Shown: positions 1 to 64,000 of the stretch, piece after piece | Layout: each line of letters opens with the position of its first letter | Numbering within the stretch: the stretch's first letter is position 1 | Source: Erwinia billingiae Eb661 | GTDB taxonomy: Bacteria > Pseudomonadota > Gammaproteobacteria > Enterobacterales > Enterobacteriaceae | DNA length: 64,000 nt | NCBI RefSeq assembly: GCF_000196615.1 | Contig: NC_014306.1 | Location: 3,348,001 to 3,412,000 of the forward strand | Reading direction: 5' to 3' | Made by a program: the position numbers and the translations under genes | The notes under the pieces: model-generated | Databases searched by the model: none | What the model saw: the letters and a program-made list of their open reading frames with translations, nothing else | What the model was told of the DNA's origin: nothing

Positions 1-81
1 AGTGGTTAATTATAAATATATAATCAATTTCTCTTTTAAGCCACCTTTCTCCATGCTGTCCGTATTGAAAAGGAGCTTGCC

Positions 82-1140
82 ATGACGACCCTGACGCTAC
101 ACCACCCAAAACTTCAGCCTGGCCGTTATGCGGCCGGATTACTGTTAGCCTTAATGCTGGCAACGGGCGCAACCTGGCTGGGAACGGTGCCTTCCGTTGC
201 CGCGCTCGGACTGGGTGCCCTGACGCTGGCTATTGTCGCCGGGATAGTCGCGGGCAACACCCTTTACCCGCGCCTCGCCGTCAGCTGCGATCCGGGCGTC
301 ATCCTCGCGAAACAGCAGCTGCTGCGATTAGGCATTATCCTTTATGGCTTCCGCCTGACGTTCCAGCAAATCGCCGATGTCGGTGTTAGCGGCGTGCTGA
401 TCGATGTGCTTACGCTGAGTTCGACCTTCTTTCTCGCCTGCTGGCTGGGACGCCGGGTGTTTGAATTAGATCGCGATACGGTGTGGTTGATTGGGGCCGG
501 CAGCAGCATCTGTGGCGCGGCGGCGATCCTGGCCACCGAACCGGTGATCAAAGCAGAAGCCTCTAAAGTGGCGGTGGCTATCGCGACCGTGGTGATTTTC
601 GGTACGCTGGCGATCTTTATCTACCCGCTGCTCTATCCCCTCGCGGCATCGCTGTTCACCAGCATTACGCCAGCCAGCTGGGGCGTGTTTACCGGCTCAA
701 CCATGCATGAAGTCGCGCAGGTGGTGGCGGCCGGACATGCGGTCAGCCCGGAAACGGAAAATACCGCGGTGATCGCGAAAATGCTGCGAGTGATGATGCT
801 GGCGCCCTTCCTGCTGTTACTGAGCGCCAGAATGCGTCGCTCCGCTCCCGGTGGGAACAGCACCCTAAGCCCGTTACGCTTCCCCTGGTTTGCGCTGGTG
901 TTTATCGCCGTGGCGATGTTCAACTCGCTGCACCTGCTGCCTCAGCCGGTGGTAAACACCCTGAACCAGATTGATAATATTGTGCTGGCAACCGCCATGG
1001 CCGCACTGGGCCTGACCACCCGACTCAGCTCGCTGAAAAAGGCCGGACTGAAGCCGCTGCTGTTAGGGCTGGTGTTGTTTATCTGGCTGATGGTCGGCGG
1101 TGGCGCGATTAACCTGCTGATCCCGCATTTGTTGTCATAA
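82..1140 (+). CDS. yeiH: YeiH family putative sulfate exporter, membrane protein
   Basis: This 352-residue inner-membrane protein belongs to the UPF0324/YeiH family, annotated as putative sulfate exporters; the substrate is not firmly established. The chain is almost entirely hydrophobic segments, around ten predicted helices. Family-typical stretches are visible, such as LRLGIILYGFRLT near residue 85, GAGSSICGAAAI near 140 and STMHEVAQVVAAGHA near 210. Length matches E. coli YeiH (349). The ATG is preceded by AAAAGGAG at a normal distance. In E. coli the LysR-type regulator gene yeiE lies divergently upstream; here that position would fall outside the window. It is followed by nfo on the same strand, as in E. 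coli. Confidence 0.93.
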   Translation: MTTLTLHHPKLQPGRYAAGLLLALMLATGATWLGTVPSVAALGLGALTLAIVAGIVAGNTLYPRLAVSCDPGVILAKQQLLRLGIILYGFRLTFQQIADVGVSGVLIDVLTLSSTFFLACWLGRRVFELDRDTVWLIGAGSSICGAAAILATEPVIKAEASKVAVAIATVVIFGTLAIFIYPLLYPLAASLFTSITPASWGVFTGSTMHEVAQVVAAGHAVSPETENTAVIAKMLRVMMLAPFLLLLSARMRRSAPGGNSTLSPLRFPWFALVFIAVAMFNSLHLLPQPVVNTLNQIDNIVLATAMAALGLTTRLSSLKKAGLKPLLLGLVLFIWLMVGGGAINLLIPHLLS

Positions 1141-1209
1141 CTTCCCACCGTTTCCGGTTATCATTGCCCGCTCGCGTCCTTTGATGCAGCCCAATAACAG
1201 GAGAACGGC

Positions 1210-2061
1210 ATGAAATATATCGGTGCCCACGTCAGCGCGGCTGGCGGTGTGGATCAAGCGGTGCTGCGCGCACATGAACTCGAAGCCACTGCCTTTGCGC
1301 TGTTTACCAAAAATCAGCGCCAGTGGCGGGCAGCCCCGCTGACTGATGAGGTTATTTCCGCCTTCCGTGCGGCCTGCGAGAAGTATAATTACACTTCCGC
1401 GCAGATCCTGCCGCACGACAGCTACCTGATTAACCTGGGTCACCCGGTGACCGAAGCGCTGGAGAAATCCCGCGACGCTTTCCTCGACGAACTGCAACGC
1501 TGCGAGCAGCTTGGCCTGTCGCTGCTGAACTTCCATCCCGGCAGCCACCTGCATCAGATCGAAGAGGATGACTGCCTGAAGCGCATCGCCGAGTCGATCA
1601 ATATTGCGCTTGATAAAACTCAGGGCGTGACGGCGGTGATCGAAAATACCGCCGGCCAGGGCAGCAACCTCGGCTTCCGCTTTGAACATCTGGCTGCGAT
1701 CATTGATGGCGTGGAAGACAAGTCCCGCGTCGGCGTCTGCATTGATACCTGCCACGCCTTTGCCGGTGGTTACGATCTGCGTACCGAAGAAGAGTGCATC
1801 AATACCTTCGCCGAATTTGAACGTATCGTCGGTTTCCAGTATCTGCGTGGCATGCACCTGAATGACGCGAAAAGCGCCTTCGCCAGCCGCGTTGACCGCC
1901 ATCACAGCCTCGGTGAAGGCAACATCGGCAAAACGGTGTTTAGCTGGATGATGAAAGATGCGCGTTTTGACGGTATCCCGATGATTCTGGAAACCGTAAA
2001 CCCGGATATCTGGAAGGATGAGATTGCCTGGCTGAAGTCAGAGCAGCGTTCCGCCGGGTAG
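1210..2061 (+). CDS. nfo: Endonuclease IV
   Basis: Endonuclease IV is a cytoplasmic base-excision-repair enzyme that incises DNA 5' of abasic sites and removes blocked 3' ends. The 283-residue protein (E. coli 285) shows the TIM-barrel zinc-enzyme signatures: HVSAAGG at the N terminus, NFHPGSHL, a Glu in [28 protein letters not shown], the DRHHSLGEG loop and ILETVNPD near the end. These supply the His, Asp and Glu ligands of the trinuclear zinc centre. The ATG at 1210 follows AACAGGAGAACGGC, a good ribosome site. The gene stands alone between yeiH and a terminator shared with the convergent fru operon. In E. coli it belongs to the SoxRS regulon; no soxbox was identified here. Confidence 0.97.
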
Positions 2062-2073
2062 AAAAGGTGGATG

Positions 2074-2098
2074 TCACGGAGAAGCCGATTCTCCGTGA
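2074..2098. repeat. Perfect inverted repeat downstream of nfo
   Basis: Two 10-base arms (TCACGGAGAA and TTCTCCGTGA) flank a 5-base loop. The repeat lies just after the nfo stop codon and just before the main terminator. It could slow 3' exonuclease decay of nfo mRNA; no T tract follows it. Confidence 0.6.
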
Positions 2099-2107
2099 GC
2101 CAGAAAT

Positions 2108-2136
2108 AAAAAAGCGCGGTCGCCCGCGCTTTTTTA
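2108..2136. terminator. Bidirectional intrinsic terminator between nfo and fruA
   Basis: The stem AGCGCGG/CCGCGCT with loop TCGC is flanked by an A run on the left and a T run on the right, so it can end transcription from both converging genes. It lies about 50 bases after nfo and 20 bases beyond the fruA stop codon. Confidence 0.88.
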
Positions 2137-2154
2137 TTGCCTGTGGTTGAGTAA

Positions 2155-3849
2155 TCAGGCTTTCGCTAATTCTGCCTCAGGGCGTTTCAACACCGCGTAA
2201 GACAGGCCAGCAACTGCCGTACCGATAATAATGGCCATCAGGTAACCGATCACCGGGGTAATCGCCCCTGGGATCAACAGGACGAACAATCCACCGTGCG
2301 GCGCCATCAGTTTGGCACCCACCGCCATGGAGATTGCGCCGGTCAGCGCACCACCAATGATACAACATGGCAGAACGCGCATCGGGTCACGGGCCGCGAA
2401 CGGGATAGCGCCTTCAGAGATAAAGCACAGTCCCAGAACCAGCGCAGCCTTGCCGCCTTCCTGCTGACCTTTGTTGAACTTACGACGGGCCACCAGCGTT
2501 GCCAGCCCCATCGCCAGCGGTGGCACCATACCGGCCGCCATGATGGCTGCCATGGGTGCGTAGGTCTGCGAACTCAGTAAGCCAACACCAAAGGCATACG
2601 CCACTTTGTTCACCGGACCGCCCATGTCGGTACACATCATGCCGCCGAGGATTGCGCCCAGCAGGATGGCGTTCGCCGTCCCCATGTTCGCCAGCCAGTG
2701 AGTCAGGCCTTCCATGATTTTCGCCACCGGCGTACCCACCACGTAGATCATCAGCAGACCGGTGATCAGGCTGGCAACCAGCGGGATAATCAGGATCGGT
2801 TTCAATGCTTCCATACTTTGCGGAAGTTTGAGTTTGCTACTGATAAATTTCGCGGCGTAACCGGCAATGAAACCGGCGATGATCCCGCCGAGGAAACCGG
2901 CGTTGATGCTGGTGGCCAACATACCGCCGATCAGACCCGGCGTCAGGCCCGGACGGTCAGCAATCGAGAAGGCGATAAACCCGGCCAGCACCGGCACCAT
3001 CAGCGCGAAGGCGCTACCGCCACCGATCTGCATCAGTGCGGCGGCCAGCGTGCCCTGCTCTTTAAAGGCAGTGATACCAAAGGCGAAGGACAGGGCGATA
3101 CTCAGACCACCCGCAACCACCATTGGCAGCATATAGGATACGCCGGTCAACAGGTGACGGTAGGCACCCGCGCCCTCTTTCTTATCGTCAGAGGAAGAAG
3201 ACTGCGCGCCGCCTTTCGGTTGATACGGTTTCGCTTCCGCGACGGCCTTATCCAGTTCCTGCGCGGTTTTCTTCAGCGCCAGACCGGTTGAGGTGCGGTA
3301 CATCGGCTTACCGGCAAACTTCGCCAGGTCCACTTCGATGTCTGCCGCCACAATCACCAGATCGGCTTCTGCCACTTCTTCCGGTGTGATGGCGTTGCCA
3401 GCACCGACCGAACCCCGGGTTTCCACCTTCACCCACCAGCCGCGTTTTTTCGCTTCGGTATCGATGGCTTCAGCAGCCATAAAGGTGTGCGCCACGCCGG
3501 TTGGGCAGGCAGTCACCGCAACAATACGTTTAGGTCCTTTGGTGGCGACCGCGCTGGCCGGCGTTGCCGCTACCGCTGGCGCATGCCAGGGTTTGGCGTC
3601 GGTCTGCGCTTTCGCCAGTACCGCTTCCGGCTGACGCAGCAGCTGTTCAATGTCGGCCAGATAGATGGCTTTGCCATCCAGCGAGGCGTCCGCAGGGATG
3701 TTTTTCCCGGCCACAATTACCTGGTCAGCGTCGGCCAGGTTGTCGGTCAGCGTCAGGCCTTTACTGGCCGCCGCAGCCGTGGTGATATTTTTTGCCAGAT
3801 AGCCCGTTGCCAGCCCCAGCGAAGAATCTATTATCAGCAGCGTTTTCAT
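2155..3849 (-). CDS. fruA: PTS fructose-specific EIIBC component
   Basis: FruA imports fructose across the inner membrane and phosphorylates it to fructose 1-phosphate. The 564-residue chain (E. coli 563) has a degenerate EIIB' domain (about 1-90), an Ala/Pro linker, a functional EIIB domain (about 106-205) with phospho-acceptor Cys115 in the motif TACPTGVAHTFMAAEAI, then a charged Ser/Asp/Lys linker. The EIIC membrane domain (about 228-560) carries the GG-rich segments MLPMVVAGGL and EGAIPFAARDP. It is the last gene of the minus-strand operon, 15 bases after fruK. Phosphate reaches it from FruB. An intrinsic terminator follows. Confidence 0.97.
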   Translation of the reverse strand: MKTLLIIDSSLGLATGYLAKNITTAAAASKGLTLTDNLADADQVIVAGKNIPADASLDGKAIYLADIEQLLRQPEAVLAKAQTDAKPWHAPAVAATPASAVATKGPKRIVAVTACPTGVAHTFMAAEAIDTEAKKRGWWVKVETRGSVGAGNAITPEEVAEADLVIVAADIEVDLAKFAGKPMYRTSTGLALKKTAQELDKAVAEAKPYQPKGGAQSSSSDDKKEGAGAYRHLLTGVSYMLPMVVAGGLSIALSFAFGITAFKEQGTLAAALMQIGGGSAFALMVPVLAGFIAFSIADRPGLTPGLIGGMLATSINAGFLGGIIAGFIAGYAAKFISSKLKLPQSMEALKPILIIPLVASLITGLLMIYVVGTPVAKIMEGLTHWLANMGTANAILLGAILGGMMCTDMGGPVNKVAYAFGVGLLSSQTYAPMAAIMAAGMVPPLAMGLATLVARRKFNKGQQEGGKAALVLGLCFISEGAIPFAARDPMRVLPCCIIGGALTGAISMAVGAKLMAPHGGLFVLLIPGAITPVIGYLMAIIIGTAVAGLSYAVLKRPEAELAKA

Positions 3850-3864
3850 TATGCTCTCCTGCTG

Positions 3865-4803
3865 TCAGTTAAATGGTTGTAGGTCGACACGCGCCATCAT
3901 CGCGGCCAACTGGGTACGGTCTTTAACGCCCACGTTGCTCTGGCTGACGGCCATGGCCGCCACTGCCGTTGCCAGACGCAGCGTGTGCTCGCTGGATTCG
4001 CGCATTAACAGGCCGTAAATCAGCCCGCCAACCATCGAATCCCCGGCACCTACTGTGCTGACGACTTCACAAGCCGGTGGTTTGGCGATCCATTCGCCTG
4101 AAGCATTGACCCACAGCGCGCCTTCAGCGCCCAGTGAGATCACCACGTGGGCAATACCCTGCTCGCGCAAGGCATGCGCCGCTTCAATCACGTCCTGCAA
4201 ATCTGGCAGTTTACGTCCGGCCCAGATTTCCAGTTCGCGGCGGTTCGGTTTCACCAGCCATGGCGCAGCCTTCAGTCCGGCTACCAGCGCTTCACGGCTG
4301 CTGTCAAAGATGATGCACGGGCAGTGAGTGCGCAGCGCAGTCATCCACTCGGTAAAGGCATCCGGATCCACGCCCGCCGGCAGACTGCCGCTGACGCAAA
4401 CCATATCGAACTGGCCCAGCCAGGTCAGAGAGTCGGTAGTGAAACGCTCCCAGTCCTGCGGCGTGACTTCAAAACCGGAGAAGTTCAGGTCCGTCACGTC
4501 GCCATCTTTTTCCGTCAGCTTGACGTTGATGCGCGTGCGGCCTTCAACCACCTGGAACCGGTTAGCAATGCCCAGCTCGCTGAACAGGTGCTGGAAGCCA
4601 TCCTGATTCTCTTTGCCGAGGAAGCCGCCGACGGTGACATCAATGCCGAGGTCCTTCAGCACCTTGGCGACGTTGATGCCTTTACCGGCAGCGTGCAGGC
4701 CGGTGGTTTTCACCAGGTTGACTTCGCCCCGCTCAACTTCCGGGGTGTAACCCACCAGATCATAAGCCGGGTTCAGGGTAATGGTTGCAACGCGTCTGCT
4801 CAT
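3865..4803 (-). CDS. fruK: 1-phosphofructokinase
   Basis: FruK converts fructose 1-phosphate and ATP to fructose 1,6-bisphosphate, the step after FruA uptake. The 312-residue protein (E. coli 312) is a PfkB/ribokinase-type sugar kinase. The N terminus has [10 protein letters not shown]; the [14 protein letters not shown] motif (about 40-53) forms part of the substrate site; VKPNRRELE lies in the middle; and the C-terminal [10 protein letters not shown] contains the catalytic Asp and anion hole. Its start codon overlaps the fruB stop by four bases, so the two are probably translationally coupled. Fructose 1-phosphate, its substrate, is also a known inducer that inactivates Cra. Confidence 0.97.
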
Positions 4804-5933
4804 GATGCGCCCTCGCCCAGACCCGCTGAGATCGCCTCACCGATGGCGGTCAGGCAGGCTTGTGCATCTTCGCCACTGGCGGTGAAGCGCAGGCGGTGGC
4901 CTTTCTTCACGCCCAGCGCAACCACTTTCATCAGGCTGCGTCCGTTAGCCGGTTTGCCGCTGCCGTCGAGATTGGTGACGGTAACATCACAATTGAACTG
5001 TTTGATGACGGTGACCAGCGCGGTACCCGGACGGGCATGCAGACCATGCTCGTTGCGAATAGTGAACTCTTCGGTCAGCACGTCGGCCTGCTCGGAGACG
5101 TCGCTGGTCAGCAAGGCCAGAATGCCCGCCGCATCCGCACTCAACAGGCGATCGGCTTTCTGCTGGATCAGCAGGTCGCTGAGGTAATTCAGCACGCTCA
5201 TTGGTTTATCGTCCGCCACCGCTACGGTCAGCAGCAGCGCGGCTTTCTCGCCATCAACATCAAAGGCATTCGCCACGCGGCTCACCGCCACTGCGCTACC
5301 CAGGTTGCCTTCGGTGCTGTCGCTGAGCCAGATGCCCTGTCCCAGATTCAGCGGCTTGCCAGAAATGACGCTGCTGACAAAGCTGGCATCAACCGCGCCA
5401 GCCTGCTGCAGACGACCGGCGTTCAGCGCCTGTAACGTCATTAAGTCGCTGGCCGCCACGTCGGTCGCAATCAATGAGGTGTCGAATTTAAATTCGGTAC
5501 CCTGCTTTTCGCCCATTAACAGGGCACGCAGCGTTTCCGCAGAGTCGGTGGTTTTCAGCTCTTCAGCCACGCTGTCGTCACTGAGAACGTGCGTCAGCTG
5601 GCGAAGAAGCGCCAGGTGTTCATCAGATTTGGCGGCAATACCAATCACCACATACGCGGTCTGATCGTCACCCCAGGCAATCCCCTGTGGGAACTGGAAT
5701 ACCTGCACACCCGTTTGCAGCACCAGATCACGCGTGTCGGTGGTGCCGTGTGGGATAGCGATTCCGTTACCGAGGTAAGTGGAGGTCTGCTGCTCGCGGG
5801 CAAGCATCCCGTTGATGTACCCTTCCGCCACATTACCGGCTGAAGTCAGTGCAGCGGCAACCTGGTGGATGGCCTCTTCTTTATTACCGGCGGTGGCACC
5901 GGGATGAATGGCGTTCAATGCTAGCTGGAACAT
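4800..5933 (-). CDS. fruB: Fused PTS fructose EIIA/HPr protein (FPr, DTP)
   Basis: FruB carries phosphate from enzyme I to FruA. The 377-residue protein (E. coli 376) starts with an EIIA(Fru) domain (about 1-145) with phospho-His62 in [11 protein letters not shown] central M domain follows (about 155-285), then a C-terminal HPr-like domain (about 287-377) with phospho-His299 in [11 protein letters not shown]. The ATG at 5933 follows AGAGAGGAGAACT. As first gene of fruBKA it lies directly behind two Cra operators, which fits repression by Cra released by fructose 1-phosphate. Confidence 0.97.
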
Positions 5934-5954
5934 AGTTCTCCTCTCTGCTGAATT

Positions 5955-5966
5955 TGAATCGTTTCA
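5955..5966. promoter_or_regulatory. Cra (FruR) operator, fruB-proximal
   Basis: TGAATCGTTTCA fits the Cra consensus core TGAAWCSNTTCA. It is 22-33 bases upstream of the fruB start, a position from which bound Cra would block transcription. E. coli fruBKA also has paired Cra sites. Confidence 0.85.
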
Positions 5967-6021
5967 GCTAATTTGAGAAAAAAAGCGCTGTCTGTGGAGT
6001 AACAAGCTGAACAGGCAACGC

Positions 6022-6033
6022 TGAAACGTTTCA
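6022..6033. promoter_or_regulatory. Cra (FruR) operator, fruB-distal
   Basis: TGAAACGTTTCA is a perfect palindrome and the ideal Cra core. It lies 89-100 bases upstream of fruB and 67 bases from the proximal operator, consistent with tandem repression of fruBKA. Confidence 0.88.
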
Positions 6034-6344
6034 ATGAGTTTGGTCCCGATCCTCAATGGGTTGCAAGTTTTACCGCTAACGGCGTAGCATATTTTTGATG
6101 CTACGCACACTTTGCTGACCTTTTCAGGAAAATCCAGGCGGTTGCCGTTGCGTTTGCTGACGGCTGCTGAAATCGCCGTTTGCCTTAAGGAACTGAATTC
6201 AAACGGGAGGGTCTGCCAGGGACGCGTTTGGTGCAGAAAATGCGATTTTTGTCTGTGCTTTATTGGAACAAATGAAACGGCTTTTTAATTGCCTGTGCTG
6301 GGCGTAGAATTCAGCCGTTTTCCTTAAGATGAACAGGGTTTTTC

Positions 6345-7568
6345 ATGCAAAATCCGCCGGTAAGAGTCCGCATTCTGCCCGATTCTCAGTCACTTGCCTT
6401 CCTTGTTGTTGCCTTTATTACCGGCCTGGCGAGCGCGCTGCAAACCCCGACGCTCAGCCTGTTCCTGTCTGGTGAAGTCCACGTGCGGCCGTTTATGGTG
6501 GGGCTGTTTTTCACCGTCAACGCCATCGCCGGGATCTTCGTCAGCCAGCTAATAGCGCGCTACTCCGATCGTCAGGGCGACCGCAAAAGCCTGATCCTGA
6601 TCTGCTGTCTGGTCGGTGCCTTCGCCTCGCTGTTATTCGCCTGGAACCGCAACTACTTTATCCTGCTGCTGATTGGCGTGGTGCTGTCCGCCTTCGGCAG
6701 CACGGCCACGCCTCAGATGTTCGCGCTGGCACGTGAGCACAGCGATAAATTGGGCCGCAGCAGCACCATGTTTACCTCGGTGATGCGCACCCAAATTTCG
6801 CTGGCCTGGGCGATTGGCCCTCCGCTGGCCTTTATGCTGGCGCTGGGTTACGGCTTTAAGAACATGTATTTGTGCGCCGCCCTGGCCTTTATCCTGTGCG
6901 CGGTGATTGTGCGGGTAAAGCTGCCTTCGATGCGCAAAACCCGGCCGATCACCGCCACACGGTTACAGGCTCCCCGGGAAAATCGCCGTGACAGTTTGCT
7001 GCTGTTCGCCGGGTGCACCTTAATGTGGGCGTGCAACGGGCTTTACCTGATTGCCATGCCGCTGTACGTGGTCGGCACGCTGCATCTGTCTGAGAAACTG
7101 GCGGGGATGCTGATGGGCCTGGCAGCAGGCCTGGAAATTCCCATTATGCTGCTGGCGGGTTATTACGCTAAACGTTTTGGTAAGCGCCTGATGATGCGCA
7201 TTGCGGCCCTGTCTGGGCTGCTGTTCTATTGCACCACGCTGCTGTTTACCAGCGAGATCCCGCTGCTGTTAAGCCAGATGCTCAACGCCGCCTTTATCGG
7301 CATTATGGCCGGGATCGGCATGATCTACTTTCAGGATTTGATGCCCGGACAGGCTGGCGCGGCAACCACGCTGTTCAGCAACTCCACCCGTATGGGCTGG
7401 ATTATTGGCGGATCGCTGGCGGGTATCGTGGCCGAAATATGGGGATATGCTGCGGTGTTCTGGTTTGCGGTAGCGATGATGGTGCTGGCCACCGGCTGCA
7501 TCTGGCGGCTGAAAGAGGTGCAGTCCGCGCAACCTCAGCGGGATCCAGCAGAAGCGACGCGGCCTTAA
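6345..7568 (+). CDS. setB: Sugar efflux transporter SetB (MFS)
   Basis: SetB is an inner-membrane major-facilitator exporter. The Set family pumps out sugars such as lactose, glucose and glycosides, probably relieving sugar-phosphate stress. The 407-residue protein (E. coli 393) shows two six-helix halves. Close matches to E. coli SetB are visible, including [18 protein letters not shown] near residue 25, [10 protein letters not shown] after helix 2, [14 protein letters not shown] near 125 and [18 protein letters not shown] near 325. The C terminus extends about 15 residues beyond E. coli SetB. Its stop codon interlocks with that of yeiW on the other strand. Placement beside fruBKA matches E. 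coli. Confidence 0.94.
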
Positions 7569-7819
7569 GGTGCCGTCTGGCGCTCAAGGTCCAACAGATA
7601 GACCATCGCTTCCTGATGGCTGGTTTTACACATCTCCCGCGAGGGCTTTAATCCGGCGCAAACCGCTGGCCGTAACGGAGAGTTAAAAATCTTGCAGCGG
7701 GACTGTTCGTCCAGCTCAATGCAGCGGGTATTCGCCGGTTTGCCGTTCGGCATCCCCGGCAAAGGCGATGAAATTGAAGGCGCGGTACAACAGGCCCCAC
7801 AGGCAGCACGGCACTCCAT
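7565..7819 (-). CDS. yeiW: YeiW, cysteine-cluster (YkgJ/UPF0153-type) small protein
   Basis: This 84-residue protein matches the length and sequence pattern of E. coli YeiW. Six cysteines are clustered as [21 protein letters not shown] and VCAG, with a later Cys in MCKTS, a layout typical of YkgJ-type proteins thought to bind a metal or Fe-S centre. Its function is unknown. A purine-rich ribosome site (GAGGGGAA) precedes the ATG. It converges on setB, the two stop codons sharing bases 7566-7567. Confidence 0.9.
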
Positions 7820-8015
7820 TTCATATTCCCCTCAGCAATAAAGCGCGACAATAGCAGGCGGCGGTCAGGAAGGCTATTCTTTAGTGAAAGCCTGTGATGG
7901 CGCAAAGATCCGCGCTTTTTCTCCTGCATAAATCAGCTATGCACTTGCCTGAATTCTCAAGCCGGAGTAATTTGACGCGAGAATTTTTCACGGCCCTGTT
8001 ATCGAGATAAAACCC

Positions 8016-8588
8016 ATGCCAAGAGCAAATGAAATTAAAAAAGGGATGGCGGTCAGCCACAACGGCAAACTGCTGTTAGTAAAAGATATTGATGTGCAGA
8101 GCCCAAGCGCCCGCGGTGCTTCTACCCTGTATAAAATGCGTTTTACCGATATCCGTACCGGGCTGAAGGTAGAAGAGCGTTTTAAGGGCGATGAGATCAT
8201 CGACACCATCTCCTTGAGCCGCCGCCAGGTCACCTTCTCTTATATAGACGGTGATGAGTACGTGTTTATGGATGATGAAGACTACACCCCGTACCTGTTT
8301 AAGTCGGAGCAGATCGAAGAAGAACTGCTGTTCCTGCCAGAAGGCGGCATTCCGGGCATTCAGGTATTAACCATGGATGGCCAGATTCTGGCGCTGGAAC
8401 TGCCACAGACGGTGGATATGGAAATCGTCGAAACCACGCCGGGGATTAAAGGGGCGTCTGCCAGTGCGCGGACCAAACCTGCGACCATGAGCACCGGGCT
8501 GGTGGTTCAGGTGCCAGAATACCTGAGCAATGGCGATAAAATTCGCATTCATATCGCTGAGCGTCGCTACATGAGCCGCGCAGACTAA
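8016..8588 (+). CDS. efpL: EF-P-like translation factor EfpL (YeiP)
   Basis: EfpL is a paralogue of elongation factor P that helps ribosomes through difficult nascent motifs such as polyproline. The 190-residue protein has the three beta-barrel domains of the family: an N-terminal KOW-like domain (1-64), a middle OB domain (65-125) and a C-terminal OB domain (127-190). The tip loop reads SPSARGAST and carries Arg33 where EF-P has its modified Lys, the hallmark of the YeiP branch. Length is identical to E. coli YeiP. The gene is transcribed alone, divergent from yeiW, and is followed by a GC-rich hairpin. Confidence 0.96.
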
Positions 8589-8598
8589 CGATGTTAAC

Positions 8599-8621
8599 CG
8601 GCGATGCGCAGCGCATCGCCG
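8599..8621. terminator. Hairpin after efpL
   Basis: CGGCGATGCG and CGCATCGCCG form a 10-bp stem around loop CAG, ten bases after the efpL stop. The following TAATTGTTATATT is AT-rich without a pure T run. It probably serves efpL and separates it from the convergent gene at 8643. Confidence 0.6.
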
Positions 8622-8642
8622 TAATTGTTATATTATAACAAA

Positions 8643-8954
8643 TCAATTATAGTTGACGGTGAGTTCGCCAAACTTATGTGCCGGATCCAACCAGCGAAAA
8701 TCCGATCGTCCCACCCCTTTCGGCAACGCCTGATTTGCCATCAATGAAGAGGTCGTCAGTTGGTTTTTTCCCTGCCGGTAGCAGAGGCTTTGAACCTGAC
8801 TCTTCCGGACAGACATATCACAGCCAGACTCCACAATTGCGCCCTGGAATGTAATCACTCCTGAGGCGGTTCTCCCCGACGTCTCCTGTGCCAGAACATG
8901 ACTCGTCCATGAGGTCAAAAGCACCATCACCACAACCGATTTAATGCCGTTCAT
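8643..8954 (-). CDS. Short secreted protein resembling a truncated type 1 pilin
   Basis: The gene encodes 103 residues with a clear signal peptide (about residues 1-22, MNGIKSVVVM start, cleavage near HVLA/QET). The mature part begins GVITFQGAIVESGCDM, which resembles the first strand and first cysteine of FimA-type pilins. It has a second Cys at 58 and ends GELTVNYN, like a pilin C-terminal strand with a penultimate Tyr. Normal pilins are about 170-180 residues, so this is a mini-pilin or a decayed one; the frame is nevertheless open and intact. No usher, chaperone or other fimbrial gene is nearby. The function is unknown and the family assignment rests on motif resemblance only. Confidence 0.7.
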   Translation of the reverse strand: MNGIKSVVVMVLLTSWTSHVLAQETSGRTASGVITFQGAIVESGCDMSVRKSQVQSLCYRQGKNQLTTSSLMANQALPKGVGRSDFRWLDPAHKFGELTVNYN

Positions 8955-9069
8955 AGAAACCTCATACTGTTGTTCTACGCCTGTTGAGCGTAGCTGGGCG
9001 TTGAGATAAACAGATCGGCACTATTGGCGAAAACTTAAATTTTTTAGTCTTAAATGTCTGGAGTGAGAG

Positions 9070-10059
9070 ATGACCCGCGTAAACCTGATCACCGGCTTTT
9101 TAGGCAGTGGCAAAACCACAACCCTGCTGCACCTGCTGGCCAATAAACCCGAAAATGAGCAGTGGGCCGTGCTGGTCAATGAGTTTGGTGAAGTCGGCAT
9201 TGATGGTGCCCTGCTGGCAGACAGCGGTGCGATCCTGAAAGAGATCCCGGGCGGCTGCATGTGCTGCGTCAATGGATTACCGATGCAGGTCGGGTTGAAT
9301 ATGCTGCTGAGGCAGGCGAAGCCCGATCGCCTGCTGATTGAACCGACCGGTTTAGGCCATCCCAAACAGATCCTCGATATGCTGTCCGCCGAGGTTTACC
9401 GTCCGTGGCTGACGCTGGATGCCTCTTTATGTGTGCTGGATCCTCGCCAGCTTGCCGACCCACGCGTGGTGGAAAATGAAAATTTCCGCGACCAGCTGGC
9501 GGCCGCGGACATTATCGTCGCCAATAAAGAAGATCGCTGGCAGCAGGCAGATAAAGACGCGTTGGCGCAGTGGCAGGCAGCCGATGAACATCAGCGGCCC
9601 GTTGTTACCACCCACTTTGGCAAAATTGATCACGCTCTGCTGGCCGAACCGCGCATCAATCTGCGTCAGCTGCCAGCAGGTCAGCATCACGCCCATTCGC
9701 GTTCACAACCGCAGTCGGGCCTCGCGGCGCTGGCACTGACCTCGGGCGCGCGTTGGCGGCGGTCGTTGAATGCTGGCCAGGGTTATCATGCCTGCGGCTG
9801 GATATTCGACGCGGATACGGTGTTCGACACCATCGGGCTGCTGGAGTGGGTCCGGCTGGCGCCGGTTTCCCGCGTGAAAGGCGTTATGCGCATTGCGGAG
9901 GGATTAGTCAGTGTGAACCGTCAGGGAGACGACTTTCATATCGAAACCCGCGCGTCTTCCCCACCGGACAGTCGTATTGAGATGATCCATGAAGGAGAAG
10001 CCGACTGGAATGAACTACAATCTGCCTTGTTGAAACTTCGTTTAACTTTCACGGGTTAA
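9070..10059 (+). CDS. yeiR: Zinc-binding GTPase YeiR (COG0523/CobW family)
   Basis: YeiR is a cytoplasmic G3E GTPase of the metal-chaperone type; E. coli YeiR binds zinc with GTP-dependent affinity. The 329-residue protein (E. coli 328) has the P loop GFLGSGKT at residues 9-16. The family metal motif CMCC is at 63-66, followed by EPTGLGHP near 98 and the guanine-specificity motif NKED near 156. A His-rich patch HHAHSRS lies near 211, before the CobW C-terminal domain (about 225-329). The ribosome site is GGAGTGAGAG just before the ATG. It precedes lpxT by 39 bases, as in E. coli. No Zur box was identified. Confidence 0.93.
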   Translation: MTRVNLITGFLGSGKTTTLLHLLANKPENEQWAVLVNEFGEVGIDGALLADSGAILKEIPGGCMCCVNGLPMQVGLNMLLRQAKPDRLLIEPTGLGHPKQILDMLSAEVYRPWLTLDASLCVLDPRQLADPRVVENENFRDQLAAADIIVANKEDRWQQADKDALAQWQAADEHQRPVVTTHFGKIDHALLAEPRINLRQLPAGQHHAHSRSQPQSGLAALALTSGARWRRSLNAGQGYHACGWIFDADTVFDTIGLLEWVRLAPVSRVKGVMRIAEGLVSVNRQGDDFHIETRASSPPDSRIEMIHEGEADWNELQSALLKLRLTFTG

Positions 10060-10098
10060 TCTGCCCGGTTATTATTTCTTAATAAATCCTTAACACAA

Positions 10099-10815
10099 AT
10101 GACCACTAAACGTTTACTGATGATCCTGCTGCTGAACGCGCTGGGATTTGCGCTGTTTTTCTCATGGTATCTGCCTGAAAACCATGGCTTTTGGTTCCCG
10201 ATAGATAAAGACCTTTTCTATTGGTTCAACACCCATCTGGTGACCAGCAAGCCGCTGCTTTGGCTGTTGGCTATCACTAACTTCCGCGCGTTTGATGGCG
10301 TGTCGTTGTTAGCAATGGGTGCGCTTTACCTGCATTTCTGGCGCCGTGAAACGCCCGTCGGCCGTCGCCGCCTGTTGGCGATCGGCATTGCGATGCTTAT
10401 TTGTGCCGTGGTGCTGAATCAGCTGGGCCATTTAATTCCGGTTTCCCATCCCAGCCCGACCAAATTCTTCCCGGATGTGAATCACGTGTCGAAATTAACC
10501 GGCATTCCGGCGAAAGATGCCTCGGCAGATAGTTTCCCTGGCGATCACGGTATGATGCTGATGATATTTGCCTGCTTTATGCTGCGTTATTTCAGCCGCA
10601 GGGCATTTATGCTTGCCGTGGCGATTGTGCTGATCTTTGCCGCGCCACGGATCATGATTGGTGCGCACTGGTTTACCGATGTGGTAGTCGGTTCGCTCTC
10701 AATCGTGCTGGTGGGCATGAGCTGGTGCCTGATGACGCCGTTAAGTGACTTTATTGTAAATGCGTTATATCGTCATTTGCCGGGTAAATATAAGCCTGTT
10801 CAGTCATCTTCTTAG
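10099..10815 (+). CDS. lpxT: Lipid A 1-diphosphate synthase LpxT (PAP2 family)
   Basis: LpxT transfers a phosphate from undecaprenyl diphosphate to the 1-phosphate of lipid A on the periplasmic face of the inner membrane. This recycles the carrier lipid and modifies surface charge. The 238-residue protein (E. coli 237) has six hydrophobic segments and the PAP2 acid-phosphatase motifs KDASADSFPGDHGMM (about 137-151) and GAHWFTDVVVGS (about 192-203), which contain the catalytic His residues. It follows yeiR closely and probably shares its transcript. In E. coli it competes with EptA for the same phosphate site. Confidence 0.94.
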   Translation: MTTKRLLMILLLNALGFALFFSWYLPENHGFWFPIDKDLFYWFNTHLVTSKPLLWLLAITNFRAFDGVSLLAMGALYLHFWRRETPVGRRRLLAIGIAMLICAVVLNQLGHLIPVSHPSPTKFFPDVNHVSKLTGIPAKDASADSFPGDHGMMLMIFACFMLRYFSRRAFMLAVAIVLIFAAPRIMIGAHWFTDVVVGSLSIVLVGMSWCLMTPLSDFIVNALYRHLPGKYKPVQSSS

Positions 10816-11322
10816 CAATAACGCCAGCCGTTAATGGGATAACAGGAAATCGTCCTGCCATTAACGGCTTAAAAAATCGTTAGCATCCTAATTAAGTGAC
10901 ACTCAAAAGATTTCATTATGGTTACAGCCCTCTTAAAATGGTGACTTAACGCCATTGTCCAGCGTGATTAATCTCACTTTTTTAGCATAGCCTTTTTTTT
11001 ACCCAATTTTTCTCATATTTCCCTCAAGCTTTCCTCACGATTGTCGATATTGTAGGCGCATTCTTACATTTCTGTTTCACATCATAAAATCCTATAAAAA
11101 AGTCGCTAAAACCCCTCGCCACGGGGCTTGTATTCGGGTAACCTCAATTTCCATTAGGCTGCATTCGTAGACTAATTCCAGGATTTACACTCAAAACTGT
11201 GCGCTTTTCCACAATTTCGGGTTTCAGGAATTGTCTTAGACTGTTGCGCTAATTAATCTCGTTCCGTTTTATCACTTATCTAGCGACCTCGTCGTTAAGG
11301 ACCTCAAGGGATCACAAACATA
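10816..11322 (+). promoter_or_regulatory. 507-base leader and control region of mepS
   Basis: The region is AT-rich and contains no convincing gene. From left to right it holds the lpxT hairpin and a CRP-like element GTGA-N6-TCAC at 10964-10977. It also holds several T-rich tracts and an element at 11225-11238 (minus strand TAAGACAATTCCTG) that matches the RcsAB box at 11 of 14 positions. No perfect -35/-10 pair was found. The ribosome site AAGGGA sits unusually far (about 11 bases) from the mepS start. Confidence 0.45.
10826..10869. repeat. Long two-level hairpin downstream of lpxT
   Basis: Outer arms AGCCGTTAATGG and CCATTAACGGCT enclose inner arms CAGGA and TCCTG around a 5-base loop. The structure lies about 10 bases after the lpxT stop but has no T run on either strand, so it may act as an mRNA 3'-end stabiliser or a factor-assisted terminator. 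Confidence 0.6.
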
Positions 11323-11898
11323 ATGGTCAAGTCTCAACCAATACTGAGATATATCTGGCGGGTGTTACCCGCGGTCGCGTTAGCGACAGTTTTATCAGCA
11401 TGTAGCTCGACGAATACCAGCAATAATGCACAAACTGATACTCATGCAGTTAAGGGCCAGAACGGCTTTTTACTTCAAGCGTCTCAGGATGAATTCGAAC
11501 AGATGGTCCAAAATGTGGATATCAAATCCCGCCTGATGGATCAGTATGCAGACTGGAAAGGCGTTCGCTATCGCCTTGGCGGTACCAGCAAGCGCGGCAT
11601 TGATTGTTCGGCATTTGTACAGACCACCTTCCGTGAGCAGTTTGGACTCGATCTGCCTCGTTCAACTTACGAGCAGGAAGACACCGGAAAGAGCATTAAT
11701 CGTGGCAAGTTACGCCCAGGAGATTTAGTACTGTTCCGCGCCGGTTCCACCGGACGCCATGTCGGTATCTATCTTGGCAACGATAACTTTGTACACGCAT
11801 CGACCAGCAGCGGCGTGATGATTTCGAATCTGAACGACAGCTACTGGAAGACGCGGTATCGCGAAGCTCGCCGGGTCCTTAGCCATATGCCTGGCTGA
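11323..11898 (+). CDS. mepS: Murein DD-endopeptidase MepS (Spr), lipoprotein
   Basis: MepS cuts the D-Ala-mDAP cross-links of peptidoglycan so that new strands can be inserted. It is an outer-membrane lipoprotein of 191 residues (E. coli 188). The lipobox LSAC puts the lipidated cysteine at 27. The NlpC/P60 domain (about 70-185) has catalytic Cys95 in [12 protein letters not shown] and histidines in GRHVGIYLG and DNFVHASTS. In E. coli its level is set by NlpI-Prc proteolysis; here the long upstream region suggests transcriptional or leader control as well. A strong terminator follows. Confidence 0.96.
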
Positions 11899-11937
11899 TT
11901 TCAATCCCTTGAAGTCCGCGGAAAAACGAGATAACAG

Positions 11938-11963
11938 AACGCTGCTTCGGCAGCGTTTTTTTT
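11938..11963 (+). terminator. Intrinsic terminator of mepS
   Basis: An 8-bp stem AACGCTGC/GCAGCGTT is closed by the stable tetraloop TTCG and followed by a run of T residues. It lies about 40 bases after the mepS stop codon. Confidence 0.93.
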
Positions 11964-12008
11964 GGTTTACAGGGACATAAAAAACGGCGCTCCCCGGAGA
12001 TCCCCACA

Positions 12009-13613
12009 ATGCCACTGACAAAAACGATAACGCGGCATGTGACCAATCCGCGCAAGATTGCCCAGTTTAGTGCCGCTATTGGCGTCTTATTATTTTTTCT
12101 CTTTATTGTCATTACCCTGCTTTTGCTCTGGCACCAGCGCGCCAGAAATCATGACCGGCTGGCCAGCGAAACCCAAAATTACGTCATTCATTCTTTGACA
12201 GAGCTGCGGCAGACGCTGGCGCCGTTACTCTCAGTCACCACCCTTTCCTGCCCTGCGGTAAACAGCACGCTGACGCAGAAGGCCGCCTTTGCCGGTAATA
12301 TCCGGGCCATTTTACTGGTCAGTGATAATATCGCCTTTTGCTCTTCCGCCACTGGCGCCATGCAGGTCGCCGTTTCCCGGCTGTCACCAGACACGCAAAC
12401 CAGCCATGCGTCTGATATCCAGCTCCTTGCCGACACGCCAATGGTGCCCGGTAAACCGGCGATTGCCTTGTGGTTAAAAGGCCCCGGCGCGCAGGGAAGT
12501 GGTGTCCTGACCACGCTAAATATTAACCTCACAGATTATCTGCTGATGGCCGCAACGCAGCAGGAAGTCAGTGGTATGGCCATCGTGGCAGGGAATAACG
12601 CGCTGACCACCTGGCAGCGACGGGTCATTTCCGTTAAAGACCTCCCCGCTTCCCCACTTAAAACCATCGCCATTCCTGGCTATGACATGACCCTGCAACT
12701 GTATGGCAAAACCTTGCCGGCAAAGGATATCAATCTGATCCTGCTGGCGGGGTTACTGCTGGGTCTGCTCGGCGGCAGCGGCTGCTTCCTGCTGATGACG
12801 CTGAAAATAAAGCCCGGCAAGGAGATCCTGCTGGGTATTAAGCGCGGTGAGTTTCATGTGGAGTATCAGCCGGTGGTCGAAGTTTCCACCGGCAAAGCAG
12901 TAGGACTGGAAGCGCTGCTGCGCTGGACGCACCCAACGGAAGGCCCTATCTCGCCAGATACCTTTATCAGCTATGCCGAAGGGAAAAATATGATTATCCC
13001 GCTGACCCGTCATCTGTTTCAGCTGGTCGCCAGGGATGCGCACAAATTTCGCCATGCGGTGCCTGCCGGCGTGAGCCTGGGATTAAATCTTTCTCCTAAG
13101 CACCTTATTGATGCCGGTTTTATTCAGGACGTGAAAAACTGGCTGGCTTCGATGCCCGTTAACCACTTCAGCTACATTTTCGAAATTACCGAACGGACGA
13201 TGGTGGAAAAGAATAATGCTGATGAAGTGTTCGACTGGATCCACCAGCAGGGGATCCGCATTGCCATTGACGACTTTGGCACCGGGCACAGCGCATTAAT
13301 CTATCTGGAACAGTTTAAGTTCGATTATTTAAAAATCGATCGCGGCTTTGTGCAAAGTATTGGCCTGCAAACCGTTACCTCACCGGTATTGGATACCGTA
13401 TTAACGCTGGGCAGAACGCTTAATCTGCGCACCGTTGCCGAAGGGGTGGAAACCCAGCAGCAGGTCAGGTGGCTGCTTCAGCACGGCGTCACCTATATGC
13501 AGGGGTTTTATTTCAGCCGCCCGCGTACGGTTTCCCAGCTGATTGAATATTTTAATGAAGAGCGGGCGCGGGGTCCTGTGTCCCTGCCGGCCAACGACTG
13601 TCTGGAAGCGTAA
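12009..13613 (+). CDS. pdeN: Cyclic-di-GMP phosphodiesterase PdeN (Rtn), CSS-EAL type
   Basis: PdeN hydrolyses c-di-GMP at the inner membrane. The 534-residue protein (E. coli 518) has an N-terminal helix (about 15-42) and a periplasmic CSS sensor domain whose motif is visible as AFCSSATG near residue 118. A second helix lies near 240-262 and a cytoplasmic EAL domain at about 275-525. The catalytic set is intact: EALLRW, NLSPKHL, EITERT, AIDDFGTGHSALIYL, DYLKIDR and AEGVET. CSS domains of this family respond to disulfide-bond state in the periplasm. A GGAG ribosome site precedes the ATG. The gene lies between mepS and yejA, as in E. coli. Confidence 0.94.
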   Translation: MPLTKTITRHVTNPRKIAQFSAAIGVLLFFLFIVITLLLLWHQRARNHDRLASETQNYVIHSLTELRQTLAPLLSVTTLSCPAVNSTLTQKAAFAGNIRAILLVSDNIAFCSSATGAMQVAVSRLSPDTQTSHASDIQLLADTPMVPGKPAIALWLKGPGAQGSGVLTTLNINLTDYLLMAATQQEVSGMAIVAGNNALTTWQRRVISVKDLPASPLKTIAIPGYDMTLQLYGKTLPAKDINLILLAGLLLGLLGGSGCFLLMTLKIKPGKEILLGIKRGEFHVEYQPVVEVSTGKAVGLEALLRWTHPTEGPISPDTFISYAEGKNMIIPLTRHLFQLVARDAHKFRHAVPAGVSLGLNLSPKHLIDAGFIQDVKNWLASMPVNHFSYIFEITERTMVEKNNADEVFDWIHQQGIRIAIDDFGTGHSALIYLEQFKFDYLKIDRGFVQSIGLQTVTSPVLDTVLTLGRTLNLRTVAEGVETQQQVRWLLQHGVTYMQGFYFSRPRTVSQLIEYFNEERARGPVSLPANDCLEA

Positions 13614-13699
13614 AGTGCGGGATTTACGCATTGCTTCGCCTGTTCTCCTGCTGCTACGCTTGCACAGTGCGTTTTTTTCTCCCGGAGCCGAATAACACC

Positions 13700-15508
13700 A
13701 TGATATTGCGCTGGTTTACTTTTTTACTCTTCAGCGTGACGGCTGCCGTCGCCCAGGCTGAAAATATCAATGAGAGTTATGCCTTCGCGCAACTCGGTGA
13801 ACCCAAATACGCCACCGACTTCACCCACTACGACTATGCCAATCCTGCTGCGCCCAAAGGCGGCAGCGTCACGCTGTCGGCGATTGGCACCTATGACAAC
13901 TTCAACCGCTTTGCGATGCGCGGCAATCCCGGTGCCGGTACAGACACCTTATATGATTCCCTGTTCACCACCTCCGATGATGAAACCGGCAGCTATTATC
14001 CGTTGATTGCCGAGTTCGCCCGTTATCCGGATGACAGCCGCTGGGTGGAAGTGACGCTGAACCCGCAGGCGCGATTCCAGGACGGATCGCCGATCACCGC
14101 CGACGACGTTGCCTTCACTTTTCACAAATTTATGACCGAAGGCGTGCCGCAGTATCGCGTGTTTTATAAAGGCGTGACGGCGAAAGCCATTTCCCGCCTG
14201 ACCGTGCGTTTTGAACTGCCTGAAAGCGATCGCGATAAAATGCTTTCCCTGCTCTCGACGCCGGTATTTCCAGAGAAATTCTGGAAGGATCACAATCTGG
14301 GCGAACCGCTCGCCAGCCCGCCGTTATCCAGCGGCCCTTATCGCATTACCGCGTATAAAGTGGGCCAGTCGATCACCTATTCTCGCGTGAAGGATTACTG
14401 GGCCGCCAATTTACCGGTGAATAAAGGACGGTTTAATTTCGATACGCTGCGCTACGACTATTACCTTGATGACAACGTGGCCTTTGAAGCCTTTAAAGCC
14501 GGTGCGTTTGATTTTCGCACCGAAGGGTCGGCCAAAAAGTGGGCAACGCAATATCGCGGCAAGAACTTTGAGAATCACTTCATTACCAAAGACGAACAGC
14601 CGAATGATGTGGCCACTGCCAGCAGCTGGCTGGCGTTTAACGTGCAAAAACCGCAGTTCAGCGATCGTCGGGTGCGGGAAGCGATCTCCCTCGCCTTTGA
14701 TTTTGAATGGATGAATAAAGCGCTGTTCTACCATGCCTATAACCGTACCAACAGCTATTTCCAGAACACCGAATATGCCGCGCGAAACTATCCGGATGCC
14801 AAAGAGCTTGAGCTGCTGGGCCCCTTAAAAGGCAAAATACCGGATGAGGTGTTTTCACAAATTTATCAGCCACCGAAAACCGACGGCAGCGGCTATGACC
14901 GGGCGAATTTGCTTAAGGCGCTGGCGCTGCTGAAACAGGCCGGCTGGGAGCTTAAAAATCAGAAGCTGACCAATGTGAAAACCGGCAAGCCCTTTACCTT
15001 TGAACTGTTGCTGCGCAGTGGCGGCAACGATCAGTGGGTACTGCCTTTCCAGCATACGCTGAGCAGATTGGGCATCACGCTGAACGTTCGCCAGGTCGAC
15101 AGCTCGCAGTATCTCGCGCGCCTGCGCAAAAGTGATTTTGATATGCTGCCCTCGCCCTACCCGGCGATGACCTTCCCGGACAGCAATCTGCAATTCTACT
15201 GGGCGTCCTCTTTTATCAGTTCCAGCTATAACCGCCCGCATGTGATGAACCCGGTTCTCGATGAGCTAATCGCCCAGATCAACCAGCATCAGGGCGATCG
15301 GGCCGCGCTTCTGCCGTTGGGTCGCGCGCTGGATCGGGTGCTGACCTGGAGTTATTACATGATCCCGATGTGGTATAACGCCACCAACCGGTATGCTTAC
15401 TGGAATAAGTTTTCAATGCCATCGACCCGCCCGACCTATTCTCTGGGCTTCGATAACTGGTGGTATGATGTGAACAAAGCCGCGCAGCTGCCGGCCCAAC
15501 GTCGTTAA
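13700..15508 (+). CDS. yejA: YejA, periplasmic peptide-binding protein of the YejABEF importer
   Basis: YejA is the solute-binding subunit of an ABC importer known to take up microcin C-type peptides and implicated in resistance to antimicrobial peptides. The ATG at 13700 was chosen because it begins a clean signal peptide ([20 protein letters not shown]) and follows a GGAG; an upstream in-frame ATG at 13631 would add 23 unlikely residues. The 602-residue chain (E. coli 604) has the extracellular SBP family 5 fold, with [18 protein letters not shown] start, [17 protein letters not shown] near 130 and a C-terminal tail typical of the oligopeptide-binding group. It heads the yejABEF operon. Confidence 0.95.
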
Positions 15509-15518
15509 GGAGTCAGGA

Positions 15519-16607
15519 TTGGGCGCTTATTTACTCCGCAGACTGCTGCTGGTGATCCCCACGCTGTGGGCGATCATCACCATCAATTTCTTTATCGTGC
15601 AGATTGCGCCCGGTGGGCCGGTCGATCAGGCTTTGGCGAATATTGAGTTTGGCCAGACCACCGGCATGCCGGGCGGCAACAGCGGTGAAAGTCAGAGCCG
15701 GGCCAAACTCAGTGCTAATCCCGGTGACAGCCAGTATCGCGGCTCGCGCGGCTTAGACCCGGAAGTGATCGCTGAGATCACTAAACGCTACGGGTTTGAT
15801 AAACCGCTGTATGAACGCTACTTCACCATGCTGTGGAACTATGCCCGCTTTGATTTTGGCGACAGCCTGTTCCGCAGCAGCTCGGTGCTCCAACTGGTCA
15901 AGGACAGCCTGCCGGTCTCCATCACCCTCGGGTTATGGAGCACGCTGATCATTTATCTGGTCTCCATTCCGCTGGGGATCAAAAAAGCGGTGCGCAACGG
16001 CAGCGCCTTCGATATCTGGAGCAGCACGCTGATCATTATCGGCTATGCCATTCCCTCCTTCCTGTTCGGTATTTTATTGATCGTGCTGTTTGCCGGCGGC
16101 AGCTATCTCGACTGGTTCCCGCTGCGCGGCCTGGTGTCAGCGCAATTTGATTCGCTGCCGTGGTACGGCAAGATTGGAGATTATCTCTGGCACATTACCC
16201 TGCCGGTGATAGCCACGGTCATTGGCGGCTTTGCCACCCTGACCATGCTGACCAAGAACTCGTTTATGGATGAGATTCGCAAGCAGTATGTGGTGACCGC
16301 CCGTGCCAAAGGGCTGGATGAGAAGAAAATTCTCTATCGCCACGTGTTCCGTAACGCCATGCTGCTGGTGATTGCCGGTTTCCCGGCCACCTTTATCAGC
16401 ATGTTTTTCACCGGCTCGCTGTTAATCGAAGTGATGTTCTCACTCAATGGCCTGGGCCTGCTGGGCTATGACGCCACTATTCAGCGCGACTATCCGGTGA
16501 TGTTTGGCACGCTGTATATTTTCACGCTGATTGGCCTGCTGCTGAATATCCTTAGCGATATCACTTATACGCTGGTCGATCCGCGCATTGATTTTGAGGG
16601 ACGATAA
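15519..16607 (+). CDS. yejB: YejB, inner-membrane permease of the YejABEF importer
   Basis: YejB is one of two membrane subunits that form the peptide channel. The protein has 362 residues. It starts at TTG (15519), six bases after AAGGAG; no in-frame ATG gives a better match, and the N terminus [20 protein letters not shown] is the one conserved in the family. Six membrane segments and the EAA-type coupling motif (about [22 protein letters not shown]) are visible. The end of the gene overlaps yejE by one base (TAATG). Confidence 0.95.
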
Positions 16608-17632
16608 TGAGCCGCTTAAGCCCCGTTAATCAGGCGCGCTGGGCGCGATTCCGTCATAACCGCCGCGGTTACTGGTCGCTGTGGATTTTTGCCATGCTGT
16701 TTGTGCTCTGCCTGGGTGCCGAGCTGCTGGCCAACGACAAGCCGCTGCTGGTGCATTATCACGACCGCACCTATTTCCCGCTGGTCATCGATTATGAAGA
16801 AACCGATTTTGGCGGCCCGCTGGCCACCGCAGCGGATTATCAGGATCCCTGGCTGAAGTCGCGTATTGATAAGGAAGGGTGGGCGATTTGGGCGCCGATC
16901 CGCTTCGGTGACGGCACCATTAACTTTGCCACCACGGTGCCCTTCCCTTCCCCACCTTCAGCGCAGAACTGGCTGGGCACCGACGCCAACGGCGGCGATG
17001 TGCTGGCGCGCATCCTCTACGGTATGCGCATCTCCCTGCTGTTTGGCCTGATGCTGACGCTGATTTCCAGCGTGATTGGGGTGATTGTTGGCGCCTCGCA
17101 GGGCTATTACGGCGGCAAAGTGGATTTATGGGGCCAGCGCTTTATTGAAGTCTGGTCCGGGATGCCAACGCTGTTCCTGATTATTCTGTTGTCGAGCGTC
17201 ATCCAACCGGGTTTCTGGTGGCTACTGGCAATTACGGTGGTCTTTGGCTGGATGCAGTTGGTGGGCGTGGTCCGGGTGGAGTTTCTGCGCACCCGCAACT
17301 TCGACTACATTCGTGCTGCGCAGGCGCTGGGCGTAAGCGACCGTAAAATCATGTCGCGCCACATGTTGCCCAACGCGATGGTCGCCACGCTGACCTATCT
17401 GCCGTTTATCCTCTGTGGCTCGATCACCACGCTGACCTCGCTGGACTTCCTTGGCTTTGGCCTGCCGCTCGGTTCGCCTTCGCTGGGTGAACTGCTGTTG
17501 CAGGGCAAAAATAATCTGCAGGCGCCCTGGCTTGGCATCACCGCCTTCTTCTCGCTGGCGATCCTGCTGTCGCTGTTAATTTTTATCGGTGAAGCGGTTC
17601 GCGACGCCTTTGACCCCAGTAAGGTGTACTGA
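16607..17632 (+). CDS. yejE: YejE, inner-membrane permease of the YejABEF importer
   Basis: YejE pairs with YejB as the second transmembrane subunit. The 341-residue chain has a first helix near residue 23, a long periplasmic segment (about 45-130) and five more helices. The coupling motif RAAQALGVSDRKIMSRHMLPNA lies near residue 240, split here by its conserved Gly. It is linked by one-base overlaps to yejB upstream and yejF downstream (TGATG), so the three are translationally coupled. Confidence 0.95.
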   Translation: MSRLSPVNQARWARFRHNRRGYWSLWIFAMLFVLCLGAELLANDKPLLVHYHDRTYFPLVIDYEETDFGGPLATAADYQDPWLKSRIDKEGWAIWAPIRFGDGTINFATTVPFPSPPSAQNWLGTDANGGDVLARILYGMRISLLFGLMLTLISSVIGVIVGASQGYYGGKVDLWGQRFIEVWSGMPTLFLIILLSSVIQPGFWWLLAITVVFGWMQLVGVVRVEFLRTRNFDYIRAAQALGVSDRKIMSRHMLPNAMVATLTYLPFILCGSITTLTSLDFLGFGLPLGSPSLGELLLQGKNNLQAPWLGITAFFSLAILLSLLIFIGEAVRDAFDPSKVY

Positions 17633-19215
17633 TGACGCTGCTGACCGTTAAAAATTTAAGCATTGCCTTCCGCCAGGCGGGCGTTGACCGCCAGGTGGTC
17701 AGTGACCTGTCGCTGTCGGTGGATGCTGGCGAAACGCTGGCGCTGGTCGGCGAGTCGGGGTCCGGCAAAAGCGTGACCGCACTGTCAATGATGCGTCTGT
17801 TGCCCACGCCGCCGGTAATTTACCCGCAGGGGGAAATCCTGTTTAACGGCCAGGATGTGCTGAAGGCCGATGAACGCACCTTGCGCGGGCTGCGTGGCAA
17901 CCGCATGGCAATGATATTTCAGGAACCGATGATCTCGCTGAACCCGCTGCACAGCATTGAGAAACAGCTGTACGAAGTGCTGTCGCTGCATCGCGGGATG
18001 CGTAAAGAGGCGGCGCGCGCGGAGATGCTGAGCTGTCTCGATCGGGTTGGCATCCGCCAGGCGGCGAAACGGCTGAATGATTTTCCGCACCAGCTTTCCG
18101 GCGGCGAGCGTCAGCGCGTGATGATCGCCATGGCGCTGTTGACGCAGCCACAGCTGTTGATTGCCGATGAACCGACCACCGCGCTGGATGTGACCGTGCA
18201 GGCGCAAATCCTGACGCTGCTGCGCGAGTTAAAGCAGGAGCTGAATATGGGCCTGCTGTTTATTACCCATAATCTGCGGATTGTCCGGCAGCTGGCAGAC
18301 AATGTGGTGGTGATGCGCAACGGCCAGGCGGTGGAAACCAATAGCACCACACAACTGTTCAGTGCGCCGCAACATGCCTATACCCAGGCGCTGCTGAACG
18401 CCGAACCGGAAGGTCGACCGGAGCCGGCAGACGTCGATGCTGAGCCCTTGCTGCGGGTTAAAAATTTGCGGGTGGCCTTTCCGATCAAACAGGGCTTTTT
18501 ACGGCGCATCACCGGCTACCATCATGCATTGAAGTCGTTAAGCTTTACCCTGCGGCCCGGCGAGAGTCTTGGGCTGGTAGGCGAGTCTGGCTCCGGTAAA
18601 AGCACCACCGGGCTGGCGCTACTCCGCCTGATCCAGTCCGAAGGTGAGATCTGGTTTAACGATCGGCCGCTTCATCAGTGGGATCGTCGTCAGATGCTGC
18701 CGGTTCGTCGTCAGGTGCAGGTGGTTTTCCAGGATCCCAACTCGTCGCTGAATCCGCGCCTTGACGTGCTGCAGATTATTGCCGAAGGCTTGCAGGTGCA
18801 TCATCCCGATCTGAACGCGGCCCAGCGCGAAGCTAGAGTGATTGCGGCGATGGAGGAAGTGGGGCTGGATGCGGAAACGCGCCACCGCTATCCGGCAGAA
18901 TTCTCCGGTGGCCAGCGCCAGCGCATTGCGATTGCCCGCGCGCTGATCCTTGAACCGCAGCTGATCATTCTGGATGAACCGACCTCTTCCCTCGATCGCT
19001 CGGTGCAGAAGCAGATTCTGGCCCTGTTGAAAAAACTGCAAAACACCCACCGGCTGGCGTATATCTTTATCAGCCACGATTTACAGGTGGTGCGCTCGCT
19101 CTGTCATCAGGTGGTGGTGTTGCGGGAAGGAGAAGTGGTTGAACAGGGAGAGTGCGAACAGCTGTTCGCTGCCCCGAAAGCCGACTATACCCGCCAGCTG
19201 CTGTCACTGGCCTGA
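17632..19215 (+). CDS. yejF: YejF, tandem ATPase of the YejABEF importer
   Basis: YejF powers peptide import from the cytoplasmic side. The 527-residue protein contains two ABC ATPase domains in one chain. The first (about 1-250) has Walker A GESGSGKS, signature LSGGERQRV and Walker B LLIADEPTTALD. The second (about 275-525) has Walker A GESGSGKS, signature FSGGQRQRI and LIILDEPTSSLD. Each is followed by an oligopeptide-transport C-terminal extension. Both nucleotide sites look intact. It is the last gene of the operon; a hairpin follows. Confidence 0.96.
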   Translation: MTLLTVKNLSIAFRQAGVDRQVVSDLSLSVDAGETLALVGESGSGKSVTALSMMRLLPTPPVIYPQGEILFNGQDVLKADERTLRGLRGNRMAMIFQEPMISLNPLHSIEKQLYEVLSLHRGMRKEAARAEMLSCLDRVGIRQAAKRLNDFPHQLSGGERQRVMIAMALLTQPQLLIADEPTTALDVTVQAQILTLLRELKQELNMGLLFITHNLRIVRQLADNVVVMRNGQAVETNSTTQLFSAPQHAYTQALLNAEPEGRPEPADVDAEPLLRVKNLRVAFPIKQGFLRRITGYHHALKSLSFTLRPGESLGLVGESGSGKSTTGLALLRLIQSEGEIWFNDRPLHQWDRRQMLPVRRQVQVVFQDPNSSLNPRLDVLQIIAEGLQVHHPDLNAAQREARVIAAMEEVGLDAETRHRYPAEFSGGQRQRIAIARALILEPQLIILDEPTSSLDRSVQKQILALLKKLQNTHRLAYIFISHDLQVVRSLCHQVVVLREGEVVEQGECEQLFAAPKADYTRQLLSLA

Positions 19216-19222
19216 GTCACTC

Positions 19223-19245
19223 TCTGCCTGATACGTTCAGGCAGA
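19223..19245. terminator. Hairpin between yejF and yejG
   Basis: TCTGCCTGA and TCAGGCAGA form a 9-bp stem around TACGT. It begins eight bases after the yejF stop and overlaps the final codons of the convergent yejG. No T run follows, so termination efficiency is uncertain. Confidence 0.55.
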
Positions 19246-19578
19246 AGAGTCTTTAAGGGTTTCTGCAATGCCCACGCCGAAGTTTTTCAGGCGACAGGTG
19301 GTGGTGCACTCATCATGACGTGAGACAAACAGGCAAGGTTCCCCTCCCCACTCCACCACGGCACAATCGAGCTGGATTTCAGCCAGCGCGTCTTTAATCA
19401 TCTGCATAATGTCCCACGCCTGCGCGCCCTGATGGCTGAGCAGCGTCAGACCGACCAGATCGTCATCGGCAGTGATGCTGTTAAGAATAAGCGGTTCGAC
19501 ACAGGTGCCGGTTGGCCCTGCGCCCCAACGATAACTTTGCGGTAAACGGTGTACCACCGAATGTTGTAACGTATTCAC
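19237..19578 (-). CDS. yejG: YejG family protein
   Basis: The 113-residue protein (E. coli YejG 114) shows the conserved stretches VVHRLPQSYRW at the start, GGEPCLFVSRHDE near residue 80 and CRLKNFGVGIAE near 93. It has no membrane segment or signal peptide and is probably cytoplasmic. Its role is not known, though YejG has been linked to aminoglycoside sensitivity in E. coli. It keeps its E. coli position between yejF and bcr on the minus strand. Confidence 0.88.
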   Translation of the reverse strand: MNTLQHSVVHRLPQSYRWGAGPTGTCVEPLILNSITADDDLVGLTLLSHQGAQAWDIMQMIKDALAEIQLDCAVVEWGGEPCLFVSRHDECTTTCRLKNFGVGIAETLKDSSA

Positions 19579-19853
19579 CCGAACTCCCCAGACCGGTACT
19601 GCAGTCTTCCAGCGGCCAAAGCCGTAAACGTTGCCATGAGAATGGCTTATTTTTGAGAAGTACCTCTCATTTTAACGTTATATTTACCGCGTTAACGGCG
19701 TGATAACAACCCCTTTTGTTGCATGAAGGTAACTTTTCGTTGGGTTATTTTCACATATCTATAACATTAGTGCGGGTAAAGCATTCAGGCAAGGTCTGGA
19801 AAGAAGGGATGTGACAGGGAATAAGCTGTGCGCCTTGCGACGCACAGTCGGTA
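19579..19853. other. Intergenic region between bcr and yejG
   Basis: The 275-base region lies downstream of bcr and upstream of yejG. CTGTGCG/CGCACAG at 19826-19847 forms a 7-bp hairpin just after the bcr stop (minus strand), a weak candidate terminator. The rest is AT-rich and should hold the yejG promoter, which was not located. No gene was seen. Confidence 0.45.
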
Positions 19854-21059
19854 TCAGGCAGCCGCGCCCTTACGTGGACGGGTGGCGTAGATGAACAGCA
19901 GGATGGACAGGGTCGCGCAGATAAAGATAGATCCCACCATTGGCCAGGCGCTCTGGAATGACAGCGTGGAAAGCAACGCCCCCACCAGCGCACCGACACC
20001 AAAGCGTAACGTCCCGGCCAGTGAAGACGCGGTACCCGCCATATGCGGAAACTCTTCGAGGATCACCGCCATTGCATTCGATGACACCATCGCCACGCAG
20101 CCGATAAACATTGCCACGCCAAACACCAGAGGCAGGAAGCCAAGGTTAAGCGCACTGACGATCACCATCCACACCGCCATGGTGAACTGCACCAGCAGCC
20201 CGAAGCGGAACATCGCCAGCGGGCCGAAACGGCGCACCGAACGGCTGTTCAGCAGGGTCATCAGGAACAGGAACACCACGTTAAGCGCAAAGTAGTAGCC
20301 AAAATCCTGCGGCGTGATGTGGTTCAGCTCAATATAGACAAACGGCCCGGCATTAAGGAAAGAGAACAGCCCGGCAAACGAGAAGCCGCTGGCCAGCATA
20401 TAGCTGAATACCCGCTTATGGCGGAACAGCGACAGGAAGTTACCCATCGTGGTGCGCAGATGGAATTTTTGCCGCTTATCTTTGGGAAGCGTCTCTTTAA
20501 TCTGCGTGACCACCAGCACGGTGGTGATGACAGCCGCGCCGGAGATGGTCCAGAAAATGGCGTGCCAGCTCCACAGCAACAGCAGCCAGCCACCGACAAT
20601 CGGCGCCATCAGCGGGGCGATAGTGGTCACCAGCATCACAAACGACATCATGCGTGAAAACTCCTCTTTCGAGTAGGTATCACGCATTAACGCACTGATC
20701 ACCACGCTCCCGGCCGCCGCCGACAGGCCATGCAACAGGCGCATAAAGATCAGCTGGTCGATGGTTTGCGACATCGCACAGGCCGCGGCCGCGACGGCAA
20801 AAATCAGCGTGCCGGCGGCAATCACCGGTTTGCGGCCAAAGCTGTCGGCCAGCGGGCCATAAATTAGCTGACCCAGGGCAAATCCAAGAATGTAGATATT
20901 CAGCGTCATCTGCACGCTGCCTGCCGACACCCCGAATTCACGAGCAATTTGCGGTAGCGCAGGCAGATACATATCAATCGACAACGGCATTAACATGGCC
21001 AACAGGCCGAGGATCACCACCAGTCCCACTGATGAGTTCTTGTCCTTACGCACCCTCAT
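19854..21059 (-). CDS. bcr: Bicyclomycin/sulfonamide resistance exporter Bcr (MFS)
   Basis: Bcr is a proton-driven drug exporter of the DHA1 family; in E. coli it confers resistance to bicyclomycin and exports cysteine when overproduced. The 401-residue protein (E. coli 396) has twelve membrane segments. It also shows [12 protein letters not shown] in helix 1, the motif A-like loop [30 protein letters not shown], and motif C-type glycines in [10 protein letters not shown]. The N terminus ([10 protein letters not shown]) is charged and about ten residues longer than E. coli. It lies 34 bases after rsuA, and the pair is probably co-transcribed. Confidence 0.94.
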
Positions 21060-21093
21060 TGCTCCTCACTTCCGGTTTGCTCTTTAAATGTTA

Positions 21094-21798
21094 TTAGCGG
21101 GGAACGACCACACTGGCAATTTCTTCTGCCGTCAGTGGGCGATATTCCCCTTCTCCCAGGTCTTCATCCATCACGATGGCACCAATGCGCTCACGGTGTA
21201 ATGCCACAACGTGGTTACCCACCGCTGCAAACATCCGTTTCACCTGGTGATAACGTCCTTCGCTGATGGTCAGACGTACCTGGCACTCGCTGACCACTTC
21301 CAGCGTGGCGGGTTTAGTCAGGTATTTCTCGTTGTGCAGCTGTACACCCGCCGTGAACTGCGCGGCGGTGTCATCGGCAAGCGGTGACTCCAGCGTTACC
21401 AGGTAGGTTTTTTCGCAATGATGGCGAGGAGAAGTAATCCGGTGTGACCACTGACCGTCATCGGTCATCAGTACCAGGCCGGTGGTATCGATGTCCAGTC
21501 GCCCTGCCGCATGCAGTTTGTAGGCGGTGGGCTCTTCGAGGAAATACAGCACGGTAGGATGATCCGGATCGTCAGTAGAGCAGACGTAGCCTTGTGGCTT
21601 GTTCAGCATAAAGTAGCGCGGGCCGAACTGCAGGTGCAGCGGATTACCGTCATATTCTACCTGGTTTTCCGGCTTGAGCTTGAAGGCTCCCTGCCTGACC
21701 ACTTCCCCGTCTACGGTGACTTTATGAGCCCGCAGCTCACGAAGGGCAATCGCCCGGCTGATTTCCAGTTGCTGAGACAAAAATTTATCAAGTCGCAT
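21094..21798 (-). CDS. rsuA: 16S rRNA pseudouridine(516) synthase RsuA
   Basis: RsuA makes pseudouridine 516 in 16S rRNA during assembly of the small ribosomal subunit. The 234-residue protein (E. coli 231) has an N-terminal S4 RNA-binding domain (1-58, [10 protein letters not shown] start) and a catalytic domain (about 60-230). Catalytic Asp102 sits in [12 protein letters not shown], and the later motifs EKTYLVTL and [10 protein letters not shown] are present. The gene is divergent from radD, with 185 bases between them, and precedes bcr. Confidence 0.96.
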
Positions 21799-21944
21799 TA
21801 AATCTGCACTGCCTGTTTAAATGAGAATGAAACCGACGCACCGCTAACCGGCACGTTTGAAGAGAGAATCTCGAAATGAACCCACAGTATATCGGGAGTT
21901 AGGCCTCAGGCACAGAGGCTGACAGGCATCAATGCTGCTTTCGT

Positions 21945-21952
21945 GGCATAAT
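21945..21952 (+). promoter_or_regulatory. Candidate extended -10 promoter element of radD
   Basis: GGCATAAT, preceded by T (TGGCATAAT), fits an extended -10 element 31 bases before the radD start. No good -35 box lies at the usual distance, which extended -10 promoters do not need. Confidence 0.45.
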
Positions 21953-21983
21953 GCGGTTTTGCTCCCAGATTGCCTGAAAATTC

Positions 21984-23738
21984 ATGTCGTTTACCCTACG
22001 CCCTTATCAACAGGAAGCGGTTGATGCCACGCTCAGCTACTTCCGTCGCTCCCATCAGCCCGCCGTTATCGTGCTGCCTACCGGTGCGGGCAAAAGTCTG
22101 GTGATTGCTGAACTTGCCCGTCTGGCAAAAGGTCGGGTGTTGGTCCTCGCGCATGTGAAAGAGCTGGTGGCGCAAAATCACAGCAAATATCAGGCTTACG
22201 GTCTGGAAGCCGATATCTTTGCCGCCGGGCTGCAACGCAAAGAGAGCCGCAGCAAAGTGGTCTTTGGCAGCGTGCAGTCCGTGGCACGCAATCTGGCGCA
22301 GTTCGATGCGGAATTCACCCTGCTGATCGTCGATGAATGTCACCGCATCAGCGATGCCGACGACAGCCAGTATCAGCAAATCCTCGCGCATCTGCGCCAG
22401 CGCAATCCTCACCTTCGTCTGCTGGGCCTGACCGCCACGCCCTACAGGCTCGGCAAAGGCTGGATTTACCAGTTCCATTACCACGGTATGGTGCGCGGCA
22501 ACGAACGCGCGCTGTTCCGCGACTGCATCTATGAACTGCCGCTGCGCTATATGATTAAGCATGGCTTTCTGGTGCCGCCTGAACGGCTGGATATGCCGGT
22601 GGTGCAATACGATTTCAGCCGTCTGACCGCTAACGAGAATGGCCTGTTCAGCGAAGCCGATCTCAACCGGGAACTGAAGCAGCAACAGCGCATCACCCCG
22701 CATATCATTCAGCAGATCGTCGAGTTCGCGCAGGATCGCCAGGGCGTAATGATTTTTGCCTCAACGGTTGAACATGCGAAAGAGGTACTGGGCCTGCTGC
22801 CCGGCAGTAAAGCGCTGATCAGCGCCGGAACGCCCGGCCCCGAGCGCGATGCGCTGATTACCGCATTTAAAGCCCGCGAACTACGTTATATGGTCAACGT
22901 TGCGGTGCTGACCACCGGTTTCGATGCCCCGCATGTCGATCTGATCGCCATCCTGCGGCCGACGGAATCGGTCAGCCTCTATCAGCAAATCGTCGGACGG
23001 GGATTGCGCCTGTCCCCAGGAAAAACCGACTGCCTGATCCTCGATTATGCCGGCAATCCCCACGATATTTTCACCCCGGAAGTCGGCGCGCCGAAAGGCA
23101 AAAGCGATAACCAGCCGGTGCAGGTGTTTTGCCCTGCCTGCGGCTTTGCCAATACCTTCTGGGGAAAAACCACCGCCGATGGCACCATCATCGAGCATTT
23201 TGGCCGCCGCTGTCAGGGCGTGCTGGAAGACGATGACGGCGAACGCGAACAGTGCGATTTCCGCTTCCGCTTTAAAAGCTGCCCGCACTGTAATGCCGAA
23301 AACGATATTGCCGCGCGAAGATGTCACCAGTGTGACGCGATCCTCGTCGATCCCGACGATATGCTGAAGGCGGCGCTGAAACTGAAGGATGCGCTGGTGC
23401 TGCGGTGTGCCGCGATGGTGCTGGAAAGCGGTGCTGATGAGAAGGGAGAATGGCTGAAGGCGCGCTATTACGATGAAGAGGCAACGGAAGTCAGCGAGCG
23501 GTTCCGACTCACCACGCCGGCGCAACGAACCGCCTTCGAGCAGATTTTCCTGCGTCCGCATCAGCGTGCACCGGGCGTGCCGCTCGGCTGGAAAACCGCT
23601 GCGGATATCGTCGCCCTGCAGCCGCTGCTGCGCCAGCCGGACTTTGTGGTGGCCCGCAAGCAGCGTCATTACTGGCAGATCCGTGAGAAGATGTTCGATT
23701 ATCAGGGCCGCTACCGCCGCGCCAACGAACTTCGTTAA
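21984..23738 (+). CDS. radD: DNA repair helicase-like protein RadD (YejH)
   Basis: RadD is an SF2 helicase-related ATPase that works with RecA and SSB in repair of double-strand breaks and stalled forks. The 584-residue protein (E. coli 586) begins with the Q-motif region [11 protein letters not shown]. It has Walker A PTGAGKS near residue 32, DECH near 117, GLTATP near 153 and motif VI-like QIVGRGLRL near 335. Two four-cysteine zinc modules lie towards the C terminus, one starting CPACGFAN (about 382) and one CPHCNAEN...CHQCD (about 431). The start matches E. coli; promoter and start lie opposite rsuA. Confidence 0.94.
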
Positions 23739-23756
23739 GGCATCCGCTTTAATACA

Positions 23757-23786
23757 TTGCCCGCACAGCCTTAGTTGGGCTATACT
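23757..23786 (+). promoter_or_regulatory. Sigma-70 promoter of rplY
   Basis: The -35 hexamer TTGCCC (23757-23762) and -10 hexamer TATACT (23781-23786) are separated by 18 bases. They lie about 90 bases upstream of rplY and just after radD, giving L25 its own strong promoter. Confidence 0.78.
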
Positions 23787-23875
23787 TCGCCCCGCTTTTG
23801 CTAATGCAAAAGTTGAACACTCCAACCTGTTGCTGGGTCGCCTGTAACAGGATCATCAGATAAAGAGATTGAACA

Positions 23876-24160
23876 ATGTTCACTATCAATGTTGAAGAAC
23901 GTAAAGAGCAGGGCAAGGGTGCGAGCCGCCGCCTGCGTTTAGCTAACAAATTCCCAGCCATCATCTATGGCGGTGAAGTTGCACCAATAGCTATCGAACT
24001 GGATCACGACTCAGTAATGAACATCCAGGCTAAGCCTGGTTTCTACACTGACGTTCTGACCCTGGTCGTCAACGGTAAAGAAGAAAAAGTAAAAGTGCAG
24101 GCTGTTCAGCGTCACCCGTTCAAGCCAAAACTGCACCACATCGACTTCGTTCGCGCTTAA
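23876..24160 (+). CDS. rplY: 50S ribosomal protein L25
   Basis: L25 binds 5S rRNA in the central protuberance of the large subunit. At 94 residues it is the short enterobacterial form, without the CTC-type C-terminal domain. The sequence begins [19 protein letters not shown] and contains FPAIIYGG and [13 protein letters not shown], as in E. coli L25. It is monocistronic, with a strong promoter upstream and a strong terminator downstream. Confidence 0.98.
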
Positions 24161-24184
24161 TCGCCTGACCGAAATCGTTTGAAG

Positions 24185-24213
24185 AAAACGCCGCTTATGC
24201 GGCGTTTTTTTTT
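24185..24213. terminator. Intrinsic terminator of rplY, shared with yejK
   Basis: The stem AAAACGCCGC/GCGGCGTTTT around loop TTAT is followed by T residues on the plus strand. On the minus strand the stem is followed by TTTTCTTC, so it can also stop yejK transcription. Confidence 0.92.
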
Positions 24214-24216
24214 GCC

Positions 24217-25221
24217 TTAACCGCCGCTGCTCCGACGCTGCAGCTGGTCGCGCAGGTTTGGTGGCGTGCCTTTAATGGTGAGCGTGTCGGTCGCCGGATC
24301 CCAAAAAATACGTTCGCCTAACAGCAATGCATCGAAGTTCAGCGTCATTCCGCCGCCGCTTCCGGCGAACTTGGTCAGCTGACGCAGCGTACCGCGATCG
24401 GCCGGGAAGCTCTCTTCCAGCTCGTAACCCTGCTCCTGAGTGAACGCCTGGAAAGTTTTCTCGCCCAGCGGCGCCAGCTCGTTGGACAAGCCTTCCAGCT
24501 CGATCTCTTCACCGGCTTTTAACTGCTCGCTGCAATAGCTGTGCACCTGCTGACGGTAGTTCTGCCGCTCGTTTTTATCGAGACTGGCCTCAGAACAGTA
24601 GTCATCAACCGCCTGCAACAGACCCCGGTTTTGCGCTTTGGTATCCAGACCGACGCTGGCACCGAGGAAATCCATAAAGAAGTCGGAAACTTTGCGGCCC
24701 ACGCGACCCCGCAGGAAGGTCAGGTAGCGGGTGGATTCCGGATTGGTTTCCCATTCCGTCAAATCGATGCGTGCAACGATGTCCGCATGATTGATATCAA
24801 GATAATGGGTGCTGCTGATATCCAGCGCTTCATTGACGCGCATACTGTTCTGGCTGTTCAACACGGCAACCAGCAAATACTCAACCGCCAGGTAGCGATA
24901 ATGGCCGAACAGCACGATGCCGCCTTCAGCGAACGGGTATTTGGCCAGCTCATCACGCAGGCGACCGGTGGCTGCCCGGCTGAAAGCCAGAAAATCGTCT
25001 TCGCCTTTGCGGCAGTTACGCAACGCATCCGCCAGTTCGCTCTCTTCATTAAACAGGCCATAAGCCTTGCTCTTGGCGCTGTAAACGCGGTGCAACTCTT
25101 CCATCATTTCGGTGACGGGCGCATTGGCAGGCAGCAGCGATTCGCGCAGCACCAGCTCAAGCGTCTGTTCATCGCGCTTGATCAGCTGGTGGAGGGCAAT
25201 CTGCTCGATATCCAGACTCAT
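24217..25221 (-). CDS. yejK: Nucleoid-associated protein YejK (NdpA)
   Basis: YejK is an abundant nucleoid-associated protein that binds DNA and has been reported to interact with topoisomerase IV and gyrase. The start at 25221 was chosen because the ATG follows AAAAGGAGAG and gives the conserved [18 protein letters not shown]; an upstream in-frame start would add 13 residues. The 334-residue protein (E. coli 335) shows [20 protein letters not shown] near residue 85, [20 protein letters not shown] near 140 and a conserved C terminus [16 protein letters not shown]. It is divergent from yejL, with about 160 bases between. Confidence 0.95.
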
Positions 25222-25378
25222 GGTAGACTCTCCTTTTAACGTAGGCGCGTATTCAATCACCGAGTGTCGCTACGATCAACAGGCAACAACATTAACCTGA
25301 TACTGACGATAAAAGTGCAGAAAAAATCCCGGTTTTACGGTAAGATGCCGCCCTTTAATACTCAATAAATTCGACGTT

Positions 25379-25606
25379 ATGCCACAATCATCTCGCTACA
25401 GTGACGACCGCGTGGAGAAACTCCTCGCTGAACTGGCCCATGTACTTGAAAAAGACAAGGCCCCGACCGATCTTTCCCTGATGGTACTGGGAAATATGGT
25501 CACCAATTTGTTAAATACCAGCGTGGCACCGGCTCAACGCCGCTCGCTGGCACGCTCGTTCGCCGAGGCCTTACAGGCTTCCGTGCGCGATGATAAAGCC
25601 CATTAA
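25379..25606 (+). CDS. yejL: YejL family protein (UPF0352)
   Basis: This 75-residue cytoplasmic protein matches E. coli YejL in length and ends. It starts [20 protein letters not shown], contains [20 protein letters not shown] and ends [16 protein letters not shown]. It is alpha-helical and of unknown function. It lies 21 bases upstream of yejM and the two are probably co-transcribed. Confidence 0.92.
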
Positions 25607-25627
25607 TTTGATGATCCTGACCCTGTT

Positions 25628-27379
25628 ATGGTAACCAATCGGCAGCGCTACCGAGAGAAAGTCTCCCAGATGATTAGCTGGGGGCACTGGTTCGCCCTCT
25701 TTAATATCATCTTTGCCTTTATTCTTGGCAGCCGTTACCTGTTTGTCTCCGACTGGCCAGCCTCGCTGGCCGGGCGCATTTATGCGTTCACCAGTTGGAT
25801 GGGTCACTTCAGCTTTATCGTTTTTGCCGCCTATCTGCTGATCGTCTTCCCGCTCACCTTTGTGGTGATGTCCCAGAGGTTGCTGCGCTTCCTTTCGGCC
25901 ATTATCGCCACGGCTGGCCTGACGCTGATCCTGATCGACAGTGCCGTCTTTAACCGCTTCCACCTGCACCTTAATCCGGTGGTGTGGGAGCTGGTGGTCA
26001 ATCCCGATCAGACCGAGATGGCACGTGACTGGCAGCTGATGTTTATCAGCGTGCCGGCTATTTTCCTGGTAGAGATGCTGTTTGCCACCTGGAGCTGGCA
26101 GAAGCTGCGCAGCCTTAACCGGCGCAGTTTCGGTAAGCCGCTGGCGGTGCTGTTTATTGTGGCGTTCTTTACCAGCCACCTGATGTATATCTGGGCTGAC
26201 GCCAACTTCTATCGCCCGATTACCATGCAGCGTTCCAATCTGCCTTTATCCTATCCAATGACCGCGCGTCGCTTCCTTGAGAAGCACGGTCTGCTGGATG
26301 CTCAGGAGTATCAGCGCCGGCTGGTGCAACAGGGTAATCCTGAAGCGGTGTCCGTGGCCTATCCGCTGAACGACATCACCTTCCGCGATAAGGGCACCGG
26401 CAGTAATTTACTGATTATCACCGTCGACGGTTTGAATGAGTCGACGATAGCCAAATCGCTGCCGCATCTGGCGCAATTTGCTCAGCAGAACGTCCGCTTC
26501 ACGCAGCATTACAGCTCCGGCAACAATGCAGACAGTGGATTATTTGGCCTGTTTTACGGTATTTCCGCCAGCTATATGGACGGCGTGCTCTCCAACCGCG
26601 TTCCTTCTGCGCTGGTGGATTCACTGGGCAAACAGGGCTATCAGTTTGGCCTGTTTGCTGCGGATGGCTTTGCCTCACCGTTATACCGTCAGGCGCTGTT
26701 AGCGGATTATTCATTGCCGCCTTCGCAGCCGCAGTCCAATGCGCAAACCACCGCGCAATGGCAACGCTGGCTTGAAGGACAGAAATCACAAAGCTCGCCG
26801 TGGTTCTCCTATCTTTCGCTGGATGGCAACGACACCCCGGACAATGGCGGCAAGAATATTGCCCGCCGCTATAACCGCACTGCGGCCGATGTGGACAAGC
26901 AAATCCAGCAAGTGCTGACCACGCTGCAGGAGAAAGGCCTGCTGGATAAAACCGTGGTGGTGATCACCGCCGAGCATGGCGTGGCGTTAGATGGCGATGA
27001 CAGTCTGGGCAATCGCGCAAATCTTCAGGTGCCGTTGATTGTTCACTGGCCGAATACGCCAGCGCAGCAGGTGGACAAGCTGACCGACCATCAGGATATT
27101 ATGACCACGCTGATGCAGCGCCTGTTGCATGTCAGCACCCCTGCGGCTGACTATTCTCAGGGTGAAGATCTGTTCGCAGCGCAGCGCCGCCATGACTGGG
27201 TAGCCAGCACCAACGAGCGCCAGTTGGTGATCACCACCCCTGACGTGACGCTGGTGTTGGATAACAGCGGTAGCTACACCGCGTGGGATAAGAATGGTCA
27301 TCGCCTGAAAGACCATAAACCTCAGTTGGGCCTGCTGCTGCAGGTACTGACAGAAGAGAAGCGGTTTATCGCTAACTGA
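25628..27379 (+). CDS. yejM: YejM (PbgA/LapC), regulator of LPS synthesis
   Basis: YejM senses lipopolysaccharide at the inner membrane and controls LpxC degradation through LapB and FtsH; it is essential in E. coli. The 583-residue protein (E. coli 586) has five membrane helices (about residues 20-190), a basic linker and a periplasmic alkaline-phosphatase/sulfatase-like domain (about 245-583). In that domain LLIITVDGLNES, HYSSGNNADSGLFGLFYG and TAEHGVALDGDDSLGNRA mark the fold. The domain is thought not to act as a hydrolase for LPS control. With lpxT, it places two LPS-related genes in this region. Confidence 0.95.
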   Translation: MVTNRQRYREKVSQMISWGHWFALFNIIFAFILGSRYLFVSDWPASLAGRIYAFTSWMGHFSFIVFAAYLLIVFPLTFVVMSQRLLRFLSAIIATAGLTLILIDSAVFNRFHLHLNPVVWELVVNPDQTEMARDWQLMFISVPAIFLVEMLFATWSWQKLRSLNRRSFGKPLAVLFIVAFFTSHLMYIWADANFYRPITMQRSNLPLSYPMTARRFLEKHGLLDAQEYQRRLVQQGNPEAVSVAYPLNDITFRDKGTGSNLLIITVDGLNESTIAKSLPHLAQFAQQNVRFTQHYSSGNNADSGLFGLFYGISASYMDGVLSNRVPSALVDSLGKQGYQFGLFAADGFASPLYRQALLADYSLPPSQPQSNAQTTAQWQRWLEGQKSQSSPWFSYLSLDGNDTPDNGGKNIARRYNRTAADVDKQIQQVLTTLQEKGLLDKTVVVITAEHGVALDGDDSLGNRANLQVPLIVHWPNTPAQQVDKLTDHQDIMTTLMQRLLHVSTPAADYSQGEDLFAAQRRHDWVASTNERQLVITTPDVTLVLDNSGSYTAWDKNGHRLKDHKPQLGLLLQVLTEEKRFIAN

Positions 27380-27491
27380 CAGGCCTGAATGGCGAAGTTT
27401 ACCGGCTATGTTGTGGGCCAGACACGCTTGCCCTTCTCGCCTGCAGTGCGATAAAGGTGTTTAAATTCATAGCACTCACACAACCGACCAC

Positions 27492-27519
27492 TTGCAATCA
27501 ACGTTGTTTTGAGTAGTAT
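27492..27519 (+). promoter_or_regulatory. Candidate promoter of tRNA-Pro
   Basis: TTGCAA (27492-27497) and TAGTAT (27514-27519) are 16 bases apart, and the tRNA begins 13 bases after the -10 element, a usual short tRNA leader. Confidence 0.55.
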
Positions 27520-27532
27520 TAACCCCACGTGT

Positions 27533-27609
27533 CGGCACGTAGCGCAGCCTGGTAGCGCACGGTCATGGGGTGTCCGGGGTCGGAGGTTCAAATCCTCTCG
27601 TGCCGACCA
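27533..27609 (+). tRNA. proL: tRNA-Pro (anticodon GGG)
   Basis: The 77-base sequence folds as a cloverleaf. The acceptor arms CGGCACG and CGTGCCG, the D arm, the T arm containing GGTTCAAATCC and the encoded 3' CCA are all present. The anticodon loop ATGGGGT gives anticodon GGG at 27567-27569, reading CCC and CCU proline codons. It is nearly identical to E. coli proL. The visible change is in the anticodon stem, where a C-G pair is replaced by G-C on both sides, a compensatory exchange. Accessory genes lie immediately downstream. Confidence 0.97.
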
Positions 27610-27675
27610 AAAAATTCGCGCATTAGGTCATATTAAATTTTCGTGACCGCGCACCTTCAAGGAAAACCTGCTGGC

Positions 27676-28446
27676 ATGGAAAGCCCAATCCGCATTTTTG
27701 TCATCAATTTAAAATCCTCAGTCACCAGGCGTGAATCCCTGCAAAGGCGTCTTGATGAGCTGAATCTGACGGCTGAGTTTATTGAGGCGGTCAATGGCCA
27801 CAACCTCAGTGAAAGTGAGTTAGCTGAACATACCCTTCCCGTAAACTACGCTTATATGAAAGGTGAAGTCGGTTGTGCTCTGAGCCACCAACTAATTTAT
27901 AAAAAAATGGTCGCTGGCAATATTGCTACGGCGCTAATTCTTGAAGACGATGTATACCTCCCTGATAATTTGCCAGTTATACTTTCTCAAATTAAACTCA
28001 CAGCTCATCTACCTGAAGTTACCCTGTTAAGCAGAGTAAACAAGTTCTGCAACCGAAATCACCGCATCCTCACGCCAGACTACACATTGCACCCTGTTCA
28101 TCAAGCGACGACGGCTCACGGCTATGTGATCACCAGACAAGCGGCAGCTAATCTACTCGCAGCACTCTATCCCATTTGGATGGTAGCGGATAAATGGAGG
28201 CTGTTTGAAGACTATGGCTGGATCAAAGTGAATGCTATCGTCCCCGCCCTTGTAACCCTGAGCGCTGCTTCTTCAGATTCAACGATTAATAGTCAGAAAG
28301 GCTCTGAAGAAGTTAACAATAAGAAAAAAGCCTTGTGGGAAGAGCTAATGCGAAAAAGGCCTTTGCGAGTGAAAGCAAAATGTCGTCTGCGCCGGGCTTT
28401 GGTACCGCTAATTTATGGTGTAACCGATCAAAAGAAAGGTCCCTAA
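27676..28446 (+). CDS. Glycosyltransferase family 25 protein, probable LPS sugar transferase
   Basis: The protein has the GT25 signature: an N-terminal IRIFVINLKSSVTRRESLQ (about residues 5-23), a GEVGCALSHQLIYKKM block near 75 and the DXD-like LILEDDVYLPDN near 98. GT25 enzymes add galactose or glucose to lipooligosaccharide core or O-chain. The ATG at 27676 gives a 256-residue protein starting just before the conserved block; a GTG at 27643 would add 11 residues. The C-terminal 40 residues are strongly basic, as expected for a peripheral membrane transferase. The gene follows the tRNA directly and is more AT-rich than its neighbours, so acquisition by transfer is likely. The acceptor sugar cannot be told. 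Confidence 0.8.
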   Translation: MESPIRIFVINLKSSVTRRESLQRRLDELNLTAEFIEAVNGHNLSESELAEHTLPVNYAYMKGEVGCALSHQLIYKKMVAGNIATALILEDDVYLPDNLPVILSQIKLTAHLPEVTLLSRVNKFCNRNHRILTPDYTLHPVHQATTAHGYVITRQAAANLLAALYPIWMVADKWRLFEDYGWIKVNAIVPALVTLSAASSDSTINSQKGSEEVNNKKKALWEELMRKRPLRVKAKCRLRRALVPLIYGVTDQKKGP

Positions 28447-28610
28447 GCCTGTTTACACCCTAAGAATCTCTCAAACCTCAGATTAAGCTGGTCGCACAAT
28501 ACGTGGCGAAAGTCTCAATCCACCACACTGAAACAAAACTGTCACACGATTAACATATGCTGTCGCTACACTTTTATGGCAAAACCAACACCACATACCG
28601 GGTGAATAAA

Positions 28611-28817
28611 ATGGCGATAATCAAAGCAAGAAACTTTAGAGATGCAGAAGAGATGCTGCACTCCGGCATCAATAAAGTAGAGCTGGCGTATGATATTGAT
28701 AGTGATGACTTTTTCAGGCTGGCAAGCCACTGGTGCGACCGGGGTGCGAAAATCTCCCGCGGCAACGAACACTTTGTCGTTTCCCTGAAAAACTTCGCAA
28801 TCCCGTCTAACGAGTAG
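28611..28817 (+). CDS. Small protein of unknown function (68 aa)
   Basis: The ATG at 28611 follows GGGTGAATAAA and begins MAIIKARNFRDAEEMLHSG; an upstream in-frame ATG at 28557 lacks a ribosome site. The product is acidic in the middle (YDIDSDDFFRLA) and ends in a basic/hydrophobic stretch KISRGNEHFVVSLKNF. It has one cysteine and no membrane segment or signal peptide, so it is probably cytoplasmic. It looks like a real compact domain, but I do not recognise the family. It lies between the GT25 gene and a phosphopantetheinyl transferase gene. Confidence 0.6.
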   Translation: MAIIKARNFRDAEEMLHSGINKVELAYDIDSDDFFRLASHWCDRGAKISRGNEHFVVSLKNFAIPSNE

Positions 28818-28887
28818 TCAGTTTTTGCTATCGTGAATCTAACCTGCTTAAATTACGCTTTATAAAGATAAGCAGGTTAGGTATTCG

Positions 28888-29658
28888 GTGACACCTCATA
28901 GCGCATTCCCCCTTCTGACAATCCCTTGTGGCGTTCCCCTTATTCCTGTTGCCTTGCCTGAATCCAATGGCTTTATTACCGATGTGTGTTTTTGCTCACC
29001 AGCAGATCGGCCAGAGACGGTGCTGATAAAAGCGGCTTTCGATCTCTCCCGCTTTGATGAGCGGTTATTTGTCGCATGTGATATCCCCAGCCCGACGCAT
29101 TTAACTCAAGCGGTGCGCAAACGCCGGGCGGAATATCTCGCCAGCCGGGTAATAGTGCGTAATGCTTTGAGTCGGATGGGAATTGAGGCGGCGATACTGT
29201 CCAATGACGGCGATCGCGCGCCGGTGTGGCCGGTCGGCGTATCAGGCTCGCTGTCTCACAGCCATCAGAGCATCGCCGTGCTGCTATCCAGAGCAGAGCA
29301 TCGGCTTCTGTTGGGGGTAGATTGCGAGAATATCCTGCCAGCGGAAACCGCGGAACAGATGCACAGTGTGATTGTGTCGCCGGCGGAAAAACAGACGCTG
29401 CTGGAGAGTGGATTGCCCTTCGCCACCGCGCTGACGCTGGCATTCTCGGTTAAAGAGAGCCTGTATAAGGCCCTCTTTCCGCTACTCAGACAGACGATGG
29501 ATTTCAGGGCTGCAGAAATAACGGCTCTGCATCCGGCAACCGGCCAGGTACAGCTGCGCCTGACCGATACATTTGCCAGCGACTTCCCGGCTGGCAGAGT
29601 CTTTAGCGCTCAGGTTGAGGTGCAGGCAGAACAGCTACTGAGCTGGATTATTGATTGA
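28888..29658 (+). CDS. 4'-phosphopantetheinyl transferase, EntD type
   Basis: Enzymes of this family move the phosphopantetheine arm of CoA onto carrier-protein domains of siderophore, antibiotic or polyketide synthases. The 256-residue protein shows the family motifs in order: RRAEYLASRVIVRNAL (about 75-90), the CoA-binding APVWPVGVSGSLSHS (about 111-125), the Mg2+ ligands in GVDCEN near 149 and FSVKESLYKALFP near 190. The start codon is GTG with a weak ribosome site (AGGTTAGG), and the chain is longer than E. coli EntD (about 209). No NRPS or PKS gene lies in the window, so its client is encoded elsewhere. Confidence 0.85.
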   Translation: MTPHSAFPLLTIPCGVPLIPVALPESNGFITDVCFCSPADRPETVLIKAAFDLSRFDERLFVACDIPSPTHLTQAVRKRRAEYLASRVIVRNALSRMGIEAAILSNDGDRAPVWPVGVSGSLSHSHQSIAVLLSRAEHRLLLGVDCENILPAETAEQMHSVIVSPAEKQTLLESGLPFATALTLAFSVKESLYKALFPLLRQTMDFRAAEITALHPATGQVQLRLTDTFASDFPAGRVFSAQVEVQAEQLLSWIID

Positions 29659-29673
29659 CGCCAACGCCCGGCT

Positions 29674-31326
29674 TTAGCTCACCACATCCGTGCGCTTCAC
29701 CGCATCCAGCGTCGCCAGTTCACGCTCTTCGCCGGTCAACTCGCTGAGCTTACCTTCACGCATTTCCAGCAGGCGATCCGCGTGCAGGAAATAGTGGTCA
29801 TCATGGCTGATAGCAAACACGGTTTTGCCCATCTCCTGCAGCCATGGCAGCAACTCCCGGTAGAAAATGCGGCGGAAATGCGGGTCCTGATCGGCGGCCC
29901 ACTCGTCCAGCAGCAGGATATCGCGCTGCTCAGCGGTCGCCAGCAGCAGCGCCAGGCGCTTGCTTTGCCCTTTAGATAGCTTCAGGTTCAGGACTTTGTT
30001 CCCTTCCAGCTTCACTTTGTCCTGCATTTGCAGACGCGCCAGCCAGGCCTGAACTTTGGCCGGATCGGCAGCATGTCCCTGATTATCAATTAAGCGGTCA
30101 AACAGGTGGACGTCGGTAAATACCGCCGAGAACAGGCTGCGGTACTTCTCCCTATTCGCGCCGTCGATCTCTTCACCATCCAACAGGATCTGACCGGATA
30201 CCGGGCGATAAAGTCCGGTCAGTAACATTGCCAGCGTCGATTTTCCGCTGCCGTTACCGCCGATCAGGAACACCAGCTCGCCGCGCTTCAGGGTCATGTT
30301 TATCGGCCCAACCTCGAATCCCTGCTCACCGTAATGGAACACCAGATTACGCAGTTCAAGCGTCTTCCAGTTGCTGGCAGCCTGAGGAACAATAAAGTCG
30401 GGATGGTATACCGTAAGTTGGAAAGTGTTCAGCTTGTCAAAAGCCACCTGAGCCGTCAGCAGTGTCGGCAACGCGCCCACCGCAGAAAGCAGCGGCGTGC
30501 GCAGGAACAGCAGGGTCAGTGAATAGGTTGCCGCAACGGCGGTGTTTGCCCAGCCGAGGCTGTTGGCCATAAAGAACACCAGCCCAATGGCACCCAGCAT
30601 CATGATGTTCGACCAGTTTACCGCACTCAAATGGAAGGTATCGGCACGCACGATATGATGGCGATAATTACGGGCATCTTCCTGATAGACCGTTTCATAA
30701 ATCAGCTGGGCACGCTGACGGTTTAACGCCAGCTCTTTGCGCCCTTCTATAATGGTCTGGAAATCGGTGTAGAGGTTATCCTCAATATCACGAAGTTTGG
30801 CCATGTGGCGGTACACTTTCGACACCAGCAGCCAGCCGCCAATAATGGTGATAGCAACCCACACCGCGGTGACAAACAGCATTTGTGGCGAGAGCCAGGC
30901 GAGGTAAGCCGCCGATCCGATGGTCAGGATGATCCCCTGAATCAGCTCAGGCAGACGGACAAAGGCGATGGTGATGGCCCGCACATCGCTGGTCAGTCCG
31001 GCTAACAGCTGGGCGCTGCCGATCTGCTCGATGCGTTCAACCTGGGTATCCAGAATACGTTTGATAAACTCGCCGCGCAGGCGGTAGACGAAATGGTGTC
31101 CCAGCACGGTTAATGCCAGTTGCGATGCCAGCGTAACGGCCATCAGCAGCAGCAGCAGTCCGAGAAATTCTGGCAATATCAGCAGAGAAGAGTTCAGAGC
31201 GACGATCAGCTCTTTATTAATAAAGGCGATCAGTCCAATACCCAGCGCGGCACTGAGCAGGCTGAGAGCAATAACCAAAATAAACGGCCAGCGATACTGC
31301 CGGTAAACAACGCGTAGCAACTCCAT
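29674..31326 (-). CDS. yojI: YojI, ABC exporter (microcin J25 efflux type)
   Basis: YojI is an inner-membrane half-transporter with fused membrane and ATPase domains; in E. coli it exports microcin J25 with TolC and affects cysteine-containing compounds. The ATG at 31326 gives [16 protein letters not shown], the conserved start; an upstream in-frame codon would add 20 residues. The 550-residue protein (E. coli 547) has six helices (about 15-300). The ATPase domain (about 330-550) has Walker [11 protein letters not shown], a variant signature [14 protein letters not shown] and Walker [13 protein letters not shown]. This belongs to the PvdE/SyrD-like cyclic-peptide branch. Its stop lies close to the convergent PPTase gene. 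Confidence 0.94.
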
Positions 31327-31414
31327 GACACCATCCAGGTAACAATAAGGCAGTGTGCAGTTTAATGAGTCGCCAGACGATATCAATAATAATTCTCATC
31401 TGACTCCGGATCGC

Positions 31415-32059
31415 TTACCGAAAAGCGCGCCGGAAAGTCAGATTGTAGCGAAAAGCGCCGGTTAAGGGGTGTATTCCGGGCTTCAGCGGCAATATGCCGT
31501 GAAAACGCAGACGTGAAGGACCGCCCCAAACCACGATATCGCCATGCTCCAGCAGAACCCGTTGCGTGGCGTCGCCACGATCGAAGCCACCAAACTGAAA
31601 CACCGCCGGCAACCCCAGTGAGACCGAAACAATCGGCTGCTTTAAGTCCTGTTCATCTTTATCCTGATGCAGGGTTAATTTTGCCCCCGGCTCGTAGCGG
31701 TTGATCAGGCAGGCATCAGGATTGAACTGTGCAAAACCCGCCTCGTCAGCGCATTCTCTTGCCAGCTGGCGAAAACGATCCGGCATCGCTGGCCAGCGCA
31801 GACCGCTGGCATTATCGCGCTCGCTGTACTGATAGCCGCGTGAATCCGTTGACCAGCCAAAATCCCCACAGTTGGTCATCGCCACCGACATGCGGTGTCC
31901 ACCAGGCGTAATCCGGTGGTGAAACGGATTGCGGGCAGAAACCTCTTCGACTAACCGCATCAGTTCGCCGGCGTGTTCTCTGGCCCGTCGGCGCAGGATC
32001 ACCGCGCCCTCTGCCAGGGGTTCGGCCCACGGTGCTTCTTCACTAAACAAATCCAGCAT
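31415..32059 (-). CDS. alkB: DNA oxidative demethylase AlkB
   Basis: AlkB is an Fe(II)/2-oxoglutarate dioxygenase that removes 1-methyladenine and 3-methylcytosine from DNA and RNA. The 214-residue protein (E. coli 216) has the iron ligands in LTLHQDKDE (HxD, near residue 130) and the distal His in RLRFHGILPL near 186. The 2-oxoglutarate-binding RxNxTxR is seen as RYNLTFR near the C terminus. In E. coli it forms an operon with ada. Here it follows apbE by 23 bases and ada is absent, so the gene may be read from the apbE promoter. Confidence 0.95.
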   Translation of the reverse strand: MLDLFSEEAPWAEPLAEGAVILRRRAREHAGELMRLVEEVSARNPFHHRITPGGHRMSVAMTNCGDFGWSTDSRGYQYSERDNASGLRWPAMPDRFRQLARECADEAGFAQFNPDACLINRYEPGAKLTLHQDKDEQDLKQPIVSVSLGLPAVFQFGGFDRGDATQRVLLEHGDIVVWGGPSRLRFHGILPLKPGIHPLTGAFRYNLTFRRAFR

Positions 32060-32082
32060 GTTAATTCCTCAGGCCTGTCGCC

Positions 32083-33123
32083 CTACGGTTGCACGATAAA
32101 CGCCTTAAACTGCGGTGACATCCAGCTACTGAAACCCTCGCCCTGCTTCTCTATCAGATAGACCGCCAGATTTTCTCGCAGCGCCAGCGCTTTGGCCTTC
32201 TCTTCGCCCAACACCATCAGTCCGGTGTCCCAGCCATCGGCCTCCAGCGCGGTGGTGGCAATAACCGTAGCAGAAACCAGCTTGTGCTGGATCGGCCGGC
32301 CGGTGACGGGGTCGATCACATGTGAGATGCGTTTGCCATTCAGCTCGTAATAGTTACGGTAGCTGCCGGAGGTGCTGATGCCATGCCCCTGCAGATCGAC
32401 CACCGCCTGCACCGCATTTTCGCGATCGGTGGGCTTCTGAATAGCCACTTTCCACGGCTGGCCCTGGGCATTTTTCCCCCGGGTCAGCACGGCGCCGCCC
32501 ACGGAAACAAGGTAGCTGTTAATGCCCTCTTTCTCCATCAGTCTGGCCAGATGATCGGTGGCAAAACCTTCTCCCACGGTTGAGAGATCAACATACAGGC
32601 CGGGCAAATCCTTTTGCAGATAAGCGCCTTCCGCTTTTTGGATCACCCGTAAATGCTGCAATCCCGTCAGCGCTTTTGCCGCATCGATCTGCGCCTGAGT
32701 CGGCTCTTTTACCGGCTGTTTATCCGGCCCGAATCCCCACAGATTGACCAGCGGCCCCACGGTGATGTCCATCGCGCCGGCGGTTTTCCGCCCAATGCGC
32801 AGGGAAAGGCTGACGATATCCGCCATATTTTCGCTCACCGGTTGTGGATCGCTGCCGCGGTACTGATTAAAACGCGACAGAACGGAGTCATTTTTCCAGG
32901 TTGAGAGCTGGCGATCGTCCTCGTCTAACTGCTGCTGAACCGCTTTTTGCAGGCTCGCTTTACGTTCTGGCGCCACGCCAGCGAGGCTAATTCGCCAGAA
33001 TGTTCCCATTGTGCTTCCTTCCAGCACCATCGCCGAATTGTCGCGACTCTGGTTATGATCGTCACAGCCCGAAAGCAGGATAAATGCTGTCAGACCAGTA
33101 CAATACAGCCAATTCTTCTTCAT
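32083..33123 (-). CDS. apbE: FAD:protein FMN transferase ApbE, lipoprotein
   Basis: ApbE covalently attaches FMN to Thr residues of membrane flavoproteins such as NqrB/C and RnfG on the periplasmic side. The protein starts at ATG 33123 (346 residues; a GTG three codons upstream is also possible). It has a lipoprotein signal with LLSGC. The conserved motifs LEGSTMGTFWRI near residue 36, GAMDITVGPLVNLWGFGP near 115, VDLSTVGEGFATD near 172 and SGSYRNYYELNGKRISHVIDP near 250 are visible, the last being shown only to mark the FAD/metal region. It sits between ompC and alkB. Confidence 0.94.
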   Translation of the reverse strand: MKKNWLYCTGLTAFILLSGCDDHNQSRDNSAMVLEGSTMGTFWRISLAGVAPERKASLQKAVQQQLDEDDRQLSTWKNDSVLSRFNQYRGSDPQPVSENMADIVSLSLRIGRKTAGAMDITVGPLVNLWGFGPDKQPVKEPTQAQIDAAKALTGLQHLRVIQKAEGAYLQKDLPGLYVDLSTVGEGFATDHLARLMEKEGINSYLVSVGGAVLTRGKNAQGQPWKVAIQKPTDRENAVQAVVDLQGHGISTSGSYRNYYELNGKRISHVIDPVTGRPIQHKLVSATVIATTALEADGWDTGLMVLGEEKAKALALRENLAVYLIEKQGEGFSSWMSPQFKAFIVQP

Positions 33124-33282
33124 ATAACTCACAACACCTGTATTAAATATTGGACCGAAAAATGAGCAAAACGGCCTCTACTGCGCTGAAAACTCACTTG
33201 ATCTTGTGTGAAATGCTCACCAGGATAGGCGATGTACGCAGGCTATAAACGTCTGCCATTTAATGATTTCAAAGGAGATATC

Positions 33283-33411
33283 ATGATTTATTACGCACTC
33301 CTTGCCGTATGTCTGGGGCTGATTATCTTTTCAGGCTACAAGCATTACAAGCAGACGCACGTCAAACAGCTCAATCGTCCACGTCACCGTCATCAGCGCG
33401 CAAGCCATTAA
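33283..33411 (+). CDS. Candidate 42-residue single-helix membrane protein
   Basis: A very strong ribosome site, AAAGGAGATATC, stands directly before ATG 33283. The frame runs 42 codons to TAA. The product starts MIYYALLAVCLGLIIFSGYK, a single hydrophobic helix (about residues 2-17), and continues with a strongly basic tail with many His and Arg residues (RPRHRHQRASH end). This fits a small inner-membrane protein with a cytoplasmic basic tail. TATAAA at 33244-33249 is a possible -10 element. It converges on ompC and is followed by the hairpin at 33458. I do not recognise a family. Confidence 0.6.
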   Translation: MIYYALLAVCLGLIIFSGYKHYKQTHVKQLNRPRHRHQRASH

Positions 33412-33457
33412 GAGAATAAAAGAAGGGATGAAGCGGAATACGAGGGATGGTAAACGA

Positions 33458-33481
33458 GGGAGCGCAGAGGCCTGCGCTCCC
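33458..33481 (-). terminator. Terminator hairpin of ompC
   Basis: GGGAGCGCAG and CTGCGCTCCC form a perfect 10-bp stem with loop AGGC, nine bases after the ompC stop on the minus strand. On that strand TCGTTTACC follows, a weak T tract; the stem is strong. Confidence 0.75.
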
Positions 33482-33489
33482 CAAACAGC

Positions 33490-34608
33490 TTAGAACTGGT
33501 AAACCAGGCCCAGTGCCACGACGTCATCGGTGTTGATGCCTGCTGCGTCGGTGAAGTTGTTGTCATCCAGCAGGTTGATTTGGTAATCAACATAGGTAGA
33601 CATGTTTTTGTTGAAGTAGTAGGTCGCGCCCACATCAACATATTTTTTCAGGTTCTGAGAACCGTAACCTTCGATGTCGCTGCCGCGTGAGCTAACGAAC
33701 GCCAGGGAAGGACGCAGACCGAAGTCAAATTGGTACTGAGCAACCAGTTCCCAGTTGTCCGCGGTGTTAGCATAACCGTAGGCATCAGAACCGCTTGAAC
33801 CGAAGCGAGTGGCGTTCAGTGAACGGGTGTACATCGCCGCCAGGTAGATGTTATTCGCATCATATTTCAGGCCGCCGGTGTAAGCCGTTGCTTTGTCACC
33901 ACGACCCAGAATGTCCTGAGTTGCTGCGCTGCCGCCATTCTGCTCATTGGTACGGTCAGAACTGAACATTGCTGCACCGATACCAAAGCCTTCGCCCAGG
34001 TCGTAAGTGGTTGACAGACCATAGCCATCGCCATTTCCGCCCAGTACGTCACGGCCAGTCGCAGATTCGGTATCGCTGTCATTTTTGCCCTGATACTGAA
34101 CGGCAAAGTTCCAGCCATCGACCAGACCAAAGAAGTTGTTGTTACGGTAAGTCGCCAGGCCGTTAGAACGCTGGAACATAAAGTTGTCCGCGCCATAGGT
34201 GTCACCACCGAACTCTGGCAGGACGTCAGTCCAGGCGCCGATGTCATAGGCTACGCCGTAGTTACGACCGTAGTCGAAGGATCCGGCATCGCCGAACTTC
34301 ACACCTGCAAAGCCAACACGGGTAAAGCTGTTTGCTGTCCCTTCAGACTCAGCTGTGTTCAGCGCTGCCTGATACTCCCACTGGCCGTAACCGGTCAGCT
34401 GATCGCTGATTTGGGTTTCGCCTTTAAAACCGAAGCGAACATAAGACTGGTCGCCATCAGAACCGTCGTTATCGGAGAAATAGTGCAGACCGTCTACTTT
34501 ACCGAAGAGGTCAAGTTTGTTGCCATCTTTGTTGTAGATTTCAGCCGCGCCCGCTGAACCGGCGATCAACATCGCTGGGACCATCAGGGAAAGAACTCGA
34601 AGTTTCAT
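33490..34608 (-). CDS. ompC: Outer-membrane porin OmpC
   Basis: OmpC forms trimeric 16-strand beta-barrel pores for small hydrophilic solutes. The 372-residue precursor has a signal peptide ending [18 protein letters not shown]. Loop 3 carries the porin motif PEFGGDTY near residue 130. The C terminus is ALGLVYQF with the terminal Phe required for barrel assembly. Neighbouring apbE, the upstream micF gene and the OmpR sites all match E. coli ompC rather than ompF. Surface loops (for example the Gly/Asp/Asn-rich loop around residue 200) differ, as usual in porins. Confidence 0.95.
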
Positions 34609-34929
34609 TTTAATACCCTCTAGTTATGTGCCTTATTATGCCACTGCTTGCTGAACGTCGAATTTTCAGCCGGCAACCTCATACTAGAGTGCGGTGCGTA
34701 ATAATCTATAAAGAAAATGATACTAAATTTCCGAAACTGTTTCAGAGTACAAAGTATATATTTCAAAATGTAAGTTTAGGGGAACTTTCATACAGCACGT
34801 ATCGATAAAAAATATAGCATTTATCATCAAAATTCAGGCGATGCGTTGTTTTTCATCAAGTTATGTAAGGTTAGCTTGCTAAGCACTGAATGATAAAAAT
34901 TTTCAGCCATCAGGGAATATAATGACCTC
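34609..34929. promoter_or_regulatory. ompC-micF divergent control region
   Basis: The 321-base region holds the ompC leader with AGAGGGTATTAAA before the ATG, the OmpR-binding block described separately, and the micF promoter with -10 element TATAAT at 34918-34923. The layout, with two oppositely directed OmpR-dependent promoters, copies that of E. coli. No gene was seen inside it. Confidence 0.8.
34712..34773 (-). promoter_or_regulatory. OmpR-binding sites of the ompC promoter
   Basis: On the minus strand three successive boxes can be read that match E. coli C1-C2-C3: TTACATTTTGAAATATATA (34773-34755), then CTCTGAAACAGTTTC, then AATTTAGTATCATTTTC. They lie about 105-165 bases upstream of the ompC start. 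Phospho-OmpR bound here would activate ompC at high osmolarity. Confidence 0.8.
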
Positions 34930-35024
34930 GCTATCATCATTTTATTTCAGTATTACCTTCATTCACCCCGAATGAGATTGTTTTACCCTATTTCCCGCCG
35001 AGCTTGATGCTCGGCATTTTTTTA
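34930..35024 (+). ncRNA. micF: MicF antisense small RNA
   Basis: The sequence starts GCTATCATCATT, identical to the 5' end of E. coli MicF that pairs with ompF mRNA. It continues with recognisable MicF segments (TATTACC, TCATTCA, GAATGAG, TTTACCCTATTTC) and ends in the terminator GCCGAGC-TTGAT-GCTCGGC followed by A and seven T residues. A TATAAT box ends seven bases before the first base. Gene and orientation (divergent from ompC) match E. coli. It should repress an OmpF-type porin encoded elsewhere, with Hfq. Confidence 0.9.
34997..35023 (+). terminator. Intrinsic terminator of micF
   Basis: The 7-bp stem GCCGAGC/GCTCGGC with loop TTGAT is followed by a T run, defining the MicF 3' end. Confidence 0.9.
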
Positions 35025-35125
35025 TTCTTTTTTCAACAAACCGTCAATTTAAGTAAAGATAATTACGGTGAAACAATAACCACATCCCCCTTGCCCGTTT
35101 TTTCCGCAATTAAGCACAAATAATC

Positions 35126-35193
35126 AAAAAAAAAGCCACTGATAAAGATGTTAATTATTCCGTGGAAATAACCCTCATCAACTATTCAGTGGC
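35126..35193 (-). terminator. Probable terminator of the adhesin export operon
   Basis: On the minus strand, nine bases after the stop of the HlyD-type gene, GCCACTGA pairs with TCAGTGGC across a 43-base loop. Nine T residues follow at once (A run 35126-35134 on the plus strand). The loop is long, but stem plus T run fit factor-independent termination. Confidence 0.65.
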
Positions 35194-35201
35194 GTTAATT
35201 T

Positions 35202-36371
35202 CTAGCGTTCTCTCATCGATTCTTTAACTTTATTCAGCGGCTTAATCAGATAGTCCATGACCGATTTTTGACCCGTTTTAATTTCAACATTCGCCACCAT
35301 TCCGGGGACAATGGGGAATTTCCGCCCGGCCTTGTTGGTTAACTCCGCTTTTTGCGTACGAACGTAAACCCGGTAGTAGTACTGATCGCGCTTCACCTCA
35401 TCCTGAATGGTATCTGGCGAGACGGTTTCCACTTCGCCCGGCAGATCGCCATAGATAGACGAGTCATAGGCGGTGACCTTCACCGTGGCCGGCAGGCCGG
35501 GACGGATGTAGGCGATATCCCGCGGGTTGATGCGGGTTTCAATCAGCAGCTGATCCTCCAGCGGCACGATTTCCATCAGCTTGCCGCCCGGCTGCAACAC
35601 GCCACCGACGGTGGTCACCTGAATGTCCTTTACGATCCCGCGCACCGGTGAATAGAGCGTCGCACGGGTGAGCTGATCCTCTTTACCGGTCACCACCTGC
35701 AGCTGAGCATCCAGGTCGGCGTTGTTTTTGACCTGCTCTTCCCTCGCCCGCACCGCGTAGTCATTTTTGGCTTCATCGATTTTGCCCTGCAGATCGCTGA
35801 CCTGGCGGCGAAGACGAATGACTTCCACCTCACCCGCCGCCCCTTTTGCCACCAGCGGTGCGGTCATCCTCAGTTCGTCCTGCACCAGCTTTTTCGCATC
35901 TTCCAGGTTTTTAACGGTTTCCGACAGGTTACGGCGACGGGATTGATACAGCTGGGTTTCCCGCGCGACCAGCTCCGGCTCTTTCAGCGTCTCGGCACTG
36001 AAGGCCAGCGGCGCACCGGTCAGCTCGGCCTGTAAACGCTCTGCGGAAGCACGCAGCGTTCGGGCTTTGGAGGCAGCCTCACCGAAGTTCGACTGGAAGC
36101 GGGTAGGATCGAGTTTTGCCAGCACCTCGCCCTTCTCAACAATATCCCCTTCATGCACGTTGAGCTGGTCGACGATACCGCCATCCAGACTCTCAATCAC
36201 CTGGGCGCGGCTTAACGGCGTCACTTTACCGGTGCCGACGGTGACCTCATCGAGAATGGCAAAATGGGCCCAGACAAAGAAAATCACCAGCGCGGCGGTA
36301 CATAACCAGATGATGGCGGAGGTTTTGCGCTCGTTCTGCTTCATGCCGCGGTCGACCATAATCAGGCTCAT
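35202..36371 (-). CDS. Type I secretion periplasmic adaptor (HlyD/LapC/BapD type)
   Basis: This 389-residue membrane-fusion protein would bridge the ABC exporter and the outer-membrane channel. It has a short cytoplasmic N terminus, one membrane helix (about 19-41), a biotinyl-lipoyl half (GGIVDQLNVHEGDIVEKGEVLAKLD, cited here only by its position at about 64-88) and a long coiled-coil hairpin (about 95-235) rich in Glu, Lys and Arg. The second lipoyl half (YSPVRGIVKDIQV near 243) and a beta-barrel domain follow, ending near VEIKTGQKSVMDYLIKPL. Its ATG overlaps the exporter stop by four bases (ATGA). It is the third of three export genes, matching the bapD position of Salmonella bapABCD. Confidence 0.93.
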   Translation of the reverse strand: MSLIMVDRGMKQNERKTSAIIWLCTAALVIFFVWAHFAILDEVTVGTGKVTPLSRAQVIESLDGGIVDQLNVHEGDIVEKGEVLAKLDPTRFQSNFGEAASKARTLRASAERLQAELTGAPLAFSAETLKEPELVARETQLYQSRRRNLSETVKNLEDAKKLVQDELRMTAPLVAKGAAGEVEVIRLRRQVSDLQGKIDEAKNDYAVRAREEQVKNNADLDAQLQVVTGKEDQLTRATLYSPVRGIVKDIQVTTVGGVLQPGGKLMEIVPLEDQLLIETRINPRDIAYIRPGLPATVKVTAYDSSIYGDLPGEVETVSPDTIQDEVKRDQYYYRVYVRTQKAELTNKAGRKFPIVPGMVANVEIKTGQKSVMDYLIKPLNKVKESMRER

Positions 36372-38521
36372 GCTGCATCTCCCCGCGCCACGTTCTGTTT
36401 CGCCGTTTGCGCGGCGGCGTTGCGAATGATCTCATCGCGCGCACCGTCAGCAATAATGCGGCCGTTATCCATCACCACAATCCGGTCCACCAGCTTGAGT
36501 AACGCCGGTCGGTGCGTCACCAGCACCAGCGTGCGGCCAGAAAGCCAGCCCTGCATCTGACGGATCACATGGTCTTCAAGCTGCTCATCCATTGAGGCCG
36601 TCGGCTCGTCCATCAGCACCACCTGCGGCTGGCGCAGGATCATCCGGCTCAGCATCACCATTTGACGCTGACCACCGGACAATCCCCGGCCGCCTTCATT
36701 GATTACCCGATCGAGGCTGGCGGCATCCTGCTGCACCAGGCTCAGTGCGCCGCTGATCCGCAGTGCCTGCAGCATCTCCTGTTCGCTGGCATGAGGATTG
36801 CCCAGCATCAGGTTTTGCCGCAGCGTGCCAAAGAACAGGCGGGAATCCTGCGACAGCCAACCCAGCTGGCGGCGCAGGTCGACGGGATCGATATGGCGAA
36901 TATCCACGCCATCGACCACCACTTTCCCCTGAGTGGCCATCGACTGTCCGGCCAGCAGCCGCAGCAGGGTGGATTTGCCCGCGCCCACCTTGCCGAGAAT
37001 GGCGATACGCTCGCCGGGTTTGATTTGCAGCTGTCCAATATTGAGCACGTTTTTCGCGTTTTCTTCATCGTAGCTGTACTGAACGCCCTTCAATTCATAC
37101 TGGCCGGTCAGGGTTGGGCAGTGGGCCATTTCCCCTTCATCCACCTGATCGAGCGGCTTTTTCAGCAGTTCGTCCAGTCCGGTCATCGCGCTTTTGGCAT
37201 GCTGCCAGCGGGAGAACACCATCGTCAGCTGCATCAGTGGCGCAATGGTACGTGATGACAGCATGCTGCTGGCGACCAGCGTACCGGTGGTGATATCGCC
37301 ATTCAGAACCAGATAAACCCCGAACACCAGCATGCTGGCATAGGTTAACTGCTGGACAGTGGAGGCCCAACCGGTCAGCCGCGCGCCCCACAGGCGTTGC
37401 TGCATGCCCACCGCCGCACTGACTTCATGGGTCTGTTCCCACTGACGCTGGAAGTAAGGTTCGGCCTGTAGGGATTTGATGTCTTCAATCCCTTCGATGG
37501 TTTCCACCAGCACCGCATTGCGCAGCGCGCCTTCGCGCAGCCCTTCTTTCGCCAGTTTCGCCATCGGGATCTGCACCAGCAAACCCGGAATGACAATCAG
37601 CGGGATCGCCAGCAGCGGCACAATCACCAGCGGGCCGCCGATAAAGGCCATGATAAACAGGAACAGGATCACGAAAGGCATGTCCGCTGCCGCACCGACC
37701 GTGGTGGAGGTCAGCAGTTCGCGCACCTGATCGATTTCGCGCAGTTGCGAAATAAAAGACCCTGTTGATTTCGGCCGGGCCTCATTACGGATATTCATCG
37801 CCCGGGCAAACAGCATGGAAGAGACTTTCAGGTCAATGCGCTTCCCCATCAGGTCGGATACCTGGGTACGCATCAGGCGGATCAGATATTCAAACACCGC
37901 CGCAATCAGCACCCCGGTAAACAGCACCCACAGTGTCGGTTCTGACTGCGCCGGGATCACCCGGTCGTAGATCTGCATCGAGAACAGGATCCCGGCCAGC
38001 GCCAGCACGTTACCCACCACCGACGCCAGCGAGATCTCGGCGATCTTGCGCCCCATGCCGCGGAAGTTTTCCCAGAACCAGTGCTTTTTATACGGCTTAA
38101 CGAATTCATCGATGCGCGCATCACGCCCACGCGCCGCGACGCCAACAATCCCGACCTGCTCCTGACTTTGCGCCAGCAACAGCGCAAGCTCGCTTTCGCG
38201 CACCACATCACCACCGTCGCTCAGCCAGTAACGCGCTTTGCCTTCCGCATCAATGGTTTCGACCACCACCACGTTGCCATTTTCCATGATCAAAATGACC
38301 GGCGTTACTTCCTGCCGCCAGCGGATTTTGTCGCGCGGCATCATGGTCATATGCAGCCCCAACAGGCCTGCCAGTCTTTCCAGCTGCTGGGCTGGCGTCA
38401 GGTGTTCAAACCAGCGCATCTGCTGGCGTAAGGTGGAGCCGTCCGCAGGTTTGCCAAAACGCGCGGCGACACGCAGCATGGCGTCAATCCAGTTCTCAGT
38501 GCTTGCGGTTTGTTTGTTCAT
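36368..38521 (-). CDS. Type I secretion ABC exporter (LapB/BapC type)
   Basis: This 717-residue inner-membrane ATPase would drive export of the giant adhesin. Residues 1-140 form a C39 peptidase-like domain without the catalytic Cys of true bacteriocin-processing peptidases, as in HlyB and LapB, so it probably binds the substrate without cutting it. Six helices follow (about 165-440). The ATPase domain (about 480-705) has Walker A LGKVGAGKST, signature LSGGQRQMV, Walker B VVLMDEPTASMD and a switch His in VLVTHRPALL. The gene lies 35 bases after the TolC-type gene, and its stop overlaps the adaptor start. Confidence 0.95.
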   Translation of the reverse strand: MNKQTASTENWIDAMLRVAARFGKPADGSTLRQQMRWFEHLTPAQQLERLAGLLGLHMTMMPRDKIRWRQEVTPVILIMENGNVVVVETIDAEGKARYWLSDGGDVVRESELALLLAQSQEQVGIVGVAARGRDARIDEFVKPYKKHWFWENFRGMGRKIAEISLASVVGNVLALAGILFSMQIYDRVIPAQSEPTLWVLFTGVLIAAVFEYLIRLMRTQVSDLMGKRIDLKVSSMLFARAMNIRNEARPKSTGSFISQLREIDQVRELLTSTTVGAAADMPFVILFLFIMAFIGGPLVIVPLLAIPLIVIPGLLVQIPMAKLAKEGLREGALRNAVLVETIEGIEDIKSLQAEPYFQRQWEQTHEVSAAVGMQQRLWGARLTGWASTVQQLTYASMLVFGVYLVLNGDITTGTLVASSMLSSRTIAPLMQLTMVFSRWQHAKSAMTGLDELLKKPLDQVDEGEMAHCPTLTGQYELKGVQYSYDEENAKNVLNIGQLQIKPGERIAILGKVGAGKSTLLRLLAGQSMATQGKVVVDGVDIRHIDPVDLRRQLGWLSQDSRLFFGTLRQNLMLGNPHASEQEMLQALRISGALSLVQQDAASLDRVINEGGRGLSGGQRQMVMLSRMILRQPQVVLMDEPTASMDEQLEDHVIRQMQGWLSGRTLVLVTHRPALLKLVDRIVVMDNGRIIADGARDEIIRNAAAQTAKQNVARGDAA

Positions 38522-38555
38522 AGTACTGCCTTAAAAGTTGCGTGTGCTTCAAGCG

Positions 38556-39929
38556 TCACAGTGACGGCAAGGTTTGCCCACTGGTGGCTTCGCGATCAAT
38601 CCCCATAATGTCCAGCAGATTGTCGACCGCTGCGGCATAACGAACCGTGGCATCCCAGCCATCATAAAGTGCCATCAGGCGACTGCTGTCGGCCTGGAAT
38701 ACATCCTGCTCCACGCTCAGCAGATCGTTGAGGCTGCGCTTATTCAACTTGTACTCATCGGCATAAACCGCGCGGGTATGATCGGCGCTGCCCAACTGGG
38801 CCTCGCCGGCGGTTTGCCGTTGCTGGGCACCGATCATGTCGGCATAGGCCGTGGAGGCATGCTGATTGATATCCAGTTTCGATTGCTGAATCGCGGCCTC
38901 GGCCGCTTCCCGGTCGCCTTCTGCGGCGCGGGTTTTGGCATTGACCAGTCCGCCCTGATAGAGCGGTGCCTCAACCTGCAGCTGCAACTCATCGTCCCAG
39001 TAGGATCGGCTGCTGTTTTCATAGCGGGTCCGGCCGGCCTGCACTTTGATGGTTGGCCAGTGGTTAGAAGAGGCCTGACGGACGCGCTCCATCGCCGCTT
39101 CCTGTTTGGCCTGCGCACTGCGTACCGCAGCGCTTTTTTCGTAGGCGATTTTGTCGAGGGTGATTTGCTGATTGAGCAACGACTGCGGCAGCTCCGGCAA
39201 ATCGTTGGAGACCACGCCGGTCAGCACCGTCAGCTGCGCCTGTGCCGAACGTTCCTGCGCGCGGTACTGTTCGAGCGTGGCGTGCATGCCCGCAATGCGG
39301 GTTTCGGCCTGCAACACGTCGGATTGCGAACTCAGCCCGGCGTCAGCACGCAGTTTGGCAATGTCCTTGACGTGTTCAAGCGAGGCGACGTTATTGCGCG
39401 AGGCGTCCACCAGCGCCTTGTAGCGCTTGACCTCCAGATAGGCTTGCAGCGTGTCCTGCGCCACGGTGGTCATGGTGTCATAAAGGTCGTAGCGGTAGGC
39501 ATCGGAGAGTTTATGCTGCTCGTCGATGGCGCCGCCGGTGCGGCCAAAGTCATACAGCAACTGGCTCAGCGTGATGCCGCCGGAACCATTATTGTTCAGG
39601 CTGCCGGCCGAATCGGTCTGCTGTGACCGCCCGCCGGTGGCTGAAAGGGAAATTTGCGGATACCACGCACTTTCGGCGGCATCGAGATCGGCTTCGCCAA
39701 CGTGGATTTGCGCCGCCGCTTCGGAAATTTTGGGATTACGTGCAAAGGCGCGAAGGATGGCATCGCGCAAGGTTAAGGTGGCGATTTGCTCCTCGGTCGG
39801 TGCTGCACGCCAGTTGAATTGAGCTTTCGGCTCTTTTGCTGCCAGCGCAGCCTGTCCCATTGAAGCGCAGAGTGCGCCGATACAGAGTGACAGCCACACT
39901 TTCTTCAATTTACTGCCTGTATACACCAT
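38556..39929 (-). CDS. TolC-family outer-membrane channel (LapE/BapB type)
   Basis: The protein would form the outer-membrane exit duct for the adhesin. The ATG at 39929 follows AAGGGAATTTCG; an upstream in-frame GTG would place that ribosome site inside the gene. The 457-residue precursor has a signal peptide ending near QAALA, and two OEP repeats (about 60-250 and 260-445) of long helices. Typical stretches are LTLRDAILRAFARNP, AAESAWYPQISLSATGG and QLLYDFGRTGGAID in the first half, and VEAPLYQGGLVNAKTRAAE in the second. It is the first gene of the export trio and lies 400 bases downstream of the adhesin gene. Confidence 0.93.
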   Translation of the reverse strand: MVYTGSKLKKVWLSLCIGALCASMGQAALAAKEPKAQFNWRAAPTEEQIATLTLRDAILRAFARNPKISEAAAQIHVGEADLDAAESAWYPQISLSATGGRSQQTDSAGSLNNNGSGGITLSQLLYDFGRTGGAIDEQHKLSDAYRYDLYDTMTTVAQDTLQAYLEVKRYKALVDASRNNVASLEHVKDIAKLRADAGLSSQSDVLQAETRIAGMHATLEQYRAQERSAQAQLTVLTGVVSNDLPELPQSLLNQQITLDKIAYEKSAAVRSAQAKQEAAMERVRQASSNHWPTIKVQAGRTRYENSSRSYWDDELQLQVEAPLYQGGLVNAKTRAAEGDREAAEAAIQQSKLDINQHASTAYADMIGAQQRQTAGEAQLGSADHTRAVYADEYKLNKRSLNDLLSVEQDVFQADSSRLMALYDGWDATVRYAAAVDNLLDIMGIDREATSGQTLPSL

Positions 39930-40116
39930 CGAAATTCCCTTGTGCACCGGATATTAGGTAAAGGCATGCGGTCGAAAGATAAAGCAGCGCTTTATTTTCC
40001 AGAAGCATAAGCTAGCCAGCGCCGAAGAGGGAGCTGAGCCTGACCCGGTGTCGGACGGATTACAGAGCAACCCGCCACAAGAGAAATGGTTAGAACAGCA
40101 GCCATGACATCTTGCA

Positions 40117-40138
40117 TAAAAAAGAGGGCATCCCCTCT
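40117..40138 (-). terminator. Intrinsic terminator downstream of the giant adhesin
   Basis: On the minus strand the stem AGAGGG-GATG-CCCTCT is followed directly by TTTTTT. It lies 190 bases after the adhesin stop codon and would separate its transcript from the export genes. Confidence 0.8.
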
Positions 40139-40288
40139 AAATGGCAAGATCGCCGTTCAAGGCGATCTTCTTATATTAGTATTATTGGTCTTTCTTTACG
40201 CAACGTTAACACATTGCGTTGACTGTCTTATTTTATAAGAACCTTTTTCAAAAGCCAGTAACTGTTAACCTCCTCTTAACCTTAGACG

Positions 40289-40320
40289 CCCTGCACGAGA
40301 ATTTCCTCTCTCGTGCAGGG
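40289..40320 (-). repeat. 12-bp hairpin just after the adhesin stop
   Basis: CCCTGCACGAGA and TCTCGTGCAGGG form a perfect 12-bp stem with an 8-base loop, ten bases after the adhesin stop on the minus strand. No T run follows. It may protect the 18-kb mRNA from 3' decay or attenuate read-through. Confidence 0.65.
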
Positions 40321-40330
40321 AAAGTCTTTA

Positions 40331-43300
40331 TCAGACCACGTGAACCTGCAGATTGTGCTGTACCAGCACGTCGCCGAGCGTGTTGGCCGAAGAGAGCGCC
40401 GAGTTGTGATAAACGTCAAACGTTTGTCCATCAACGGTCCGCTGCCCTGAGGTTGCCCATACGCCGCCATCGCTGTTTGCCAGCGTCACCTGGTCACCGG
40501 TGGTCCCTTTAATCACCAGGTCGTTGGTCTGACTGTCGGTGATATTCAGCGCTTCGTTGAGATCCAACTTCACGCTGTTGGTGCCGGCTTTACCGAGGTC
40601 AATCACCTCGATGTGCTCGACTTTCAGCCCCAGTGAGGTGAGGTCGAGGGCCATATGCTCACCGTTCAGTACCAGCGTATCGGTACCTGCCCCGCCGTCG
40701 ATATGGGTAAAGTTCAGCGAGTTCACGGTTACCGTGTCATTGCCCGTACTGCCGGTGACGGACGCCCCTTCCACCGTATGACCATCCGCCAGGGTGATCA
40801 CCACGCCACCAATGGTGTAAGCACTGCTGTCTGCCACTGCCGCCGTGTCGGTCGCGGTCACTGCGGCGGCCGTCGCATCATGCGTGGTGGTGCTGGTATC
40901 CGTACTGCTGGTATCACTGCCGGTCACCAGAGTGGAATCTACCGTCGCGGCATGCGTCACCGCCGTAGTGCTGGTGTCCGTGGTAGTGGAATGCGTTGAC
41001 GCCGCGGCAGCCGAAGTATCGTCGGCCACCACCGCCATCATCACCGAGGCGGTGGCGACAGAGGACGTGCTGACTGGCAACAGCGAACCCAACAGCAAGG
41101 TGTTGCTGGCTGATGCCGGGTTACCCGCCGCATCCACCGCCGTCACGGTGACGATGCTGCTCAGACTCAGCGCCGTCAGCAAGCCGCCGGTGAACTTCAC
41201 GCTGTAGCGACCCAGCGCATCGGTGGTGGCCTGCAGCGTGGTGCCGTTCAGGGTGACGTTCAGTCGGGTGCCCTGCGCCAGGTTCAACGTGCCGCCCGAT
41301 ACGGTCAGACCGGTCACCAACACGCTAACCAGGCTGAGTATGGGGTCGACGCCGATGGCGGGCAGGTTATGGGTTACCGCCGTGAAGGCATCGCTGGCCG
41401 TCGAGGTATTGCCCACCGCATCGGTCAGCGTGACCGTCACGTTGGTCGAGCCATCCGCGATGTTTTTCAACGCTGCGGAAGGCACGGTGACGCTCCAGGT
41501 GCCGTTGGCCAGCACCGTGGTGGTATAAATATTCCCCGCCACGTTAACCGATACCGTACTCCCGACGCCATTGGTCGAGGTGCCGCTGATGGTCTCGGCG
41601 ACATTGGCTTCGCTGAGGTTCAGATAGTGGTCGCCGCCAAACACGCTGCTGTTGGTGATCGCCACGGTTGGCAGCGTGTGGGTGCCCACCAGTACCGTGG
41701 TGGCTCCGCTACCGGCATTACCGGCGGCGTTGGTCAGGGTGGCGGTAACCGAATCCGTGCCGTCCGGCAGGGCAGCCAGCGTCGCGGCCGGGACCGACAC
41801 GCTCCATGCCCCATTAGCACCCACGGTGGTGGTCAGCGTAGCCGTGCCGACTCTCACCGTAATCACCGAACCTTCGGCATTGGTTGAGGTACCGGAAATG
41901 GTCTGCGCACTGAGGGCATCCGTCGCGTTCAGCAAGCCATCACCAAAGACGCTGGAGATGGTTACCGTCGGCGGCGTCTGCGCAATCACGCTCAGCGAAC
42001 CGGTATTGCTTGCCTGGTTGCCATACGCATCGGTGGCGGTCGCCGTAGCCGTCAGGGTGCCGTTGGCTAACGCGGTCAGGTCGGCTTTCGGTACGCTCAG
42101 GCTCCAGCTGCCACCGCTTCCCACGGTGGTGGTGTAGGTTTTGCCACTCAGCGACACGCTGACCGTGGTACCCGCCGTCAGGTTGGTCGAAGACCCGCTG
42201 ATGGTTTGCGCCGCATTCAAATCGCTGGCACTCAGCACACCGTCACCAAACACCGTGTTGAGGGTCAAGGTTGGCGTGCTGTGAATCCCGACTTTCAGGC
42301 CCGCGCTGGTGCTGGCCACGTTACCCACCGCATCCGCGACCGAAACACCGACCGTCAGGTTGCCGTCCAGTAAGGTGCCGAGGATGTTTGGTGCAATCTG
42401 CGCGCTGAATACCCCACCCTGACCCACGGTTGCGGTCACGGTAGAGCTGCCCAGATTAATGGTCACGGTTGAACCGACGGCGACGCCGTTACCGACCGTA
42501 CCGCTGATGGTTTGCGTCACCAGCGATTCCAGCAGGCTAAGCACGCCATCACCAAACAGCGGATTCAGGGTGATGGTTGGCACCTGCAGCCCAACCAGCG
42601 CGCTGGCTGACGACGCCGTGGTGTTGCCTGCGCTATCGGTCACGCTAACCCCAACGGAAAGATTACCGTCGGTGAGTCCCTGCAGAAGGGTCGGTGTCAG
42701 CGCCAGGCTGAAGGTGCCGTTGGCTGCGGTGGTGGTGACAAACTGCGTACTGCCGATGGTGACCACCACGCGGGATCCTGCATCCGCGCCGGTGATAGTT
42801 CCGCCAATGGTCTGACCCAGTACCGCATCCGCCACGTTCAGCAGGCCATCTCCGAACAATGGATTGATGGTGATAGAAGGCGCGGTCAGTTTGACCACCG
42901 CACCGGCGCTAACGACTGGCGAGGTGTTCCCTGCCGGATCGGTCACCGACGCGGTAACGGTCAGATTACCGCTGGTCAGGGTGCTTAACAGGGCCGGCGT
43001 GATGGTGGCGGTAAAGGCACCGTTGCTGCCGACGGTGGCATCCACCGTGGTATTACCGACGGACACATGGACGATGGATCCCGCCACGGCATTGTTAACC
43101 GTACCGCTGATGGTCTGATTGGTCAGCGCATCCGCAATGTTCAGGATGCCATCGCCAAAGATCGATCCGATCGACACGGTTGGCGTGGCGGTAAAGATGC
43201 CGACGTTCACCGCCGTTGAGCTGGTGTTCCCCGCCGGGTCGACAACCTTAACCCCCAGCGCCAGCGTGCCATCGGTCAGCGCAGCCAGATCCAGTGGTGG

Positions 43301-46300
43301 AATGTTGACGCTCCAGCGACCCAACGCATTCACCGTTGACTGGTAAGATTTGGTGCCCAGCGTGACGGTAACGGTTGAACCGGTTGCCGCCGTGACGGTG
43401 CCGCCCACCGTTTGGGTTAAGGCAGCCTCGGCGATATTCAGCAGGCCATCGCCGCCAAACAGCGTATCCAGCGCGCCGATAACCGGTGCGGTAAGGATTG
43501 TGGTGACGGTTTCGCCGATGGTTCTGCTGTTACCCGCCGCATCGGTCAGCACCAGTTCCAGTTCCGTACTGCCTGGCTGCAGCGCACCCAACAGGCTCGG
43601 CGGTACCACCAGCGCAAAGTTGCCGTCCTGGCCAACGTTAGCGGTCAGCGTGGTGCCGCCCAGCGTTAAGGATACCGTCGCGCCGACGCCAGCGGAGGTT
43701 GCCACACCGGTAATGGTCTGGGCAACAGCCGTGTCGGCAGCATTGAGGAAGCCGTCACCAAACAGTGAGTCGACCACCAGATTCAGCGCGCTGTTCACCA
43801 CTTTATTAATGGTGACCGTGGCATCGGTCTGGTTACCGGCGGCATCGTCGACACGCAGGCCAAACACCAGCGTGCCGTCGGTCAGGCTACCCAGCACTTC
43901 CGGCGTCAGTTGAATGCTGAAGGTACCGTTAGGCTGCACGATGGCGGTCGCAATCGGTGCACCGTCGCCGAGATACAGACCAATGGTCTGGCCTTCGGCC
44001 CCGGAGGCGGTACCGGTCAACAACTGCGTGGTGAGGATATCGGTGGCGTTCAGCAGGTTATCGCCCAGCAGCGCCTCCACCTGAATCAGCGGTGCGCCGG
44101 TATCCACGGTGAAGGTATCCGTAGTGGTCGTGAGGTTACCCGCCGCATCGCTCAGGGTGGCGGTAATGGTATGACCGGTCTGCGTGAGCGCCTGCAGGTC
44201 ACCAGAAGGCACGCTGGTGCTCCAGCTGCCGTTTGCCTGCACAATCGCGGTATAGGTTTTGCCTTCCAGCGTCACGGTGACCGCTCTGCCCGCCTCGGAA
44301 GTGGATGCGGTGCCGCTGATGGTCTGCGAAACCGCAGCTTCACTGCCATTCAGCACGTTATCGCCAGCAAATGCCGCGATGGTCAGCGTTGGCGCTACGC
44401 GGTCGACGAGGATTTGCTCGCTGGCCGTGAACGTGCCGTCGTCCACCGTGACCAGTTGCGCCTGAACAGTGTGGGTCCCGTCGGCCAGGTTCGCTGGCAG
44501 ATTCGGGATAGTCACCGACCAGGTCCCTGCGGCGGTCGCTACCGGATAGGTGCCGACCGGCACACCATCTACCGTGACGGTAATGGTTCCCGCACCCGTT
44601 AAGGCTGGCAGATTGGCAAAGGTGCCGTTAATCGTCAGCGTGTCACCATCGGTGGCGTTCACGATATTGTCAGTCGACACCGGTGCCAGCGTTAACAGCG
44701 GCGTTGCCGGCAGCGTCAGGTCTATGGTGACGTCGGCACTGGCGGTGCCGATATTGCCTGCCGCATCGGCTACCGACACCCCGATGGTGCCGGTGCCGCT
44801 GGTGCCAAGCTGCGCAATCGCCGCTGGCGTAACGTTGACTGACCAGCTTCCATCAGCCTGCACCACGCCGGTCAGCGTGGAGGTACCGATGGTGACCGTC
44901 ACCAGCTGTCCCGCGCTGGCACCGACGGTGGTTCCGCTCAGCGTCTGCGCAGACAGGCTTTCGACATAGGTCAGCGCATTGTCGCCGGTAAACGGCGTAA
45001 TGGTGACGGTCGGTGCCTGGGTATCCACCGTGAAGCTGCCCGCCACGGTGGTGGCGTTGCCGGCACTGTCAGTGGCCACAACCGTGACCGCCTGAGTACC
45101 CTGTGCCAGCGCACCCAACTCGGCCGCGCCGAGACCCAGCGTCCAGACACCGTTGGTGCCGGCGGTAACGTCATAGTTAGTGCCACCGACGGTGACCCTC
45201 ACCGCCTGGTTAGCGCCCGCCGTACCGGTCAGTGATGCACCGGCTGTGGCTTCCGCCAGATTCAGGAAGCTGTCGACAAACGGCGTCGCCAGCGTAGCCA
45301 CCGGGGCCGTCAGTGCCGCGCTAAAGTCCAGGGTTTCCGTGGTGCTGTTGCCCGCCGGATCGGTGACCGTCACGTTGACACTGTGCGTCCCTGCGGTCAG
45401 GCCACTCAATGTGCCTGCTGGCAACGCCACCGACCAGTTACCGTCAGCATCGACGGTGCCGGTATAGGTGACGCCCGCCACGTCGATCCTCAGCTGCACG
45501 CCCTGGTTAGCGCCGGTGGCACCGGTGGTGCCGGTCAGCGTTAACGCGCCGGCCGCTTCCGCGATGTTCAGTACGCCATCGCCAAACAGGGTATTGATGG
45601 TCGGATCCGGTGCGGTCAGTACGGCGGTAAAGTCGAGTGCCGCGGTATCGCTGTTACCTGCGCTGTCGGTCGCGGTGACGCTGACGGTATGCGTGCCGTT
45701 GGCCAACGCGCCCAGCTGCGCGGGCGTCAGGCTCAGCGACCAGTTGCCGCCCGCATCGACGGTCGCCGCGACTGGGTTACCGTTGTTTAAGCCGCTGATA
45801 GAGACATTCACCGTCTGGCCCGCACCGAGTTTACCGGTAGAGCCACTGATGGCCTGCGCCAGGGCGGCTTCGCTGATATTCAGCTGGCCATCGCCAAACG
45901 GCAGGTTGATCGACACGTCAGGCAGATCGTTAATCGCCACCAGCAAGGCACCGCTGGTCGTTCCAACGTTGCCTACGCTGTCGGTGACGGTAACCGCAAT
46001 TGGCCAGTTGCCATCCGGCAGCGTGGTCAATACGTTGGCCGGTAGTGCCAGACTCCATTGCCCGGTCGCCGTATCCACCGTCGCGGTATAGGCCGCGCCG
46101 TTAATATTGACGCTCACCGTCTGCGCACCGGTGATACCGGTGACGCCCGTCAGCGCACCGCCTGCTGCCGCTTCCGTGGCATTCAGCACGCCATCGACAA
46201 ACGGCTGCACCAGCGTTGGTGCCGGCAGTCCGGTGATGATGGCGGTGAAGTCCAGCGAGTCGCTGCTGCTGTTACCCGCGCGATCGGTGACCACCACGTC

Positions 46301-49300
46301 AATGGTATGCGTGCCGTTGCCCAAATCCGCCGCCATTGACGGCGTCAGCGTGGCGCTCCAGTTGCCGTTAGCATCGACGGTTGCGGTGACGACATTATTA
46401 TCAATCTGCAGCTCAACCGTCTGGCCCGCACCGACAATGCCGGTGGTGCCACTGATGATTTGATCGACACCGGCTTCAACCGCATTCAGTGCGCCATCGA
46501 CAAACGGAACCGCTATATCGGCGACCGGCAGCGTATTGGCCAACACTTCAACACTGCCGTTGACGCTGGCCGGGTTGCCCGCCGCATCCGTAGCGGTGAC
46601 GGAAACCTGCAGCGTTCCATCCGCAAGGCCGCTGAGCGCCCCGGCCGGGATGTTCGCCGACCAGAGGCCGTCAGCCTGAACGGTGCCCGCGAAGGTCAGG
46701 TTACCAATGGTCACCTGAACCGCCGTGCCGACATCCAGGTTAGTGGCGGTGCCGGTGAGGATCTGTGCCGCCGTGACTTCGGCTGCATTGAGCAGTCCAT
46801 CCACAAACGGCGTCGCCAGCGTCAGCACCGGCAGCGTATTGATCGCCACGCCCAGATCCAGCAGATCCGTGGTGGTATTACCGGCGGTATCGGTGACCGA
46901 GACGCCGACCTGCGCGGTGCCATCAGGCAGCAGCAGCAAATCACCGGCCGGGATAGTCAGGCTCCAGGTGCCGTTATCCGTCACCGTGGTGGTGTAGGTT
47001 TTATTGTTCAACGTCACGTCAATGGTCAGTCCCGCTTCAGACGTCCCGCCCACCAGCAATCCTGCGACTGCTTCAGCCAGATTCAGGATCTGATCCGTTC
47101 CGGCACCTAAGGTGACGTCGAGGATCGGTGGATTGGTGTCGACGGTGAAGTTTTCGCTGCTGGTGGCAGGGTTGCCCGCCACGTCATTGCCGCTGGCCGT
47201 CACGCTGTTGGTGCCCTGATTCAGCGCCTGAACATCCGCCGCCGGAACGGTTGCCGTCCAGTTGCCGTCCGCATCCACCGTGGCGGTGTAGGTTTTGCTG
47301 TTGAGGGTAACGGTGATGTTATCCCCGGCGGCAATATGCTGGCTGGTGCCGGTGATCTGCACATCACTTCGGGATTCATTGAAGTTGATCACATCATCGC
47401 TGGTCACCGGATTAATGGCGATCACCGGCAGATCGGCTGCCTGAGCAATCACCGTCACCTGATGCGTTGAGCTGGCCGGATTGCCGGAGGTATCCGTCAC
47501 CGACACGCTGATGGTCTGCGCACCGTCCGTCAGCGCGCCAACGTTGGCGGCCGGCACACTGGTGGTCCATGTGCCATCTGCCAGCACCGTGGCGGTATAG
47601 GTGACGTTGTTCAGGGTAATGGTGACCGTCTGTCCTTCCGCCACGTTAGTGGTGGTTCCCGCAATGGTCAGCGGCTGTCCGGCTTCGGCCTGATTAATGT
47701 AGTCATCACCGGAGACGATGCCCACGGTAATGGTTGGCTGGTTAGCCGGAGACGCATCCACCGTCACCGTCAGATTCTGCACGGTGCTGTTCCCGGCGCT
47801 GTCGGTCAGCGTGGCGATGACCGGATAGGTGCCATCGGCCAGGGTTTGCGTCACGCTGGAAGGCAGATCCAGCTTCCAGGTGCCATCACTTTGCACCGTT
47901 TGCTGATATGTCTGGCCATTAAAGGTAATGGTCACCTGCTGACCCGCTTCGCTCACGGACGCGGTACCGCTGATGGAGACTGGCTGCAGGATCTCAGCCG
48001 CATTGATGATGTTGTCGCCGGCAACCGGCGTCAGTGCCAGCGTCGGCGCAACCAGATCGACGGTAATGGTGGTGTCGATCGTACCGGTATTGCCCTGCGC
48101 ATCGGCGGCGGTCACGGTGATGGTCTGGATCCCGTCGCCCAGGCCCTGCAAGGTCGCCGTGCTGAGTGGCAGGGTCCAGTTGCCGTTGGCATCCACCGTG
48201 GCGGTGAAATCAGCGCCATTGATGTTTACGGTGACGGTTTGACCGGCCCCGCTGACGCCTGTGGTGCCGGTCAGCGTCTGATCGGCCCCGGCTTCGCTGA
48301 TACTCAGATAGCCATCGACAAACGGTGTGTTGATGGTCGGCTGCAGCGCTTCCGTCGCCACAACCACCGTGGTGGTGATGGTGCCGGTGTTACCTGCCGC
48401 ATCACTGAGGCTGACATTCAGCGGATAGCTACCGTCTGCCGCAGCCTGCAGTAAACCGGCTGGCAGTTGCAGACTCCAGTCACCCTGGGCATTAACGGTG
48501 GTGCTGTAGCTTTGTCCATTGAGGGTGACCGTGACCGTCTGGCCTTCCTCTGCGCCCACGCTGCCACCGCTCACGGTGATTTCCGCGGCGGCTTCACCGT
48601 TGTTCACCACGCCGTCACCCGCGACAGGATTCAGAGACAGTGTTGGTGCAACCGTATCCACGCTGAACGGGATCGCCAGTATATTGCTGTTGCCGGCGAC
48701 GTCGGTGACGGTCACCGGAATACTGGTATCACCCTGCGCCAGGGTTTGCAGGGCCACAGACGGCACGGACACCGTCCAGTTGCCATCCGCATCCACCACA
48801 CCGGTATAGGTCGTGGTGCCAATCACTACCGAGACGGTCTGACCGTCGCCGGTGACGCCGGTGGTGCCGCTCAGGGTCTGCGTCAGCGCGGCTTCATTAC
48901 CGTTCAGCACGCCATCGGAGAACGGTGTATCGGCAGTGGCCAGTGGCAGATCGTTGACGTGAACATTCAGGATGCTGCTTCCGGTGACGGTTGCGCCGGT
49001 ATTGTCGGTGACGCTGGCGGTCAGCGTTACCGCCCCGTCCGGCAGACCGGCCAGTGAAGAAGCCGGAATAATGGCATTCCACACGCCATTGGCGCCCACC
49101 ACGGCCGTAAAGGTCTGGCCATTAAAGGCCACGGTCACCGTGCTGCCTTCGGCGACGTTCGCCGTGGTACCTGAAACAATCAGCGCATCCTGCGCTTCTT
49201 CGGCATTCAGGTAGCCATCGGTGCTCAGCGGATCCAGGCTGATGCCTGCAGCCTCACTGTTAACCGTCAGGCTGTGGGTGGCAGTGACCGGGTTGCCTGC

Positions 49301-52300
49301 TGCATCGCTGACGGCCACGTTGAAGGTGGCGGTGCCGTCAATCAGTGCTGCCAGCGCGGCGGATGGAATGCTGACGCTCCAGCCGCCGCTGGCCTGTACG
49401 GTCGCTTCATAAACCTGACCGTTAAGGGTGACGGTGACAATCTGACCGGCTTCGACGTTAGTTGTCGAGCCGCTCAGCAGCTGCGCGGTCTGCTGTTCAG
49501 CACCGTCCAGAATGTCATTGCCGGCAAAGGTGTTGACGGTAAGCGTTGGCAGCGAAGCGGCATCGGCTTTCACCGCCAGCGTGCTGTCGACCGTGCTGCT
49601 GTTGCCTGCCGGATCGGTGGCGGTCACGCTCAGGGTATAGTTGCCGTTGGTCAGCGCAGCCAGGTCGCCTGCAGGAACGGTCACCGTCCATTCGCCGGTA
49701 TCGTTAACCTCAGCGGTGTATTGCACGCCGTTCAGGGTGATCTGAACCGTTGCATTCGCTTCGCTGCTGCCATTGACCACCAGTGGAGCGCCCTGCTCAG
49801 CCGCATTCAAAATGTTGTCGCCGGCAACCGGCCCCACTGCAACCGCAGGTGGCAGACTATCAACCGCCAGGGTGAGATTGGCGGTCGCCGGATTTCCGGC
49901 CGCATCGCTGACGTTAACCACCGCAGTGGTATCGCCCTGAGGCAGCGCCTGCAAGGCATCAGCCGGAACGCTGACGCTCCAGTTGCCGTTGCCATCGACC
50001 GTACCGTTGTAGGTGACGCCATTAATGACGACGTTGACCGTCTGACCATCGCCGGTCACGCCGGTGGTGCCGGTCAGGGTCTGCGGACTGCCCGCTTCCT
50101 GTCCGTTAAGGGTGCCATCAACAAACGGCACATCGGTGGTGACCACCGGCAGATCGGTAATTGCCACGGTCAGCCCGGCAGTACTGGTCACCGGGTTGCC
50201 AGCCGCATCGGTACTGGTCACGGTGAGCTGCAGCGCGCCGTCAGGCAGGCCCTGCAGGGTTGCCGCCGGAACCGAGATGCTCCAGCTGCCATCCGCCGCT
50301 ACGGTGGTTGGATAGGTTACGCCATTCAGCACCACGGTTAACGCGGCACCTTCCGCTACGTTAAGCGTTGTTCCGCTGATGATCAGCGGATCCTGGGCTT
50401 CGGCGAAACTCAGGTAGCCGTCGCCGCTAACCGGGTTAATCGCCACGCCGCTCAGGCTGCTGTTAATGTCAAAGTTGCCCGGCACGGTGCTGATGTTGCC
50501 GGCCGCATCGCTGACGGTGACGCTGTAGGTCTGGCTACCCTCAGCCAGTCCACCCAGCGCAGCCGCTGGAATGGTGACGCTCCAGTCACCACTCGCCTGC
50601 ACCACGCCGGTGTAGCTGACGCCATTCAGGGTCACGGTGACCAGTTGGCCTTCCTGCACATTGGTGGTGGTGCCGCTCAGCAGCTGATCGACCTGCTGTT
50701 CAGCGCCATCAACCACGTCGTTTCCGGCGAACGCATTCAGCGTCAGCGTTGGCAGCGAATCTGCATCAACGACGACGTTCAGTGGTGCATCCTGCGTGGT
50801 GGTATTACCGGCCAGATCGGTAGAGACCACGGTCACGGTGTAATTGCCGTTGGTCAGTCCGGCCAGTGCATCGGCCGGAATGTCCAGGCTCCACTGGCCA
50901 TTGCTGCCAACGGTGGTGAGGTATTCGGCTCCCTGGAAGGTCACGGAAATGGCCGCGCCGTTTTCCCCGGTCCCGCTGACGGTCAGGGGTTGCGCCTGTT
51001 CAGCCACATTCAGTACGCCGTCGCCAGCGATGGGGGCCACGCTCAGCGCCGGTGCGGTCAAATCCACCGCCAGCGAGGAATTGGCTGAAGTGCTGTTGCC
51101 CGCAACATCCGTTGCCGTCACGGTCACCGGATAGGTGCCGTTGGTCAGCGCCGTGGCATCGGCAGCCGGTACCGCAACGGTCCAGTTGCCATCGCCATCG
51201 ACCGTGCCCTGATAGGTCACGCCATTCAGGGTGACGCGAATGCTGTCACCGACCTCGCCCGTACCGCTAATCGCCAGCGGCTGGCCCTGCTCACTGGCAT
51301 TCAGCGAACCGTCGCCAGAAATCGTTGCCACAATCAGCGCCGGTGGGGTGAGATCCACGGTGACAGTTCGATCGACCGTCACCGGCTGGCCGGTGGTCGG
51401 CGTCGCGGTGACAGTCAGGGAGTATGGGCCATCCGTCACGCCCGTTAAGGCACTGGCAGGGATCGCTGCGGTCCACAGCCCGTCAGCACCGACCGTGGCG
51501 GTGTAATTCGTGCCGTTAAAGTTGACCACCACGGTGGTGCTGCCATCCGCCACGCTACCGGTGACGTTAACGCCCAGCTGCGCTTCGGCGGCGTTGACGA
51601 TATCGTCGCCCGCCACGGTATTGACGATCACCGTGGTATCGATAGCGGTTTCGACGCTGACCGCAGGGGTCTGCACCGCGCTGTTACCCGCGGCATCGGT
51701 AACCGTCACCGTGACGGTATTGTTCCCTTCGGTCAGGTTGCCCAGCGTGCTGGCAGGCACGGTAACGCTCCACTGCCCGTCCGAACCCACGGTGGTGTTG
51801 TAGGTCTGTCCGCCCAGCGTCACCGTCACCGCATCGCCCTGCGTACCGGTACCGGTAATGGCCAGCGGCTGGCTCTGTTCAGCCAGGTCGATGATGTTAT
51901 CGCCCGCAATGTCATTGACGGTAAAGGTTGGTGCAGCGGTATCCACGCTCAACGGCAGGTTTTGCGTGGTGGTATTGCCATAGACATCTGACGCCACGAT
52001 CTGCAACGCATAAGGACCGTCGGCAAGACCGGCCACCACGGTTTGCGGCACCGTCACGCTCCAGTTGCCCGCATCATCCACCGTTGCCGCGTACGTTGTG
52101 CCATTCAGCAGCACATTAACGGTATCCCCCGGAGAGACCGTGCCGCTCAGCACCAGCGCGCTGGCCTGTTCTTCCTGATTAATAATATTGTCGCCGCCGG
52201 CCACGTCACCGGTAGTCAGCGTTGGCAAGGTGGTTGCCACGGTAATGTCCGGGACCGGCGTAATGGTGGCGGTATTGCCCGCGATATCGGTGACGGTCAC

Positions 52301-55300
52301 GGTGACCGGCGTGGTGCCCTGCGGCAGCGCCTGCAATACGGTGCTCGGCAGATCCAGTGACCAGACGCCAGAGCTGTTGACCGTGGCGTTGTAATCCTGG
52401 CCATTAATATTGACGACAACGGTCTGACCGTCGCCGGTTTGGCCGGTGACCCCGGTCAGCGTCTGCGCCACGCCCGCTTCGGCATTGTTCAGCACGCCGT
52501 CGGTAAACGGCGGCGCCAGCGTCGGTGCCAGCGTGGGTTCGTTCAGAACCGTCAGCGAGCCATCGCTGGTAACGGTGGTGCCATTGCCTGCCACCACGCT
52601 AACGGCGGCATCCACTGGGCCTTGCGGTAACGCCGCCAGCGCAGTGGCCGGAACCGATAGGCTCCAGCTGCCGTCGGCACTGACGGTGGTGGTGTAGGCG
52701 ACACCGTTAAGGGTAAAGGTGACCAGGCTGTCGACCGGGACGTTAGTGGTATTACCGGTGACGTTCAACGCGGATTCGGTCTCAACCGCATTCAGGTAGC
52801 CATCGTCGCTGAGCGGATTGAAGGCGATGCTGCTGAGGGTGTTATCCACGCTGAAGGTTTTGTCGGTGGTGCCGGTATTGCCGGCCAGATCGGTCACGCT
52901 GACGCTAAGGGTTTGCGAGCCATTGGCCAGCGCGGCCAGATCGCTGGCGGGCACGCTCACCTGCCAGCTGCCGCCGGTTTCAACGGTAGTGACATAGCTG
53001 ACGCCGTTCAGCGACACGGTCAGCGTTTGCCCCGCTTCAACGTTGGTGGCGGTACCGGTGATCAGCTGGTTCACCTGCTGTTCGGCACCATCGATGACGT
53101 TATTGGCGGTGATATCCGAGACAAAGATGGACGGAATATTTTTATCCACCACCAGCGTGGTGCTGGTGTCGGTGGCATTGCCCGCCTGATCGCTGGCGGT
53201 AACGTTGAGGGTATAGCTGCCGTTCGCCAGACCGGCCACCACGTTGCCCGGAATAGTCAGCGACCACACGCCATCCGCATTGACCACCGCGGTGTAGTTA
53301 ACATTGTTCAGCTCAACGCTGACCGTGTTGCCGACTTCGCCGGTGCCGTTAACCACCAGCGGTTGATTACTCTCGGCCGCATTGAGGTAGCCGTCAGAGG
53401 CCGGATTCACCGTAACCGTTGGCGGCGTTAAATCGACGTCCAGCGTGCGCAGGACAGACGTCGAGTTACCGGCAGCATCGGTGGTGGTGACCTGGACTTC
53501 ATAGCTGCCATCGGTCAGCGCAACCAGCGCCGCTGCCGGGACATCCACACTCCAGTTACCGGTGCCGGTCACCGTGGCGGTATAGAACTGCCCATTCAGC
53601 GAAATTGTGACGGTATCGCCAAATTCACCGCTGCCGCTTAAGGTCAGTGGCTGGCCCTGCTCTGCCAGATTCAGGCGATTGTCTTCGGCGATGGCATCAA
53701 CCGTTAAGGCCGGTGCCAGCGTATCAACCTGGAAGCTGTCGTTCAGCGTGGTGCTGTTGCCTGCCGAATCGGTCGCGGTCACCACCAGCGGATTGTTCCC
53801 CTGTGGCAGCGCCTGCAGCACGGCATTCGGCAGCGAGACCGACCAGTTGCCGTTGGCATCAACGGTGCCGGTGTAGGTGATGCCACCCAACACAATCGAC
53901 ACGCCCTGACCTGCGCCAGTCACGCCGGTCGATCCGGTGAGGGTCTGATCGGCGATCGACTCTGCACCATTTAAGGTGCCATCCACAAACGGCGTATCCA
54001 CCACCAGCGCGAAGTCCGGATTCACATCGGAAGTCAGGCTGTGGGTGGTGGTAATAACGTTGCCGTTCACGTCGGTGGCGGTTGCCGTTACGGTCAGATC
54101 GCCATTCGGCAAGGTGCCCAATGCCGCAGCCGGCACGGTGACGTTCCAGCTACCGTCAGAGTTAGTGGTGGTTTCGTAATCGACGTTGTTAAAACGCACC
54201 AGGATCCGCGCGCCAAAGGCCACAAAACGGCTGCTGCCGTGGATCACCAGATCGTTTTGCGCTTCAACATTATTCAGCATGTTGTCATCGCTGATCGCGC
54301 CGATGGCGATGGCGCTGAAGGTGTTATCCACGGTGTAGTTGCCGGTGGTGGCCGCCGGGTTGCCGGCAACATCACTGACGTCGACGGTATAGTTTTGCGT
54401 GCCGTTCGCCAGCTGGTAGAAGGCGCTGGCAGGGACCAGGACGCTCCAGCTGCCGTCTGACTGCACGGTCCCGTTGTAGGTTTCGCCGTTCATGGTGACG
54501 GTCACAACCTGACCCGCCTGAACATTGGTGGTGCTACCGGTGACAAACTGAGACAGGCCTTTTTCAGCCCCATCCAAAATGCCGTCGCCGGTAAACGGTG
54601 CCACGCTGATGGTTGGCAGATCCGCCGCGTTGGCGATGACCTGCAGTGTCTGGGTGGTGGTGCCGACGTTACCCGCCGCATCGGTAGCCTGCACGCTGAC
54701 GTTGTAGCTGCCGTCAACCAGCTGGGTGACCGTGGCCGCAGGAACGGTGACAGTCCAGTTGCCGTCAGCATCGACGGTAGCGGGGTAAATGCCGCCGTTC
54801 AGCGTTACCTGCACCGTTGAACCCAGTTCCGCAGTGCCGGTAAGGGTCAAGGCTGCGCCGTGCTCGACCGCGTTGAGATAGCCGTCACCCGAAACCGGCG
54901 CCAGGCTCACGTCAGGCGCAGCGGTGTCTTTGAGGATTGGCGTCAGTTCGGTGGTTTTATTGCCGCCCGCATCGGTGGCGGTGACGCTAAGGTCATATTT
55001 ACCGTCTGGCAGCGTTTGCAGGGTTGAAGGCGACACGCTGACGCTCCAGTTCCCCGCCGCATCGGTGCCGGTATTGTAGGTTACACCGCCGACCACCACG
55101 CTGATGGTGCTGCCGGCTTCGGCGGTACCGCTGACGACCAGCGGCTGATTCTGGCTCTGGCCATTAATGGCGCCATCATTGCCGAACGGGGCGACCGTCA
55201 GCGCTGGCGGCGTGGTATCCACCGTCACCGGAACCGTAGACGAGATGCTGTTGCCCAGTGAATCTTTCACCGTCACTATCACGTCGGTGCTGCCGTCTGG

Positions 55301-58300
55301 CAGTGCCTGAAGCACGCCCGGTTGCAGCGTCAAGGTCCACACGCCGGTGTCAGGATTAACGGTGGCCGGATAATCGACGCCGCCAATGGTCACGGTGACC
55401 GACTGATCGGGGAAGGTTACGCCGGTATTACCGGTCAGCGTTTGTGGCGAATCCGTTTCGGTGCTGCTGAGAATATTGTCGCCAAACGGCGCATTCACTT
55501 CGATGTTGTTCGGGAACGTGGTGCGCACATCGAGGCTGGCTTCGTTGCTGACCGTGGTGCCACCCGCATCCACCCCGGTGACGCTCACGGTATAGGTATT
55601 GTTGGCGAGGCCAGACAGTGCCGCAGCCGGAACCGTCGCCGTCCAGCTGCCGTCTGCGCCGACGGTGGCCGCATAGCCGATGCCATTGAAGGTGACGGTC
55701 AGCGCCGTGTTCTCCGGCAGGCCCACGCTGACGCCGCCAATCAGCAGATCGCTGTTGGCCTCATTCGCATTCAGCGCGTTATCGATGCTGATTGCCCCAA
55801 TGCTCAGCGATGCCACGCTGTTATCAACGTTCACATCCACGGAGCCCGTGGCGGTATTGACGTTACCAGCCAGATCGGTGACCTGGACGGTAAAGGACTG
55901 GGTGCCGTTGGTGAGGGTCTGCAGCTCGCTGGCTGGCAGCGTAATACTCCAGCCGCCACCTGCTGCCACCACGCCCTGATAGACGTTGCCGTCGGCCAGC
56001 GTGACCTGCACCTGGCTACCGGCCGGCGCATTGGTGGTCTGCCCGGTCAGGAATTGATCCTGAGTGACTTCAGCGGCATTCAGCACGCCGTCGCCGGTTA
56101 ACGGATCCACGGTCACCGTTGGGCGATTGGCCGGATCGGCAGCGAAGGTCACGTCGGTATAGGTTTCGGTGCGGTTGCCGGCGGCATCGGTGGCGATCAC
56201 CGTCACCTGATAGGTGCCATCGGCAATGCCGCCTTTGATATCGTCCAGCGAGACTGTCCAGGCGCCGGTGGTTGGATTGACGGTCGCGGTCAGATCCACA
56301 CCGTTAATTTGCACCAGCACGGTATTGCCGACTTCCGTCTGGCCGTTGACTGACAGCGGCAGCGCCAGTTCGCCCGCGTTGACATAGCCGTCGGTGGAAA
56401 TGGTTTCAACGCTGACGGTAGGCGCAATGGTATCCACGTCCAGGGTGGTGGTGGTTGGCGCGCTGGTATTGCCATAGGCATCGGTCGCGGTGACAGAAAC
56501 GGTGGTACCACCCTGCGGGATCGTCTGCAAATCCGAGGCCGGAACGTTAACGCTCCAGGTGCCGTTCGCATTGACCGCGGTGGTGTAGGTGACGCCATTC
56601 AGGGTCACGGTGACGGTTTCGCTGCCGTTGCTTAAGCCGCTGATGGTCAGCGGCTGATTCACTTCCGTCTGATTCAGCAACGCATCCGACAGCTCAACGC
56701 TGACGGTGGGTGGCGCGGTGACCACATTGACCGGCGTGGTCGAGGTGGAGGTATTGCCCGCCGGATCGGTGACCACCACGGTGATATCGTTGCTGCCCTG
56801 CGGCAGATTCTGCAAGGTGGCTGGCGGCACGGTGACCGTCCAGCTGCCGTCATTGTTGACCGTGCCGGTGTATTCCGTGCCGCCAACGGTGACGGTAACC
56901 GTCTGCCCGCTGCCGGTTGATCCGGTATTACCCGTCAGCGTCTGTGGCGTCGACGCTTCACCGCCACTCAGCACGCCGTCACCGAACGGCACATCAATCG
57001 TGGCATTCGGTGGCGTGGTATGCACCTCAAGCGAAACGGCAGAGCTGTTTTGCACCACCGATCCATCCGCCAGCGTGGCGGTCGCAGTGACCAGATTCGA
57101 GCCTTGTGGCAACTGTTGCAGATCGGCGGCAGGCACGGAGGTGCTCCAGCTGCCATCTGCGCCAACGGTGGCGGAATAAGACTTACCGCCGAGCGTGACG
57201 CTCAACACGGTGCCGGCAGGAATGCCGGTGGCAAAACCAGAAATCACCAGCGAAGACTGGGATTCAGTGGCGTTCAGCTGGCCGTCGCCGCTGAGTTCAC
57301 TGATGCTGATACTGCTGACGGAAATCGCCTGCACATCGAAATTATGCGAGGCAGAGACCGAAGCACCGGCGGCATTAGACACCGTCGCGGTGATGGTGCT
57401 CTCGCCATTGGCCAGGGCCTGCAAAGCCGAGGCGGGCACCGAAATACTCCAGCTGCCGTTAGCCCCAACCGTTGCGGTGTAGGTTTGTCCGCCCAGTGAA
57501 ATGGTAACGGTCTGCCCTTGCTGAACGTTGGTGGTGGTACCACTCAGGGTTTGCGGCGTCGATCTTTCTGCCCCATCCAGCACGTCGTTTCCGGCAAAGG
57601 TATTAATCCCAATGGTTGGCGCGTTAGGCTGGGTGATTTCAGGCTGGACGGTGAACACATCGGTGCCGGTGGCGGTGTTGCCTTCGGCATTGGTGACGCT
57701 GACGTTGATGGTGTTGCTGCCGTTTGGCAGCGCCGCCAAATCTGCCGCAGGCAGAGAAATACTCCAGCTGCCATCGGCGCCCACGGTGGTGGTGTAGGTT
57801 TTGCCGTTCAGCACGATGGTCACCGTGCTGCCCGCTTCGGCGTTGGTGGTGGTGCCGCTCAGCGTCTGGTTACTGCCCTTCTCGGCCTGAGTCAGCACAT
57901 CGTCGCCGGTAAACGCATTAACACTGACAGTTGGCGTTAGGGGAGTCGTTCCGCCGCCGTTGTTACCACCGTTGTTTCCGCCGTCGGTCCCGCCATTGTT
58001 TCCGCCGTCGGTCCCGCCGTTGTTATTATCGTCGCCGCCACCACCACCGCCGCCACCGCCGGCAATCGCGCCGACCGCCAGTCCAGCCAGACCCAGCGCA
58101 CCAATACCTGCAGCGGTGATCACGCCGTTAGACGCGCCGGTATCCGCCAGCAGAAGCGGTTCGATCGATCCCAGAGATTCATATTCCGGGGTGACCGCCA
58201 TGGCGGTCTGGGCATCGGCGAACTCATTGGTGATCGGGAACAGCGCGTGCTCAGGAGGATTAACGCCATCGTCGAAGACCAGCTCGCTGTGGTCACCATC

Positions 58301-58534
58301 GACGTCGTCGAAGAAGAATTGTTGATAGCGAACCACGCTACCGTCGCGCATGTGCAAAATCAGGTCGTTACCCTGGCGCTCAAACCCGGTCACCATGTCT
58401 CGGGTACCGTGAATTCTCACTACGCTGGGTTGATTCAGAAGGACGTTATGGGACAAGCCCGCATTGGCCTGTGACAGGATTTTTCCATCATCGCGTGAAA
58501 CGATATCTACGCGGCCATCATTGAGCTCTGCCAT
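40331..58534 (-). CDS. Giant BapA-like repetitive adhesin, type I secreted, 6067 aa
   Basis: This single 18.2-kb frame encodes a surface adhesin of the biofilm-associated BapA/LapF type. Residues 1-128 form a BapA-prefix-like beta domain. A hydrophobic Ala/Gly stretch (129-158) contains TAAG at 140-143, followed by a run of nine Gly and an Asn/Gly/Asp linker (about 159-199). About 56 Ig-like domains of about 100 residues occupy 201-5815. Each opens with a motif like GDGxLNxAE, has GxTVTVTLNGxxY and DGSWSVxVP cores, and ends TDAAGNxxT. A Ser/Thr/Ala/Asp-rich low-complexity tail (about 5818-5905) leads to a C-terminal domain (about 5907-6067) with one RTX-like GGAGTDTL and an acidic/hydrophobic end expected of a type I signal. 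There is no N-terminal Sec signal. GAGG precedes the ATG. No frameshift interrupts the frame. The export genes follow on the same strand. Confidence 0.95.
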   Translation of the reverse strand: MAELNDGRVDIVSRDDGKILSQANAGLSHNVLLNQPSVVRIHGTRDMVTGFERQGNDLILHMRDGSVVRYQQFFFDDVDGDHSELVFDDGVNPPEHALFPITNEFADAQTAMAVTPEYESLGSIEPLLLADTGASNGVITAAGIGALGLAGLAVGAIAGGGGGGGGGDDNNNGGTDGGNNGGTDGGNNGGNNGGGTTPLTPTVSVNAFTGDDVLTQAEKGSNQTLSGTTTNAEAGSTVTIVLNGKTYTTTVGADGSWSISLPAADLAALPNGSNTINVSVTNAEGNTATGTDVFTVQPEITQPNAPTIGINTFAGNDVLDGAERSTPQTLSGTTTNVQQGQTVTISLGGQTYTATVGANGSWSISVPASALQALANGESTITATVSNAAGASVSASHNFDVQAISVSSISISELSGDGQLNATESQSSLVISGFATGIPAGTVLSVTLGGKSYSATVGADGSWSTSVPAADLQQLPQGSNLVTATATLADGSVVQNSSAVSLEVHTTPPNATIDVPFGDGVLSGGEASTPQTLTGNTGSTGSGQTVTVTVGGTEYTGTVNNDGSWTVTVPPATLQNLPQGSNDITVVVTDPAGNTSTSTTPVNVVTAPPTVSVELSDALLNQTEVNQPLTISGLSNGSETVTVTLNGVTYTTAVNANGTWSVNVPASDLQTIPQGGTTVSVTATDAYGNTSAPTTTTLDVDTIAPTVSVETISTDGYVNAGELALPLSVNGQTEVGNTVLVQINGVDLTATVNPTTGAWTVSLDDIKGGIADGTYQVTVIATDAAGNRTETYTDVTFAADPANRPTVTVDPLTGDGVLNAAEVTQDQFLTGQTTNAPAGSQVQVTLADGNVYQGVVAAGGGWSITLPASELQTLTNGTQSFTVQVTDLAGNVNTATGSVDVNVDNSVASLSIGAISIDNALNANEANSDLLIGGVSVGLPENTALTVTFNGIGYAATVGADGSWTATVPAAALSGLANNTYTVSVTGVDAGGTTVSNEASLDVRTTFPNNIEVNAPFGDNILSSTETDSPQTLTGNTGVTFPDQSVTVTIGGVDYPATVNPDTGVWTLTLQPGVLQALPDGSTDVIVTVKDSLGNSISSTVPVTVDTTPPALTVAPFGNDGAINGQSQNQPLVVSGTAEAGSTISVVVGGVTYNTGTDAAGNWSVSVSPSTLQTLPDGKYDLSVTATDAGGNKTTELTPILKDTAAPDVSLAPVSGDGYLNAVEHGAALTLTGTAELGSTVQVTLNGGIYPATVDADGNWTVTVPAATVTQLVDGSYNVSVQATDAAGNVGTTTQTLQVIANAADLPTISVAPFTGDGILDGAEKGLSQFVTGSTTNVQAGQVVTVTMNGETYNGTVQSDGSWSVLVPASAFYQLANGTQNYTVDVSDVAGNPAATTGNYTVDNTFSAIAIGAISDDNMLNNVEAQNDLVIHGSSRFVAFGARILVRFNNVDYETTTNSDGSWNVTVPAAALGTLPNGDLTVTATATDVNGNVITTTHSLTSDVNPDFALVVDTPFVDGTLNGAESIADQTLTGSTGVTGAGQGVSIVLGGITYTGTVDANGNWSVSLPNAVLQALPQGNNPLVVTATDSAGNSTTLNDSFQVDTLAPALTVDAIAEDNRLNLAEQGQPLTLSGSGEFGDTVTISLNGQFYTATVTGTGNWSVDVPAAALVALTDGSYEVQVTTTDAAGNSTSVLRTLDVDLTPPTVTVNPASDGYLNAAESNQPLVVNGTGEVGNTVSVELNNVNYTAVVNADGVWSLTIPGNVVAGLANGSYTLNVTASDQAGNATDTSTTLVVDKNIPSIFVSDITANNVIDGAEQQVNQLITGTATNVEAGQTLTVSLNGVSYVTTVETGGSWQVSVPASDLAALANGSQTLSVSVTDLAGNTGTTDKTFSVDNTLSSIAFNPLSDDGYLNAVETESALNVTGNTTNVPVDSLVTFTLNGVAYTTTVSADGSWSLSVPATALAALPQGPVDAAVSVVAGNGTTVTSDGSLTVLNEPTLAPTLAPPFTDGVLNNAEAGVAQTLTGVTGQTGDGQTVVVNINGQDYNATVNSSGVWSLDLPSTVLQALPQGTTPVTVTVTDIAGNTATITPVPDITVATTLPTLTTGDVAGGDNIINQEEQASALVLSGTVSPGDTVNVLLNGTTYAATVDDAGNWSVTVPQTVVAGLADGPYALQIVASDVYGNTTTQNLPLSVDTAAPTFTVNDIAGDNIIDLAEQSQPLAITGTGTQGDAVTVTLGGQTYNTTVGSDGQWSVTVPASTLGNLTEGNNTVTVTVTDAAGNSAVQTPAVSVETAIDTTVIVNTVAGDDIVNAAEAQLGVNVTGSVADGSTTVVVNFNGTNYTATVGADGLWTAAIPASALTGVTDGPYSLTVTATPTTGQPVTVDRTVTVDLTPPALIVATISGDGSLNASEQGQPLAISGTGEVGDSIRVTLNGVTYQGTVDGDGNWTVAVPAADATALTNGTYPVTVTATDVAGNSTSANSSLAVDLTAPALSVAPIAGDGVLNVAEQAQPLTVSGTGENGAAISVTFQGAEYLTTVGSNGQWSLDIPADALAGLTNGNYTVTVVSTDLAGNTTTQDAPLNVVVDADSLPTLTLNAFAGNDVVDGAEQQVDQLLSGTTTNVQEGQLVTVTLNGVSYTGVVQASGDWSVTIPAAALGGLAEGSQTYSVTVSDAAGNISTVPGNFDINSSLSGVAINPVSGDGYLSFAEAQDPLIISGTTLNVAEGAALTVVLNGVTYPTTVAADGSWSISVPAATLQGLPDGALQLTVTSTDAAGNPVTSTAGLTVAITDLPVVTTDVPFVDGTLNGQEAGSPQTLTGTTGVTGDGQTVNVVINGVTYNGTVDGNGNWSVSVPADALQALPQGDTTAVVNVSDAAGNPATANLTLAVDSLPPAVAVGPVAGDNILNAAEQGAPLVVNGSSEANATVQITLNGVQYTAEVNDTGEWTVTVPAGDLAALTNGNYTLSVTATDPAGNSSTVDSTLAVKADAASLPTLTVNTFAGNDILDGAEQQTAQLLSGSTTNVEAGQIVTVTLNGQVYEATVQASGGWSVSIPSAALAALIDGTATFNVAVSDAAGNPVTATHSLTVNSEAAGISLDPLSTDGYLNAEEAQDALIVSGTTANVAEGSTVTVAFNGQTFTAVVGANGVWNAIIPASSLAGLPDGAVTLTASVTDNTGATVTGSSILNVHVNDLPLATADTPFSDGVLNGNEAALTQTLSGTTGVTGDGQTVSVVIGTTTYTGVVDADGNWTVSVPSVALQTLAQGDTSIPVTVTDVAGNSNILAIPFSVDTVAPTLSLNPVAGDGVVNNGEAAAEITVSGGSVGAEEGQTVTVTLNGQSYSTTVNAQGDWSLQLPAGLLQAAADGSYPLNVSLSDAAGNTGTITTTVVVATEALQPTINTPFVDGYLSISEAGADQTLTGTTGVSGAGQTVTVNINGADFTATVDANGNWTLPLSTATLQGLGDGIQTITVTAADAQGNTGTIDTTITVDLVAPTLALTPVAGDNIINAAEILQPVSISGTASVSEAGQQVTITFNGQTYQQTVQSDGTWKLDLPSSVTQTLADGTYPVIATLTDSAGNSTVQNLTVTVDASPANQPTITVGIVSGDDYINQAEAGQPLTIAGTTTNVAEGQTVTITLNNVTYTATVLADGTWTTSVPAANVGALTDGAQTISVSVTDTSGNPASSTHQVTVIAQAADLPVIAINPVTSDDVINFNESRSDVQITGTSQHIAAGDNITVTLNSKTYTATVDADGNWTATVPAADVQALNQGTNSVTASGNDVAGNPATSSENFTVDTNPPILDVTLGAGTDQILNLAEAVAGLLVGGTSEAGLTIDVTLNNKTYTTTVTDNGTWSLTIPAGDLLLLPDGTAQVGVSVTDTAGNTTTDLLDLGVAINTLPVLTLATPFVDGLLNAAEVTAAQILTGTATNLDVGTAVQVTIGNLTFAGTVQADGLWSANIPAGALSGLADGTLQVSVTATDAAGNPASVNGSVEVLANTLPVADIAVPFVDGALNAVEAGVDQIISGTTGIVGAGQTVELQIDNNVVTATVDANGNWSATLTPSMAADLGNGTHTIDVVVTDRAGNSSSDSLDFTAIITGLPAPTLVQPFVDGVLNATEAAAGGALTGVTGITGAQTVSVNINGAAYTATVDTATGQWSLALPANVLTTLPDGNWPIAVTVTDSVGNVGTTSGALLVAINDLPDVSINLPFGDGQLNISEAALAQAISGSTGKLGAGQTVNVSISGLNNGNPVAATVDAGGNWSLSLTPAQLGALANGTHTVSVTATDSAGNSDTAALDFTAVLTAPDPTINTLFGDGVLNIAEAAGALTLTGTTGATGANQGVQLRIDVAGVTYTGTVDADGNWSVALPAGTLSGLTAGTHSVNVTVTDPAGNSTTETLDFSAALTAPVATLATPFVDSFLNLAEATAGASLTGTAGANQAVRVTVGGTNYDVTAGTNGVWTLGLGAAELGALAQGTQAVTVVATDSAGNATTVAGSFTVDTQAPTVTITPFTGDNALTYVESLSAQTLSGTTVGASAGQLVTVTIGTSTLTGVVQADGSWSVNVTPAAIAQLGTSGTGTIGVSVADAAGNIGTASADVTIDLTLPATPLLTLAPVSTDNIVNATDGDTLTINGTFANLPALTGAGTITVTVDGVPVGTYPVATAAGTWSVTIPNLPANLADGTHTVQAQLVTVDDGTFTASEQILVDRVAPTLTIAAFAGDNVLNGSEAAVSQTISGTASTSEAGRAVTVTLEGKTYTAIVQANGSWSTSVPSGDLQALTQTGHTITATLSDAAGNLTTTTDTFTVDTGAPLIQVEALLGDNLLNATDILTTQLLTGTASGAEGQTIGLYLGDGAPIATAIVQPNGTFSIQLTPEVLGSLTDGTLVFGLRVDDAAGNQTDATVTINKVVNSALNLVVDSLFGDGFLNAADTAVAQTITGVATSAGVGATVSLTLGGTTLTANVGQDGNFALVVPPSLLGALQPGSTELELVLTDAAGNSRTIGETVTTILTAPVIGALDTLFGGDGLLNIAEAALTQTVGGTVTAATGSTVTVTLGTKSYQSTVNALGRWSVNIPPLDLAALTDGTLALGVKVVDPAGNTSSTAVNVGIFTATPTVSIGSIFGDGILNIADALTNQTISGTVNNAVAGSIVHVSVGNTTVDATVGSNGAFTATITPALLSTLTSGNLTVTASVTDPAGNTSPVVSAGAVVKLTAPSITINPLFGDGLLNVADAVLGQTIGGTITGADAGSRVVVTIGSTQFVTTTAANGTFSLALTPTLLQGLTDGNLSVGVSVTDSAGNTTASSASALVGLQVPTITLNPLFGDGVLSLLESLVTQTISGTVGNGVAVGSTVTINLGSSTVTATVGQGGVFSAQIAPNILGTLLDGNLTVGVSVADAVGNVASTSAGLKVGIHSTPTLTLNTVFGDGVLSASDLNAAQTISGSSTNLTAGTTVSVSLSGKTYTTTVGSGGSWSLSVPKADLTALANGTLTATATATDAYGNQASNTGSLSVIAQTPPTVTISSVFGDGLLNATDALSAQTISGTSTNAEGSVITVRVGTATLTTTVGANGAWSVSVPAATLAALPDGTDSVTATLTNAAGNAGSGATTVLVGTHTLPTVAITNSSVFGGDHYLNLSEANVAETISGTSTNGVGSTVSVNVAGNIYTTTVLANGTWSVTVPSAALKNIADGSTNVTVTLTDAVGNTSTASDAFTAVTHNLPAIGVDPILSLVSVLVTGLTVSGGTLNLAQGTRLNVTLNGTTLQATTDALGRYSVKFTGGLLTALSLSSIVTVTAVDAAGNPASASNTLLLGSLLPVSTSSVATASVMMAVVADDTSAAAASTHSTTTDTSTTAVTHAATVDSTLVTGSDTSSTDTSTTTHDATAAAVTATDTAAVADSSAYTIGGVVITLADGHTVEGASVTGSTGNDTVTVNSLNFTHIDGGAGTDTLVLNGEHMALDLTSLGLKVEHIEVIDLGKAGTNSVKLDLNEALNITDSQTNDLVIKGTTGDQVTLANSDGGVWATSGQRTVDGQTFDVYHNSALSSANTLGDVLVQHNLQVHVV
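41650..44095 (-). repeat. C-terminal subfamily of Ig-like domains in the adhesin gene
   Basis: The last eight or nine domains differ from the rest. They open with LFGDGLLNxADA-like motifs, with Asp in place of the usual Glu, and share the phrase LTDGNLTVGVSVTDxAGN. They therefore expanded separately from the N-terminal super-repeat. Limits are approximate. Confidence 0.65.
48300..57625 (-). repeat. Higher-order super-repeat of Ig-like domains in the adhesin gene
   Basis: Five domain types recur in fixed order. Type A has xLxGTTTNVxAGQ (domain starts near 57620, 56125, 54620, 53130, 50750 and 49550). Type B follows a short VDN-type link and opens like VAINPVSGDGYL. Type C opens PFVDGTLNGxE...QTLTGxTGVTGxGQ. 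Types D and E are the VDTxAPxLTV-type domains. The first three units are about 1.5 kb apart (five domains); later units contain four to eight domains. Domain boundaries were read by eye and the ends are approximate. Confidence 0.75.
57950..58061 (-). repeat. Gly/Asn linker with a 24-bp tandem repeat
   Basis: The plus strand carries two copies of a 24-base unit (57972-57995 and 57996-58019), differing only in the last base, with partial copies on both sides. They are followed by a CCGCCACC-type triplet run coding for nine Gly (within about 58032-58061). All units are multiples of three, so gains or losses would change linker length without breaking the frame. Confidence 0.8.
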
Positions 58535-58805
58535 GGGTAACCTCTATATGCACCAGAAATTTTCATTATGTGTTTCGCGCGAGAAAATGAAGAAAACCTT
58601 CACTATCAGACGCAAAGCAAGGGATAACCAACACTCGAAAGTGGTTTGGTTTTTACCTGGTGCATAACCGCTCCCACTGGAAGCGAAAAGAATTACCTGT
58701 GGCGCCCAGTCTGGCTGAGCGACTATTTTTTCTAGCTTTTCCTTACACATACTAAGAAAAATCTGTCACCTTTGCGTGATGAATATTTATCAGAAAGATA
58801 AAAAT

Positions 58806-58834
58806 ATTTAATCAAATACACAACTTCTTAACAA
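58806..58834 (-). promoter_or_regulatory. Candidate promoter of the giant adhesin gene
   Basis: On the minus strand TTGTTA (58834-58829) and TTAAAT (58811-58806) are separated by exactly 17 bases. Each matches the sigma-70 consensus at four of six positions. Transcription would start near 58799, giving a leader of about 265 bases. Confidence 0.45.
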
Positions 58835-58896
58835 GGGAAGGTGCCAAAAATTGCTAAATAACTGTTGAGTATCGCAGGTAAAGATTTGATTTAACG

Positions 58897-58911
58897 TAAG
58901 GAAAATTCTTA
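58897..58911 (-). promoter_or_regulatory. Candidate RcsAB box upstream of the adhesin
   Basis: The minus strand reads TAAGAATTTTCCTTA. Its first 14 bases match the RcsAB consensus TAAGAATATTCCTA at 12 positions. It is centred about 105 bases upstream of the predicted adhesin start point, a usual distance for RcsAB activation of capsule-type operons. Confidence 0.55.
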
Positions 58912-59339
58912 TCGATTTAGCGGATTTGAGGAGAAACCTAACCCAAACCGGCTTATTCCCGGATAATTCAGCGGCGTTACTATGCGAAAATTTCCATTAG
59001 ATTCGTGATAATCAGCACAACCTGACCTACCCTGAACCGGATGAAATTTAATCACCGCCGGTTGAGGTTCCAGCGCGAAATCGCGATTTTTTCATGTAAC
59101 ACCAATGATTTGAGTTAAATCCAGATTTCGCTCCGTTTCGCTAGGAGTTATCTGTAAATTGGCATTTAGCCGACAAATCTGATTAACAGCTCTGTTTTTC
59201 CCTGTTATTAACCTGAAGGCCCTTATAAATCCGGCCTGCCTGCCGCAACGTTTTCGGCTCTGGCTGGCGGGAATCTTCTTTAATGTTGCTATTTGTGGTA
59301 AAAAGTAGCGCTACTCGTGGCAGATTTTTAACGGACATT

Positions 59340-60494
59340 ATGACGACACTGGATGCTCGACCGGCCCTTGCCAGCGCAGTGACAACGCAACACGCAACGC
59401 GCACCATTTTCTTTATTGCCGGTATCGGCATGTCCGCCTGGGCACCGCTGGTGCCTTATGCCAAGGATCGTGCTCTGCTCAGCGACGGCGCGTTAGGGAC
59501 CTTACTGCTGTTCCTTGGGTTGGGTTCACTGATTGCCATGCCGCTGACCGGCATGCTGGTGGGACGGTTTGGCTGTAAGCGCGTGATGGCCATCGCCTGC
59601 CTGTTTATTCTGCTGGTGTTGCCGCTGTTAGCGACCCTCGGAACGCCGGTGGGGCTGGGGCTGGCATTGATGGCATTTGGTGCCTCGATTGGCCTGGTCG
59701 ATGTGGCGATGAATATTCAGGCGGTTGAGGTTGAGAAGGCCTCTGGCAAAGCCATGATGTCCGGCTTCCATGGCTTCTTCAGCGTCGGCGGTATCGCCGG
59801 CGCGGGCCTGGTCAGTGCCGGACTGGCGCTGGGGTTGACGCCTCTGCAGGCGGTCGGCGTTATCGCGGCGCTGATCGTGGTGCTGTGGTTGCTGTGCCAG
59901 CGCCATTTACTCAGCGGTCGTCTCCATCAGGATGATGCGCCGCTGTTCGTTATGCCGCATGGCTGGGTGCTGTTCCTCGGCATCCTGTGCTTTATTCTGT
60001 TTCTGACCGAAGGCGCAGTACTGGACTGGGGCGCGCTGTTCCTCACCCAGACGCGTGACCTGCCCCATTCGCAGGCGGGCCTGGGCTATGCGCTGTTCTC
60101 GGTGGCGATGACCATTGGCCGCCTGACGGGCGATCGCATCGTGAATTATGTTGGCCGTTTTCTGACGCTTTTCTGCGGCACATTATGCGCGTCAGTGGGC
60201 CTGCTGCTGGCGGTATTTGTCCCCAACACGCTGGTTACGCTGGCCGGATTTTTGTTGGTTGGGTTCGGGGCGTCGAACGCCGTGCCGATTATGTTCAGCG
60301 CCGCCGGTAACCAGAAAACCATGCCGGTAAATCTGGCGATATCTTCCATGACAACCATTGGTTATGCAGGTATTCTGGCAGGTCCGGCACTGATCGGATT
60401 TATCTCACAGTGGTACAGCCTGGCGACGGCATTTAGCGCCATTGCCATATTGCTGTTAGCCGTGGCCGCAAGTGCCCGGCTGATTACACGTTAA
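59340..60494 (+). CDS. Major-facilitator transporter, YbjJ-like, substrate unknown
   Basis: The ATG at 59340 gives a 384-residue protein starting MTTLDARPALASAV; an in-frame ATG at 59283 would add 19 residues and cannot be excluded. Twelve hydrophobic segments in two halves are visible. Features shared with YbjJ-like MFS proteins are the loop GMLVGRFGCKRVM after helix 2, VDVAMNIQAVEVEK near 125, SGFHGFFSVGGIAGAG near 145 and GFGASNAVPIMFSAAG near 305. No substrate can be deduced. It lies 20 bases before rcsD, which may therefore be partly read from the same transcript; in E. coli no such gene stands between micF and rcsD. Confidence 0.82.
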   Translation: MTTLDARPALASAVTTQHATRTIFFIAGIGMSAWAPLVPYAKDRALLSDGALGTLLLFLGLGSLIAMPLTGMLVGRFGCKRVMAIACLFILLVLPLLATLGTPVGLGLALMAFGASIGLVDVAMNIQAVEVEKASGKAMMSGFHGFFSVGGIAGAGLVSAGLALGLTPLQAVGVIAALIVVLWLLCQRHLLSGRLHQDDAPLFVMPHGWVLFLGILCFILFLTEGAVLDWGALFLTQTRDLPHSQAGLGYALFSVAMTIGRLTGDRIVNYVGRFLTLFCGTLCASVGLLLAVFVPNTLVTLAGFLLVGFGASNAVPIMFSAAGNQKTMPVNLAISSMTTIGYAGILAGPALIGFISQWYSLATAFSAIAILLLAVAASARLITR

Positions 60495-60514
60495 CTGGGG
60501 TATCACGCTACGCT

Positions 60515-63175
60515 ATGCTGCCATACAAATTTCCACTTACATCAGGAAACGTCACGCGCTTTTTTGTGATGTTTATTTTGGTGCTGTTATTAGCGTCGGG
60601 ATTTATGATCCACAACGCGGTCAATGCCTGGCTGACCGATAAACGCTATGCGATGGCGGATATTGCCCATGCGATGCAGAAACGCATCGATACCTATCGC
60701 TTCGCCACCTGGCAGATTTATGAGAACCTGGCCGCCAATGCCGCCGGTTCACCACCGAACAGTCTGCAGGAAACCCGCCTGCGCCCGGACGTCTACTATC
60801 TTGAAAAGACCCGCCGTAAAACCGAAGCGTTAATCTTCGGTTCACACGACAGCAGCACGCTGGATATGACCCAGCGCATGTCCACCTATCTGGATACGCT
60901 GTGGGGCGCGGAAAACAGCACCTGGTCGATGTATTTCCTCAACGGCCAGGACAACAGCCTGATCCTCGTCTCCACCCTGCCGTTGAAAGATATGGCCACG
61001 CGTTATAAAGAGAGTGCCATCAGCAATATTGTTGATGCGCGCCGCGCGGAGATGTTGCAGCAGGCCAATGCGCTGGACGAACGTGAAAGCTTCTCACCGT
61101 TGCGCCGCTTCACCTGGCAGAACGACCACTACTTTACGGTACGCACCACCTTTAATCAGCCGGGGCATCTGGCGACCGTGGTGGCGTTCGATCTGCCGAT
61201 TAATGATCTGATCCCGGTGAATATGCCGCTGGAGTATTTCCAGCTGAAGCAGGACGCGGCCAGCACCCCGGACAGTGGCGATGCGGATGATGCCACCCAC
61301 AGCACCAGCGTGACGCTCGCCAATCCCAATATCGAGATTGCCGCTTCGCTGACCAGCACGCCGTTGCAGCTGGTTTATCGCGTGCCGTTGCTCGGTCTGC
61401 TGGTCGACACGCTGCACAACCTGATGTGGCCGCTGCTGGCCAACCTCGGACTGCTGCTGCTGTCCCTTGCCGGCCTGTTCCTGCTGCGCCAGCAGTCTTT
61501 GCGCCCCAGCGAAAACCAAAGCGCCGAGCTGGATTCCCTGCGCATCTTAAACGAAGAGATTGTTGGCAGCCTGCCCGTCGGTCTGCTGGTGTATGATTTT
61601 GCCAATAACCGCACCATCATCAGCAACAAAATTGCCGAACATCTGCTGCCACACCTGAATCTGCAGAAAATCATCAACATGTCCGATCAGCATCAGGGCG
61701 TGCTGCAGGCGACCGTCAATAACGAAGTTTACGAAATCCGCCACGCCCGCAGCGTGCTGTCGCCGAATACGCAGCTGTTTATGATGCGCGATCAGGATCG
61801 CGAACTGCTGGTTAACAAGAAGCTGCAAAAAGCGCAGCAGGTTCTGGATAAAAACCACCAGACGCGCCAGCAGCTGCTGCAAAATCTGGGGCATGCGCTG
61901 AACCGCCCGCTGGATAAAGTTATCGCCCATCTGCTGGAAATCAGCGAGGCGCATCCGGCGGAAGATCTGCGCGATACGCTGGAAGAGTCGCAGGCCTTAA
62001 GCCGGCTGGTCGACGATATCGTGCTGCTTAACCGGCTGGAAACCCATGACTGGGCGCCGGATTCTGGCTCATTCACGCTGCAAAGCGTGCTGGATGAGCT
62101 GGTGACCGAAGCGCTGCCGTCGATTCGTCGTAAAGGGCTGAATCTGGTGGTCAGCAACCGCCTGAACAGCGATGAGAGCCGCTATGGCGACCGTCGGGCG
62201 CTGTATAAAATCCTGACCACCCTGCTGCATTATTCGATCACCAGCACCAGCTGGGGCCGCATCAGCATTGAGGTCAGCCATCCTGCCGATCGTCCCGATC
62301 GCCTGGCGATAGAAATTGTCGACACCGGCGCGGGCCTGATGGTTGACGAGATGGGCAATACCGATTTCCCGTTCCTCGGCGAAACCAGCCAGGATCGGTT
62401 TGGCCAGGCTTCCGGGCTGGCCTTTTTCCTGTGCAAACAGTTGTGTAAGCAGCTGGGTGGGCATCTTGAAATTGTGGCGCGTCCCGATATCGGCACCCGC
62501 TACAGCATCCAGATCCACGCCCCGCAGGAACAGCAGCACGATCAGGAAGAGAAGTTGCTGGAAGGCTTAACTACCCTGATTGATATCACGGTAGATGAGG
62601 TAAGAAAAATAGTGGTTCATCAACTGGAAAACTGGGGCGCAAGCTGCATTACCCCTGATGAACGCTTTTCGGGCCAGGACCATGATGTGCTGGTCACCGA
62701 CGATCCGGCACGCTTGACGCCATGGTCGTTACTGCTCACGGATGATGAAACAGGGTTTAGCGCACTGTCACACGATCAATACCGGGTCAATTTTAATATC
62801 AGCAGCGCGATGCAGGATGCCTTGCTCCAGCTGATTGAACAACAGCTGGCGCAGGATGAATTAACCGAAGACGTGGGTGACGAGCAGGATACGGCTCAAC
62901 TTTTTGCTCCCGGTTACTTCCAGCTGTTCGTTGATACAGTACCAGATGATGTGAAGAGACTGTATAATGAGGCGGCGGAAGGGGACATGAGTTCCCTTGC
63001 TCAGACTGCGCATCGCCTGAAAGGCGTGTTTGCCATGCTCAATTTGACACCGGGCAAGCAGCTTTGTGAAACGTTAGAACAACACATTACTGAGTGTGAC
63101 GATTCAAACATTAAAAATACCACCAGTGACATTGACCACTACGTCAATATACTGCTGCAGCAAGGTAACCAATAA
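60515..63175 (+). CDS. rcsD: Phosphotransfer intermediate protein RcsD
   Basis: RcsD passes phosphate from the sensor RcsC to the regulator RcsB in the envelope-stress phosphorelay. The 886-residue inner-membrane protein (E. coli 890) has a helix at about 15-36, a periplasmic domain (about 37-300, with RRKTEALIFGSHDSSTLDMT) and a second helix near 305-330. A degenerate histidine-kinase region (about 430-690) and an RcsD-ABL domain (about 690-790) follow. The C-terminal HPt domain has phospho-acceptor His833 in AQTAHRLKGVFAMLNL. It ends one base before rcsB starts. Confidence 0.96.
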   Translation: MLPYKFPLTSGNVTRFFVMFILVLLLASGFMIHNAVNAWLTDKRYAMADIAHAMQKRIDTYRFATWQIYENLAANAAGSPPNSLQETRLRPDVYYLEKTRRKTEALIFGSHDSSTLDMTQRMSTYLDTLWGAENSTWSMYFLNGQDNSLILVSTLPLKDMATRYKESAISNIVDARRAEMLQQANALDERESFSPLRRFTWQNDHYFTVRTTFNQPGHLATVVAFDLPINDLIPVNMPLEYFQLKQDAASTPDSGDADDATHSTSVTLANPNIEIAASLTSTPLQLVYRVPLLGLLVDTLHNLMWPLLANLGLLLLSLAGLFLLRQQSLRPSENQSAELDSLRILNEEIVGSLPVGLLVYDFANNRTIISNKIAEHLLPHLNLQKIINMSDQHQGVLQATVNNEVYEIRHARSVLSPNTQLFMMRDQDRELLVNKKLQKAQQVLDKNHQTRQQLLQNLGHALNRPLDKVIAHLLEISEAHPAEDLRDTLEESQALSRLVDDIVLLNRLETHDWAPDSGSFTLQSVLDELVTEALPSIRRKGLNLVVSNRLNSDESRYGDRRALYKILTTLLHYSITSTSWGRISIEVSHPADRPDRLAIEIVDTGAGLMVDEMGNTDFPFLGETSQDRFGQASGLAFFLCKQLCKQLGGHLEIVARPDIGTRYSIQIHAPQEQQHDQEEKLLEGLTTLIDITVDEVRKIVVHQLENWGASCITPDERFSGQDHDVLVTDDPARLTPWSLLLTDDETGFSALSHDQYRVNFNISSAMQDALLQLIEQQLAQDELTEDVGDEQDTAQLFAPGYFQLFVDTVPDDVKRLYNEAAEGDMSSLAQTAHRLKGVFAMLNLTPGKQLCETLEQHITECDDSNIKNTTSDIDHYVNILLQQGNQ

Positions 63176-63176
63176 A

Positions 63177-63827
63177 ATGAACAACTTGAACGTAATTATT
63201 GCCGATGACCATCCGATTGTTCTGTTCGGTATTCGCAAGTCTCTCGAACAGATTGAATGGGTCAACGTAGTTGGTGAGTTCGAAGATTCCACAGCATTGA
63301 TCAATAGCCTGTCCAAACTGGATGCCAATGTTTTAATCACCGATCTGTCGATGCCTGGCGAAAAATATGGCGACGGCATTACGCTGATTAAGTACATCAA
63401 GCGTCATTATCCAGATTTATCTATCATCGTTCTGACCATGAACAACAATCCAGCGATTCTGAGTGCCGTTCTGGACCTCGATATTGAAGGGATTGTTCTG
63501 AAACAGGGTGCCCCTACCGATCTGCCAAAAGCGCTGGCCGCTTTGCAGAAAGGCAAAAAGTACACCCCGGACAGCGTGGCAAAACTGCTGGAGAAAATCA
63601 GCGCGGGTGGCTACGGCGACAAGCGTCTGTCTCCAAAAGAGAGCGAAGTGTTGCGCCTGTTCGCAGAAGGTTTCCTGGTTACCGAGATTGCCAAGAAGCT
63701 GAACCGCAGTATCAAAACCATCAGTAGCCAGAAGAAATCAGCCATGATGAAACTGGGCGTGGAAAACGATATTGCACTGCTGAACTATCTCTCTTCCGTC
63801 AGCAGCATGCCGGTTGAGCGCGACTAA
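63177..63827 (+). CDS. rcsB: Response regulator RcsB
   Basis: RcsB controls capsule, motility, cell division and surface genes, alone or with RcsA. The ATG at 63177 gives 216 residues (identical in length to E. coli) beginning MNNLNVIIADDHPIVLFGIR; longer in-frame starts run into rcsD. The receiver domain (1-125) has phospho-acceptor Asp56 in LITDLSMPG. The LuxR-type helix-turn-helix (about 148-210) reads LSPKESEVLRLFAEGF and IAKKLNRSIKTISSQK. It follows rcsD with a one-base gap, so it is co-transcribed with it. Confidence 0.98.
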   Translation: MNNLNVIIADDHPIVLFGIRKSLEQIEWVNVVGEFEDSTALINSLSKLDANVLITDLSMPGEKYGDGITLIKYIKRHYPDLSIIVLTMNNNPAILSAVLDLDIEGIVLKQGAPTDLPKALAALQKGKKYTPDSVAKLLEKISAGGYGDKRLSPKESEVLRLFAEGFLVTEIAKKLNRSIKTISSQKKSAMMKLGVENDIALLNYLSSVSSMPVERD

Positions 63828-63839
63828 GTGACAGACAGT

Positions 63840-63868
63840 AAAAAGGCGGACTTCGGTCCGCCTTTTTT
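63840..63868. terminator. Bidirectional terminator between rcsB and rcsC
   Basis: AAAAAGGCGGAC and GTCCGCCTTTTT form a 12-bp stem with tetraloop TTCG. T runs are available on both strands, ending the convergent rcsB and rcsC transcripts. Confidence 0.93.
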
Positions 63869-63885
63869 ATTGCCCAAAATCCGCG

Positions 63886-64000
63886 TTATTCCCTGCCCTT
63901 CCTGACCCGCTCCGCGTAGAACGCCAGCGAAGTGTTTAAGGTATCCATGGTCACCGGCTTGGACAGACAGTTATCCATGCCCGCTTCCATACAGCGCTGC
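63886..64000 (-). CDS. rcsC: Sensor kinase RcsC, C-terminal end (partial)
   Basis: The window edge cuts this gene. The visible 37 codons on the minus strand read QRCMEAGMDNCLSKPVTMDT, then about 17 more residues ending in VRKGRE and a TAA stop. This is the last part of a receiver domain, with the conserved Lys-Pro pair, and corresponds to the RcsC C terminus. Position convergent to rcsB matches E. coli. RcsC senses envelope stress through RcsF/IgaA and starts the phosphorelay. Confidence 0.93.
   Translation of the reverse strand, partial: QRCMEAGMDNCLSKPVTMDTLNTSLAFYAERVRKGRE

Follow-up and report, generated by a model that had tools for sequence, protein, structure and literature searches.

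We consider it fairly probable that the giant adhesin encoded in the window, by which we mean the whole 64,000-nucleotide stretch of Erwinia billingiae Eb661 DNA that was analysed, is a two-compartment protein, in which an extender head built of multi-domain blocks and shaped by recombination, with distinct classes of domain joint, carries a nearly fixed tail. Descriptions of bacterial stalks often present them as strings of similar domains. A super-repeat of fixed order, together with a variable head and a near-constant tail, offers a testable rule for stalk growth; joint classes differing in putative Ca2+ ligands bear on how stiffness may be patterned along a stalk, and the block pattern bears on how length change can coexist with the avoidance of misfolding between like neighbours.

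The adhesin gene lies next to a set of secretion genes:

40331..58534, minus strand: giant adhesin gene, 6067 aa, 56 Ig-like (Big_13) domains
58130..58510, minus strand: BapA_N prefix-like N-terminal region, residues 9-135 (Pfam PF22783, NCBIfam NF033677)
40331..41083, minus strand: Ser/Thr-rich stretch plus the C-terminus, putatively the type I secretion signal
38556..39947, minus strand: TolC-family outer-membrane protein of a type I secretion system (TIGR01844, 296 bits, cut-off 225)
36368..38521, minus strand: LssB-type type I secretion permease/ATPase (TIGR03375, 842 bits, cut-off 693)
35202..36371, minus strand: HlyD-family periplasmic adaptor (TIGR01843, 329 bits, cut-off 209)

The N-terminal region belongs to both prefix families, scoring 67 bits against PF22783 (cut-off 27) and 83.6 bits against NF033677 (cut-off 35); the SiiE-type model NF047714, of 229 positions, gave 53.8 bits with the first 200 residues, below its curated 425. 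Because genes for an ABC transporter, an HlyD adaptor and a TolC-type protein, the components of a type I system, adjoin the adhesin gene, the adhesin would be exported by this route, and it is presumably a BapA_N-bearing, type I-secreted giant adhesin. A search of the last 250 residues for a C-terminal secretion-signal domain gave no match in Pfam at E up to 0.001 or in NCBIfam at E up to 1. The Big_13 assignment, the 56 domains, a beta-sandwich model of D12-D17 and a fold search identify a tandem bacterial Ig-like array; the best fold match was 4p99 (E 7.4e-31), and the sequence matched BIg50-52 of SiiE (2yn3, E 1.7e-15). The Ca_tandemer model NF033510 scored 380.6 bits (cut-off 50) at 41000-43000, about D50-D56 at the end of the tail, a stretch in which the joints lack the ligand set counted below.

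A self-trained domain HMM, with tandem matches above 10 bits retained, called 56 domains in the 6067-residue reading frame, in agreement with the roughly 56 proposed by an earlier, sequence-only reading of this DNA. They follow the string A-(ABCSS)x3-ABCSSSSS-ABCS-ABCS and then the tail, with D32 counted in both unit 6 and the tail:

57635..57934, minus strand: D01, extra type-A domain ahead of the first pentad
56132..57634, minus strand: unit 1, D02-D06, A-B-C-S-S
54626..56131, minus strand: unit 2, D07-D11, A-B-C-S-S
53135..54625, minus strand: unit 3, D12-D16, A-B-C-S-S
50762..53134, minus strand: unit 4, D17-D24, A-B-C-S-S-S-S-S
49559..50761, minus strand: unit 5, D25-D28, A-B-C-S
48347..49558, minus strand: unit 6, D29-D32, A-B-C-S, the typing of D32 being ambiguous
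41084..48646, minus strand: C-terminal tail, 25 domains (D32-D56) after the last ABC triad

The type-A domains D02, D07, D12, D17, D25 and D29 start at 57634, 56131, 54625, 53134, 50761 and 49558, spaced 5, 5, 5, 8 and 4 domains apart; all six match the starts that had been read by eye near 57620, 56125, 54620, 53130, 50750 and 49550. Within D02-D21, similarity between domains is highest at lag 5 (z 6.0; none of 5000 permutations of the order gave so high a value) and rises again at lags 10 (z 4.1) and 15 (z 1.9), whereas lags 1-4 and 6-9 lie at or below chance, so that this part of the array shows the stripes at multiples of five implied by the sequence-only reading and not merely a one-domain period. 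D22-D56 has no excess at lag 5 (z 0.9); its elevated lags are 1, 2 and 4 (z 4.0, 3.5 and 2.1). Taken together, the 56 domains give z 4.2 at lag 5 and 3.8 at lag 1; averaged over nine species, lag 5 reaches z 6.8. The one repeat that Tandem Repeats Finder reported in the adhesin was a 12/24-bp linker repeat; the program covers periods up to 500, and therefore the 1.5-kb unit was outside its reach.

Domains of one type are more alike than domains of different types (42.7% versus 35.4% identity; none of 20000 label permutations did as well). In a tree of the window's 56 domains, types A, B and C each fall on one side of a branch and thus stand as separate groups, with SH-aLRT values of 87, 89 and 98, only the last exceeding 95. 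Some unlabelled domains also fall inside these groups: D01 joins A, D36 and D56 join B, and D33 and D39-D43 join C. The five ordered types A to E of the sequence-only reading therefore held in part: A, B and C are separate and ordered, and each A is followed by the same B and C in all six units, but D and E domains mix within a single short-loop type S (2 changes). D01 is likewise of type A, and D22-D24 are three further S domains. A statistic for the S1/S2 phase of the pentads, as two in-phase lineages might produce, ranked 4 of 16. The constant element is the ABC triad, and the S run that follows it has 2, 2, 2, 5, 1 and 1 domains in the window.

The copies in the window are old. Those at lag 5 share 43-63% DNA identity, the longest exact DNA repeat in the array is 26 bp, and no 250-bp stretch reaches at least 90% identity, in contrast to the high DNA identity between the repeats of Periscope Proteins; self-BLAST with 16-base words found two stretches of at least 250 bp, at lags of about one and about two domains, and none at five. 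In 10 of 18 congeners the full set of 56 domains can be paired in order, and the 31-domain head string is identical in 8 of 18. Positional best hits number 3848 of 4032 in the window and 8 of the 18 fetched orthologues, a figure that is not a free estimate because those eight were picked for one-to-one alignment. As shown by this comparison of sequences, the block duplications in the window are older than the genus.

These observations bear on the idea of an active, periscope-like length switch, in which block number varies now among strains through homologous recombination. Relatives do carry long exact repeats (925 bp in L102, 448 bp in L092, 196 bp in L060 and 1551 bp in the paralogue L115), yet the window offers at most 26 bp and no long stretch at lag 5, and array length is 55-58 domains in 15 of the 18 fetched orthologues, with equal domain counts in three pairs of near genomes (L048/L049, L051/L054 and L053/L056); the count for L052 is unsure because an N gap (98 N) falls in its domains 3-4. 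We regard such switching as very unlikely. The built-in route for length change suggested by the sequence-only reading thus finds no support in the window allele, whose copies are old, and array length is nearly fixed across the genus. Large losses are rare, with 47 domains remaining in two E. persicina genomes and 39 in L058.

Recent block copying is visible in relatives. One congener, L060, has a fresh four-domain duplication, domains 7-10 against 11-14, at 95.8-97.9% DNA identity, while the flanking pairs drop to 60.6% and 69.3%; both ends of this single event lie at the B-C linker and have about 20 bp in common. Two other congeners, L055 and L059, have lag-5 copies whose S-A-B stretches share 72-88% protein identity. 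L099 and L102, from two other genera, contain seven ABC triads in four-domain units (lag-4 z 11.8 and 13.1) and fresh block copies as well. Together with the six ordered A-B-C units of the window, these cases uphold the proposal that the array grew by duplicating multi-domain blocks, which then diverged. Five as the general unit, which we also considered, did not survive: the S run varies in the window, a single spacer domain follows the triad (period 4) in 51 of 60 gaps in other genera, and a paralogous family has a six-domain period.

The spacing of near-identical domains was counted in 39 arrays and six of the seven paralogues (L116 omitted). Adjacent domains are at least 70% identical in only 19 of 2100 pairs, 18 of them A-A pairs near the N-terminal start; 12 such pairs occur at lag 2 and four at lag 3, nearly all within N-terminal A runs. 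In the six paralogous-family arrays, 115 of 289 pairs at lag 6 and 78 of 253 at lag 12 are this similar, and none at other lags up to 12. Comparison of the sequences shows that the units arose mainly through duplication of several-domain blocks, with some copying of single domains, chiefly of the A domains that open the array. The relatives suggest that giant adhesins of this kind change length in whole blocks of four to six domains, which are copied as such, with putative Ca2+-clamped joints at regular intervals. A period could in principle also be convergent, each position in a repeating three-dimensional arrangement being selected for similar residues with no copying of blocks, and type-specific features such as loop length and linker acid do go with joint class. 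However, the types group in the tree over 103 columns, and for the relatives convergence is contradicted by the fresh copies in L060, L099 and L102; we therefore consider it highly improbable.

The head and the tail differ in how freely they change. Of 52 arrays, 39 were used for this comparison, omitting near duplicates (L049, L054 and L056), poorly matching arrays (L112-L114) and paralogues (L115-L121); L061, a 1.9-kb fragment, was left out. Their N-terminal heads comprise 5-37 domains, whereas the tail has 25 or 23 domains in 32 of them, and most other-genus arrays have a tail of the same or nearly the same length as the window's; the tail of 13 in L108 is incomplete because its sequence is partial. 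Twelve of the 23 other-genus arrays were matched domain by domain to the window, and a single offset gives the best match for 191 of 292 tail domains and for 40 of 239 head domains. Tail order is weak in some genera (8 of 23 in L111; 11 of 23 in L095 and in L098). In L107, a five-domain copy lies inside the tail. The comparison shows that head length varies from genus to genus, with a nearly constant tail length.

Plain descent might account for the ordered head, with blocks duplicated by chance and the A-B-C order merely inherited by the copies for no structural or selective reason. Block duplication alone yields similarity limited to certain lags, and deletions are uninformative: the three large losses keep the A-B-C order, but so do most random deletions of equal length (23 of 27, 16 of 20 and 18 of 22), and we dropped this test as evidence. 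On the other hand, S runs of 1-5 domains and the starting A runs vary, and yet every unambiguous B in the head is flanked by A and by C within the genus (91 of 91 each), as are 81 of 86 (by A) and 82 of 86 (by C) in other genera, a rule that is partly circular because the last ABC triad is what delimits the head zone. Other genera also contain an ABB and a CBC. The pattern of putative Ca2+ ligands also recurs in genera that were not used to define it, and we hold plain descent to be possible but doubtful.

That pattern concerns three positions, those of the type I interdomain Ca2+ site, located by alignment to SiiE and MhLap. Putative ligand sets occupy 71 of 126 cells at C-S and S-S joints, and 0 of 54 at A-B and 0 of 54 at B-C; joint cells are not independent, since the species are related. 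Calculated from fractions, the joint from C to the next domain has a set in 23 of 37 cases in other congeners and 60 of 77 in other genera, against 0 of 37 and 0 of 79 at both A-B and B-C. The zeros rest mainly on the loop acid, whose place depends on the alignment, since the loop is longer in A, B and C; when any loop acid is counted, A-B and B-C reach at most 0.11 per joint. Four S joints in the window (D04-05, D19-20, D20-21 and D21-22) and most tail joints lack the set. The AlphaFold model of D12-D17 (mean pLDDT 90.2, pTM 0.50) has ten-residue mean pLDDT values of 80-86 around A-B, 83-86 at B-C, 89-93 at C-S, 90-92 at S-S and 94 at S-A, which agrees with looser A-B and B-C joints, although pLDDT is not flexibility. 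Inside the C domain, inner blocks score no higher (77 and 81).

In the two-compartment reading that we favour, the head, D01-D31 and taken as the part nearest the cell, would be an extender of repeated units, each an ABC triad with its S run, and the 25-domain C-terminal tail would be a nearly fixed array. Unequal exchange between like joints would add or remove whole blocks and so set how far the tail reaches. Joints that lead into S domains would carry the three type I Ca2+-site positions and may be stiff, and the A-B and B-C joints, which lack complete sets, may be Ca2+-independent. With near-identical domains mostly at least four places apart, neighbours would avoid co-misfolding while long identical DNA is kept for recombination. 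More tentatively, we speculate that giant Ig-like adhesins of this bacterial family step their length by four to six domains, and that the heteromeric unit reconciles two conflicting demands: neighbours would have to be unlike, for safe folding and for alternation of Ca2+-stiffened and Ca2+-free joints, while copies one unit apart could be identical and thereby recombine, making the head an adjustable, periodically hinged stalk with a fixed tail.

Word searches within one open library found neither 'super-repeat' nor 'higher-order repeat' for such adhesins, and a search for an Erwinia giant adhesin with Ig-like domains gave a single match, which concerned methanogens; such searches miss relevant work, as is shown by the EFG module of Acinetobacter BAP, which goes under another name. 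The adhesin resembles BapA and SiiE of Salmonella in its BapA_N prefix domain, its long Ig-like array and the adjacent TolC-ABC-HlyD genes. Most SiiE domains are described as holding the residues for two Ca2+ sites (PMC5466336); in contrast to SiiE, an ordered super-repeat with alternating joint classes is found here. With the extenders of RTX adhesins (MpIBP/MpAFP RII, MhLap and AhLap) it shares tandem beta-sandwich repeats with an Asp-based interdomain Ca2+ site, putative here, and the fold match to 4p99. Those extenders are described as having such a site and as repeating one domain at 65-100% identity, and each of their four solved structures has Ca2+ in its linkers (PMC7493085), whereas this adhesin alternates types and has some joints without the putative ligand set. 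In Periscope Proteins (Sgo_0707, Rib and SasG), repeat number is reported to set stalk length, and the repeats are highly similar, adjacent SHIRT domains being 82-100% identical (PMC8201768); near-identical copies in relatives of the adhesin lie mostly four to six domains apart, and those in the window are old.

Further afield, the titin A-band likewise has a fixed-order multi-domain super-repeat of Ig-like domains. The titin super-repeat matches the thick-filament spacing. Titin is an unrelated eukaryotic protein, and no comparable spacing partner is known for the adhesin. Acinetobacter BAP is also a giant biofilm protein with several Ig-like module types, A to G. Its EFG module lies in the C-terminal region, and the passages on BAP describe no A-B-C-S-like order over the main array, head-tail division or joint classes (PMC4647330). 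According to the same passages, that module has a fixed order and is present in two or four copies depending on BAP type, and it is a precedent for a multi-domain block as the unit of repetition (PMC4647330).

The giant adhesin carries 56 tandem Ig-like domains, D01-D56 from the N-terminus, each scoring above 10 bits with an HMM built from the domains of the protein itself.

40331-58534, minus strand: giant adhesin gene, 6067 residues

The sequence-only reading had described here a recurring A-B-C-D-E super-repeat that grew by block duplication. Its six type-A starts correspond to D02, D07, D12, D17, D25 and D29, and A, B and C form distinct groups in the domain tree (support 87, 89 and 98); its D and E types intermingle in a single short-loop group, which we name S. 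Profile typing, with profiles that exclude the window's own sequence but include its orthologues, gives the string A ABCSS ABCSS ABCSS ABCSSSSS ABCS ABCS, followed by the tail. Similarity at each lag (the distance in domains between compared pairs) was computed with domain centrality removed and set against 5000 order permutations. Within D02-D21 it was maximal at lag 5 (z 6.0; 0/5000 permutations as high), the only lag raised among 1-9; lag 10 was also high (z 4.1), and z at lag 5 reached 6.8 when averaged across nine species. In D22-D56, lag 5 was not raised (z 0.9) and lags 1, 2 and 4 were elevated. The super-repeat is real and was well described, except that the repeating unit consists of ABC and a following stretch of S domains, not of five fixed types. 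G+C over the gene (40331-58534) is 59-64% in 2-kb steps versus 47-59% in the rest of the window.

Among 18 orthologues of the genus, examined over the full frame, all 56 domains pair in order with counterparts in 10, three of which have two additional A domains following D02; L045 and L046 pair 53 and 52 domains. D23-D32 are missing from the two E. persicina arrays, and both D06-D10 and D20-D31 from L058; the head is rearranged in L055, L059 and L060. The 31-domain head string (D01-D31) is identical to the window's in 8/18. In nine one-to-one arrays, the window's included, mean identity is 65.2% between orthologous domains versus 35.9% between paralogues. This ordered pairing and the higher orthologue identity indicate that the pentads (A-B-C-S-S units) are older than the radiation of the genus. 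A length switch operating today in this gene is not supported: block copies at lag 5 share 43-63% DNA identity and the longest exact repeat within the gene is 26 bp, which makes an active recombination route unlikely in this allele. A 12/24-bp tandem repeat (57954-58025), encoding the Gly/Asn-rich linker that precedes D01, is a possible slippage site.

Across 39 arrays, the tail after the last ABC triad numbers 25 domains in 24 arrays and 23 in eight, the remainder having 27 (four arrays), 28, 17 and 13, the last in an array fetched only in part. Three of the four 27-domain tails contain a triad in which the third domain is assigned by the C-like profile of the tail, leaving 23 domains beyond it; the tail of 28, in L107, accompanies a five-domain copy within that tail (L107 domains 15-24; lag 5, z 4.3; listed pairs 56-76% identical). 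Head length ranges from 5 to 37 domains. In the 12 of 23 other-genus arrays compared with the window domain by domain, the best match lies at one common offset for 191/292 tail domains (from 23/25 in L089 to 8/23 in L111) and for only 40/239 head domains, which still match some window domain at a mean identity of 48-57%. Length change therefore concerns chiefly the N-terminal half. The C-terminus of type I-secreted adhesins exits first, so this half would lie nearest the cell.

The N-terminal region was matched in 87/246 genomes of the family, and 33 more stretches from relatives were read. The ABC triad reappears there, usually with a single spacer domain: inter-triad gaps are one domain in 51/60 cases in other genera and two domains in 40/75 in the genus. 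L099 and L102, from other genera, have seven triads each (lag-4 z 11.8 and 13.1); L102 contains a 925 bp exact repeat in a draft assembly, so its copy number should be treated cautiously. In the congener L060, a single recent duplication accounts for domains 7-10 and 11-14, whose DNA identity is 95.8-97.9% and falls to 60.6% before and 69.3% after the block; both boundaries lie at the B-C linker and have about 20 bp in common. This is direct evidence for block duplication, but of one event only. L055 and L059 hold an older lag-5 copy (self-BLAST 1355 and 1270 bp, 73-75% DNA identity), so both four- and five-domain blocks have been copied within the genus. Growth through duplicated multi-domain blocks, as originally proposed, is well supported. 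Six paralogous giant adhesins (L115, L117-L121; reading frames from about 6000 aa upward) follow a strict super-repeat of six domains (lag-6 z 12-19), with copies reaching 100% identity and, in L115, a longest exact repeat of 1551 bp.

Several congeners (G020, G019, G024, G011, G014 and G001) have a second, shorter frame with a BapA_N-like start just past the adhesin, about 13-19 kb from the main match; the window genome has a single match, and secretion genes occupy that place. The adhesin, secretion genes and an MFS gene (59283-60494) are flanked by ompC and rcsD (33490-34608 and 60515-63175). The two genes adjoin in E. coli, and the cluster may thus have been inserted between them.

Neighbouring domains are rarely alike: 19/2100 adjacent pairs in 45 arrays are at least 70% identical, 18 of them being A-A pairs located among domains 1-6. 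In 39 arrays, pairs at this threshold number 12 at lag 2 and four at lag 3 (all except two A-A at the start), 42 at lag 4 (six arrays) and eight at lag 5 (four arrays); the six paralogous-family arrays have 115/289 at lag 6, 78/253 at lag 12 and none at other lags among 1-12. The main exception is the near-identical type-A runs at the N-terminal start of L060 and L092, with neighbours up to 98% identical in protein. Similar neighbours are described as promoting misfolding in excerpts of two accounts (PMC4647330, PMC8201768), and building each unit from dissimilar domains would make avoidance of misfolding compatible with recombination between identical copies.

Domain type also seems to go with putative Ca2+ joints. 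Excerpted accounts describe the SiiE type I site as an end-of-domain Asp plus two acidic residues of the following domain (PMC5466336), and the MhLap ligands as side chains of three Asp and one Asn (PMC7493085). The corresponding positions scored here are the linker Asp, an acidic residue of the loop that follows the second strand, and the T-D-x-A-G-N Asp, a region covered by the SiiE 2yn3 alignment. Across nine species (cell counts back-calculated from printed fractions), the full set occurs in 71/126 cells for joints entering S from C or S, 8/45 at S-A, and 0/54 at both A-B and B-C. Congeners beyond these nine have it at 23/37 C-to-next joints and 0/37 at A-B and B-C; other genera have it at 60/77 C-to-next and 20/46 fourth-to-A joints, and at 0/79 of A-B and of B-C. 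The linker Asp alone occurs at B-C joints in a fraction of 0.09 in the nine-species count and 0.08 in the count beyond it. Counting against the association, four head joints of the C-S or S-S class and most tail joints lack the set, yet the tail end matches the NCBIfam Ca_tandemer model; moreover, the place of the loop acid depends on alignment.

A variable-number multi-domain block is not new in itself, since the EFG module of Acinetobacter BAP occurs as 2 or 4 copies close to the C-terminus (PMC4647330). The excerpted account of that protein describes no fixed order across the main array, head-tail division or joint classes (PMC4647330), and our comparisons add three things: a split into head and tail, units of four, five and six domains among relatives, and an association of domain type with putative Ca2+ joints.
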